Shown: positions 1-38,834 of the stretch, in pieces | Layout of the letters: every line of letters starts with the position of its first letter | How positions within the stretch are numbered: position 1 is the first letter of the stretch | Assembly (NCBI GenBank): GCA_944322695.1 | Contig: CALUPQ010000081.1 | Location: forward strand, 1-38,834 | Reading direction: 5' to 3' | Source: an uncultured Mailhella sp. | Lineage (GTDB): Bacteria; Desulfobacterota; Desulfovibrionia; Desulfovibrionales; Desulfovibrionaceae | Length of the DNA stretch: 38,834 bases | Translations under genes and position numbers: made by a program | The notes under the pieces: model-generated | The model's database searches: none | What the model was told of the DNA's origin: nothing | Seen by the model: the letters and a program-made list of their open reading frames with translations, nothing else

Positions 1-1762
1 CGATGCGGGAAGCCAGTCTGGGGAAGCGCTCCTTCTGCTTCGTGAGCCACGTTTCGGCCCGGGCGGCAATCTCCTCGTCCACAAGACCGGAATCGAGATT
101 GGACTCGTCCGCCGCGGCGATGTGCGAGGCAAAGGAGAACTCCTCGCTGAAGGCGGGGTCCTCCATGGGGAATCCCTGGAGACGGGAAAGTTCCTGCAGG
201 GCGAAACGATAGGCCTCGGCCGCGGCCACCACGTTCATCACTTCGAGATAATGGGCGAATTCCGGGATGCGCCTCATGGGCAGCACCACGTCCTCGTTCA
301 TCTTGAAGCCGGAAGTGCGCGTGGCGATGGCCGAAAGACGATGCCGGTCCTCCCAGAATTCGGCGGCTTCCTTGTCGTCCTTCGCAATGGCGGCGAACAC
401 GTGCGCGTCGTCCGCGGCAAGGGCGTATATGGCCTGCACGGTGTCTTCCAGCACATAGGCGTCGTTGCCGTCCACCTGCACGATGATGACGGAAATGGGG
501 CTGCCTTCGTGCCTGTCGGACTTTTTCTGATAATTGATGGCCTGCACGTACTTGGAGTTGAACTCCTCAAGGGCCGAAACGCGCACGTCCCCGCCCTGCT
601 CGCGTATTCTGTCGCGCAGGTTCACAATCTTGCCCACAAGCTCGGCCGCAGGAACCATGGTGGTGCCGTAGAACTCCAGCACCATCACGCGGGACAGGGA
701 GGGCTTCGGATGCAGAAGGAACGTGGCCTCGGTGATGATGCCGTCTATGCCTTCCTTCTGCATACCGGGAAGACCGTCGAGCAGCTTGTTGGTCACGTCC
801 TTGCCGAGCCCGTCGTGCCGCACTTCGTTGCCCTTCAGGCGCACCACGCTGCGCATGCCGCCGGAAAGGTCCTTCACCTCGAACACCACGGTTTCCTCGG
901 GCATAATCTTGTGCCCGGGATGATTCAGCCGCTCTACGCGGATGATTTCCCCCGTGGGGATGACCATGGTCCACGAAAGCAGGTTGTCTATGGTGGTGCC
1001 GTATTCGAAGCAGAAGGGACCGCCGGAGTTTTCCGACACGTTGCCGCCGATGGTGGACGCCGTCTTGGAAGCGGGGTCCACGGTGAAGAGCAGGCCCTTG
1101 GAGGCCGCGAAATCAATGGCGTCCTGCGTGACCACGCCGGCCTGGCAGGTCATGGTTCTTGCGGACTTGTTCACCGACTTGGCCGTAAGGCGCGTGGTGC
1201 TCACCACCACGGAACGCTTGCGCGTGGGCACGGTGCCGCCGGTCATGCCGGAAGCGCCGCCGCGGGGAATGATGGCGAACTTCATCTCGTTGGCCAGCCG
1301 GACGAGCGCGCTTATCTGCTCGGGCGTGTCGGGCTCCACCACCAGAAGCGGCAGCTCCATGCGCAGGTCCGTGGCGTCGGTGGCGGCGGCCACCAGCGCG
1401 CCGCGGCGGCGCAGGATGCAGTCGTCGGGCATGATGGAGGCAAGGCGCCCCGTGAGCGTACGGCAGAATTCCTGCTCGGCCTCATGAGCGCTCCAGAACA
1501 TGGTGATGCCCTCGCTTATGGCCGTGGCGTACTGATGGGCCAGCGAAGGGGATTCGGCCTGATAGTGCTCGTTGACGCTCTTCTTCACGTCCCCTGCGGA
1601 AATGAAGGGATTGTACGCCACAAGGAACAGTTCTTCCGCAATATCGATGGCCAGCTGGCGCACGCTCTGGGGCCAGCGCTCGAATTCGTCCAGATTGATG
1701 CGGAGTATGCGGTTGACCACGTACTCCGCGGAAATGGAAACATGAGGCCCTTTATGGGGCAT
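1..1762 (-). CDS. FAD-binding oxidoreductase with N-terminal DUF3683 domain (3' end outside window)
   Basis: About 587 N-terminal residues are visible and the frame runs off the left edge. The first ~110 residues match the DUF3683 region found at the front of very long (over 1000 residue) FAD plus Fe-S oxidoreductases of Desulfovibrio-type bacteria. They are followed by a PCMH-type FAD-binding domain with the pyrophosphate-loop signature PRGGASGMTGGTVP, then a C-terminal substrate/cap domain as in D-lactate or glycolate dehydrogenases. The expected C-terminal Fe-S (CCG-type) part would lie outside the window. The likely role is membrane-associated oxidation of a 2-hydroxy acid such as D-lactate feeding the quinone or Fe-S pool; the substrate is inference. 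The start at 1762 is supported by AGGAGA a few bases upstream. No signal peptide is seen. Confidence 0.85.
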   Translation of the reverse strand, partial: MPHKGPHVSISAEYVVNRILRINLDEFERWPQSVRQLAIDIAEELFLVAYNPFISAGDVKKSVNEHYQAESPSLAHQYATAISEGITMFWSAHEAEQEFCRTLTGRLASIMPDDCILRRRGALVAAATDATDLRMELPLLVVEPDTPEQISALVRLANEMKFAIIPRGGASGMTGGTVPTRKRSVVVSTTRLTAKSVNKSARTMTCQAGVVTQDAIDFAASKGLLFTVDPASKTASTIGGNVSENSGGPFCFEYGTTIDNLLSWTMVIPTGEIIRVERLNHPGHKIMPEETVVFEVKDLSGGMRSVVRLKGNEVRHDGLGKDVTNKLLDGLPGMQKEGIDGIITEATFLLHPKPSLSRVMVLEFYGTTMVPAAELVGKIVNLRDRIREQGGDVRVSALEEFNSKYVQAINYQKKSDRHEGSPISVIIVQVDGNDAYVLEDTVQAIYALAADDAHVFAAIAKDDKEAAEFWEDRHRLSAIATRTSGFKMNEDVVLPMRRIPEFAHYLEVMNVVAAAEAYRFALQELSRLQGFPMEDPAFSEEFSFASHIAAADESNLDSGLVDEEIAARAETWLTKQKERFPRLASRI

Positions 1763-1781
1763 GGTGCTCTCCTTGAAAAAC

Positions 1782-1828
1782 AGGAAAAAGGGAGGCCCGG
1801 CAAGGCGTTTTTCGCCCCGCACGGGCCT
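1782..1828 (-). terminator. Rho-independent terminator of the M23 peptidase gene
   Basis: Read on the minus strand, arms AGGCCCG/CGGGCCT enclose an inner GGCG/CGCC stem and are followed by CCCTTTTTCCTGTTTTTC. It lies about 100 bases past the peptidase stop and just before the start of the FAD oxidoreductase gene. Confidence 0.75.
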
Positions 1829-1931
1829 TCGGTCCCTTCCGCGCGGACGGAAGGCGGACCTTACGGACCTTCCCGGCCGTGAAGGCACGACCGGAACCGG
1901 AATCCTCACGCGGCCCCGGGCCGCGGAAAGC

Positions 1932-3359
1932 CTAGAAGGAAATGTTCATGCGCGAGGTGATGTTGTTCTTCACCCACGTGGCGTCCAGCCATTCCAGAGG
2001 CTGAACGGGCACGCCGCCCACCAGCACGCCGAAGTGCAGATGGTCGCCGCCGGCAAGACCGCTCGTGCCGGTGCGGCCGATAATCTGCCCGGCCTTGACC
2101 GTCTCGCCCACCTGCACGCCGTATTCGCTGAGATGGGAATACTGCGTCATGAGGCCGAGGCCGTGGTCGATGAGTATCATGTGACCGTGGATGCCGAGAT
2201 AATCCACCCAGATGACGCGTCCCGCCTGAGCCGCGGGCACTTCGGCATGAGCCACGGAAGCAAGGTCGAGTCCCATGTGCGTCTGCTCGTCTATCTTCTG
2301 GCGGTCTCCGTCCACATAGGTGCGGAAGTCGCCGAAGTTGGCCTTCACCGCCGAACGGGGCAGGCGCTGGAACCGGCCGCTCCACAGGAACTTCGGGCTG
2401 TTGTTCGCCGGGTCGGCGGCCACTTCCAGAAGTTTCTCGTCGTTGCCCATGCGCACCTTGTTGTTGGAGCACAGGTACTGAGCGAGAGGCGTGGACTCCT
2501 CGGGGCAGAGCTGGGCCAGCTCACCGGCCTTGAAGTTGAGGAAGGAGTCGGGAATGTTCAGGGTGTCGGCACGGTAGTTGCGGTTCAGGGCGCGCACCAG
2601 AAGGCGGCTGGACGTTTCGTTGCCGGCCATGTCCCTCGCCATGATGTCGGGCAGAAAATCGCCCGTGCTCATGGAAATGGGGAAGGGGAACAGGCAGACA
2701 TAGGAGCCGTTGTCCTGCTTGTACCCGGGGAAGAACAGCTTGCCCACGCGCACGCCCGTCTTCTCCACGTCTTCGGAGACGGTATAGACGATGAGCCCGC
2801 TGCCGCCGCGGTAGAGGGCGGGCGGACCGGTCTTCACGGCGATGCGCGGAGGCTGGGAATCGAGCACCATGGGCATGTTCAGCGTGGTGGCGTTGCCGCG
2901 GCCGAAGCCGGCGTAGGAGCCGTCCACGGCACGGACTTCCAGCTCGAACGCCCCTTCGGGAAGCCGGGTGTCTTTAAGGTTGAAGGTCACCTTCTGGCTT
3001 TTCTCCAGCGTGGGGAAGGTCTGCTGGAACACCGTCATGGACTTCTCCCCGCGCTTCACCGTCACCTCCACGGACTGCACGCCGGACTTGTCGGAAACAT
3101 CCAGCGTCAGAGGCTGGGCGAGGCCGACACGCCCCGCGCCGGAAGGAGAAAGCGACACCGCGGGGCCGCTCATGTCACGCAGGAGAAAATAGGCTCCGGC
3201 TCCCGCGAGCGCCAGAATGAGCAGCATGGCGACGACGGACAGGCCGGAAGATGAACGCCTGGACGAAGAACGATATATGGACTGTCTTCTATTAAACAAA
3301 GCCGATTCCTTTACAGGTGCAAAGCCCCGGTATGGCCGCTTCAACAACTGGAGCGGCAT
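1932..3359 (-). CDS. M23 family metallopeptidase, membrane-anchored
   Basis: 475 residues. An Arg/Ser-rich cytoplasmic N-terminus (~1-40) is followed by one membrane segment (~41-60, AMLLILALAGAGAYFLL) and a long periplasmic part with beta-sandwich-like stretches. The C-terminal LytM/M23 domain has HxxxD (His361, Asp365) and HLHFG (His440, His442), the zinc-binding set of glycyl-glycine endopeptidases, so it should be an active peptidoglycan endopeptidase rather than an EnvC-type degenerate activator. It is monocistronic: its own terminator lies downstream, and it is divergent from pgsA with 198 bases between. The start at 3359 has only a weak GGAAAA ribosome site, but no later Met precedes the membrane segment. 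Confidence 0.88.
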   Translation of the reverse strand: MPLQLLKRPYRGFAPVKESALFNRRQSIYRSSSRRSSSGLSVVAMLLILALAGAGAYFLLRDMSGPAVSLSPSGAGRVGLAQPLTLDVSDKSGVQSVEVTVKRGEKSMTVFQQTFPTLEKSQKVTFNLKDTRLPEGAFELEVRAVDGSYAGFGRGNATTLNMPMVLDSQPPRIAVKTGPPALYRGGSGLIVYTVSEDVEKTGVRVGKLFFPGYKQDNGSYVCLFPFPISMSTGDFLPDIMARDMAGNETSSRLLVRALNRNYRADTLNIPDSFLNFKAGELAQLCPEESTPLAQYLCSNNKVRMGNDEKLLEVAADPANNSPKFLWSGRFQRLPRSAVKANFGDFRTYVDGDRQKIDEQTHMGLDLASVAHAEVPAAQAGRVIWVDYLGIHGHMILIDHGLGLMTQYSHLSEYGVQVGETVKAGQIIGRTGTSGLAGGDHLHFGVLVGGVPVQPLEWLDATWVKNNITSRMNISF

Positions 3360-3557
3360 GAAGTATTTTCCGCATAGTGGGCGAACAAGTCAAGGCGCTG
3401 GGGGCGAGATTTTTGTTTCCCGGCGGGGGAGGCGGCGCACTATATTCTTCCCCGGACAAGCGCTTTTTCCCGCCGCCCGCCCACCTTCCACCTTGCCGCG
3501 CGCCCCCTGTTTGTGATAAGTCCTACGCATGATATGTCCTTGAGGGGGAATTAAGGT

Positions 3558-4148
3558 ATGTTTCTTTCGGAAATCGCGCAAATATTCAGAAAAATGGGCT
3601 GGGCCAACCGTATCACCATGATGCGCATAGGGGCGGTGCTGCCCATTCTGCTGCTCATACACTTCCCCAACATCTATACCTGCTGGATAGCCATGTTTCT
3701 CTTCGTGGCCGCGGCCGTGACCGACTTTCTCGACGGCTACATCGCCCGCCGCGAAAAGCAGGTGACCAACTTCGGCAAGTTCCTCGACCCCCTGGCCGAC
3801 AAGCTGCTCATCTGCTCCATCCTCATCGAGATGGTGGGCCTCGGCTGGGTGCCCGCGTGGATTGTCATCATCATCATTATCCGCGAACTGGCCGTCACGG
3901 GCCTGCGCGCCGTGGCCGCGGACAAGGGCGTGGTCATCGCCGCCGACTGGTACGGCAAGTGGAAGACCGTGTTCCAGATTATCGCCATGGTGCCGCTGCT
4001 CATCCACTACCCCTTCCTGGGGCTGCCCATGCACCTCATCGGCACCGTGGTGCTCTACATCGCCCTGGTGCTGACCATCTTCTCCGGCTGCAATTACTTC
4101 TACCTGTTCTATCGTCAGTGGCGCGAGCACCTGGCGACCAACAACTAG
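3558..4148 (+). CDS. pgsA: CDP-diacylglycerol-glycerol-3-phosphate 3-phosphatidyltransferase
   Basis: 196 residues, multi-spanning. It carries the CDP-alcohol phosphotransferase signature DG-x2-AR-x8-G-x3-D-x3-D (from Asp59 on), whose Asp residues bind the metal and CDP group. It makes phosphatidylglycerol phosphate from CDP-diacylglycerol and glycerol 3-phosphate at the inner membrane. The length is normal for PgsA (about 180-200). It is the first gene of a plus-strand cluster, followed at close spacing by an FtsB-like gene. The spacer upstream contains TTGTGA-16-TATGTC (3511-3538), a possible but weak promoter. A phosphatidylserine synthase is the main alternative; the overall sequence and length favour PgsA. 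Confidence 0.9.
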   Translation: MFLSEIAQIFRKMGWANRITMMRIGAVLPILLLIHFPNIYTCWIAMFLFVAAAVTDFLDGYIARREKQVTNFGKFLDPLADKLLICSILIEMVGLGWVPAWIVIIIIIRELAVTGLRAVAADKGVVIAADWYGKWKTVFQIIAMVPLLIHYPFLGLPMHLIGTVVLYIALVLTIFSGCNYFYLFYRQWREHLATNN

Positions 4149-4169
4149 CCCGCGTGTGCCGCCGTGTCC

Positions 4170-4529
4170 ATGAATCGCCGTTCCTCTCCCAGCAGGGCCT
4201 TCTGGTGGAAACTGTCTCTGCTCGTTCTTGCGGTGCTTTTGAACTTCGCCCTCGCAAGCCGCATCGTGTGGGGTTCGCACAGCATCTACACCTGGCGCGT
4301 GCTCAAGGAAAAGCAGAGCGAGCTTTCCGCGGAACTGGCCGCGCTTGACGAAAAGCGCGCCGCCCTCTCCCGCGAGATACGCCTGCTCAAGACTGACCCC
4401 GCCTATGTGGAAAAAGTGATACGTCAGCGCCTCAACTACGTAAGAAAAAACGAGATTCTCTATCTCTTCGACAAGAACAGGGACAACTCGGCCTGGCCTG
4501 ACGCGAGTGCGGACAACGGTCATGAATGA
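4170..4529 (+). CDS. Septum formation initiator family protein (FtsB/DivIC-like)
   Basis: About 119 residues: a short basic N-terminus, one membrane segment (~10-30), then a strongly charged coiled coil (~40-75; repeats such as KEKQSELSAELAALDEKRAAL) and a short conserved tail with VIRQRLNYVRKNEILYLF. This is the FtsB/DivIC architecture; these proteins join FtsL and FtsQ in the divisome. A GTG at 4164, two codons upstream and in frame, is an alternative start; neither start has a clear Shine-Dalgarno, so translation may be coupled to pgsA, whose stop is 21 bases upstream. The stop overlaps the start of the next gene. Confidence 0.78.
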   Translation: MNRRSSPSRAFWWKLSLLVLAVLLNFALASRIVWGSHSIYTWRVLKEKQSELSAELAALDEKRAALSREIRLLKTDPAYVEKVIRQRLNYVRKNEILYLFDKNRDNSAWPDASADNGHE

Positions 4530-5598
4530 CGGACATTCTTCCATGAATTCCATGCAGACGGAGCCGGTCAGACCGGAAAAGGCGCTCTGGTATCAGGAAG
4601 TGCTTTCCCTCGACCCGGCTTCACGCATCTTTCTTCCCTATGCCCGACTGCTTGCGGAAAGCGGTCGCCGCACCGAAGCCGTGGACATCCTGAAGGCGGG
4701 CCTTCTCCGGCATCCGGAATTTCTTGAAGCGCGCCTTCTGCTCATCGACCTTCTGTACGCCACCGGGCAGGAAAAGGCCGCCGCTCTGGAGGCTTCCCCC
4801 ATCGTCGAGTCGCTTTCCAGCTGCTCCGCCCTGTGGAAGATATGGAGCACGCTTCCCGGCGTCAGAGCCGACCAGGCGGCCATGCTTCTCTTCTTCGGCG
4901 CCACCTTCAAGAACGGCGGGCCGGGACTTGCCGAAGTATTCGAGGCGGGGATGAAGGCTCTCGAAGGCGGGGAGGAAAGCGCCCTGCCGGAAGAAGCGTC
5001 CGCGCCTCTTTCCGCCGCGCCGTCTTCCGCCCCTGAAGAAAAAGCAGCCTTCGAAGAACCTACCTCCGCACGCGCGAGCGAACCCGCCGGAGAAGAAACT
5101 CCCGGTGCAACGCAAAAGCCGTGCTTCGTGATGGACGAAAACACGCCCTGGTACAGTCTGGACTCCGTTCCCGAAGACGACGATTTGCCAGACGACGAGG
5201 AAATCCCCTCGCCCGCGGCGCCGCTCTCCCCTTCCGTCTCGGAGCTTTTCTTTTCCGACAACGCGGGAAACGCCGCTCCGGCGCAGGAAGAAGGACAGGA
5301 AGCCTACGCTCCCGCCGCCCACCCCGTGCCGCGTTCCCCGCTGGAAGGCAAAAGTTCGCTGCGCACCCGCTCCATGGCCCGCGTTCTGGAAGAGCAGGGA
5401 GCCTTCAGCGAAGCCGCCGACATCTATCGCGAACTTCTTGAAGTAAGCACCAGCGAAGAAGAGCGGGCGGAACTTTGCGCCAGACTGGAACATCTTTCCC
5501 AGGGGGCGGAAAACGCCGCAGCTCAGCCCGCCCCTTCCGGAATACTGGACATGCTTGAAACTCTGGCCGTCAGGCTGGAAAACAAGTCCCGCGCATGA
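4522..5598 (+). CDS. Tetratricopeptide-repeat protein of unknown function
   Basis: 358 residues from ATG 4522; ATG 4543 and GTG 4507 are alternative in-frame starts. Two helical TPR-like blocks flank a low-complexity centre. Residues ~15-90 hold repeats such as RTEAVDILKAGLLRHPEFLEARLLLIDLLYATG, and residues ~280-325 hold another repeat. The middle (~150-275) is rich in Glu, Ala, Pro and Ser and is probably disordered. No signal peptide or membrane segment is seen, so it is probably cytoplasmic. The start overlaps the stop of the FtsB-like gene and its own stop overlaps a possible start of the lipoprotein gene, indicating one operon. A scaffold role in envelope growth is suggested only by the neighbours. 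Confidence 0.75.
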   Translation: MNDGHSSMNSMQTEPVRPEKALWYQEVLSLDPASRIFLPYARLLAESGRRTEAVDILKAGLLRHPEFLEARLLLIDLLYATGQEKAAALEASPIVESLSSCSALWKIWSTLPGVRADQAAMLLFFGATFKNGGPGLAEVFEAGMKALEGGEESALPEEASAPLSAAPSSAPEEKAAFEEPTSARASEPAGEETPGATQKPCFVMDENTPWYSLDSVPEDDDLPDDEEIPSPAAPLSPSVSELFFSDNAGNAAPAQEEGQEAYAPAAHPVPRSPLEGKSSLRTRSMARVLEEQGAFSEAADIYRELLEVSTSEEERAELCARLEHLSQGAENAAAQPAPSGILDMLETLAVRLENKSRA

Positions 5599-5615
5599 GC
5601 GCGGCAGGAGATATC

Positions 5616-6383
5616 ATGCGCAACCGCATACTCCCCCTTCTTCTCTTCCTTCTCGCCGCAGCCCTGCCGGGCCTTTCCGGCTGTGCGCAGGTCAACAGCG
5701 CCTACAAGGAAACCAAGACCTTCTATCATACGCACATCAACCGCCCCTCCACGCTGAACACGCAGGAACGCACCGTTCTGGACGACCCGCAGCGCGCTCT
5801 GGTGCAGAGCATCATGCCCATCGACGAGGAGCTGACGAAGCTGGAAAAGGCGCTGGACGCCCTGGGCACGCCGCCCGATGCCGAGGCCGCCGCCAACCTG
5901 CTGCGCCGCTTCCCCTGGCTGTCCGGCCTTTCCATGGTCGCTCCCGACGGGACGCTCGGCGCCTCGATTCCGGGAACGCCCCTCAAGCAGCTCGACTACT
6001 CCACGCTTCTTGAGCTGGCGCCCAAGGCCCTTCCCAGAGACTTGCGCGCCAGCGTGCAGGATACGCCCCTCGGTCCGGAAATCCTCATCGCCCGCCCCTT
6101 CCTGCAGGAGGACCAGCTCCAGCTGCTGCTTGTGGCCACCTTCGACTTCCGCGCCCTGCTGCCCTTCGCCTCCTCTCCGGGAGACTTCATCGTGCGCTCC
6201 GCGGACGTGCTCATCTGGAGCGGCGACATGGACTACGCCTCCACGCCTCTGGCCTCCATCGACTGGGAGCAGTACCTGAAGGAACACTCCGACGGCGTGC
6301 TGAGCAATGAAAACGGCTCCATGATGTGGATAACGCGCTATCTCGGCGGCAGACCTCTGGTCTTTGCCTCGCCGCTGAACTGA
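5616..6383 (+). CDS. Putative lipoprotein of unknown function
   Basis: 255 residues from ATG 5616, chosen because AGGAG sits five bases upstream; the in-frame ATG at 5595 overlaps the previous stop and would only add seven residues before the signal. A classical lipoprotein signal, hydrophobic core then LSGC with Cys23, predicts lipidation. The mature part contains a stretch reminiscent of PDC/Cache sensor folds (ARPFLQEDQLQLLLVATFD, around 155-175), but no output domain follows. It is the last gene of the pgsA cluster. The function is not recognised. Confidence 0.72.
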   Translation: MRNRILPLLLFLLAAALPGLSGCAQVNSAYKETKTFYHTHINRPSTLNTQERTVLDDPQRALVQSIMPIDEELTKLEKALDALGTPPDAEAAANLLRRFPWLSGLSMVAPDGTLGASIPGTPLKQLDYSTLLELAPKALPRDLRASVQDTPLGPEILIARPFLQEDQLQLLLVATFDFRALLPFASSPGDFIVRSADVLIWSGDMDYASTPLASIDWEQYLKEHSDGVLSNENGSMMWITRYLGGRPLVFASPLN

Positions 6384-6700
6384 GTCTGTACGGGAGGTGA
6401 AAAAAGCGCATCGCGCAAACTTTCGCCTCCCTCTTCATGTGGCCCCGTCCCGTCCATGGCACAAAAAACCTTTCTTCAAGAAAAACGCCCTGTTCCGCAG
6501 AATGCTCTTGAAGCGGAAGAGGACGCGCTTTTCGGGAAAGATAAAACGTCCGACATGGACGGACTATGAATTGTATATTGAGCCTTATTGCACATTCATC
6601 CCGTTTTATGATATAGGTACTGTCAAATAAAGAGCTCCGGCTCTTCCTCAGAACGTATGTCCGAAGCGGCGAACCGGAGCCGTCACCAAGGAGCCTGGAT
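6384..6700 (+). promoter_or_regulatory. fbp upstream region with possible promoter and structured leader
   Basis: No gene is seen here. A weak promoter-like pair, TTGCAC (6588) and TATAGG (6612), lies upstream of fbp. The leader then contains a tight hairpin AAGAGC-TCCG-GCTCTT (6630-6645). It also contains a competing long-range pairing GCTCCGG (6634-6640) with CCGGAGC (6674-6680) that ends just before the AAGGAG ribosome site. The alternatives exclude each other, so a post-transcriptional switch is conceivable but unproven. Confidence 0.3.
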
Positions 6701-7708
6701 ATGTCTGAAGTCACTGCAATTGAACACCTTATAGCATCGCAACGCAGATGGTCGCCTCAGGCAACGGGGCAGTTCACCTCGCTGATGCACGACCTTATCC
6801 TTTCGGCAAAAATCATTTCCAGGAACGTCAACCAGGCCGGTCTGGTGGACATTCTGGGCGCGACGGGTGCCGTCAATGTGCAGGGCGAACAGGTGCAGAA
6901 ACTCGACACCTTCGCCAACAACACCCTCGTGTACCGTATGCAGAGCTCGGGTGCGGTATGCGCCGTAGGCTCCGAGGAAATGGCGGAACCCTTCTTCGTT
7001 CCCGAAAACGAACCCCACGGACATTACGTCATCTTCTTCGACCCGCTGGACGGCTCCTCCAACATCGACGTGGGCGTGAGCATCGGCACCATCTTCTCCA
7101 TCTACCGCCGCTCCGACACCGAGAACTACTGGGAGCTCAACACCGAATCCCTCATGCGTCCCGGCCTTGAGCAGGTGGCGGCGGGCTACTTCCTCTACGG
7201 CTCCTCCACCATGCTGGTGTACTCCACCGGCCACGGCGTCAACGGATTCACGCTGGACTCCTCCATCGGCGAATTCCTTCTGACCCATCCCAACATCCAG
7301 ATTCCGCGCGTGGGCAAGTACTATTCCGCCAACCACGGCTACTACAACTACTGGGACGAAGCCACGCAGAAAGCCGTGCATTCCTTCTCCAGGCCCGACG
7401 GCATGCCTCCCCGCTCCACCCGCTATGTGGGGTCTCTCGTGGCGGACTTCCACCGCACCCTGCTCAAGGGCGGCGTGTTCTTCTACACCGAAGACACCAA
7501 GCATCCCAACGGCAAGCTGCGCCTGATGTACGAGGCGGCCCCCATGGCCTTCCTGGCCGAGCAGGCGGGCGGCAAGGCGACCGACGGCAGAATGCGCATT
7601 CTTGAAAAGGTGCCCACCGCCATCCACGAACGCACTCCCCTCATCATCGGCTCCACGGACGACGTGGACCAGGTTCTGGAAGTGTACAGAGAAAACGGCA
7701 AGGTGTAA
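6701..7708 (+). CDS. fbp: Class I fructose-1,6-bisphosphatase
   Basis: 335 residues, the normal length. It contains the class I metal/substrate motif [14 protein letters not shown] and the C-terminal segment [21 protein letters not shown] typical of the family. It hydrolyses fructose 1,6-bisphosphate to fructose 6-phosphate in gluconeogenesis, in the cytoplasm. The start at 6701 follows AAGGAG at a normal distance. It is flanked by a long leader upstream and its own terminator downstream, so it is monocistronic. Confidence 0.95.
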
Positions 7709-7800
7709 TCTGCCGGAACTGTTACAGGAATCATACAGCCGCGTGCCGGGCAACCGGCGCGCGGCCGCTTCCGTCCAGAGCGTGAAGCGACGCATTTTCC

Positions 7801-7827
7801 GGCCCTGCACCGAGCGGGGCCTTTTTT
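7801..7827 (+). terminator. Terminator of fbp
   Basis: GGCCC/GGGCC stem with an 11-base loop followed by six T residues, about 90 bases past the fbp stop. Confidence 0.7.
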
Positions 7828-7871
7828 CAGCAACTTCAGGCGTCCGCGCCGACAACCTCTTCGGGTCAACC

Positions 7872-8942
7872 ATGCTGGTTCTGGGAATAGAAAGCTCTTG
7901 TGATGAAACCGCCCTCGCTCTTGTGGACGAAAACGGCGTACGCGCCTCCGTCATATCCAGTCAGGCCGACATACACGCGCTCTTCGGCGGCGTCGTGCCC
8001 GAGCTCGCCTCGCGGGAACACGCCAGACTCATAGGACCGCTGTGCGACAGCCTCCTCCGTCAGGCGGACCTCGGTCCCGAACCGTGGAAGGCCATCGACT
8101 ACATTGCGGTGACGCGCGGTCCGGGCCTCATGGGAAGCCTCCTCGTCGGCGTGGCCTTCGCCAAGGCTCTGGCCATGGCGCACGACATCCCCCTCATCGG
8201 CATAGACCATCTTCAGGGTCATCTTCTGGCCGCCGGACTGGAAAACGACATCCTCTGGCCCGCGCTCGGCGTGCTCATCTCCGGCGGGCACACCCACCTC
8301 TACCGCATGGACGGGCCCGTGGACATGACGGTGCTCGGAAAAACGCTGGACGACGCCGCGGGCGAAGCCTGCGACAAGTTCGCCAAGGCCGCCGGCCTGC
8401 CCTACCCCGGCGGAGCCCTGCTCGACGCCCTGGGCAGGAAAGGACAGGCGGACCCCCACCTTTTTCCCCGTCCCTACACGCACAACGACAATCTCGACTT
8501 CAGCTTCAGCGGTCTCAAGACTGCGGGGGCCCTCTGGCTCTCCCAGCACCCGGAAGCGCGCTTTCCCGCAGGAGACACCCCGGCGAAGGAAAGGCTGGAG
8601 ATGGCGGACAAGACGCTCTGCGACGCCGCCGCATCCTATCTTCTGGCCATAGCCGAAACGCTCGCCATCAAGGCCGAGCGCGCCATGGCGCGCTTTGAGG
8701 CGCGCAGCATCGTGGTGGCCGGGGGCGTTGCCGCCAACAGCGTGGTGCGGGAAACATTCTCGCGTCTTGCAGAAAAGCGCCGCATCCCCCTGCTCATTCC
8801 CAAGCTGTCCCTCTGCGGAGACAACGCCGTGATGATAGCGGAGGCGGGCCTGCACATGGCCAGGGCGGACCGCGTGCACACGCTCTCGCTCTCCGCCATT
8901 CCCCGCGGACAGAGCATTCCGCAGGACTGGCACGTTCTTTGA
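7872..8942 (+). CDS. tsaD: tRNA N6-adenosine threonylcarbamoyltransferase
   Basis: 356 residues from ATG 7872. The frame is open further upstream, but that part overlaps the fbp 3' region and terminator and the conserved start MLVLGIESSCDETALAL is at 7872. The metal-binding HLQGHLLAA (HxxxH) motif, the GGHTHL motif and the C-terminal GGVAANSVVRE and DNAVMIAEAG motifs are all present. It is the catalytic subunit that transfers the threonylcarbamoyl group to A37 of ANN-decoding tRNAs, together with TsaB/TsaE, which are not in the window. The ribosome site is weak. Confidence 0.95.
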   Translation: MLVLGIESSCDETALALVDENGVRASVISSQADIHALFGGVVPELASREHARLIGPLCDSLLRQADLGPEPWKAIDYIAVTRGPGLMGSLLVGVAFAKALAMAHDIPLIGIDHLQGHLLAAGLENDILWPALGVLISGGHTHLYRMDGPVDMTVLGKTLDDAAGEACDKFAKAAGLPYPGGALLDALGRKGQADPHLFPRPYTHNDNLDFSFSGLKTAGALWLSQHPEARFPAGDTPAKERLEMADKTLCDAAASYLLAIAETLAIKAERAMARFEARSIVVAGGVAANSVVRETFSRLAEKRRIPLLIPKLSLCGDNAVMIAEAGLHMARADRVHTLSLSAIPRGQSIPQDWHVL

Positions 8943-8950
8943 GCCCCGCC

Positions 8951-8979
8951 TTGACAGCCGGATACCCTGCCCCTACAAT
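8951..8979 (+). promoter_or_regulatory. Sigma-70 promoter of trxA-trxB-bamD
   Basis: TTGACA, 17-base spacer, TACAAT. A perfect -35 and a five-of-six -10, located between the tsaD stop and trxA, leaving a leader of about 85 bases. Confidence 0.8.
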
Positions 8980-9072
8980 CATTCCGCATCTTTTTGTTCC
9001 ATGCTAAGATAAGGATACGTCTGGAGACGGCTCCGACGTTCTCACCGTTCAAATTTCCCAAAGGAGCGAACC

Positions 9073-9390
9073 ATGTCCACCGCAGTTACTGACGCCACCT
9101 TCGAAAGCGTTGTCATCAAGTCCTCCATTCCCGTTCTCGTCGATTTCTGGGCTCCCTGGTGCGGTCCCTGCCGCGGCATCGGCCCCATCGTGGAAGAACT
9201 GGCCGCCGAATACGAAGGCAGAGCCCTCGTGTGCAAGGTCAACGTGGACGAAAACACCAGAACCCCCGGCATGTTCGGCATCCGCGCCATTCCCACCCTC
9301 ATCGTGTTCAAGGACGGCGAAGTGGTGGACCAGGTGACCGGCGCCGTGGCCAAGTCCCACCTCGTCTCCATGCTTGAAAAGGCTTTCTGA
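9073..9390 (+). CDS. trxA: Thioredoxin
   Basis: 105 residues, with the active site WCGPC (Cys30/Cys33) and the cis-proline region RAIPTLIVFKDG. It is a cytoplasmic dithiol reductant regenerated by the next gene's product. AAGGAG precedes the start. The stop codon overlaps the trxB start (TGATG), so the pair is translationally coupled. Confidence 0.95.
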   Translation: MSTAVTDATFESVVIKSSIPVLVDFWAPWCGPCRGIGPIVEELAAEYEGRALVCKVNVDENTRTPGMFGIRAIPTLIVFKDGEVVDQVTGAVAKSHLVSMLEKAF

Positions 9391-10319
9391 TGCTGTACGA
9401 CGCCGCAGTCATCGGCGCAGGGCCCGCCGGAGTCACCGCGGCCCTGTACCTGGTTCGTTCCGGGCTCAAGGTCGCGCTGGTGGAAAACTCCGCCACCGGC
9501 GGGCAGATTCTCAGCACCGCGGAAATCGAGAACTATCCCGGTTTTCCCAAAAGCGTGAAGGGCTGGGAACTGGCCGACCTGTTCGAGGCTCATCTGGCGA
9601 ATTACAGCGTGGAGCGCGTGCGCGGTCAGGCATTGTCCGTGGAAAAGCAGGAGAACGGCAACTTTCTTCTGAATCTTTCCGAGGATAAGACGCTCGAAGC
9701 CTGCACGGTCGTGGCCTGCACGGGCGCGCGTCATCGCCCGCTCGGCGCTCCCGGCGAGGAGGCCTTTGCCGGGAAGGGCGTTTCCTACTGCGCCGTGTGC
9801 GACGGCAACTTCTACCGCGGCCGCGACGTGGCCGTGGTGGGCGGCGGCAACTCCGCTCTGGAAGAGGCGCTCTACCTCTCCCGCATCGTGAACAAGGTGT
9901 ACCTCATACACCGCCGCGACGCCTTCCGCGGGGCGATGGTCTATCAGGACAAAATCCGCGAAGCCGCCAACATCGAACTCGTGACCGGCAGCGTCGTGGA
10001 CGAAATCCGCGGCGGCGCCGCAGGAGTGGAAGCCGTGGCCGTGCGCCATCTGGCCGACGGGGCCACCCGCACCATTCCCGTGGACGGAATCTTCATTTAT
10101 GTGGGCATGGAGCCGGTGAGCGGCTACCTGCCCGAAGAAGTCAATCGCGATGCCGCCGGTTTCGTACTGACGGATACCGAAATGGTCACCAGCCTGCCCG
10201 GCATCTTCGCCGCAGGCGACATCCGCGCCAAGCGCTGCCGTCAGGTCAGCAGCGCCGTGGGCGACGGCGCCACGGCGGCGACCGCGGCTTTCTCTTATCT
10301 GGAGCAACGGAATGCGTAA
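9390..10319 (+). CDS. trxB: Thioredoxin reductase
   Basis: 309 residues of the low-molecular-weight class: N-terminal FAD site GAGPAGVTAALY, redox pair CAVC (Cys134/Cys137), NADPH-domain glycine motif GGGNSALEEALYL and C-terminal FAD motif GIFAAGDIR. It transfers electrons to thioredoxin. It overlaps trxA by one base and the following bamD by eight bases. The usual donor is NADPH; some anaerobe homologues use other donors and this was not resolved. Confidence 0.95.
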   Translation: MLYDAAVIGAGPAGVTAALYLVRSGLKVALVENSATGGQILSTAEIENYPGFPKSVKGWELADLFEAHLANYSVERVRGQALSVEKQENGNFLLNLSEDKTLEACTVVACTGARHRPLGAPGEEAFAGKGVSYCAVCDGNFYRGRDVAVVGGGNSALEEALYLSRIVNKVYLIHRRDAFRGAMVYQDKIREAANIELVTGSVVDEIRGGAAGVEAVAVRHLADGATRTIPVDGIFIYVGMEPVSGYLPEEVNRDAAGFVLTDTEMVTSLPGIFAAGDIRAKRCRQVSSAVGDGATAATAAFSYLEQRNA

Positions 10320-11037
10320 ACTGCTTCTCACGGGAATGCTCGTCTGCACCCTGTTCCTCGGGGGCTGCACCCTCGTGGACGAATACTTCCTGCCCCCCGC
10401 CGACGATACGGTGCAGGAAGTCTTCGAAGCCGGCAACGACGCCATGCGTGAAAAGGACTACTCTCAGGCCATCGTCTACTACACCCGCATCAAGGATGAG
10501 TATCCCTTCAGTCCCTACGTCATCGAAGCGGAACTCGCGCTGGCGGACGCGCACTACCTCGACGGCGAATACCTGCTGGCTGCAGAAGCCTACAAGGACT
10601 TCGAGACGCTGCACCCCCGCCATGAAGCCATCCCCTATGTGCTCTATCAGCTCGGCATGTCCCTGAAGCGCTCCTACACGTCCATCGACCACTCGGCCAC
10701 GCCCGTGAGCGAGGCTCTGGAATACTTCACCAGGCTTCAGCAGGAGTATCCCGACACGGAATACGGCCAGAACGCCGCCGAACAGATTGCCGCCTGCCGC
10801 AAGACGCTGGCACAGCGCGAACTGTTCATCGCCAACGTGTTCTGGGGCATGGAGAACTACCAGGCCGCATGGACGCGCTATCAGCACGTGCTGCGCACCT
10901 ACCCCGATGTGAAGGAAGAGGCCGAATACGCCCGGACCAAGGGCGAAGCCGCCTACCTGAAATATCGCAAGGAAGAGGCACAGAGCATCCGCGAACATCA
11001 GCAGGGCAGCTGGAAGGACTGGTTCCGCTGGCTCTAG
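10312..11037 (+). CDS. bamD: Outer membrane protein assembly factor BamD
   Basis: 241 residues. Lipoprotein signal ending LGGC (Cys19), then about five TPR units (for example QEVFEAGNDAMREKDYSQAIVYY and EALEYFTRLQQEYPDTEYGQNA), the BamD/ComL fold. It anchors at the inner face of the outer membrane and works with BamA in inserting beta-barrels. It is co-transcribed with trxAB and starts inside trxB, so the start at 10312 is set by coupling and by the signal peptide. A terminator follows at once. Confidence 0.88.
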   Translation: MRKLLLTGMLVCTLFLGGCTLVDEYFLPPADDTVQEVFEAGNDAMREKDYSQAIVYYTRIKDEYPFSPYVIEAELALADAHYLDGEYLLAAEAYKDFETLHPRHEAIPYVLYQLGMSLKRSYTSIDHSATPVSEALEYFTRLQQEYPDTEYGQNAAEQIAACRKTLAQRELFIANVFWGMENYQAAWTRYQHVLRTYPDVKEEAEYARTKGEAAYLKYRKEEAQSIREHQQGSWKDWFRWL

Positions 11038-11063
11038 TTTCCCTGTCTGTCCCGTCCGTCAAA

Positions 11064-11089
11064 GGCGCCGGTATTCCCGGCGCCTTTTT
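11064..11089 (+). terminator. Terminator of the trxA-trxB-bamD operon
   Basis: GGCGCCGG - TATTC - CCGGCGCC followed by five T residues; AAA precedes the stem. Confidence 0.9.
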
Positions 11090-11370
11090 CATTCCCGCAT
11101 CGGACAAGCCTCCCCGACAAGACGCCCCGAAGATGCGTAACTCGCCGCGCGGCCAAAACCGCGGACGAAACGGCCGGCGTCCTTCTTCTCCGTAACGGCG
11201 CACATTCCCTTTTTCCGCCTTCACAGAACTCTCCGGAGGCCAAGGCGCACGGGCCTTTTCCCCTGAAAAACAAGTAAAACGCCGTGGGAAAGCCTGCAAA
11301 CACTGGACAGTCGGGCCTAATGACTCTAGTGTGAAACCACTTTACACACCAAGTTCAGGAGGAACCTCCC

Positions 11371-12150
11371 ATGGTCAAGAAAATTCTCATGGCTTCTCTG
11401 CTTCTCGCCTCCGTCACCGGGCTCGCCGTCAGCGACGCCCAGGCCAGAAGCCTCGAGGCCATCAAAAGCAGCGGAAAACTTCTGGTCGGCTCCACCGGCG
11501 ACTACAAGCCCATGAGCTACCTCAACAAGGAAACGGGCCAGTACGAAGGGTTCGACGCTGAAATGGCGGCCTCTCTGGCCAAGAAGCTCGGTGTGGAAGT
11601 CTCCTACGTGCCCACCACCTGGAAGACCCTTCAGGCCGACACTCTGGCCGACAAGTTCGACGTGGCCATCTGCGGCATCACCGTGACCGACGCCCGCAAG
11701 GAAGTCATGGCCATGTCCGACCCGTACCTCACCTTCGGCAAGACCATTCTCGTCACCAAGACCAAGGAAGCGCAGTTCAAGTCCCTGGACGACGTGAACC
11801 AGCCCTCCGTACGCGTGATGTACAACCCCGGCGGCACCAATGAAAAGTTTGCCAAGGAATCCACGCCCAAGGCGCAGCTCATCATGCACGAGCATAACGC
11901 CGAAATTCCCGGTCTCGTGGGCGAAGGCAAGGCCGACGTCATGATTACCGAAACCATGGAAGCCGTGCGCTACGTCAAGGACAACCCCAAGGTGGCCGCG
12001 CCCCTCGTGGACAAGCCCTTCACCGAAAACCACTTCGGCGTGCTCATGAAGAAGGACTATCCCGACCTTCTCAAGGCCGTGAACGAATGGATGGCCGGCA
12101 TCAAGGCCGACGGCACCATGGACAAGTGGGAAAATCAGTACATCAAGTAG
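11371..12150 (+). CDS. Periplasmic PheC-like protein (cyclohexadienyl dehydratase / SBP family 3)
   Basis: 259 residues with a Sec signal peptide (cleavage near AQA, ~25). The fold is the family 3 solute-binding protein, but the sequence carries the blocks I associate with Pseudomonas cyclohexadienyl dehydratase PheC: TGDYKPMSY, GFDAEMA, PTTWKTL, NPGGTNEKFA and TETMEA, the last holding the acidic residue at the PheC catalytic position. It could therefore convert prephenate or arogenate to phenylpyruvate or phenylalanine in the periplasm. The alternative is a plain amino-acid-binding protein, but no permease or ATPase gene adjoins it. GGAGG precedes the start and a terminator follows, so it is monocistronic. 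The comparison is from memory. Confidence 0.72.
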   Translation: MVKKILMASLLLASVTGLAVSDAQARSLEAIKSSGKLLVGSTGDYKPMSYLNKETGQYEGFDAEMAASLAKKLGVEVSYVPTTWKTLQADTLADKFDVAICGITVTDARKEVMAMSDPYLTFGKTILVTKTKEAQFKSLDDVNQPSVRVMYNPGGTNEKFAKESTPKAQLIMHEHNAEIPGLVGEGKADVMITETMEAVRYVKDNPKVAAPLVDKPFTENHFGVLMKKDYPDLLKAVNEWMAGIKADGTMDKWENQYIK

Positions 12151-12581
12151 CATGAACGCTCTGCCCGATACCGATGCGCGAAGCATCCCGGGCAAAAAAC
12201 ATCACCGTAAAGGCCGGGCCGGGAAGAAACCTGCCCGGCCTTTGCCTTGCAGAGCGCTTCACGTGGCGAAAAGGCGACACTGCCGCAAAACGTTTTGAAA
12301 ACGCCTCCCGCTTCTTCCGCCCCAAAAGTCCCTCGGCAAAAAACTCGCGCCCCTCTGCCGCATTCTGCAAAGGCCCCGCGTTCCGCCTTCCGGCCGATGC
12401 CGCCCGCATACGGCAGAAACGGCAGCCGGAGTTTCGGCACGGAGCCGTACCGTTCCAGAAAAACGACGGCATGGGACATCGCCCGCCTTCATGAAAGGCA
12501 CGCTCCTTCTTCGGCGGCGGCAGGAGTGCCGCCGGAACGCCCGCCAAGGCCGGAAACAGGCGGTCCTCAGCCCTTCTCCTC
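12151..12581. other. Intergenic spacer between convergent PheC-like and kinase genes
   Basis: About 430 bases. Apart from the terminator at 12209-12243 and a GC-rich hairpin GGCGGC/GCCGCC near 12513-12533, nothing is recognisable. Open frames here have neither a start context nor family-like composition. Confidence 0.6.
12209..12243 (+). terminator. Terminator of the PheC-like gene
   Basis: AAAGGCCGGGC and GCCCGGCCTTT, 11-bp arms with a 13-base loop. The symmetric A/T flanks mean it could also stop minus-strand transcription coming from the sensor kinase gene. Confidence 0.75.
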
Positions 12582-14522
12582 TCACTCTTCGCTCATGGCA
12601 CGGAAGGAAAGGGACATGGTGGAACCGGCTCCGACCTCGGAATATACCTCCAGCTCTCCGCCGTGCACGTCCACAATGTGCCGGGAAATGTACAGACCAA
12701 GCCCGAACCCCTTGCTGCCCTTGGTGGAGAAGAAGGGCTCGAAAATCTTCTTCCTGTCCGCCTCGCCTATGCCCTTGCCGCAGTCGGACACGTCCAGAAT
12801 CACCCTGTTGTCCGTGCAGCGTCCCTCCAGCACCAGCGCACGGCACCCTTCGTTTTCGTCCATGCTGTCCAGAGCGTTGATGAGAAGGTTCAGCACCAGC
12901 TGTTCCAGAAGCGTACGGTTGCCCATCATGGGCAGCGTGCCGGGCAGCAGGCTGTCATCCACGTTCACGCCGCGCAGCCGCGGCTTCAGGAAGAAAAGCG
13001 CGTCCCGCGTTATCCGGGCGAGGTCCTGCCTCTCCTGCTGCACGGAGCCGGGCAGCGCAATGTGCATGAGGCGTCTTGTGGTGTTCACCGCTCGCTCGCC
13101 GTTGCGGTGTATGGCACGCAAAAGCGGTGCCATGGGGCTGTCTTCAGGGCAGTCTTCCAGCGCCAGCTCCGCATTGGCCATGACGATGCCTATGGGGTTG
13201 TTGATTTCATGAGCCACGCCTGCGGCCATCTTGCCGAGCACGGCAAGCCGCTCCATTTCCATCACCTGCCTGTCCAGCCTGCGACGCTCTGTCATGTCGC
13301 GCCCGATGAGACAGATGGCGTAAGGTGAGGCCTCCATGTCCGCCATGAAAAGATTGACCTCAAGCACGAGCTCCTCGTCCGTGCCTTCCGCCAGCGTTAT
13401 TTCCCTGCGCAGAGCGCCCTGCGGAGGAATCAGCGCCACAAAGCGCTCGAGGCAGTCCTCCGTCTCCTTGCACAGCGCATCCATGAACATGGCGCTGTAC
13501 CCGCTTTCGGCAATGTGCAGCACGCTTCTGGCCGCACGGTTGGCAAGGCCTATGTGCCCGTCAGCGTCCAGAAGCAGAATGATGTCGGGAGACTCCTCGA
13601 TAAGTTCGCGGTATTTTCTCTCCGAGCGGATGAGCCTGCGCGAGACCTTGCGGACCTGCATCTTCAACGCGTAAATCCACGCCATGGAGGCGAGAAACAC
13701 ACAAGCCAGCAGCGCCACCGTTCCCAGAATATGATAGCGGTACTGCTCCCACAGGCTGGGCATGTAAAGCGAGCGCCCCAGCCATTTGGTGCGGAGCCTT
13801 TCCACTTCCCCGCTCTCCTCAAGCTTCACAAGCGCGCTCGTCATGCTCTCCAGCAGACCTGAACGGCGCCCCACCATCATGACCATGGGGATGCGCTCCA
13901 GAGAGCCGCCCATCACGCGGAGGTTCTTGTAGGCCTTGCTCTGCACTATGTGAAAGGCCATTTCCACGGAACTTGCAATGTAGGCGTCCGCCTCTCCCGC
14001 CTGAAGGCGGTTCAGGGCGTTGGTGATGGAATCGGCCTGCACGACGGTGCAGCCCATGTCCAGCATGTTGGCCATGTAGGTGTCGCCGCGCTGCAGAATG
14101 ACCCGGTGCCCCGCCAGCTCGTGCTCCATGCTGAACTGATGCTCCTGCCCCGACACGATGATGGCACGGTTCAGCGCCAGCGGCGTGACCAGAATGTCGG
14201 AAAAGTCGTTCTTCAGGTTCACGGGCATGAGACCGACCATGGCGTCTATTTCGCCGCGCTGCAGCTTCTGCTCCAGCTTGCGTGCATTGCTCTGCACAAA
14301 GACGATGTGCTTGCCGAGCGTCTTCGCCATGTTCACGCTGAGGTCCACGGCAAGACCGAGAAGCCCGTCGCGGCTCTCGTTCAGAAAGGAAAGAGGCGCG
14401 GAGTTCGGCGGCACACCTATGATAAGGTGATTCTGTCTGTCCGTCCGGCAGGCGGGCGCGGCGTACAGGGGAGAAACGACTGTCGACAGCAGAAGAAAAA
14501 GGAGAAAAAAGACCCGGCTCAT
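12582..14522 (-). CDS. Hybrid sensor: solute-binding domain - PAS - histidine kinase
   Basis: 646 residues from 14522 (AGGAG upstream; longer frames lack a signal). Order: Sec signal peptide (1-22), periplasmic SBP family 3 domain (~30-250, HLIIGVPPNSAPLSF), one membrane segment (~262-284), PAS (~305-415), HisKA with phospho-acceptor His438 in VAHEINNP, and HATPase with N-box NLLINALDSM, G1 DCGKGIG and G2 GFGLGLYI. It should sense a small periplasmic ligand directly. No receiver domain is present and no regulator gene is adjacent. The natural partner is the sigma-54 response regulator at 23313-24707, with the ASST and molybdoenzyme genes between them. It is divergent from the first ASST gene, so the palindrome at 14580-14597 could also act on its own promoter. 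Confidence 0.88.
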   Translation of the reverse strand: MSRVFFLLFLLLSTVVSPLYAAPACRTDRQNHLIIGVPPNSAPLSFLNESRDGLLGLAVDLSVNMAKTLGKHIVFVQSNARKLEQKLQRGEIDAMVGLMPVNLKNDFSDILVTPLALNRAIIVSGQEHQFSMEHELAGHRVILQRGDTYMANMLDMGCTVVQADSITNALNRLQAGEADAYIASSVEMAFHIVQSKAYKNLRVMGGSLERIPMVMMVGRRSGLLESMTSALVKLEESGEVERLRTKWLGRSLYMPSLWEQYRYHILGTVALLACVFLASMAWIYALKMQVRKVSRRLIRSERKYRELIEESPDIILLLDADGHIGLANRAARSVLHIAESGYSAMFMDALCKETEDCLERFVALIPPQGALRREITLAEGTDEELVLEVNLFMADMEASPYAICLIGRDMTERRRLDRQVMEMERLAVLGKMAAGVAHEINNPIGIVMANAELALEDCPEDSPMAPLLRAIHRNGERAVNTTRRLMHIALPGSVQQERQDLARITRDALFFLKPRLRGVNVDDSLLPGTLPMMGNRTLLEQLVLNLLINALDSMDENEGCRALVLEGRCTDNRVILDVSDCGKGIGEADRKKIFEPFFSTKGSKGFGLGLYISRHIVDVHGGELEVYSEVGAGSTMSLSFRAMSEE

Positions 14523-14579
14523 GAAAGACTCCTCTCCATGATAAAACATCAGGACGACTTTCATCGCAAGGAAAAAAAA

Positions 14580-14597
14580 TGTGCGGCTCTCCGCACA
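14580..14597. promoter_or_regulatory. Candidate activator-binding palindrome, site 1 of assT operon 1
   Basis: TGTGCGGCTCTCCGCACA, a perfect palindrome with 7-bp arms that fits TGTGC-N8-GCACA. Its centre is about 119 bases upstream of the expected sigma-54 start. The same pattern precedes the other two sigma-54 promoters of the window. Confidence 0.7.
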
Positions 14598-14610
14598 ACC
14601 TCTTCCGCAT

Positions 14611-14628
14611 TGTGCGGTCTCTTTCACG
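14611..14628. promoter_or_regulatory. Candidate activator-binding site 2 of assT operon 1 (degenerate half)
   Basis: TGTGCGGTCTCTTTCACG: an intact left half, with the right half matching three of five positions. Its centre lies 31 bases (three helical turns) from site 1, as expected for cooperative binding of an NtrC-type regulator. Confidence 0.5.
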
Positions 14629-14681
14629 AAAATTATCCGAGCCAAAAAAATAACAATCTGATATAACAAGTGAAAATATTA

Positions 14682-14697
14682 TGGCACGCTCTTTGCT
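14682..14697 (+). promoter_or_regulatory. Sigma-54 promoter of assT operon 1
   Basis: TGGCACGCTCTTTGCT matches the -24/-12 consensus TGGCACG-N4-TTGCW at every defined position. The expected start near 14708 leaves a leader of about 38 bases. Confidence 0.9.
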
Positions 14698-14745
14698 ACA
14701 GCTATGACAAAGTCCTTCCGCCTTCAATTTTACAAAGGAAGATAT

Positions 14746-16212
14746 ATGAACCGTCGTCAATTTCTCATGGGTCTGTCCGCCGCTGCGGCGGCTGCGGCGT
14801 CCCCCTCTCTGAGCTGGGCCTTCCCCTCCGTATTCCCCCACGGCACCACCATCTACAAGCCCGAAAAGTGCTGGAACGGCTACACCGTCTTTGGTGTCGA
14901 AACCGCAGGTCAGGGCTGCGTGCTCATCGACATGAACGGCAACGTCGTGCACGAATGGAAGAACGTGAGCGAGCTTGAGCATCCCGCCAAGCTGCTCAAG
15001 GGCGGCTACGTGATGGGCGCCACCCGTCAGAAACCGGAAATGGTCGGCCGTACCTACGGCGACCCCATGTCCGCAGACCTCTCCATCTGCGACTGGGACG
15101 GCAACATCGTCCGCAACATTCCGCTTGCGGGCATGCACCACGACTTTCAGGTGGAGGGTAATCCCACGGGCTACTTCTCCCCTGCCATGGAGGTGGAGTA
15201 CAAACCCGAGGGTAAAATACTCGTTCTCTCCCATCTCTTCACGGAAAATCCCGCTATCACGAAGAAAAAACCGCTGGACGACGACTATATCTTCGAGGTG
15301 GACAAGGACAACAATATTCTGTGGGACTGGAAGGCCTTTGAACACTTCGATGAGCTGAATCTCCCCGAAGACATGAAAAAGGCCATGTACAGATTCCCCA
15401 CCTGGCAGATGACCCGCACCCCGGGCGTCAAGGCGGCGGATTGGATGCACATGAACTCCGCCTCCTATCTCGGCCCCAATCACTGGTACGATGAAGACCC
15501 GGTCAAGTACGCCGCCTTCCACCCCGACAACATCATCTGCTCCTGCCGCCAGCTCAACATCTGCTTCATCATTGACAAGAAAACAAAAAAAATTGTCTGG
15601 CAGATTGGCCCCACCTTCTATCCCGACGACAAATGGATATTTGCCGGCAAGGAATACAAGCGAGCTCTGTACAGGCTCGGCCAGATAGTCGGCCAGCATC
15701 ACTGCCACATGATTCCCAGGGGACTGCCCGGCGAAGGCAACATTCTGGTGTACGACAACGGTGGCTTTGCCGGTTACGGAGAAAGAAACCCCACGGCTCC
15801 CTTTGGCTGGAGCAACGCCCGCCGCGACTACTCCCGCGTCATCGAGTTCGACCCGGTCACCCTCAAGAAGGTGTGGGAACACTCCGCAGCCACCATGGGC
15901 CTGCGCGAAACCTACAAGTTCTACAGCGACTACGTGAGCTCCGCCCAGCGCCTGCCCAACGGCAACACCCTCATCACCAACGGCGCGGTGGGGCAGTTCC
16001 AGGAAGTCACTCCCGACCACGAAATCGTGTGGGAATACATCAGCCCCTGGTACAACCCCAACGGCAAGTTCAACCTGGTCTATCGCGCCTACCGCGTGCC
16101 CTACGACTACGTTCCGCAGCTCAAGAAGCCGCAGGAATTCGCGGTCACCCCGCCGGAAAACATCACCTTCACCATTCCGGCCAGCAAGACGCCCTACAGT
16201 CCTAAAGCGTAA
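14746..16212 (+). CDS. Arylsulfotransferase (ASST) family protein, Tat-exported
   Basis: 488 residues from ATG 14746, preceded by AAGGAAG. A twin-arginine signal (NRRQFLMG, hydrophobic Ala-rich core, cleavage near 25) predicts export of a folded protein to the periplasm. The body is a beta-propeller-like ASST domain with blocks such as LIDMNGNVVHEW, WDGNIV, IFEVDKDNNILWDW and SAQRLPNGNTLI. Candidate active-site residues are His235 (HMNS), His318/His319/His321 (QHHCH) and Arg364 (YSR), matching histidine and arginine positions of E. coli AssT as I remember them. ASST moves sulfate from an aryl sulfate ester to a phenol without PAPS. It heads an operon with two HhH proteins behind a sigma-54 promoter. 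Natural donor and acceptor are unknown, and no DsbL/DsbI pair is seen. Confidence 0.88.
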   Translation: MNRRQFLMGLSAAAAAAASPSLSWAFPSVFPHGTTIYKPEKCWNGYTVFGVETAGQGCVLIDMNGNVVHEWKNVSELEHPAKLLKGGYVMGATRQKPEMVGRTYGDPMSADLSICDWDGNIVRNIPLAGMHHDFQVEGNPTGYFSPAMEVEYKPEGKILVLSHLFTENPAITKKKPLDDDYIFEVDKDNNILWDWKAFEHFDELNLPEDMKKAMYRFPTWQMTRTPGVKAADWMHMNSASYLGPNHWYDEDPVKYAAFHPDNIICSCRQLNICFIIDKKTKKIVWQIGPTFYPDDKWIFAGKEYKRALYRLGQIVGQHHCHMIPRGLPGEGNILVYDNGGFAGYGERNPTAPFGWSNARRDYSRVIEFDPVTLKKVWEHSAATMGLRETYKFYSDYVSSAQRLPNGNTLITNGAVGQFQEVTPDHEIVWEYISPWYNPNGKFNLVYRAYRVPYDYVPQLKKPQEFAVTPPENITFTIPASKTPYSPKA

Positions 16213-16239
16213 CCCGTTCCATGAACGTGCGCCTTCCCC

Positions 16240-16271
16240 CTTCTTCCGCCCCTCACAAGGGGCGAAAGAAG
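16240..16271 (+). repeat. Long hairpin between assT1 and the first HhH gene
   Basis: CTTCTTCCGCCCC - TCACAA - GGGGCGAAAGAAG pairs 12 of 13 positions and is not followed by T residues. It looks like an mRNA processing or stability element rather than a terminator. Confidence 0.6.
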
Positions 16272-16336
16272 GCACGGCAGAACAACGTATGCAACCAGAT
16301 GGAACATTCCATCGTAAACGCTCCTACGGAACAGCT

Positions 16337-16672
16337 ATGAAAAACTCCCTCTCCGCTCTTCTTTTCGGCGCCTTTCTCTGTGTCGCCTCCCCCGCACTGG
16401 CCGAAGACGTGGAACTCGGTCCCGACGCCTTCGACTTGAACAAGGCCACGGCGGAACAGCTCATGGAAATCCCCGACGCCAACATCACCCCGGACATGGC
16501 GGCCGCCATCGTGGAGATGGCCAGCAAAAAGCCTTTCGAGCTTCCCGAGGACTTTCTGAAGGTTCCGGGACTGGACAACCACACTCTCCAAGCCATCAAT
16601 CCCATTGAGCATGACGGAACGCTGTGGTACGATCCTGACGCCGAATTCACCCTTGCACCTTCAAAGTGTTGA
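16337..16672 (+). CDS. Small secreted helix-hairpin-helix protein 1
   Basis: 111 residues with a Sec signal peptide (to about SPALA, 22). The mature part has a ComEA-like HhH layout: FDLNKATAEQLMEIPDANI, then AAAIVEMASKKPFELPEDFLKVPGLDNHTL. The Gly of the canonical PGIG turn is replaced (PGLD), so DNA binding is doubtful. A family-specific tail (INPIEHDGTLWYDPDAEF) recurs in the next gene and, in altered form, at 19267. It lies 124 bases after assT1 in the same direction, separated by a hairpin. Its likely role as a partner or chaperone of the sulfotransferase is inference from repeated pairing. Codons are GC-rich, like assT1. Confidence 0.82.
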   Translation: MKNSLSALLFGAFLCVASPALAEDVELGPDAFDLNKATAEQLMEIPDANITPDMAAAIVEMASKKPFELPEDFLKVPGLDNHTLQAINPIEHDGTLWYDPDAEFTLAPSKC

Positions 16673-16689
16673 TTTTATCGGAGAAAAAT

Positions 16690-17007
16690 ATGCGTCTACC
16701 CCGTATAGTCATGCCTTTCCTTGCAGTCTGTCTCATAACTGCGCAGGCATATGCGGGCTCTTTCAGCTTCAACAGGGCCAGTGCAAAAAAAATGGTTCAT
16801 GACTGCGCGGAAGAAGGCATAACGCTTCCTTTGGAAATTGCACTGGCCATTGTTGAAGCACGTTCCGAAAAACGCTTCACTCGTTCCGAAGAGTTAATAT
16901 CGATACCAGGCATGACGGAAGACCTATTTATATTACTTGACCCAATTGAAGAAGAAAATGATTTGGTTTTCAACCCAAATGCCCTTCCTGGCATGAAATC
17001 ATACTGA
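16690..17007 (+). CDS. Small secreted helix-hairpin-helix protein 2
   Basis: 105 residues from ATG 16690 (GGAG upstream), with a Sec signal ending AQAYA. The layout is as in HhH protein 1: a first hairpin lacking Gly (EEGITLPLEIALAIVEARSEKRF), a second hairpin SEELISIPGMTEDLF, then the tail LDPIEEENDLVFNPNALPG. It lies 17 bases after HhH 1, so it is a tandem paralogue in the same operon. Base composition becomes markedly A+T richer towards its 3' end, continuing into the spacer, which hints at a recombination joint or different ancestry. Confidence 0.78.
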   Translation: MRLPRIVMPFLAVCLITAQAYAGSFSFNRASAKKMVHDCAEEGITLPLEIALAIVEARSEKRFTRSEELISIPGMTEDLFILLDPIEEENDLVFNPNALPGMKSY

Positions 17008-17277
17008 TGCCTAATTATATAAAATATATCATATATTTCTATTATCAAAAAAACATGATTAAAGTAATTATTCCGTAAATATTCAATTATTAAAGAAAAA
17101 ATATATCAAAGCATCGCATTATTATCGAACAGTTTGAGTTACATTGTTATTAAAACTTCGGTCAATTTCCTGATACGAGGCGTCTTCCCCTATTGTCTGA
17201 CACCCTCAATTTAGTATTGACCTGCGTTTTAGTATCTCTCACAAAATGCTTTCCCATCTTTCCATCATCTAATGGTA

Positions 17278-17295
17278 TGTACGACATCTCGCACA
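17278..17295. promoter_or_regulatory. Candidate activator-binding palindrome of assT operon 2
   Basis: TGTACGACATCTCGCACA fits TGTGC-N8-GCACA at nine of ten defined positions. It is centred about 100 bases upstream of the expected start, despite the A+T-rich context. Confidence 0.6.
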
Positions 17296-17360
17296 CTTTC
17301 AAAAACATCATTTTTATAGAAATAGCAATAATATTATGAAATAATTATATATTATCACAA

Positions 17361-17376
17361 CGGCACATTTCTTGCT
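17361..17376 (+). promoter_or_regulatory. Sigma-54 promoter of assT operon 2
   Basis: CGGCACATTTCTTGCT: the GG and GC doublets are exactly spaced, GGCAC and TTGCT are intact, and only the first T and seventh G of the consensus differ. Confidence 0.82.
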
Positions 17377-17568
17377 TGAGATAGTTCAGCAATGCACGGG
17401 GTTACGCTCGAACATATTTTTCGAAAAAACGACTAAAGACCACAGCTCTTTCCTCTCCTGGCAGAGCAGATGGAAAGATAGTTGGCAATACTCATCAGAC
17501 ATAAAGGAGGCACCCAGCAACATATCCGGCCCGTAGGAAGTCCCCTATTGAAACCATCTGGAGGAACA

Positions 17569-19050
17569 ATGAAAAAGCTTTGTACGGTCATTATGGTTAT
17601 GAGTTTATGTGTGGCAGCTTCCCCCGCCATGGCACAACCTGAAATTCATCCAACCGGCGTTACTATATACAAGCCGGAAAAAGCATGGCCCGGCTATACG
17701 CTGCTCGGAGTTGCCCCTTTCAACCAGAGCAAAACAGAATATGACGGTTCCTACCTCATCAACATGAACGGTGATGTTCTTAAGAAATGGCCGTTGTATG
17801 ACTCCGTCAAAATTTATCCTGGAGGATATGTATCTGGGCAGCGTGGTGTTCATAACTCAACCAAGATGCTGGAACTCGACTGGGACGGCAATGTCGTATG
17901 GTCCTACCTCGACCACCGCATGAATCATGACGCTCAGCGCTGGCCGAACCCCGTTGGATACTACACGCCGGAAAAAGGCATGGCCCCCCCGGCTCTGAAT
18001 GCTCCCCGTACTCTCATTAACAGCGGAGAAGGCCTGCTGCAAAAGCACGATATGCCCAACAATCTGGTTTTGCGAGATTGCCAGTTCTTTGAAGTGGACT
18101 GGTCCGGCAAAGTGCTCTGGCAGTGGAAGCTCAGCGATCATTGGAAAGAGCTGAATCTCAGCGAACAGGCTCTTAAAGCTCTGGCCGTAAATAAGAAATA
18201 CGACCCTAAAAAGGGCCTGGACTGGGCACATATCAACAGCCTGAGCTACATAGGCCCCAACCCCTGGTATGATGCAGGAGATGAACGTTTCAATCCTGAA
18301 AATCTTCTTTTCAGCATAAGAAACATCAATTTCGTCGGAATAGTTGACAAGAAAAGCGGTAAGATTGTCTGGAGACTTGGTCCAGACGCCAGAGAGCAGA
18401 AAAGCTGGATGAAAATCGGTCAGCTGATAGGTCCCCACGGCGCCCATATCATTCCCAAGGGGCTCCCAGGGGCAGGCAATCTGCTGGTTTTCGACAACGG
18501 CGGTTACGGAGGGCTTGGCAACTCGACCGGCACCTCTCCCGACGGCAACAACATAGAACGCCGCCACTACTCCCGTGTGCTTGAAATCAATCCCGTTACC
18601 TTCCAGACCGTTTGGGAGTATTCTACGTATACGGCCCTTCAGCCCACGCTCAAGGGAAATACTCGTCAGGTCTCCAAGGTATTCTTCTCTCTCTTCACCA
18701 GTAACGCACAGCGTCTTCCCAACGGCAATACTCTGATATGTGAAGGTGGTACCGGTCGTATTTTTGAAGTGACCGCCGATAACGAGCTTGTCTGGGAATT
18801 TGTGGACTACTATTCTCGCGATATCGACAACTTCAATACTGTTTTCAGAGCCTATCGTATTCCTTATGAGTGGATTCCCCAGTTGACCCCGCCGAAGAAG
18901 GAAGACCATAAGGCTGTCATACCTCCCCGCATGATTCAGTTCCGCCTGATTCCCGGAGAAAACGGTTCCGTCGCCAAGCCTGTCGTTATCGATGAACAGC
19001 AGTTCCTGAAGGATGACCCGGCCCTTCCCGTACTGCCCAAACTGGATTAG
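17569..19050 (+). CDS. Arylsulfotransferase (ASST) family protein, Sec-exported
   Basis: 493 residues from ATG 17569 (GGAGG upstream). A Sec signal peptide (MKKLCTVIMVMSLCVAASPAMA) replaces the Tat signal of the paralogue at 14746. Shared blocks are TGVTIYKPEKAWPGYTL, LINMNGDVLKKW, DWDGNVVWSY, INSLSYIGPNPWYD, IIPKGLPGAGNLLVFDNGG and NAQRLPNGNTLI. Candidate active-site residues are His221 (HINS), His290/His293 (PHGAH) and Arg336 (YSR). The two ASSTs are clearly paralogous but diverged and may act on different phenols or donors. The G+C content is lower than in neighbouring housekeeping genes (18061-18120 is 30 of 60), suggesting separate acquisition rather than recent duplication. An HhH gene follows 216 bases downstream. 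Confidence 0.88.
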   Translation: MKKLCTVIMVMSLCVAASPAMAQPEIHPTGVTIYKPEKAWPGYTLLGVAPFNQSKTEYDGSYLINMNGDVLKKWPLYDSVKIYPGGYVSGQRGVHNSTKMLELDWDGNVVWSYLDHRMNHDAQRWPNPVGYYTPEKGMAPPALNAPRTLINSGEGLLQKHDMPNNLVLRDCQFFEVDWSGKVLWQWKLSDHWKELNLSEQALKALAVNKKYDPKKGLDWAHINSLSYIGPNPWYDAGDERFNPENLLFSIRNINFVGIVDKKSGKIVWRLGPDAREQKSWMKIGQLIGPHGAHIIPKGLPGAGNLLVFDNGGYGGLGNSTGTSPDGNNIERRHYSRVLEINPVTFQTVWEYSTYTALQPTLKGNTRQVSKVFFSLFTSNAQRLPNGNTLICEGGTGRIFEVTADNELVWEFVDYYSRDIDNFNTVFRAYRIPYEWIPQLTPPKKEDHKAVIPPRMIQFRLIPGENGSVAKPVVIDEQQFLKDDPALPVLPKLD

Positions 19051-19066
19051 AAAGGAATTCCTGCAC

Positions 19067-19131
19067 GGAGCGGAGGCCGTCCCAAGCCGGGGAACATCGC
19101 TTCCCAGACTTCATCGGAACGTCTCCGCTCC
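19067..19131 (+). repeat. Inverted repeat between assT2 and HhH gene 3
   Basis: GGAGCGGAG (19067-19075) and CTCCGCTCC (19123-19131) form a 9-bp stem enclosing 47 bases, without a T run. It parallels the hairpin between assT1 and its HhH gene. Confidence 0.55.
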
Positions 19132-19266
19132 ACCTGTTTGCTGATATGGGACCTCCCAGAAACAAGGTTACCAAAAAGCAAAACACTCAGTGATTCCACT
19201 TCTCATCTGAACGCGGGATTCCCCGTCTCACCACGAATGCAGCATGCTTCCAAGGAGTAAGACCTC

Positions 19267-19590
19267 ATGAAAAAAGTCCTGTCGATAGCTGCCATACTGT
19301 GCCTTCTTTCAGGAACAGCAGAAGCCGTTGAACGCATTGATATCAACAGCGCCACTGTTGATGAGCTATCTGAAGTCGAATGCTTCGATAAAGAAATGGC
19401 TCAATCCATTGCTTCTTACAGAGAAAAAAATGGCCCCTTCAAAAACGTCGTACAGTTCATGATGATTCCCGGCATGACAACGGATTTGTCGGCGATTCTT
19501 GAGCCCGAGGCGGAGGGAGACAAATTTACAATAAACATGGCAATCCCGGAAGAACTCAACATGGAAATTTTCGACGCTCCCGTCTACTGA
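19267..19590 (+). CDS. Small secreted helix-hairpin-helix protein 3
   Basis: 107 residues (AAGGAG upstream) with a Sec signal ending GTAEA. A ComEA-like start, IDINSATVDELSEVECFDKEMAQSIASYREKNGPF, is followed by the second hairpin MMIPGMTTDLSAI and a tail with EPEAEGDKFTIN and an acidic C-terminus. The conserved Gly pairs of DNA-binding HhH motifs are absent. It is the last gene of the second ASST operon, closed by a strong terminator. Confidence 0.82.
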   Translation: MKKVLSIAAILCLLSGTAEAVERIDINSATVDELSEVECFDKEMAQSIASYREKNGPFKNVVQFMMIPGMTTDLSAILEPEAEGDKFTINMAIPEELNMEIFDAPVY

Positions 19591-19633
19591 AAAACTCTGA
19601 TTTTGCATTGGACGATAAAAAAGCGCCGTCAAG

Positions 19634-19674
19634 CATCGTGCAGCAATAAAACCTGTTGCACGATGTTTGTTTTC
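19634..19674 (+). terminator. Terminator of assT operon 2
   Basis: CATCGTGCAGCA - ATAAAACC - TGTTGCACGATG, a 12-bp stem (one G-T pair), followed by TTTGTTTTC. Confidence 0.9.
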
Positions 19675-19727
19675 TAAAAACGTCGAATCAGAATGAACTC
19701 TCCTGGCATGCAGCTTTCTCTTTATGC

Positions 19728-19915
19728 CTTCCGTCAACTAGGCCGAACTGATTGAGTTTATCTTAAGGGGCCTTCTGCTATGCCAAGAAGTTCGGACTCC
19801 TGCGTCTCATTTCCGCCGAAAAGGGAAAGCTTCCATGCAGGCATGGCACATGGACTCGGAAAGAGACAGCGGCGTATCCGAGCCTCTATTTCCCCGGCAG
19901 AAGGCATGGTAAAAA
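19728..19915 (-). pseudogene. Decayed C-terminal fragment of a sigma-54 response regulator
   Basis: This stretch aligns base by base with the 3' end of the intact regulator gene (23320-23520). Shared words include AGGCCGAACTG, AGAAGTTCGG, GACAGCGGCGTATCCGA and, in translation, GNETQESELLGIA against GNKTQAAELLGIG of the Fis-type helix. A one-base deletion near 19779 and an indel of about 14 bases near 19830 break the frame, so no functional protein can be made. Only the DNA-binding end and linker survive; the receiver and ATPase domains are missing. It marks a second regulator that once sat beside assT operon 2, oriented like the living copy. Confidence 0.8.
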
Positions 19916-20232
19916 CTCGTGTCTTCTGTACAGGCTTCCTCCGGCGGAAGATGTGCCTATGACATAAGCCATATCCCCTGCTCACCACACAGCCCGTACC
20001 GGAAAATTATCAGGACTTTTCCCAAAAACTTGGATTCCGCCCGTTTGACAACGACGCCTTTCCCTGAATATGTTCTGAATCATGACAGGGAATAGCTTCC
20101 GGCAGACCATTCTGTCTTTAAAATGCGTTCAACCGCTCCCCACCGGCGGGAAAAGTATTCATCGGGGGGCAGGCCACCCCTGCCGTCGGCATCGCCGAGC
20201 CTTCAATACCTGTGGAAAACTGAGAGGGGCAC
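19916..20232 (+). promoter_or_regulatory. Molybdoenzyme upstream region with sigma-70-like promoter
   Basis: No gene is seen. TTGACA (20045-20050), an 18-base spacer and TATGTT (20069-20074) form a plausible sigma-70 promoter about 160 bases before the gene. The leader contains the hairpin GGCAGG-CCACC-CCTGCC (20168-20184). No sigma-54 promoter and no TGTGC-N8-GCACA palindrome was found here, so this operon may be controlled differently from its neighbours. Confidence 0.5.
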
Positions 20233-22500
20233 ATGACAGACAGTACCAGTCTTAACACTTCAAGTACCGGAAAAACCTATCCGGCCAGCGCGCCCACCGG
20301 CCCCCTCACGCTGGAGCAGGCGGAAGCAATGGCCGCACGCCGGGGCGAAACGGTGGTGCCCACCTGGTGCGGCATGTGCGGGCCGCGGGGCAACTGCGCC
20401 GTCTATGCCTTTGTGAAGGACGGAAAATTTCTCCGCGTGGCGGGCATGAAGGAAGCCCCCTCCAACAGAGGAGGCCTGTGCTGCAAGGCCCACGCCGCGC
20501 CGCAGTGGGTCTATTCCGGGGACAGGCTCACCACGCCGCTGAAGCGCGTGGGGGAAAAGGGGGAAGGCAGGTTCGTTCCCATAAGCTGGGACGAGGCGCT
20601 GCAAACCATAGCTGACACGCTGAAGGCGCAGAAAAAGGCCTTCGGCCCCGAATCCCTCGCCGTTCTTTCCCCCGCAAGGCGCAACTACAGCGAATATCTC
20701 TACCGCCTTCTCACCGCGCACGGCAGTCCCAACTACGGGCACAGCGGCATCTGCGCCATGCAGCTTTTCTTCGGCTTCTGCCATACCGTGGGCGCGCGCC
20801 CCGTGCCGGACTATAAGAACGCCGACGTCATCCTCATCTGGGGCAAGCAGCCCGTGTATTCCGGCCCGCCGCTGGGCTCGGCCGCAGCCCTGGTGAAGGC
20901 CTTCCACCGCGGCGCGCGCATCTACGCCATCAAACCTTCCCTCGAAGCGGACGGCAGCTTCGCCACGGACTGGATTGCCGTCCGGCCCGGCACGGACGCG
21001 GCGCTCGCTCTCGCCATGCTCCATGTGGTCACGCGCGAGAACCTCATCGACAAAGAATTCGTGGAGAAGTGGTGCTACGGCTACGACAGGCTGGCCGAAC
21101 ACGTGCGTCAGTATTCTCCCGCCTGGGCGGAAAACGTCTGCGGCGTGCCGGCCGCGACCATCGAGGAGCTGGCCCGCACCTACGCCACCACCAAAAGAGC
21201 CACCATCGACTTCGGCAACGGCCTCGAACATGCCCCATCCGCCAGCGACGCCATCCGCGCCATCGCCATGCTCATGGCCGTCACCGGGCACCTCGACAGG
21301 CCGGGCGGAAACCTGTTCCCGGGCAAGGGTTCCACCATGCCCGCGCCGCGCAGCGTACACCTGAAGGAGCGCTACGCCCCCGAATGGCTGGACAAGATTG
21401 TGGGACCGGAATTTCCGCGCGTCTTTCAGCCCTTCCGGGAAGGAACCTCCGCCGCCTACCCGCGCCTTTTTGCAGACGTGCTGAAGGATTCTCCCGTCAT
21501 CCACACCATCATCGCGCCGGGCAGCCAGCCCACGGTGAGCACCCGTAACCCGCGCGGGGTCATCGAGGCGCTGAAAAAGCTGGACTTCTACGTCGTCATC
21601 GACACGCACCGCACCGCGGACACGGCCTATGCCGACATCGTGCTGCCCGCCCTCACCCCCTACGAAATCGACCATCCCTTCGAAGTGCGCGGTCCCTTCA
21701 TCATGGCCCGCAACAAAGTCGTCGAACCCGTGGGACAGGGCCGCTCCATGCAGCAGATTATCATGGACATCGGCGTGGCTCTCGGATACGGCGACGACTT
21801 CTGGCAGGGAGACATGAAGACGGCCATGGACTGGCAGCTCGAACCGCTCGGCATGACCATGGAGGAGCTCCGCGCCCACCGCACGGGCATCGTCTATCCT
21901 CCGGCCGGAGAGCGTACCTTTGAAAAGTACGACGAGGTGTTCCACACCCGAAGCTCCCGCCTGGACAGGGCCCCGTACCTTGCACAGGGCAAGGTCGCGC
22001 TGTACAACACGCGGTTCGAGGAGGCAGGCTTTGCTCCCATGCCGCGCTGGGTGGAGCCCGTGGAAAGCGTGAGCGGCACGCCGGAGCTGTTGAAGGACTA
22101 CCCTCTCGTCCTGTCCGACTACCACACGTCCCGCAGCTTTTCCGCAGGATGGCAGCGCAACGTGCCGTATCTGCGCGAGGTGGAAAAGGAGCCCTCCCTG
22201 CACATACACCCGGAAACGGCAAAAGAGCACGGCATAGCAGACGGGGACAGAGTCACCGTCACCTCGCCTCACGGCAGCCTCACGGTCCGTGCCGAATACT
22301 ACCCCGGCATAAGAAAGGACACGGTCATGCTGCTGCACGGCTGGTGGCAGGGCTGCAAGGAGCTCGGCCTTGCCGACATGCCGCTGCTGGACGGAGGAGC
22401 CAACGTCAACGTTCTCTACTCACCCGACCTTGAAAGAGGAGCCGACCCCCTCGTCACGGCCATAGGCAGCCAGACGCTGGTCAACGTGCGCAGGGCCTGA
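20233..22500 (+). CDS. Molybdopterin-dependent oxidoreductase, catalytic subunit (cytoplasmic, DMSO reductase family)
   Basis: 755 residues. An N-terminal [4Fe-4S] motif C46-x2-C49-x5-C55 plus Cys83/84, then bis-MGD domains with WDEALQTIA, GSPNYGHSGICAMQ (Cys174 is the candidate Mo ligand), and a C-terminal molydopterin dinucleotide-binding domain (HPETAKEHGIADGDRVTVTSPHG). No Tat or Sec signal is present, so it should act in the cytoplasm, unlike PhsA/PsrA or DmsA. Cytoplasmic two-subunit members include pyrogallol-phloroglucinol transhydroxylase; related enzymes dehydroxylate catechols. Given adjoining phenol-handling sulfotransferases, a phenolic substrate is attractive but is inference. 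GAGAGGGG precedes the start, and the Fe-S partner follows 24 bases on. Confidence 0.85.
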   Translation: MTDSTSLNTSSTGKTYPASAPTGPLTLEQAEAMAARRGETVVPTWCGMCGPRGNCAVYAFVKDGKFLRVAGMKEAPSNRGGLCCKAHAAPQWVYSGDRLTTPLKRVGEKGEGRFVPISWDEALQTIADTLKAQKKAFGPESLAVLSPARRNYSEYLYRLLTAHGSPNYGHSGICAMQLFFGFCHTVGARPVPDYKNADVILIWGKQPVYSGPPLGSAAALVKAFHRGARIYAIKPSLEADGSFATDWIAVRPGTDAALALAMLHVVTRENLIDKEFVEKWCYGYDRLAEHVRQYSPAWAENVCGVPAATIEELARTYATTKRATIDFGNGLEHAPSASDAIRAIAMLMAVTGHLDRPGGNLFPGKGSTMPAPRSVHLKERYAPEWLDKIVGPEFPRVFQPFREGTSAAYPRLFADVLKDSPVIHTIIAPGSQPTVSTRNPRGVIEALKKLDFYVVIDTHRTADTAYADIVLPALTPYEIDHPFEVRGPFIMARNKVVEPVGQGRSMQQIIMDIGVALGYGDDFWQGDMKTAMDWQLEPLGMTMEELRAHRTGIVYPPAGERTFEKYDEVFHTRSSRLDRAPYLAQGKVALYNTRFEEAGFAPMPRWVEPVESVSGTPELLKDYPLVLSDYHTSRSFSAGWQRNVPYLREVEKEPSLHIHPETAKEHGIADGDRVTVTSPHGSLTVRAEYYPGIRKDTVMLLHGWWQGCKELGLADMPLLDGGANVNVLYSPDLERGADPLVTAIGSQTLVNVRRA

Positions 22501-22524
22501 GCCCGGTACCGCAAGGACGTATCC

Positions 22525-23037
22525 ATGAATACCGAATACAAGATTCTGTTTGATGCGGAGCGCTGCGTGGCCTGTCACGGCTGCGTCGTCGCCTGCAGGG
22601 CATGGCGGGAACTTCCGACGGACATCTTTTTCCGCCGCCTGGAAACCATCTGGCAGAAAGGGGAACCCATGCCCCGCCTGCGCCATGCGTCCGTGGCCTG
22701 CCAGCACTGCGCGGAGCCTGCCTGCGTGGAGGCCTGCCCCGTGGGCGCCATCCGTAAAAACGCCGACGGCCTCGTGCTGGTGGATGAAGACTCGTGCGTG
22801 GGCTGCCGCGCCTGCGAAAGCGCCTGCCCCTTCGGCGTGCCGCAGTATCCCGAAAAGAGCGGCGGGAACATGGCCAAGTGCGACCTGTGCCTCGGTCGCT
22901 TCGACATGGAAAAGGAAGAGCCTCCCTGCGTGGCCACCTGCCCCACCCGCGCCCTCGCTCTGGTGAGGATGGATGCGGAAGAAAAGAAGCGGACGGAAAA
23001 GGCCCTGCTCAACCTGCTGGCCTCCGGCACTCTGTAG
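22525..23037 (+). CDS. Four-cluster ferredoxin-type electron-transfer subunit
   Basis: 170 residues with four Cys groups of the DmsB/PhsB type: CVACHGCVVAC, CQHCAEPACVEACP, CVGCRACESACP, and CDLC followed later by CVATCP. No signal or membrane segment is present. It lies 24 bases behind the molybdoenzyme gene and surely forms its partner, passing electrons between the [4Fe-4S] centre of the large subunit and a soluble donor. No membrane anchor subunit gene follows, consistent with a soluble heterodimer. Confidence 0.9.
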   Translation: MNTEYKILFDAERCVACHGCVVACRAWRELPTDIFFRRLETIWQKGEPMPRLRHASVACQHCAEPACVEACPVGAIRKNADGLVLVDEDSCVGCRACESACPFGVPQYPEKSGGNMAKCDLCLGRFDMEKEEPPCVATCPTRALALVRMDAEEKKRTEKALLNLLASGTL

Positions 23038-23252
23038 CCAGTCCCGATGCTCCGGCGCACAAGTCCGGGCAAACGGGAAAGACCTCCCCCACCACCGAGG
23101 CCGGCTCCTCCCCTCTGCACAAGACAGCGGCGGCCCCGTTTCTTTGGAGCCGCCCTCCCGAATGCGGCCGGGCAAGACCGCGCTTCTCCCGCCAGAGGCT
23201 CCGGCAGCATGCCGCATCTGCACGCGCCACGCCCGCATGAGCGTCATGAAGG

Positions 23253-23288
23253 AAAAAGGACGGCTTCTTTGAAAAGCCGCCCTTTTTT
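23253..23288. terminator. Bidirectional terminator between molybdoenzyme operon and regulator
   Basis: AAAAAGGACGGCTT - loop - AAGCCGCCCTTTTTT, with one A/C mismatch. Poly-A on the left and poly-T on the right let it end the convergent transcripts from both sides. Confidence 0.85.
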
Positions 23289-23312
23289 CATTTGAACCAC
23301 AAGCCGGGAAAA

Positions 23313-24707
23313 CTATCCCTTCCTGTCCATGAGGCCGAACTGCTCAAGCTTGTCGTAAAGCGTTCTTCTGCCTATGCCGAGAAGTTCGGCCGCCTGCGTC
23401 TTATTTCCGCTGCACAGGGCAAGCGCCTGCTGCAGCGCCTGAACTTCGGCGTTGCGCACGGCGTCGGAAAGGGACAGCGGCGTATCCGAAGCGCCGACGT
23501 CCCCGGATGAAGGCACGGTGAAGGGCACGGCATCCGCAAGGGAGCCCAGGGATTCGGGCATGAGCTTGTCGCCCTCCGTCAGAAGAAAGGCCCTCTCCAG
23601 CACATTTTCCAGTTCGCGGATGTTGCCCTTCCACGGCTGGCTGTACAGAATGTTCATGGCCGCCGGGCTTATCTGCGTCACGTTGCGGCCGTAGCGCGCG
23701 TTGAAGCGGTTGATGAAAAAGCCGATAAGAGCCGCAAGGTCCTCGCGTCTCTCGCGCAGCGGCGGAAGATACAGCGGAATGACGGAAAGACGGTAGAAAA
23801 GGTCCTCACGGAAGCGCCCCGTCTTCACGTCCTCTTCCAGGCGGCGGTGCGTGGCCGCGATGAAGCGCACGTCGATGCTCACGCTTTTGTTGCTGCCCAC
23901 GGGACGGATTTCATGTTCCTGAATGGCGCGCAGCAGCTTGGCCTGCGTGGAAGGGGAAAGCTCGCCTATTTCGTCCAGAAACACCGTGCCGCCCTGCGCC
24001 TCCTCCAGAAGGCCGCGGCGGCTGTTCACCGCGCCGGTGAAGGCGCCCTTCACATGCCCGAAAAGCTCGCTCTCAAGAAGGGATTCCGGCAACGCCGCGC
24101 AGTCGATGGTGAGAAAGGGTCTGTCCCTGAACGCGCTTGCGCGATGCACGTATTCCGCAAGCCTGCTCTTGCCCGTACCCGTCTCGCCGGTAATGAGAAT
24201 GGGCACGCTGGTGGCCGCCACCTTGCGGATGATTTGCAAAACCTGCTTCATGGCGGGGCTGTTGTATATCATGGACACCTGAGTGTGTTCTTCGCAGGGC
24301 TTTTCCTGAAGCTGGCTGTGCAGCCTCGCATGCTCGGCCGCGCGCTGCACCAGGGAGGCGAGCTCGGCATTGTTCACGGGCTTGGTCAGGTAGCTGTATG
24401 CGCCGAGCTGCACGGCCTCCACCGCGCTTTCGATGGTGCCCACGCCCGTCATCATGATGAAGGGCAGCTGGGCGTTCATGGCGCGCACGCGGCGCAGCAC
24501 CTCAAGCCCGCTCATGCCGGGCATGGAAAGGTCGCACACCACCACGTCTATGCCGCCCGCGGCCATGCGGGCCAGCGCCCTTTCGCCGGAAAGGGCCGTT
24601 TCCGTCTTCCAGCCCTTGCGGGAAAAAAGCAGGGCCAGAATTTCATGCCACTCGGGGTCGTCGTCCACCACCAGAATCTGATAACCGCTTTTTCTGCTTT
24701 CGCTCAT
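23313..24707 (-). CDS. Sigma-54-dependent response regulator (NtrC family)
   Basis: 464 residues from 24707, preceded by AGGTGAG; the longer frame upstream has no conserved start. Order: receiver domain (Asp15-17 acidic pocket, phospho-acceptor Asp59 in CDLSMPG, Thr at MMTG, Lys at TKP), AAA+ domain with Walker A GETGTGKS (Lys180), sigma-54 contact loop GAFTGA (221-226) and Walker B VFLDEIGEL, then a Fis-type helix-turn-helix GNKTQAAELLGIGRRTLYDKL at the C-terminus. All key residues are intact. It should bind upstream palindromes and drive sigma-54 promoters after phosphorylation, probably by the kinase at 12582-14522. It is divergent from the third sigma-54 operon, with two candidate binding sites in between. 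Confidence 0.93.
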   Translation of the reverse strand: MSESRKSGYQILVVDDDPEWHEILALLFSRKGWKTETALSGERALARMAAGGIDVVVCDLSMPGMSGLEVLRRVRAMNAQLPFIMMTGVGTIESAVEAVQLGAYSYLTKPVNNAELASLVQRAAEHARLHSQLQEKPCEEHTQVSMIYNSPAMKQVLQIIRKVAATSVPILITGETGTGKSRLAEYVHRASAFRDRPFLTIDCAALPESLLESELFGHVKGAFTGAVNSRRGLLEEAQGGTVFLDEIGELSPSTQAKLLRAIQEHEIRPVGSNKSVSIDVRFIAATHRRLEEDVKTGRFREDLFYRLSVIPLYLPPLRERREDLAALIGFFINRFNARYGRNVTQISPAAMNILYSQPWKGNIRELENVLERAFLLTEGDKLMPESLGSLADAVPFTVPSSGDVGASDTPLSLSDAVRNAEVQALQQALALCSGNKTQAAELLGIGRRTLYDKLEQFGLMDRKG

Positions 24708-24790
24708 CGTCTCACCTGAAGCGTCATTTTGCAAAGAACATAGTAGCGGCAACGCAGGCGCGCGTAAAGAAAAACCCGTTTTTTCCCCCT

Positions 24791-24808
24791 TGCGCGGAGT
24801 GCGGCACA
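24791..24808. promoter_or_regulatory. Candidate activator-binding palindrome, site A of operon 3
   Basis: TGCGCGGAGTGCGGCACA fits TGTGC-N8-GCACA at nine of ten positions and shares 15 of 18 bases with the reverse complement of the perfect site at 14580. Its centre is about 141 bases upstream of the expected start and about 90 from the regulator's own start codon. Confidence 0.62.
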
Positions 24809-24820
24809 GCAAAAGCCGGC

Positions 24821-24838
24821 TGTGCACAAACCCGCACA
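24821..24838. promoter_or_regulatory. Candidate activator-binding palindrome, site B of operon 3
   Basis: TGTGCACAAACCCGCACA matches TGTGC-N8-GCACA at all ten positions. It lies 30 bases from site A, the same phasing as the pair before assT operon 1. Confidence 0.66.
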
Positions 24839-24914
24839 GGCTCCCGCCGGAGCCTATCCTTCTCAAGCGGCCATGCACTTTATAACATCGTGCAATCATT
24901 ACATATCATCTTTT

Positions 24915-24930
24915 TGGAACGATTCCTGCA
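24915..24930 (+). promoter_or_regulatory. Sigma-54 promoter of operon 3
   Basis: TGGAACGATTCCTGCA: the -24 GG and -12 GC doublets are correctly spaced. It differs from consensus at the fourth base (A for C) and at the first T of TTGCA. The expected start near 24941 leaves a leader of about 93 bases. Confidence 0.75.
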
Positions 24931-25033
24931 TAACACTCGCATGGCAAGACTTCTCCGTTCCGTCCGGTGCACGCCTGCGGAAACGGGTACCCCTTCCTTT
25001 CGGCCAGACCTTTCAAAACACAAGGAAGTTTTA

Positions 25034-27931
25034 ATGAACAAACTTCTCGTTTCCGGCGCCGCGGCAGTGCTGCTCTGCCTTCTGTGTTCCGGCGCCCCGG
25101 CTGCGGAAAGCCCGCATGGCCTCGCTCCGGCGGGCGACATGCCCTTCATTCCCGACCTCGGGGGCCTGCGCCACAAGGCCTTCAAAAACCAGTACGGCCA
25201 GCAGCGCGAACTTTCCGAAGCCGTGCTTGTCAGGCAAAGCTCCGTGAAGGACGGCAAAGCCGCCGTGCCTGCGGGCGGGCTGTGCTACATTTCGGAAACG
25301 GAAGAGGACGCCGCGCCCTTCCGCCGCGACCCGTTCCTCGTGCTCGGGGAGCACGCCTATCTTGTGGACCTGAAGCAGACCGTGCGCACCGTGCGCGACG
25401 TCAATCTGAAAAAGGGCGAGAAGGTGCTCGTCGACGACGCGGGCTACCGCCTGTGGTTCGACTACGCCACCGACCATTACGATTTGCCCTACATCCAGAT
25501 GGCGCTCATCGCCCCCTCGGGCCACTGGCCCATGGAATTTTCCGTTTCCTCCAAGTTCCCCGCCATCAAGGACCTGCCCGACCGCAGCCACATGGAAGGC
25601 GACGTGGAACAGCTCGACGAATTCTTCCTCGACCCCGTGTTCGACTACGGCGCGAGCCGCTTCGAAGTGAAGGACCACGACTTCACCAAGGCGCATTTCG
25701 CCGCGCTCAGCTATCCCGTCATCGAGGAGGCCACCTTCTCGCTCTCCCGCCCCGTGGTGCTCGACCTCAGGCAGGAGGAATACCGCCTCTACGGCACCAA
25801 GCGCATCTACGCCTTCCGCGAAAGCAGCGGCTTCCGCGTCCGCGTGACGGATTTTTCCGGCAGCACCGTGCTGGCCGAAAAGCTGGTGCGCCCCGTCAGC
25901 TCCCAGGGCTACAAGGACGAGGATAAGGAAAAGGACGCCTACAGCCTCACCGTGCCCGGCGAGGACATGCGCATCGAAATCGCCGTGCAGCCCGAATACC
26001 TGCGCCATTCCGACTTCATGCCCTGGTCCACGGCCGTCCCGCACGACTGGCAGGACGGCGTGCTGAGCTTCGTCATCTACCGCGACCTCGTCACCGTGAA
26101 GAACGGCGAAGCCTGGCCGCTTGATGCCCGCTACAAGGTGGGGCTCGAAGCGAACCTGCTCACCGGCAAGCTCCAGCGCCTCACGCTGGAAAACGCGGAA
26201 GCCTTCACGCTCGACGCCGAAAACGACAGCTTCGACGGACCCGTGAAGTACTCGGACATCTGGAACCGTCCCGCCTTCCGTCTCGTGGCCGACGACATCG
26301 AAGGCGACAAGGTGAAAAGCTACTACCTGCGCGACGCCTTCTTCCAGCGTACCGACAACCTCGCCTTCACGGACAAGGGCCGCAAGGACATCGACTGCTT
26401 CATCGGCCGCGCCCCGACCTTCATCTCCATTCTGGAAGACAGCTTCCTCACCCGTCTGGCCATGCCGGAATTCGGTACGGAAGTGCAGGGCTCGCACTTC
26501 ACCTCCTTCCCCAGCGTCATGCCCAACATGGCCTTCCACTCCCCGGACCCCACGGCTCCCTTCGGCGGCCTCATGCGCGGCTTCGGGCGCGAACAGGTGA
26601 CCAACCGCCGCGGCGAAAGACTCACCTCCTCCGAAGGCCTCGTCATCCGCGGCAGCTACGTGGACTGGAAGAACAACCGCATCGTCATTCCGCCCTCCGG
26701 TCTGTTCTACACCTCACGCAACGCCCGCAACGTGCGCGCCCTGAACGGCGAAACCTTCTACATGCTCGGCCGCCGCGCCTACATCGCCACCTTCGAATCC
26801 ACGACCTTCACGCGCCGCAACTTCGACATCGACTTCTGGCGCGTGCAGCCCGACGCCAGCCAGCATCCCATCTACTGGCAGGACCAGCCTCTCGGCGTGA
26901 ACAACAAGGTGCTGCGCCTCACCGAAAGCCACCTGCTCGACGACAGGCCCATGGCGCAAATCAACGTGGTGAAGTACTCGGGCAACAACTTCGGCGCGCC
27001 CTTCGAACTTGCGCAGGGCCTCAGCCGCGAACAGGGCGACCGCTACTACCTGCACGACCGCTTCGCCGAAGGCGCCACCTGGATTGAGCCGGAATTCGTG
27101 GGCGAAACCTACGTGCGCGTGAAGAGCTTCGGCACGCCCGCCATCCAGAACGTGCAGTACACCTACGAAAAGCCCGTGCGCGTCCTGCTCGCTCCCGGCG
27201 AGGAAAAGGCCGTGGGCAAGAACCATGCGCTGAAGCTCGTCGCCTTCGACGAAGCCGCCGGCACGAGCACCGTCGAACTTCGCAGAAACGACGGCTCTCT
27301 GGTGGAAACAAGGACCCTCGGCCCCCTCACGGCAGAGACCCGCGCCTTCCTGCCCCAGCATCAGCGCGTGGTGAACTCCCTGCAGTTCCAGTTCGACGAA
27401 GGCAAGAACAAGGTGCTCGCCGAAATGGACGTGAAGACGCCTTTCGAAAAGGGCAAGGCCGCCTTCTACACCTACGTGGATTTGAGAAAGCTCGAAAGCG
27501 ACACCCCCTACGAAGGCGACCCGCGCTTCATGGTGCGGCCCGACGTGTGCGGTCACTGCTACCAGCTCAATGAAGTGCTGCTGGACAACCCCGAGCCCAT
27601 CATCCTCGACAAGGAGCATCCCCGCTTCGACGGTCCGCTCATGGCCGACGGCAAGCCCCAGTTCAGCATCGTCATCGACAGCTTCGACGGCGAAATGATT
27701 CACGCCTGGCACATCGAGACCAACTACCGCAAGCGCGTGTTCAAGAGCGCCAACCTCGCCTTCCAGCCGCGCAACAACATCGACGTGCTCATGGGCGTGA
27801 ACGGCACCATCGAAGGCTTTTTGCGCGCCTCGCTCATGGAGCGCTCCGCCTGGCAGGAATACTGGCGCACCGGCACGCATCCTCACCCCGAACGTGGGCT
27901 CGACGCATGGCTGGCCCACAAGTTCCAATAG
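25034..27931 (+). CDS. Large exported protein with internal duplication, unknown family
   Basis: 965 residues from ATG 25034 (AAGGAAG upstream), with a Sec signal ending APAAE (~24). I do not recognise the family. It is built from two related halves: residues ~52-125 (NQYGQQRELSEAVLVRQ, PAGGLCY, FLVLGEHAYL) align with ~525-600 (NRRGERLTSSEGLVIRG, PPSGLFY, FYMLGRRAYI). A beta-rich, Asp/Tyr/Trp-rich pattern suggests a periplasmic or surface beta structure. A late CGHC pair (near residue 838) could form a disulfide or bind metal; it is not a haem motif because no His follows. It is the first gene of a sigma-54 operon with a YeiH-like transporter, two tiny membrane proteins and a distal HhH protein. 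A catalytic or binding role parallel to the ASSTs is inferred from that pairing only. Confidence 0.82.
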   Translation: MNKLLVSGAAAVLLCLLCSGAPAAESPHGLAPAGDMPFIPDLGGLRHKAFKNQYGQQRELSEAVLVRQSSVKDGKAAVPAGGLCYISETEEDAAPFRRDPFLVLGEHAYLVDLKQTVRTVRDVNLKKGEKVLVDDAGYRLWFDYATDHYDLPYIQMALIAPSGHWPMEFSVSSKFPAIKDLPDRSHMEGDVEQLDEFFLDPVFDYGASRFEVKDHDFTKAHFAALSYPVIEEATFSLSRPVVLDLRQEEYRLYGTKRIYAFRESSGFRVRVTDFSGSTVLAEKLVRPVSSQGYKDEDKEKDAYSLTVPGEDMRIEIAVQPEYLRHSDFMPWSTAVPHDWQDGVLSFVIYRDLVTVKNGEAWPLDARYKVGLEANLLTGKLQRLTLENAEAFTLDAENDSFDGPVKYSDIWNRPAFRLVADDIEGDKVKSYYLRDAFFQRTDNLAFTDKGRKDIDCFIGRAPTFISILEDSFLTRLAMPEFGTEVQGSHFTSFPSVMPNMAFHSPDPTAPFGGLMRGFGREQVTNRRGERLTSSEGLVIRGSYVDWKNNRIVIPPSGLFYTSRNARNVRALNGETFYMLGRRAYIATFESTTFTRRNFDIDFWRVQPDASQHPIYWQDQPLGVNNKVLRLTESHLLDDRPMAQINVVKYSGNNFGAPFELAQGLSREQGDRYYLHDRFAEGATWIEPEFVGETYVRVKSFGTPAIQNVQYTYEKPVRVLLAPGEEKAVGKNHALKLVAFDEAAGTSTVELRRNDGSLVETRTLGPLTAETRAFLPQHQRVVNSLQFQFDEGKNKVLAEMDVKTPFEKGKAAFYTYVDLRKLESDTPYEGDPRFMVRPDVCGHCYQLNEVLLDNPEPIILDKEHPRFDGPLMADGKPQFSIVIDSFDGEMIHAWHIETNYRKRVFKSANLAFQPRNNIDVLMGVNGTIEGFLRASLMERSAWQEYWRTGTHPHPERGLDAWLAHKFQ

Positions 27932-27948
27932 CATAGGCAGGTACCATC

Positions 27949-29094
27949 ATGAATATTCCCTATGAGGAGCGCCGTCGCTCTTTCCTGAGCTGCTTCTACA
28001 GCATGCAGGAATCCCTGCCCGGCCTGCTGGCCATGTTCTTCATCGCGCTGTTTTCCAACAATCTCGCGGGCTCTCCGAACCCGCTGACGCTGGAAAACCT
28101 GTTCGGATGGCTTGATGGCGTCATCGGTCCGGTCAACCATCAGCCTCTCTTTCAGATACTCAACTCCAACTTCGTGTGGAACCCCTTCCTCGTCGGTCTC
28201 ATCATCGGCAACGTCTTCGGCGTGCCGGACTCCTGGAAGCGCGGACTTTCCTACATCCATAAGCTCATGCCGCTCGGCATCATCATGCTGGCGCCGCACT
28301 TCATCTTCAGTCATGCGGAGAAGGCCGGAATGCCGCTCATTCTTCTCGCCTTCGCCGTCATGCTGCTGACCTCCGTCGTCACCATGCTGCTCGGCAGGCT
28401 CCTGCGCATGGACGACCGTTTCTACTCCACCGTCGCGGGTGCCCTTTCCACGGGCGACCCCCACGTGGTGGCCATCCTCATGCCCATGCTGAAGTCCAAG
28501 GGCGGGCAGGTCATCAACGCTCTCGGCAGCATCCTGCTGTTCGGACTCGTCGCCTCCTTCCTGCTGCCCCTTCTCGGGCACGCCCTCGGCATGGAGGACA
28601 AGGCCTTCGCCGTTCTTTCCGTGTTCGGCATAGGCAACACGGGGCAGATGTTCAACGCGGCCTTCGGCTACAGCTACGAGGCCGGGCACTGGGCGCACTA
28701 CTTCGAATCCGTGCGCCACGCCCTCATGCCCGCAGGCTTCCTGTTCGTGTTCTTCGTCATGTTCATCCGCGCCCGCATCTACCGGGACGACGAGAACGTG
28801 ATGGCCACGCGCGCCCACAAAAGCCTGCCGCTCTTCATCATCGTCTTCATCATCGCCTACGTCGTGGTGCAGTTCCATGTGGTGAAGGAACCGGCCCATC
28901 TCGCCATCTTCGAACTGGTGAAGTGGGACTTCTCGCTCGCCGCAGCCGCCCTCGGCCTTTCGCTTCCCCTGCGCGAAATCGCCCAGTGGGGGCTGCGCGG
29001 CGTGGTTCTCGCCTTCACCTCCGGCATCATCCGCATCGCCGTGCTCGTCCTCTGCCTGCTCGCCGCCGCCCACTTCAACTTCCCGCTCTTCTAA
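27949..29094 (+). CDS. YeiH/UPF0324-like membrane protein (putative sulfate exporter family)
   Basis: 381 residues with about ten membrane segments. Blocks line up in order with E. coli YeiH as I remember it: SLPGLLAMFF, VGLIIGNVFG, LMPLGIIML, SILLFGLVASFLLPLL, a GQMFNAA motif where YeiH has a conserved AQVVAAG, and SLAAAALGLSL near the end. The YeiH signature SICGAAAV is replaced by LSTGDPHVV, so specificity probably differs. The family is annotated as putative sulfate exporters, though direct evidence for most members is thin. It lies 17 bases behind the 965-residue protein gene. Handling of sulfate or sulfite released by the periplasmic enzymes is possible but inferred. Confidence 0.75.
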   Translation: MNIPYEERRRSFLSCFYSMQESLPGLLAMFFIALFSNNLAGSPNPLTLENLFGWLDGVIGPVNHQPLFQILNSNFVWNPFLVGLIIGNVFGVPDSWKRGLSYIHKLMPLGIIMLAPHFIFSHAEKAGMPLILLAFAVMLLTSVVTMLLGRLLRMDDRFYSTVAGALSTGDPHVVAILMPMLKSKGGQVINALGSILLFGLVASFLLPLLGHALGMEDKAFAVLSVFGIGNTGQMFNAAFGYSYEAGHWAHYFESVRHALMPAGFLFVFFVMFIRARIYRDDENVMATRAHKSLPLFIIVFIIAYVVVQFHVVKEPAHLAIFELVKWDFSLAAAALGLSLPLREIAQWGLRGVVLAFTSGIIRIAVLVLCLLAAAHFNFPLF

Positions 29095-29104
29095 GGAGGA
29101 AACC

Positions 29105-29254
29105 ATGCGTCAATCCCATACCACCGACGATGCCGGTTTCAACTACATGGAAAACTCCGGGCAGGAAGAACATGACCGCGACATGGTGGGCATCATACTC
29201 GCCGTCGCCTTCATGGTCCTCACCGTGCTCGTGCAGCGCGCAGGCCTGCTCTAG
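29105..29254 (+). CDS. 49-residue single-span membrane protein
   Basis: AAGGAGG lies a few bases before ATG 29105, and the gene starts ten bases after the transporter stop. The product has an acidic soluble N-terminus (TTDDAGFNYMENSGQEEHD) and one C-terminal membrane segment (GIILAVAFMVLTVLV). It resembles small accessory subunits of membrane complexes. The strong ribosome site and operon position support expression; the function is unknown. A terminator-like hairpin follows before the next gene. Confidence 0.7.
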   Translation: MRQSHTTDDAGFNYMENSGQEEHDRDMVGIILAVAFMVLTVLVQRAGLL

Positions 29255-29348
29255 CAGGGCCACCCTTTTCCGAACAGAACACTCATAACTGTCGGACTCC
29301 CAACCTCAGCCCGGCCGGGACCTTCACCCGGCCGGAAGCCAACCCTCC

Positions 29349-29388
29349 AAAAGCCTCCCGCGTGGCGGACGTCACGCACGGGCTTTTT
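29349..29388 (+). terminator. Terminator-like hairpin inside operon 3
   Basis: AAAAGCC...CGTG pairs imperfectly with CACG...GGGCTTTT and ends in TTTTT. A second strong stem without T residues, CCGGCCGGG/CCCGGCCGG, stands just before it (29311-29335). Together they could reduce read-through into the two distal genes. Confidence 0.6.
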
Positions 29389-29402
29389 CAAGGAACCCTA
29401 CC

Positions 29403-29606
29403 ATGACAGGCATCACGTTCTACCTCCATATTCTGTTCGCCCTGCTGCTCTTCTGGGCCACGGCGACAGCCATCTACATGGGCGTATTTCACGCCCACAG
29501 GCCGGACCGCAGTCAGGGACGCCGGCACCTCTGCCTCGTCTTCTCCTCGCTGCTGTCCTTCGTCATCTGCTTCTTCATGTATTCCTGGTCCTATCTCAGC
29601 TGGTAA
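29403..29606 (+). CDS. 67-residue two-span membrane protein
   Basis: AAGGAACCCTACC precedes ATG 29403. Two membrane segments (FYLHILFALLLFWATATAIYM in part, and FSSLLSFVICFFMYSW) are joined by a basic loop, HAHRPDRSQGRRH. It lies after the internal terminator and 14 bases before HhH gene 4. The family is not recognised; it may be a membrane tether for the exported components. Confidence 0.68.
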   Translation: MTGITFYLHILFALLLFWATATAIYMGVFHAHRPDRSQGRRHLCLVFSSLLSFVICFFMYSWSYLSW

Positions 29607-29620
29607 AAAGGAGGCTCTCC

Positions 29621-29917
29621 ATGAAATCCACGCTTTCCGCCGCTCTTGCTCTGGCCCTCTGCCTCACCTTCTCCTCCGCCTCGCTGGCCGCCGATGAAGG
29701 CATCAACGTCAACACCGCCACGCAGGAAGAACTCGCTTCCGTGCCCGGCCTGAACGCCGACCTGGCCAAGGCCATCGTGGAATACCGCGAAGACATGGGC
29801 GACTTCATGTCCATCGACGAACTGGCCGACGTGCCCGGCATGAACAAGGACGCCTTTGACCAGGCCAGGCAGGTTCTGCGCGTGGACGCCATTTCCGGCG
29901 CCGAGTGCAACTGCTGA
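29621..29917 (+). CDS. Small secreted helix-hairpin-helix protein 4 (ComEA-like)
   Basis: 98 residues (AAAGGAGG upstream) with a Sec signal ending SLAA. This is the most ComEA-like of the four: INVNTATQEELASVPGLN, ADLAKAIVEYREDMGDF and SIDELADVPGMNKDAF. The hairpin turns read PGLN and PGMN instead of PGIG, which weakens a DNA-binding role. The C-terminus ends in CNC, possibly a disulfide or metal site. It closes operon 3 as HhH 1-3 close the ASST operons. A competence role is unlikely in this context, since no ComEC or pilus gene is present. Confidence 0.84.
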   Translation: MKSTLSAALALALCLTFSSASLAADEGINVNTATQEELASVPGLNADLAKAIVEYREDMGDFMSIDELADVPGMNKDAFDQARQVLRVDAISGAECNC

Positions 29918-29935
29918 TTTTCCCCTGCCTCCACG

Positions 29936-29977
29936 AAAGAAGGCGGCCGGAGCGCTCTCCGACCGCCTTCTTTTTTC
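29936..29977 (+). terminator. Terminator of operon 3
   Basis: AAGAAGGCGG-C-CGGAG - CGCT - CTCCG-A-CCGCCTTCTT stem ending in TTTTTT; one of the strongest terminators in the window. Confidence 0.93.
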
Positions 29978-30355
29978 ATCTCTTTATCGTTCCGCACCTT
30001 CCGGCAACGCCTGCAAGAACCGCCATGCCTCTGCTTGAAAAGGCAGGCACCGCCTGCCTGCAAAAACAGCGTCCCTCAAAAACACCCTGGGAAAAGGCCC
30101 AAGGGCAGGACGCTCCCCTGCATAAACGCAGTCCGCAACACGGCCGACCCCTCCGCCGTTTTTCCTCAAAGGGGCAGGATGAGGCCGGACGAAGCCTCCT
30201 CCGGAAAAGAAGAGCCCCGGGACTTTTCCGTTTCCTTTGCGCCTCTTCGGTGCTGCAAAAGGCTTAAGGAAGGTGAGAAGTCTCTGTCGAAAGCTCCCGG
30301 AAAGGCGCCCTTCCCTTTTCCGTCCGGGCCGCCGCTTTCCGAAACGCCGTACAGG
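29978..30355. other. Spacer with two hairpins between operon 3 and miaB
   Basis: No gene is convincing. A perfect 8-bp hairpin AGGCAGGC-ACC-GCCTGCCT sits at 30041-30059. It is followed by a two-part fold, GCGTCC (30069) with GGACGC (30108), enclosing CCTGGG/CCCAAGG. It could be a small RNA or nothing; no T tract or promoter was found. Confidence 0.4.
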
Positions 30356-31714
30356 TCACGCCCGGGAAACGGGCACGGCCTTGAGCGAATGCTTCAGCGC
30401 CTTTTCGATTTTCACGTCCACGAACTGCCCGGGGCGACCTTCGCCTTCGGGCATGCGCACGTTCACCATGTCCCCCCACACGTCGCGGCCCTGCCATTCG
30501 TTGCCGCCCTCGGTCTGCCTGGCGCTCGGCGCTTCCAGAAGCACGTCGGTCTCAAGGCCCACGCGGGTGCGCAGCCACGCTTCGGCACGCTCGTTCTGAA
30601 GGCTCTGGAGGCGCTCAAGCCGCTCCAGCTGCACTTCGTGCGGAATTTTGAAAGGCATGGCCGAAGCTCTGGTGCCCGGCCTGTCGGAATAACAGAAGGA
30701 GAAGCTGGACATGAAGCCGCAGCTGTCGATGGCCTTCAGGGTATCCTCGAATTCCTCTTCCGTTTCCGAGGGGAAGCCCACGATGAGGTCGGTGGAGAGC
30801 GCCATGTCGGGGCGCGCCTTGCGCAGCCCTTCCACCACGGAAAGGTAGCGCTCCATGGTGTAGCCGCGGCCCATCTTCTTCAGCATGGAATCGGAGCCGG
30901 ACTGAAGCGGCAGGTGCAGGCGCGGGCAGAGCTGCGGCAGTTCGGCGAACATGTCGATGGTTTCCTGCGAGAAGTCCCGCGGATGGGCGGAAACGAAGCG
31001 GATGCGGCGAAGGCCGGGGATGGCCGCCACCTGACGCAGAAGTTCGGGAAAGCTCGTACCGTCCCCGCTCTTGTCGTTGCCGAAGACGTTGACGTTCTGG
31101 CCGAGCAGCGTGATGTCGCCCGCGCCGCGCGCCACCCAGGCGCGGCATTCGTCGAGCACGGCCTTTGTGGAGCGGGACTTTCTCGGCCCGCGCGTATAGG
31201 GCACGATGCAGTAGGCGCAGAAGTTGTCGCAGCCCTGCATGATGTTCACATAGGCCACGGGCGTGACGCCCTGCTGCTCCGGCCTGCCGGCAGCGTCCAC
31301 AAGGCAGGGGTCGCGGTCGGGAAACACGTCGGTGAAATCAAGGAAGGAGAGCTTCAGCTTCGGCTCGTGCAGCAGGCGGACGAAGGCTTCGGGCACAGAG
31401 GCCACGCCGTCGCTGCCCGCCACAAGGCGCACCTGCGGGTGACGGCGCATGAGCTCCTCGCCGAGCTGCTGGGCCACGCAGCCGGCCACGCCCACCACGG
31501 CGCGGGGGTTGGCCCGCTGCACGCGTCCAAGGGCGCTGTGCACCTTCTGCTCCGGCTTCTCGCGCACGGAGCAGGTGTTCAGAAACACCACGTCGGCTTC
31601 TTCCAGCGGCTTTTCCTCAAAGCCGAGCCGCATGAGAGCGCGCTCCACCCACTGAGACTCGTTGACGTTCATCTGACAGCCAAACGTGATGCAATGAAAT
31701 CCGGGCCTGCCCAT
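30356..31714 (-). CDS. miaB: tRNA-2-methylthio-N6-dimethylallyladenosine synthase
   Basis: 452 residues. An N-terminal UPF0004 domain with three cluster cysteines (GCQMN, NTCSVR, AGCVAQ), a radical SAM domain with C162-x3-C166-x2-C169, then the typical YTRGPRKSR segment, and a C-terminal TRAM domain. It methylthiolates i6A37 of tRNAs using two [4Fe-4S] clusters and SAM. AGGAG precedes the start at 31714. The YTRG.E/R motif and lack of RimO/MtaB features favour MiaB. Confidence 0.94.
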   Translation of the reverse strand: MGRPGFHCITFGCQMNVNESQWVERALMRLGFEEKPLEEADVVFLNTCSVREKPEQKVHSALGRVQRANPRAVVGVAGCVAQQLGEELMRRHPQVRLVAGSDGVASVPEAFVRLLHEPKLKLSFLDFTDVFPDRDPCLVDAAGRPEQQGVTPVAYVNIMQGCDNFCAYCIVPYTRGPRKSRSTKAVLDECRAWVARGAGDITLLGQNVNVFGNDKSGDGTSFPELLRQVAAIPGLRRIRFVSAHPRDFSQETIDMFAELPQLCPRLHLPLQSGSDSMLKKMGRGYTMERYLSVVEGLRKARPDMALSTDLIVGFPSETEEEFEDTLKAIDSCGFMSSFSFCYSDRPGTRASAMPFKIPHEVQLERLERLQSLQNERAEAWLRTRVGLETDVLLEAPSARQTEGGNEWQGRDVWGDMVNVRMPEGEGRPGQFVDVKIEKALKHSLKAVPVSRA

Positions 31715-32073
31715 GGTATCTCCTGAAAAAATTGAATCAGTGCGCCTTTGCGGGGCGCTTTTTCTGCGGCATCACGCAGAGCCGCCGTTTTATTCCGTGC
31801 CGCGGGGCTTTTGCGCCGTCCCGCTCCGAATCTCCGGCCCATCCAAAAATTTCCCGAACAGCCGGGGCCTTTCGGTCGTGCTTCCGGCAGCGCCTTCCGC
31901 CGCCCGCTCTCTTCCGGGTGTTCCTCCCCCGCAGGAGTGAAACGCGCCCGGCCTTCCGCCGCCCCGCGGGAACCTTTTTCCCAAGGGAAACAGCCGCCCT
32001 CCGGAGCGTCGCTCCGTTGCCACGCCTCCGGCTTTCGGACGGCTTCGGGAGCCGGAACGACCTGCCGCTCCAG
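31715..32073. other. Spacer between miaB and tatD
   Basis: About 360 bases without a convincing gene. A 15-base near-perfect palindrome, CGGAGCG-T-CGCTCCG, is at 32002-32016, and a GC-rich hairpin GCGCC...GGCGC lies near 31742-31763. No clear terminator for tatD or promoter for miaB could be defined. Confidence 0.5.
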
Positions 32074-32931
32074 CTATTGCGCCTTCTCCATGCCGAAAAA
32101 GCGCCGGGCGTTATCCCCTGTGAGCGTCCACAACTCTTCCGTGCTCATGCCGAGCTCCGAGGCAAGGCACTCGGCCGTGAACACGGTAAGCGCGGGCTCG
32201 TTGGTCTTGCCCCGCCAGGGCTGCGGCGCAAGATAGGGGCAGTCGGTCTCAAGCATGAGCCGCTCGGGAAGCACTTCGTGCAGGGCCTCGCGCACCTCGG
32301 CGTTGGCCTTGAAGGTCGATGCTCCGCCGAAGGCAATGTGCCACCCGCGCTCCATAATCTGTTTCGCCCGCGTCCTGTCGCCGCCGAAGCAGTGCCACAA
32401 AAGCGGCCAGTCCCGCATGCCCTCCTCATCCAGAATGGCAAACACCTTGTCCCAGGCGTCGCGGGAGTGGATGACCACGGGCTTGCCGAGCTCCTTCGCC
32501 AGACGAAGCTGACGGCGGAACCACGGCTCCTGAAGCGCGGAGGGAGAATAGCCTTCCTCGTAGTGATAATCCAGACCGATTTCACCCACGGCCCTGATGA
32601 GAGGGTCCGTCTTCACGGCCTCCACAAGGCGCTCCCACTCCTCTTCATCCGCATGGAGCACGTCCTCGGGGTGCAGGCCCCGGGCGAAGCAGATGTCCGG
32701 CGCCTTGGGCAGCGCGGCGGCCGCTTCGAGAATGACGTTCCTGTTCGCGGCGTAGCGCTCGTGCTGCAGAAACATGTGCACGATGAGGGATACTCCGGAG
32801 GAGACGGCCCGCTCCAGCATGCCGGAAAGGTCGGGCAGAAGGCGCTCGTCGTCGAGGTGGGCGTGGCTGTCCGCGCCGGTGAAAGGCAGGCCGAGGCTCT
32901 GTGGCAGCGGCCGCTGTTTTGGGGAAGACAT
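32074..32931 (-). CDS. tatD: TatD family metal-dependent hydrolase (DNase)
   Basis: 285 residues. Metal ligands of the amidohydrolase-type barrel are visible in order: HAHLD (HxH), Glu in GEIGLDYHYE, His in IHSRDAWD, His in WHCFGGD and Asp in LETDCPYLAP. The family has 3'-5' exonuclease or deoxyribonuclease activity; the in vivo role is uncertain. It begins three bases after the waaF stop, with its ribosome site GAGGAATAA inside the waaF end, so the two are coupled. Confidence 0.9.
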   Translation of the reverse strand: MSSPKQRPLPQSLGLPFTGADSHAHLDDERLLPDLSGMLERAVSSGVSLIVHMFLQHERYAANRNVILEAAAALPKAPDICFARGLHPEDVLHADEEEWERLVEAVKTDPLIRAVGEIGLDYHYEEGYSPSALQEPWFRRQLRLAKELGKPVVIHSRDAWDKVFAILDEEGMRDWPLLWHCFGGDRTRAKQIMERGWHIAFGGASTFKANAEVREALHEVLPERLMLETDCPYLAPQPWRGKTNEPALTVFTAECLASELGMSTEELWTLTGDNARRFFGMEKAQ

Positions 32932-32934
32932 GGC

Positions 32935-33993
32935 TTATTCCTCTCCCCTTGCCGAAAGTTTGCGCAGAACGTCCTGCCACACGGCTTCGGGGTCTATGTT
33001 CTTCATGCAGTCGAAATGCCCCTTCGGGCACGTCCTGTGACCGTGCAGCCCGCAGGGGCGGCAGGGCACGTCCGCTTCCATCACGCTGCTCAGCTCCCCG
33101 CGGGGCGCAAAGCCGAGAGCGCGCACCGTGGGCCCGAACAGCGCCGTCACCGGCGTATGCTGCGCCCAGGCAAGGTGCATGGGGCCGGAATCGTTGGTGA
33201 CGTAGTCATCCAGTCTGCCGAGCACGGCGGCGAGAGACAGGAGACTGGTCCTGCCGGAAAGGTCCAGAAAACGGGGTTCATCCTCTCTCACTCCCGCAAG
33301 GGTCCGCACCTTTGCGGCGGTATCCTCCTCGCCGGGGCCGGCCAGCAGTACGGCGTTCACCCCCTCATCCAGCGCACGGCGCAGGATAAAGGCAAAACCT
33401 TCCGGCGTCCAGCGCTTGGTGGGCCACACCGAGCCGGGGTGCAGGCCGATGGTCCTTCCCGCAGGAAGCGGCGAAAGAAGCGCCTGAGCCTCCTCATGGG
33501 CGCGGGCGGGCAGCACCAGCTCGGGCCAGCGAAGGCTCTCGTCCTCCCGCACGGCGCGCGGCACGTCCAACGCGTCGCACAGAAGCAGCAGACGCTCGAT
33601 TTCCTGAAGTTCCCGGAAACGGCGGCTCACGCGGCGCGTGAACACGAAGCGTGAAAGCGCGGCCTCACAGTAGCCCACACGCACCGGTGCCCGGCTCGCC
33701 AGGGCCATGTACGAACTTCTCAGGCTGAGGTGGGCGTCCACCCAGACATCGTACCCTCTCCGCGCAATCTCACGCCCCTGCCGAAACACGGCGGCAAGGC
33801 CCTTTTCGCGGCCGCGCTTGTCGCAGGCATAGACGCGGGAAATTTCCGGCTGCTCCTCATACAGGGAGGAAAGCCCGCCGCGCACGTAGAAATCCAGCTC
33901 CGCCTGCGGCCATGCGGCCTTCAGCATGCGGATGAGGGGCAGCGTGAGGACCGAATCCCCCAGAAAGGCGGTGTTCCATACGGCAATACGCAT
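32935..33993 (-). CDS. waaF: ADP-heptose:LPS heptosyltransferase (glycosyltransferase family 9)
   Basis: 352 residues. N-terminal AVWNTAFLGDSVLTLPL, HPGSVWPTKRW, the nucleotide-sugar motif TNDSGPMHLAWA and the C-terminal cysteine pattern CRPCGLHGHRTCPKGHFDCM are typical of the heptosyltransferase II (WaaF) group. It adds heptose to the LPS inner core at the inner membrane's cytoplasmic face. It starts seven bases after the hypE stop and is followed directly by tatD. Assignment to WaaF rather than WaaC is by the cysteine motif and is not certain. Confidence 0.82.
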   Translation of the reverse strand: MRIAVWNTAFLGDSVLTLPLIRMLKAAWPQAELDFYVRGGLSSLYEEQPEISRVYACDKRGREKGLAAVFRQGREIARRGYDVWVDAHLSLRSSYMALASRAPVRVGYCEAALSRFVFTRRVSRRFRELQEIERLLLLCDALDVPRAVREDESLRWPELVLPARAHEEAQALLSPLPAGRTIGLHPGSVWPTKRWTPEGFAFILRRALDEGVNAVLLAGPGEEDTAAKVRTLAGVREDEPRFLDLSGRTSLLSLAAVLGRLDDYVTNDSGPMHLAWAQHTPVTALFGPTVRALGFAPRGELSSVMEADVPCRPCGLHGHRTCPKGHFDCMKNIDPEAVWQDVLRKLSARGEE

Positions 33994-34000
33994 AGGAACC

Positions 34001-34999
34001 TCAGCAGATGCGGGGCAGCTGCGCCCCTTCCAGCATGGAAAGAAGTCTCGTGCCGCCCATGAAGGTGCGAAGCTCCACCCGGGGCTTTTCCGCTTCCACG
34101 ATGTCGCCTATGATGGCGGCCTCGGCGCCAAACTCGCAATCCTTCATGACGGCAAGGGCCGCCTGCGCCTTTTCGCGGGGCAGAATGCAGATGAGCTTGC
34201 CCTCGTTGGCAAGGTACAGAGGGTCGAGCCCGAGCACGTCGCACCCTGCGCGCACATTTTCGTGCACGGGAACGGCCGCCTCCTCCACCACGCAGCCCAC
34301 GCCGGACTGCTCGGCGATTTCGTTGAGCGTGGTGGCAAGGCCGCCGCGCGTGGGGTCGCGCAGAACATGAACGTCGCCCACTTCGGTGATGAGGCGCTCC
34401 ACCATGTGATTCAAAGGCGCGCTGTCGCTCGCAACGCCGGCGGCAAAGGAAAGACCGTCGCGCTGAGCCATGACGGTAAGGCCGTGGTCGCCCATGGCGC
34501 CGCTCACAAGCACCGCGTCCCCGGGTCTTGCGGCATGGCCGGAAGGCGCGGGGACTGCAAGCACCTCGCCCACGCCCGCGGTGGTGATGAACATCCTGTC
34601 GCACGCGCCCCTGGGCACCACCTTGGTGTCGCCCGTCACGATGGAAACGTCCGCCTTCTTCGCGGCAAGGGCCATGTCCGCCACCACCTTTTCCAGAACG
34701 TCGAGCTCCAGCCCTTCCTCAAGAATGAAGGCGCAGGAAAGATAGCGCGGACGCGCCCCAAGCATGGAAACGTCGTTCACCGTGCCGTGCACCGCAAGGG
34801 AGCCGATGCTGCCGCCGGGAAAGAAGAGCGGGGTCACGGTGTAGCCGTCCGTGCTCATGGCCACGGGGCCGGAAATGTCGAGAAGCGCCGCATCGTCCAT
34901 GCGCCGCAGGATGCCGTTGTCGAAATGGCGGAGAAACACGTCGGCAATGAGCCGCTGCGACGCTCTGCCGCCGCTTCCGCTGTCGAGAAGAATCTTCAT
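34001..34999 (-). CDS. hypE: Hydrogenase maturation protein HypE
   Basis: 332 residues from 34999; the longer upstream frame is rejected because HypE homologues start at MKILLDSGSGG. Contains the PurM-like ATP-binding features AMSTDGYTV, VHGTVNDVSMLGA and RDPTRGGLATTLNEIA. It ends in PRIC, the C-terminal cysteine that HypF carbamoylates and HypE dehydrates to thiocyanate, giving the CN ligand of [NiFe]-hydrogenase. Followed by waaF and tatD on the same strand. hypD is nearby but separated by trpB. Confidence 0.94.
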   Translation of the reverse strand: MKILLDSGSGGRASQRLIADVFLRHFDNGILRRMDDAALLDISGPVAMSTDGYTVTPLFFPGGSIGSLAVHGTVNDVSMLGARPRYLSCAFILEEGLELDVLEKVVADMALAAKKADVSIVTGDTKVVPRGACDRMFITTAGVGEVLAVPAPSGHAARPGDAVLVSGAMGDHGLTVMAQRDGLSFAAGVASDSAPLNHMVERLITEVGDVHVLRDPTRGGLATTLNEIAEQSGVGCVVEEAAVPVHENVRAGCDVLGLDPLYLANEGKLICILPREKAQAALAVMKDCEFGAEAAIIGDIVEAEKPRVELRTFMGGTRLLSMLEGAQLPRIC

Positions 35000-35414
35000 G
35001 GCTGGCCTTTGAAAAAAGATGGATGCCTGAGAAAACGCCGCCGCTTCCGGAAGTCGCCGGAAATGCGCCGGATGGAAAAACCTTTCCCCGCCGAACGGGA
35101 AAACGCCTCTCCGCCGGACCGGAAGCTCCCCGTCCGCGCCCGTTTCCGGCCAATCCGCCGACAGGACGCAGGGGACGCATGAAAGGCAATCTAGCACAAA
35201 CGCGCGCAAAAAAAAACGCCCGGTCCCTCCCCGCGGGGGGAGGGAAAACCGGACGTTTCCGTCATATCTTGAAGAAATCCCGAGCGTTCCGTCGTCAGCG
35301 ACGGGAGGGAGTCCTTTTCTCCCGGACGGAGTTCCGTTCATCCGTCCGTAAGGCTCCCTGCGCGCCGTTCAGCGCGTTGCCGGAGGGGCAGCGGCCGTCT
35401 CCGGCGGTCTCTTT
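35000..35414. other. Spacer upstream of hypE containing the trpB terminator
   Basis: No gene is seen in 415 bases. The strong minus-strand terminator at 35208-35256 is inside it. A hairpin TCCGTCG-TCA-GCGACGGGA lies near 35288-35308. A promoter for hypE was not convincingly found. Confidence 0.6.
35208..35256 (-). terminator. Terminator of trpB
   Basis: On the minus strand, CCCTCCCC/GGGGAGGG extended by CCGGT/ACCGG arms, followed by CG and a run of nine T. Confidence 0.92.
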
Positions 35415-36629
35415 CTACATCCTGCCCTTCAGAAGTTCGGCAATCTGCGTCACGTCCTTGTCGCCGCGGCCGGAGAGGCAGACCATGATAATCTTGTCCT
35501 TGTCCAGCGTGGGGGCAAGGCGTATGGCATGGGCGAGCGCGTGGGAGGATTCCAGCGCGGGAATGATGCCTTCCTTTCTGGACAGGGTAAGGAAGGCGTC
35601 CACGGCTTCCTCGTCGGTCACGGTGACGTACTCGGCGCGGCCGGAATCCTTGAGCTGGCAGTGTTCAGGTCCCACGCCGGGGTAGTCGAGTCCGGCGGAA
35701 ATGGAGTACACCGGGGCCACGCCGCCGTTTTCGTCCTGGAGAAGATAGCCGTTGAATCCGTGCAGAATGCCGGGCTTGCCCTTGCACAGGCTCGCGGCGT
35801 GCTGACCGTAGCCCGGGCCCTTGCCGCCGGGTTCCACGCCCACGAGCTTCACCTCCGCGTCATCGAGGAAGCCCGCGAACATGCCGATGGAGTTGGAACC
35901 GCCGCCCACGCAGGCCACGGCGTAATCGGGCAGGCGGCCTATCTGCTCAAGGCTCTGGGCGCGGGCCTCACGGCCGATGATGGACTGGAAATGGCGCACC
36001 ATGACGGGATAGGGATGCGGGCCCACGGCGGAGCCGAGCACATAGAACATGTCGGGCTCGTTCACGAAGCAGGCCAGCGCCTCGTCCACGGCTTCCTTAA
36101 GAGTACGCTGACCGCTCATGGCCGGACGCACGTCCGCGCCCATCATGCGCATGCGGAACACGTTGAGGGCCTGGCGGTGCATGTCCTCCTCACCCATGTA
36201 CACCACGCACTCCATGCCGAAGAGCGCCGCCGTGGCCGCCGTGGCCACGCCGTGCTGACCTGCGCCGGTTTCCGCCACCAGACGTTTCTTGCCCATGCGC
36301 TTGGCCAGAAGCACCTGACCCAGGGTGTTGTTGATTTTGTGCGCGCCGAGGTGATTCAAATCCTCGCGCTTCAGATAAATCTGCGCGCCGCCGAGCTCGC
36401 GGCTCAGGTTGCGGCAATGGAAAACCGGAGAGGGACGCCCGCAGTAATGGGCAAAGAGCGCGGCAAGCTCGGCCTGGAAGTCGGGGTCGTCGCGGTACTT
36501 CGTGAAGGCTTCGTTGACCTCGTCGAGGACCTTCTTCAGATTTTCGGGAACATACTGGCCGCCGTAGGGACCGAAAAAGCCGGTTTCAAAGGCCTTGGCG
36601 CAAGTCTTGCTGGATTCGGAAACGCTCAT
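35415..36629 (-). CDS. trpB: Tryptophan synthase beta subunit
   Basis: 404 residues from 36629 (AGGAGTCAG upstream). N-terminal [12 protein letters not shown], the PLP lysine Lys98 in HLGAHKINN, the phosphate-binding GGGSNS loop and C-terminal CLSGRGDKD are those of the classical TrpB1 class. It condenses indole (or serine plus indole from TrpA) to tryptophan. No trpA or other trp gene adjoins it: its neighbours are hypE and hypD. It is preceded by a full Trp attenuator, so it is regulated by tryptophan supply on its own. Confidence 0.95.
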
Positions 36630-36674
36630 GTCTGACTCCTTCTGGGTCGGGCACGGCCTCCGATTCTGCCATAT

Positions 36675-36708
36675 AAAAAACCGCGGCCGTTGTTCCCGAC
36701 CGCGGTTC
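36675..36708 (-). terminator. Trp attenuator terminator (3:4 hairpin) before trpB
   Basis: On the minus strand, AACCGCGG and CCGCGGTT arms enclose 13 bases and run into TTTTTT. The left arm (segment 3, GAACCGCGG) can pair instead with segment 2 (CCGGGTTC at 36738-36745). Segment 2 can in turn pair with segment 1 inside the leader (TCCAGAAC at 36782-36789 against GTTCTGGA at 36734-36741). Confidence 0.9.
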
Positions 36709-36750
36709 AATGATATTGATGTAGAGAAAACACTCCAGAACCCGGCCCCT

Positions 36751-36804
36751 TTAGCAGGGCCACCACCACATGCAGGAAAGAGTTCTGGAAGAGTTCGTGT
36801 TCAT
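36751..36804 (-). CDS. trpL: Trp leader peptide
   Basis: 17 residues, [17 protein letters not shown], with three consecutive TGG codons next to the stop. The Trp codons sit beyond segment 1, so a ribosome stalled for lack of charged tRNA-Trp covers segment 1, frees segment 2 to pair with segment 3 and prevents the terminator. The start is almost at the predicted transcription start (promoter -10 at 36812), so the leader may be translated from a very short 5' end; no Shine-Dalgarno is evident. Confidence 0.88.
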
Positions 36805-36811
36805 GGCTTTG

Positions 36812-36840
36812 TTAGTAGCCGAAAAAGGCAATGCCGTCAA
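36812..36840 (-). promoter_or_regulatory. Promoter of trpL-trpB
   Basis: On the minus strand, TTGACG, a 17-base spacer and TACTAA, just upstream of the leader peptide start. The -35 is five of six; the -10 is weak (three of six). Confidence 0.6.
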
Positions 36841-36888
36841 GAGGGGATGCGGGAGCTTTTCGGCTGGAAGGCCGTCGTCCGGGAAGCA

Positions 36889-37995
36889 TCACACTCCCCG
36901 GTAGCGGTACCACGCCGCGCAGCTTCCCTCGGTGGAGACCATGCACGGCCCGGTGGGGTTCTGCGGCGTGCACACCTTCCCGAAAAGCGGGCACTTGTCC
37001 GGCGTGAGCGCGCCGCGAAGAATGTCGCCGCAGCGGCAGCCGGGAATCCTGCCCGTATCCTCCATGGTCAGGCCGAGCCTCTCCAAAGCGTCGAACTCAC
37101 GCCATTCGTCACGCAGGGCGAGACCGCTTTCGGGAATGGTCCCGAGGCCGCGCCAGCGCGCGTCCGTCACCCGGAACACGGTTTCCATGATGCGCACCGC
37201 CTGCGGGCTGCCCTCCTCGCTCACGGCGCGCACGTAGGCGTTGCCCACCGCGGGCCTTCCCTCACGCAGCATTTCGAGCATGAGACACAGGGCGGAAAGG
37301 ATGTCCGCGGGCTCGAATCCGCCCACCACGGCCGGGCGTCCGAACTCCTCCGCCAGAAAGGCGAAGGGAGAAAGCCCCAGCACCACGGCCACATGCCCCG
37401 GCAGCAGGAAGGCGTCGATTCTGTGCGCCCCCTCCCCGTCTCCGGCAAGCAGCGCCCGCATGGCCGGAGGCACCAGCTTGTTGCACGGCACGATGCAGAA
37501 ATTGGAAAGCCCCATCTTCCGCGCCGCCATCACCGCCCCGGCAATGACGGGCGCCGTGGTCTCGAAGCCCACGGAAGGAAAGACCACGGTATCGCCGGGG
37601 TGCTCCGCGGCCAGCTTCACCGCGTCCAGCGGGGAATACACCACCTGCACGCGCGCGCCATCGGCCATGGCGTGCTTGAGCGAGCGGCCGTCCGGCCCGG
37701 GAACGCGCAGAAGGTCGCCGAAGGTGGCAACGATGACGTCCGGCTTCTCCGCCGCACGGATGAAGGCCGCCACTTCCGAATCGTGCGTGACGCACACCGG
37801 GCAGCCCGGTCCGGAAAGATGCTCCAGCCCCTCGGGCAGCAGGGAGCGCAGGCCGCTGCGGAAAATGGACACCGTGTGCGTGCCGCACACTTCCATGAAG
37901 CGCACGGGCCTGCCGAGCGCCGCAAGCTCGCGCTCCAGCCTGCCGAGCAGGGCACGGCAGAGCGCCGGGTCGTGAAACGAAGAAGAAAGATTCAT
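36889..37995 (-). CDS. hypD: Hydrogenase maturation protein HypD
   Basis: 368 residues from 37995 (AGGAGG upstream; the longer frame has no family match). Conserved cysteine blocks MEVCGTHT, GPGCPVC, VPCNK, IPGCRCGDI and CTPQNPTGPCMVSTEGSC are all present, including the [4Fe-4S] and the substrate-reducing Cys pair. With HypC it assembles the Fe(CN)2CO unit of [NiFe]-hydrogenase. Upstream, TTGACA-17-TACCCA on the minus strand (38029-38057) is a possible promoter. No hypC is adjacent in the window. Confidence 0.94.
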   Translation of the reverse strand: MNLSSSFHDPALCRALLGRLERELAALGRPVRFMEVCGTHTVSIFRSGLRSLLPEGLEHLSGPGCPVCVTHDSEVAAFIRAAEKPDVIVATFGDLLRVPGPDGRSLKHAMADGARVQVVYSPLDAVKLAAEHPGDTVVFPSVGFETTAPVIAGAVMAARKMGLSNFCIVPCNKLVPPAMRALLAGDGEGAHRIDAFLLPGHVAVVLGLSPFAFLAEEFGRPAVVGGFEPADILSALCLMLEMLREGRPAVGNAYVRAVSEEGSPQAVRIMETVFRVTDARWRGLGTIPESGLALRDEWREFDALERLGLTMEDTGRIPGCRCGDILRGALTPDKCPLFGKVCTPQNPTGPCMVSTEGSCAAWYRYRGV

Positions 37996-38718
37996 GCGGC
38001 CGCCTCCTGAACGCGTTTTTCCTTTCCTTGGGTAAACGCGGGACCGGGTCGTGTCAACGGCAGGCCGGAGAAAAAACGAAGAAGCGGCAGAACGTCCTTT
38101 CCTTTCAAAGCCCGGAGGAACCGTCACTCCGGCACGTCTTCCTGCCCCGCTCCGGGTCTTTTCGCACTGCCCTGCATGAGCTTCTTTCTCCCGCACTTCA
38201 CGGAAGAGGCGGCCATGCCGGGCAACCGCCGCAGCACCTTTGCCGGGAGCCGGACAGCTCCGCAAGGTAGCAAGATATAACGTGAGCAAAAATGCCCCAC
38301 TCCGTGCAGCGCCTTCCAGACGGAAATTACCGCTGAAATGGATAGAGACTTTTCCCCCTCCCACGCTCGGGCAGCCTCTGGCTTTTTCCGCCGCCCTCTC
38401 GGGCAGAACGGCTTTCCGCCGCACGCCTGAAAAAGCGCTCCCCATGCTCATCCAGCCTTTGCCAGGTCGTTTTTCCTGCGGACCGCCCGGCTCATGCCTC
38501 ACTTAGGCGTGCTCCCCTCCCTGCACCCCGCCCGGCCCGCTTTTCTCTCATCACGCTTTCCCTGTTCCCGTCTTCCGTGCAGACGCCATGACCGGCCCCG
38601 CTCCGCCGCAGACGCCCCTTTCATCAGAGAGCCGTGGCGTTGCCGCACCGTGCGAAAATCCGCGGCCGGGGCCGATTTTCCGCCTTTTCCCGCGCCGGGC
38701 TTTTTAAGGAAAAATTCC
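37996..38718. other. Long spacer between hypD and rpsL
   Basis: About 720 bases without a convincing gene. It holds the possible hypD promoter (38029-38057, minus). Around 38252-38273 the sequence GGACAGCTCCGCAAGGTAGC resembles the core of SRP RNA at most positions but departs at conserved ones. Several open frames here lack ribosome sites and family-like composition. Confidence 0.5.
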
Positions 38719-38747
38719 TTGACAAATTAATCATTCAAAGATATTTG
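38719..38747 (+). promoter_or_regulatory. Promoter of rpsL (str operon)
   Basis: TTGACA, a 17-base spacer and TATTTG, in an abruptly A+T-rich stretch directly before rpsL. A perfect -35 with a moderate -10. Confidence 0.75.
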
Positions 38748-38793
38748 ATATCGTTCTTTGGCCTAACTTTGTGTTTTTATTTTGGAGGAACAC

Positions 38794-38834
38794 ATGCCTA
38801 CTATTCAGCAGCTTATCCGTATCGAACGGAAGAA
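38794..38834 (+). CDS. rpsL: 30S ribosomal protein S12 (5' end only)
   Basis: The 13 complete codons visible read MPTIQQLIRIERK, the invariant start of S12, after GGAGGAACAC. The rest lies outside the window. In most bacteria rpsG, fusA and tuf follow. Confidence 0.93.
   Translation, partial: MPTIQQLIRIERK

Follow-up and report, generated by a model that had tools for sequence, protein, structure and literature searches.

A five-gene operon in the window, by which we mean the whole 38,834-nucleotide stretch of an uncultured Mailhella sp. analysed here, encodes an exported 965-residue protein, BIG, that by its sequence is a cysteine-containing, two-unit member of a new family of exported (seleno)proteins. 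We propose that BIG is a periplasmic thiol-disulfide/selenol redox protein that acts on a tail-cysteine carrier in sulfur metabolism, a reading to which we give about an even chance of being correct. The operon comprises five co-directional plus-strand genes that extend from 25034 to 29917 and code for proteins of 965, 381, 49, 67 and 98 residues, respectively, with the following features:

25034..27931, + strand: BIG, exported, two predicted DUF1608-like units, 965 aa
27548..27559, + strand: codons of the invariant C-G-H-C, the first Cys aligning with the UGA (Sec) of single-unit relatives
27949..29094, + strand: divergent YeiH-family (PF03601) membrane protein, 381 aa
29105..29254, + strand: 49-aa micro-protein, one TM, HTTDxxGFxxMxNxGxEExDRD..., 25 distinct homologs at 28 loci
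29403..29606, + strand: 67-aa micro-protein, two TM, 25 distinct homologs at 27 loci
29621..29917, + strand: HhH4, exported, ComEA-like HhH protein ending ECNC-COOH (PF12836, 3.3e-22)
29935..29979, + strand: terminator-like inverted repeat and T run at the operon end, read from the sequence

Mailhella is a relative of gut sulfate-reducers. The order of these five genes, which a preliminary description of this DNA had taken to be one operon, is strongly conserved across loci, with the YeiH-type gene located directly downstream of BIG in 33 of 33 two-unit loci and both micro-proteins accompanying YeiH in the Desulfovibrionales and in Desulfoluna. The micro-proteins are real, as each is represented by 25 distinct conserved sequences, and this conservation rules out chance open reading frames. 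The YeiH-type protein is a member of PF03601 (106 bits, cut-off 24.5) that scores only 45 bits against the 232.6 bits demanded by the subfamily model TIGR00698, so that its description as a YeiH protein with altered motifs was a fair one. In Salmonella, sulfite resistance requires YeiH (PMC12880088).

BIG had also been described as belonging to no recognised family, and the 965-residue protein indeed had no match in Pfam-A or NCBIfam at E<=10; the family is undescribed, and a literature search found no paper joining the parts of the BIG system. When used alone, the C unit exhibited a sub-threshold match to TIGR01567, the S-layer family duplication domain (E 0.14, 11.5 bits relative to the 121.9 bits needed for membership). 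The internal repeat noted earlier is real, with its proposed extent (residues ~52-125 against ~525-600) being too small. Specifically, BIG is composed of two complete units of ~450 aa (residues ~1-480 and ~505-965), each half can be aligned over its full length with separate single-unit relatives, and trees of the two halves branch as near mirror images. Neither a match to an unrelated characterised family nor a loss of gene order, the two outcomes named beforehand as speaking against the preliminary description, was found; the one fold match, reported below, concerns a structural S-layer domain and rests on structure rather than sequence, and therefore does not constitute such a match. That description did not mention the C-G-H-C pair, the Sec replacement, the cysteine tail of the HhH protein or the DUF1608-like fold.

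The CGHC pair lies in the C unit, at residues 839-842 of BIG, and is missing from the N unit, and among 22 two-unit proteins from several phyla it contains the only invariant cysteines. Stand-alone single-unit relatives have, in nearly every case, exactly one in-frame UGA, which is located in the motif R-P-[ED]-T-U-x-x-C, with Cys occupying this site in the two-unit forms and in one small clade. The window gene has TGC and no UGA at the Sec-aligned site, which makes BIG a Cys homolog. UGA is ordinarily a stop codon, so members of this family are probably annotated as truncated. An in-frame TGA at the position of the first Cys was observed in Desulfovibrionales, Desulfarculaceae, Chloroflexota, Bacillota and other MAGs, and the coding region downstream of it is under purifying selection (dN < dS) in 17 distinct genes, as exemplified by the L016/L030 pair with a dN of 0.066 and a dS of 0.69 after the TGA. 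SelB scored over the cut-off in 29 of 30 genomes, as did tRNA-Sec in 20 of 22. The in-frame UGA, the purifying selection that follows it and the presence of SelB and tRNA-Sec thus indicate, from sequence evidence, that the single-unit relatives of BIG are a new selenoprotein family. That TGA has become a sense codon throughout these genomes is made less likely by this same machinery and by the fact that each gene has a single in-frame TGA, always at one site. In a search for a bSECIS element, the 48 nt that follow the UGA were not more structured than synonymous shuffles, with hairpins that varied, and none of the NCBIfam selenoprotein models match the BIG family. The Chloroflexota copy adjoins genes for a Sulf_transp (YeeE/YedE-type) protein, a class-V aminotransferase and a SelD-like AIRS protein.

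In its predicted fold, BIG is similar to the S-layer domain DUF1608 from Methanosarcina and apparently not to thioredoxin. The BIG model matched 3u2g with a Foldseek E of 2.1e-6 (probability 1.00, TM 0.2-0.35) and a VIA Z of 10.1 over 228 residues at an rmsd of 6.3 Å, and a separate single-unit model gave the same DUF1608 fold match with a Z of 8.9. Class II viral envelope proteins were further fold matches of the BIG model, and a likeness of DUF1608 to viral envelope proteins has been reported (PMC5744192). The DUF1608 match emerged with a deeper C-unit alignment; an initial Foldseek search with the single-unit model yielded nothing at E<=0.001, and a PDB sequence search with a 12-row family profile yielded chance matches only. 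The likeness to DUF1608/TIGR01567 is thus one of predicted fold and not of sequence, where the C unit stays below the cut-off. Regarding thioredoxin, the model is all-beta and there is no thioredoxin Pfam match, with absence from the fold lists not in itself excluding such a fold. The tandem units, their structural similarity to DUF1608 and the weak TIGR01567 match would also fit an S-layer-like protein that forms a coat cross-linked by its cysteines. However, exchange of the invariant CGHC with selenocysteine is hard to square with a mere scaffold, and the existence of single-unit forms, together with the co-inheritance of BIG with a transporter and redox genes, also argues against a coat, which we regard as very improbable.

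Upstream of the BIG operon, the window contains two arylsulfotransferase (ASST) operons, a molybdopterin enzyme, a histidine kinase and a response regulator:

12582..14522, - strand: histidine kinase; a homologous kinase (L078) bears an SBP_bac_3 periplasmic sensor
14682..14696, + strand: sigma-54-like site TGGCACGCTCTTTGC before ASST1, 11/11 consensus
14704..16212, + strand: ASST1, arylsulfotransferase family (PF05935, 3e-28)
16337..16672, + strand: HhH1, exported, ends PSKC-COOH, ASST1 partner (tail comparison)
16666..17007, + strand: HhH2, exported, no tail Cys (GMKSY; tail comparison)
17482..19050, + strand: ASST2, arylsulfotransferase family (PF14269, 6.6e-17)
19267..19590, + strand: HhH3, exported, no tail Cys (FDAPVY; tail comparison)
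20233..22500, + strand: molybdopterin oxidoreductase, closest solved structures acetylene hydratase and thiosulfate/polysulfide reductase
22525..23037, + strand: 4Fe-4S subunit of the molybdopterin enzyme (profile match)
23313..24710, - strand: sigma-54-dependent response regulator, with ~90-92% identity to its counterparts at the corresponding position in other Mailhella
24915..24929, + strand: sigma-54-like -24/-12 site TGGAACGATTCCTGC before the BIG operon, 9/11 consensus

Control shared with the ASST operons, as had been suggested, is supported by sigma-54-like sites before BIG, ASST1 and ASST2. The ASST2 site scores 9/11, a level of 9 being reached by ~2% of shuffled 350-bp upstream regions, and the BIG-operon site recurs in close Mailhella orthologs at -114 to -122. 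Given the location of the ASST1 site, translation of ASST1 should start at about 14746 and not at 14704. The sigma-54 response regulator is likely the activator of the three plus-strand operons. ASST1 reaches the gathering score of PF05935 (99 bits, cut-off 24.2), His/Arg other than the equivalent of the catalytic His436 are conserved among the ASST proteins of BIG loci, and an ASST gene is within reach in 23 of 33 two-unit loci and thus not in all of them. Most two-unit loci have an ASST or a sigma-54 regulator within reach and all have YeiH alongside, which upholds the suggested link to sulfur. A role in sulfate capture or release received no specific support, with the evidence pointing instead to thiol/selenol redox chemistry.

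The association with ASST also raises the question of whether BIG is a dedicated protein-thiol oxidoreductase that, like DsbL, assists the folding of ASST or the Mo enzyme; its CGHC corresponds to the classical motif of PDI. There is a precedent in the E. coli assT-dsbL-dsbI operon, where DsbL/DsbI serve ASST (PMC13426309). However, the ASST proteins of BIG loci have no conserved cysteine, one of them having none at all, and thus have no structural disulfide in common; BIG loci showed no DsbI-like gene and single-unit Sec forms are found without ASST, so we consider a folding helper quite improbable.

The HhH proteins that partner BIG across loci have a C-terminal CxC-COOH, and PSKC-COOH is the tail not only of the ASST1-partner HhH but also of ASST-linked HhH proteins at distant loci. 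HhH proteins without BIG (L132, L136) have neither tail, and the BIG-Sec copies of Desulfarculaceae and Bacillota have exported non-HhH partners that are also Cys-terminal. Around several single-unit genes of Mailhella/Bilophila, those of the RPDT-U-ASC and PEIC clades, the stretch seen contains neither a tail-cysteine partner nor a Mo enzyme. We propose HhH4 as a candidate tail-cysteine carrier. The CxC-COOH tails would also fit metal or organometal handling, in which a soft metal or metalloid would be bound by the Sec/Cys of BIG together with the cysteines at the C terminus of its partner, much as proposed for SaoC, a Cys-Cys-COOH selenoprotein of the SAO system, where selenoproteins co-occur with C-terminal cysteine motifs (PMC13188914). 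This we judge improbable, as none of the NCBIfam SAO models match the BIG units and the neighbours are ASST, YeiH and, at several loci, redox complexes (Mo enzyme, NrfD, cytochrome b) and not metal transporters or regulators.

In the proposed redox mechanism, the C unit of BIG would present a redox-active C-G-H-C, which is U-x-x-C in the majority of single-unit relatives, on a predicted DUF1608-like beta-sandwich, and a small, exported carrier protein would have periplasmic BIG as its thiol-disulfide (selenenylsulfide) partner. The C-x-C-COOH cysteines of the carrier would act as a swinging tail, by analogy with SoxY, which holds sulfur on a tail cysteine. ASST and its own PSKC-COOH partner would supply a sulfo group or another group containing sulfur, which BIG would then resolve from the carrier to give a product such as sulfite, with the YeiH-type transporter and the two micro-proteins moving the product across the inner membrane. 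Established here are the family, the redox pair, the UGA/Cys exchange, the tail cysteines, the gene linkage, the shared promoter type and the predicted fold resemblance, from which we infer the reaction between BIG and the tail, the sulfur cargo (probably sulfite/sulfo) and its direction. A point against this mechanism is that SoxYZ-S-sulfonate proved not to act as an intermediate of Sox turnover (PMC5336275), so that a sulfo-carrier lacks an exact precedent there. A more specific version, in which ASST passes sulfo groups of sulfate esters to the tail cysteine and BIG splits the resulting S-sulfonate to sulfite for YeiH-type import, seems distinctly unlikely. If true, this path would provide dissimilatory reduction with sulfite while sparing the ATP otherwise spent on activating sulfate, and the Sec version of the same redox module would serve other Mo-enzyme respiratory chains.

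BIG and its tail carrier may alternatively feed a CISM reductase of sulfur oxyanions or polysulfide (Sud/Psr-like), with ASST and YeiH being a later addition, which we hold to be conceivable though unlikely. A Mo enzyme and Fe-S gene are indeed near many single-unit and distant two-unit genes, together with NrfD or cytochrome b, and a TAT-like signal is present on the Mo enzyme of L112. In contrast, the operons of the genus g5 have no Mo enzyme in the stretch seen, several having in its place a gene for a c-type cytochrome and/or DUF1573, and the window Mo enzyme lacks an evident export signal and belongs to a different subfamily, its identity to the Mo enzymes next to distant BIG genes being about 22-25%.

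BIG, the candidate tail-cysteine carrier, YeiH, the two micro-proteins, ASST and the Mo enzyme form a compact conserved gene system that is present in several phyla, including gut bacteria, and whose central family is missed by the curated models searched. A study of sulfur disproportionation describes MOLY and YTD clusters, with sulfotransferases, YeiH and HhH absent from its text (PMC12998232). The window transporter is in the same Pfam family as YeiH, PF03601, and differs in being far below TIGR00698 and in following a two-unit BIG at all loci seen, which gives PF03601 transporters a consistent partner. As in the E. coli assT-dsbL-dsbI system, an exported CxxC protein is linked to ASST, but BIG has no thioredoxin-family match, no DsbI was seen and the ASST cysteines are not conserved. 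SoxYZ, an exported protein that carries sulfur via the reactive Cys of a swinging tail, is likened to the BIG partner by functional analogy only; the latter has an HhH (PF12836) or low-complexity body with C-x-C or PSKC at its terminus, and no Sox enzymes were recognised next to it. DUF1608 (Methanosarcina MA0829, PDB 3u2g/3u2h, TIGR01567) shares the predicted fold and tandem duplication with BIG, whose family is, in contrast, outside DUF1608 by sequence, bacterial, endowed with CxxC/UxxC and found in redox and sulfur neighbourhoods. Finally, known UxxC selenoproteins (PMC13188914) are like the BIG family in that UGA aligns with the Cys of an x-x-C pair with Sec/Cys exchange, but most characterised ones are thioredoxin-like whereas the BIG family is a predicted beta-sandwich, and redox chemistry by selenium on a predicted S-layer-type beta fold would make this a selenoprotein family with a novel type of scaffold.

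The five genes of the operon led by BIG, the 965-residue exported protein, lie where the preliminary description had placed them in this single contig from a 77% complete draft genome. The genome is Mailhella-like (Desulfovibrionaceae), its near relatives in the named collection being Mailhella MAGs. BIG has a Sec-type signal peptide at its N-terminus and, as had been claimed, falls in no recognised family, the whole protein matching no model of Pfam or NCBIfam at E<=10. The internal duplication described earlier is real, but its extent had been understated (residues ~52-125 against ~525-600). Alignment with single-unit relatives from the same genome (contig C134) and from congeners shows that residues ~1-480 and ~505-965 each span an entire unit. 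In a maximum-likelihood tree with a midpoint root, all N units form one group and all C units another, single-unit proteins cluster with the C units, and the nearly identical branching within the two groups indicates a single old duplication whose units were inherited together. The CGHC cysteines are the sole invariant cysteines across 22 two-unit proteins, and in the alignment with single-unit relatives the equivalent pair is gone from the N unit.

The BIG family is a selenoprotein family. In a genome search, most single-unit relatives proved to carry a single internal TGA. It takes the place of the first cysteine in a C-x-x-C motif (RPET-U-ATC, RPDT-U-ASC, RPDT-U-STC, HDT-U-NSC and similar), where two-unit proteins have RPDV-C-GHC. 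A small clade of single-unit Mailhella proteins that branches among the Sec forms has RPEI-C-AEC. The same pattern is seen in a wider phylum sample, with one TGA per full-length single-unit gene and none at this site in two-unit genes. The ~104 codons 3' of the TGA are under purifying selection (17 distinct genes), every genome tested matches SelB (above cut-off in 29 of 30), and tRNA-Sec passes its cut-off in 20 of 22. Hairpins sought downstream of the TGA as bSECIS elements were variable and no stronger than in synonymous shuffles. Many selenoprotein families in a 2026 review (PMC13188914) are drawn from the curated NCBIfam models, none of which meaningfully matched any BIG-family member.

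Gene order around BIG is conserved, a point that the preliminary description had raised. YeiH lies directly 3' of BIG in 33/33 two-unit loci, and the 49- and 67-residue membrane proteins occur in 24 and 23 of these (Desulfovibrionales and Desulfoluna), with ASST (23/33), a sigma-54 regulator (25/33) and a kinase (20/33) within reach, counts that take in closely related genomes and do not stand for independent events. Among Syntrophales, Methylomirabilota, Tectomicrobia and Acidobacteria MAGs, the genes typically run Mo enzyme, Fe-S, NrfD, HhH, BIG, YeiH, and ASST is often present too. Many single-unit Sec genes belong to HhH-BIG-Mo enzyme-Fe-S clusters, some of which also have cytochrome b or NrfD, and a Chloroflexota copy adjoins a PF04143 sulfur-transport gene, a class-V aminotransferase and an AIRS-family (SelD-like) gene.

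Several loci carry further genes. At 9572-13986 of locus L065, the neighbours of a BIG-Sec gene encode an EgtD-like histidine methyltransferase (PF10017) and, as one 1131-residue ORF, a molybdopterin oxidoreductase fused with a class-V aminotransferase. In six loci of distant taxa (L074, L076, L079, L082, L089, L091) a UspA-like small protein (cluster 21, 148-180 residues; likeness by eye, no Pfam match) follows YeiH and replaces both micro-proteins. Desulfoluna and related operons have, between HhH and kinase, a multihaem c-type cytochrome (CxxCH; L081, L105, L106) and DUF1573 genes (set: L081, L105, L106, L092-L096). An unannotated exported protein of ~171-192 residues (cluster 38, no Pfam match) lies between or beside the ASST genes of L106, L078 and L082.

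The exported HhH proteins encoded beside BIG terminate in C-x-C-COOH (AECNC, FDCNC, GKDCTC, TECSC, SDCNC), those adjoining ASST1-type genes end in PSKC-COOH, and a third type has no cysteine at its C-terminus. HhH-domain proteins elsewhere in the same genomes, such as L132 and L136, lack a tail cysteine; one HhH protein with a CxC tail (L134) is encoded apart from BIG, and the operon of that genome has no HhH gene of its own. In Desulfarculaceae and one Bacillota MAG the partner of BIG is a different exported protein, ending in APDEGC or EESCDC. That partners of such different make-up repeatedly end in cysteine next to one kind of redox protein is the strongest hint that BIG and its partner react with each other.

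The shared control of BIG and ASST that had been suggested is supported by sigma-54-like sites 5' of BIG, ASST1 and ASST2 and by an NtrC-type regulator located between the window operons. Upstream of BIG in genomes of genus g5, no sigma-54-like site of equal quality was found. Within 14682-14746, the sigma-54-like site implies a later ATG for ASST1 (~14746, MNRRQF..., TAT-like) than 14704. In the 148 bp that separate the 49- and 67-residue genes, an inverted repeat at 29340-29390 (AAAAGCC...GGCTTTTTC) resembles a terminator or attenuator and may partly uncouple the last two genes of the operon.

A model of the window BIG C unit (31 sequences, mean pLDDT 85.9, pTM 0.82) matches the DUF1608 domain of a Methanosarcina acetivorans S-layer protein by Foldseek (E 2.1e-6 and 1.2e-4, probability 1.00, TM 0.2-0.35) and by VIA (Z 10.1 over 228/274 residues, rmsd 6.3 A), with Z ~2 above the next unrelated match. 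A different angle between two sub-domains could account for the high rmsd and low TM. Modelling a Sec form separately gives the same top match (Z 8.9), and the C unit alone gives a sub-threshold match to TIGR01567. The remaining fold matches are mostly class II viral envelope proteins, and DUF1608 itself has been reported to resemble viral envelope proteins (PMC5744192). The models point to a common fold rather than to demonstrated homology or function.

The best-supported reading is that BIG would carry out a dithiol/selenol redox reaction on a tail-cysteine carrier in the periplasm, within a sulfur pathway. The YeiH family is little understood. In Salmonella, sulfite resistance requires yeiH (PMC12880088). 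With substrate and direction read from the neighbours alone, the likeliest cargo of the carrier would be a sulfo or sulfite-level group, whose product YeiH would move. A fully specified route, in which ASST loads a sulfo group on the tail cysteine, BIG splits the S-sulfonate to sulfite and the YeiH-type transporter imports the sulfite, is improbable as a whole. Across the libraries and open papers searched, neither the family to which BIG belongs nor its Sec form appears to have been described, and the kinds of part are already known, namely a redox selenoprotein, a tail-cysteine carrier, YeiH and ASST.
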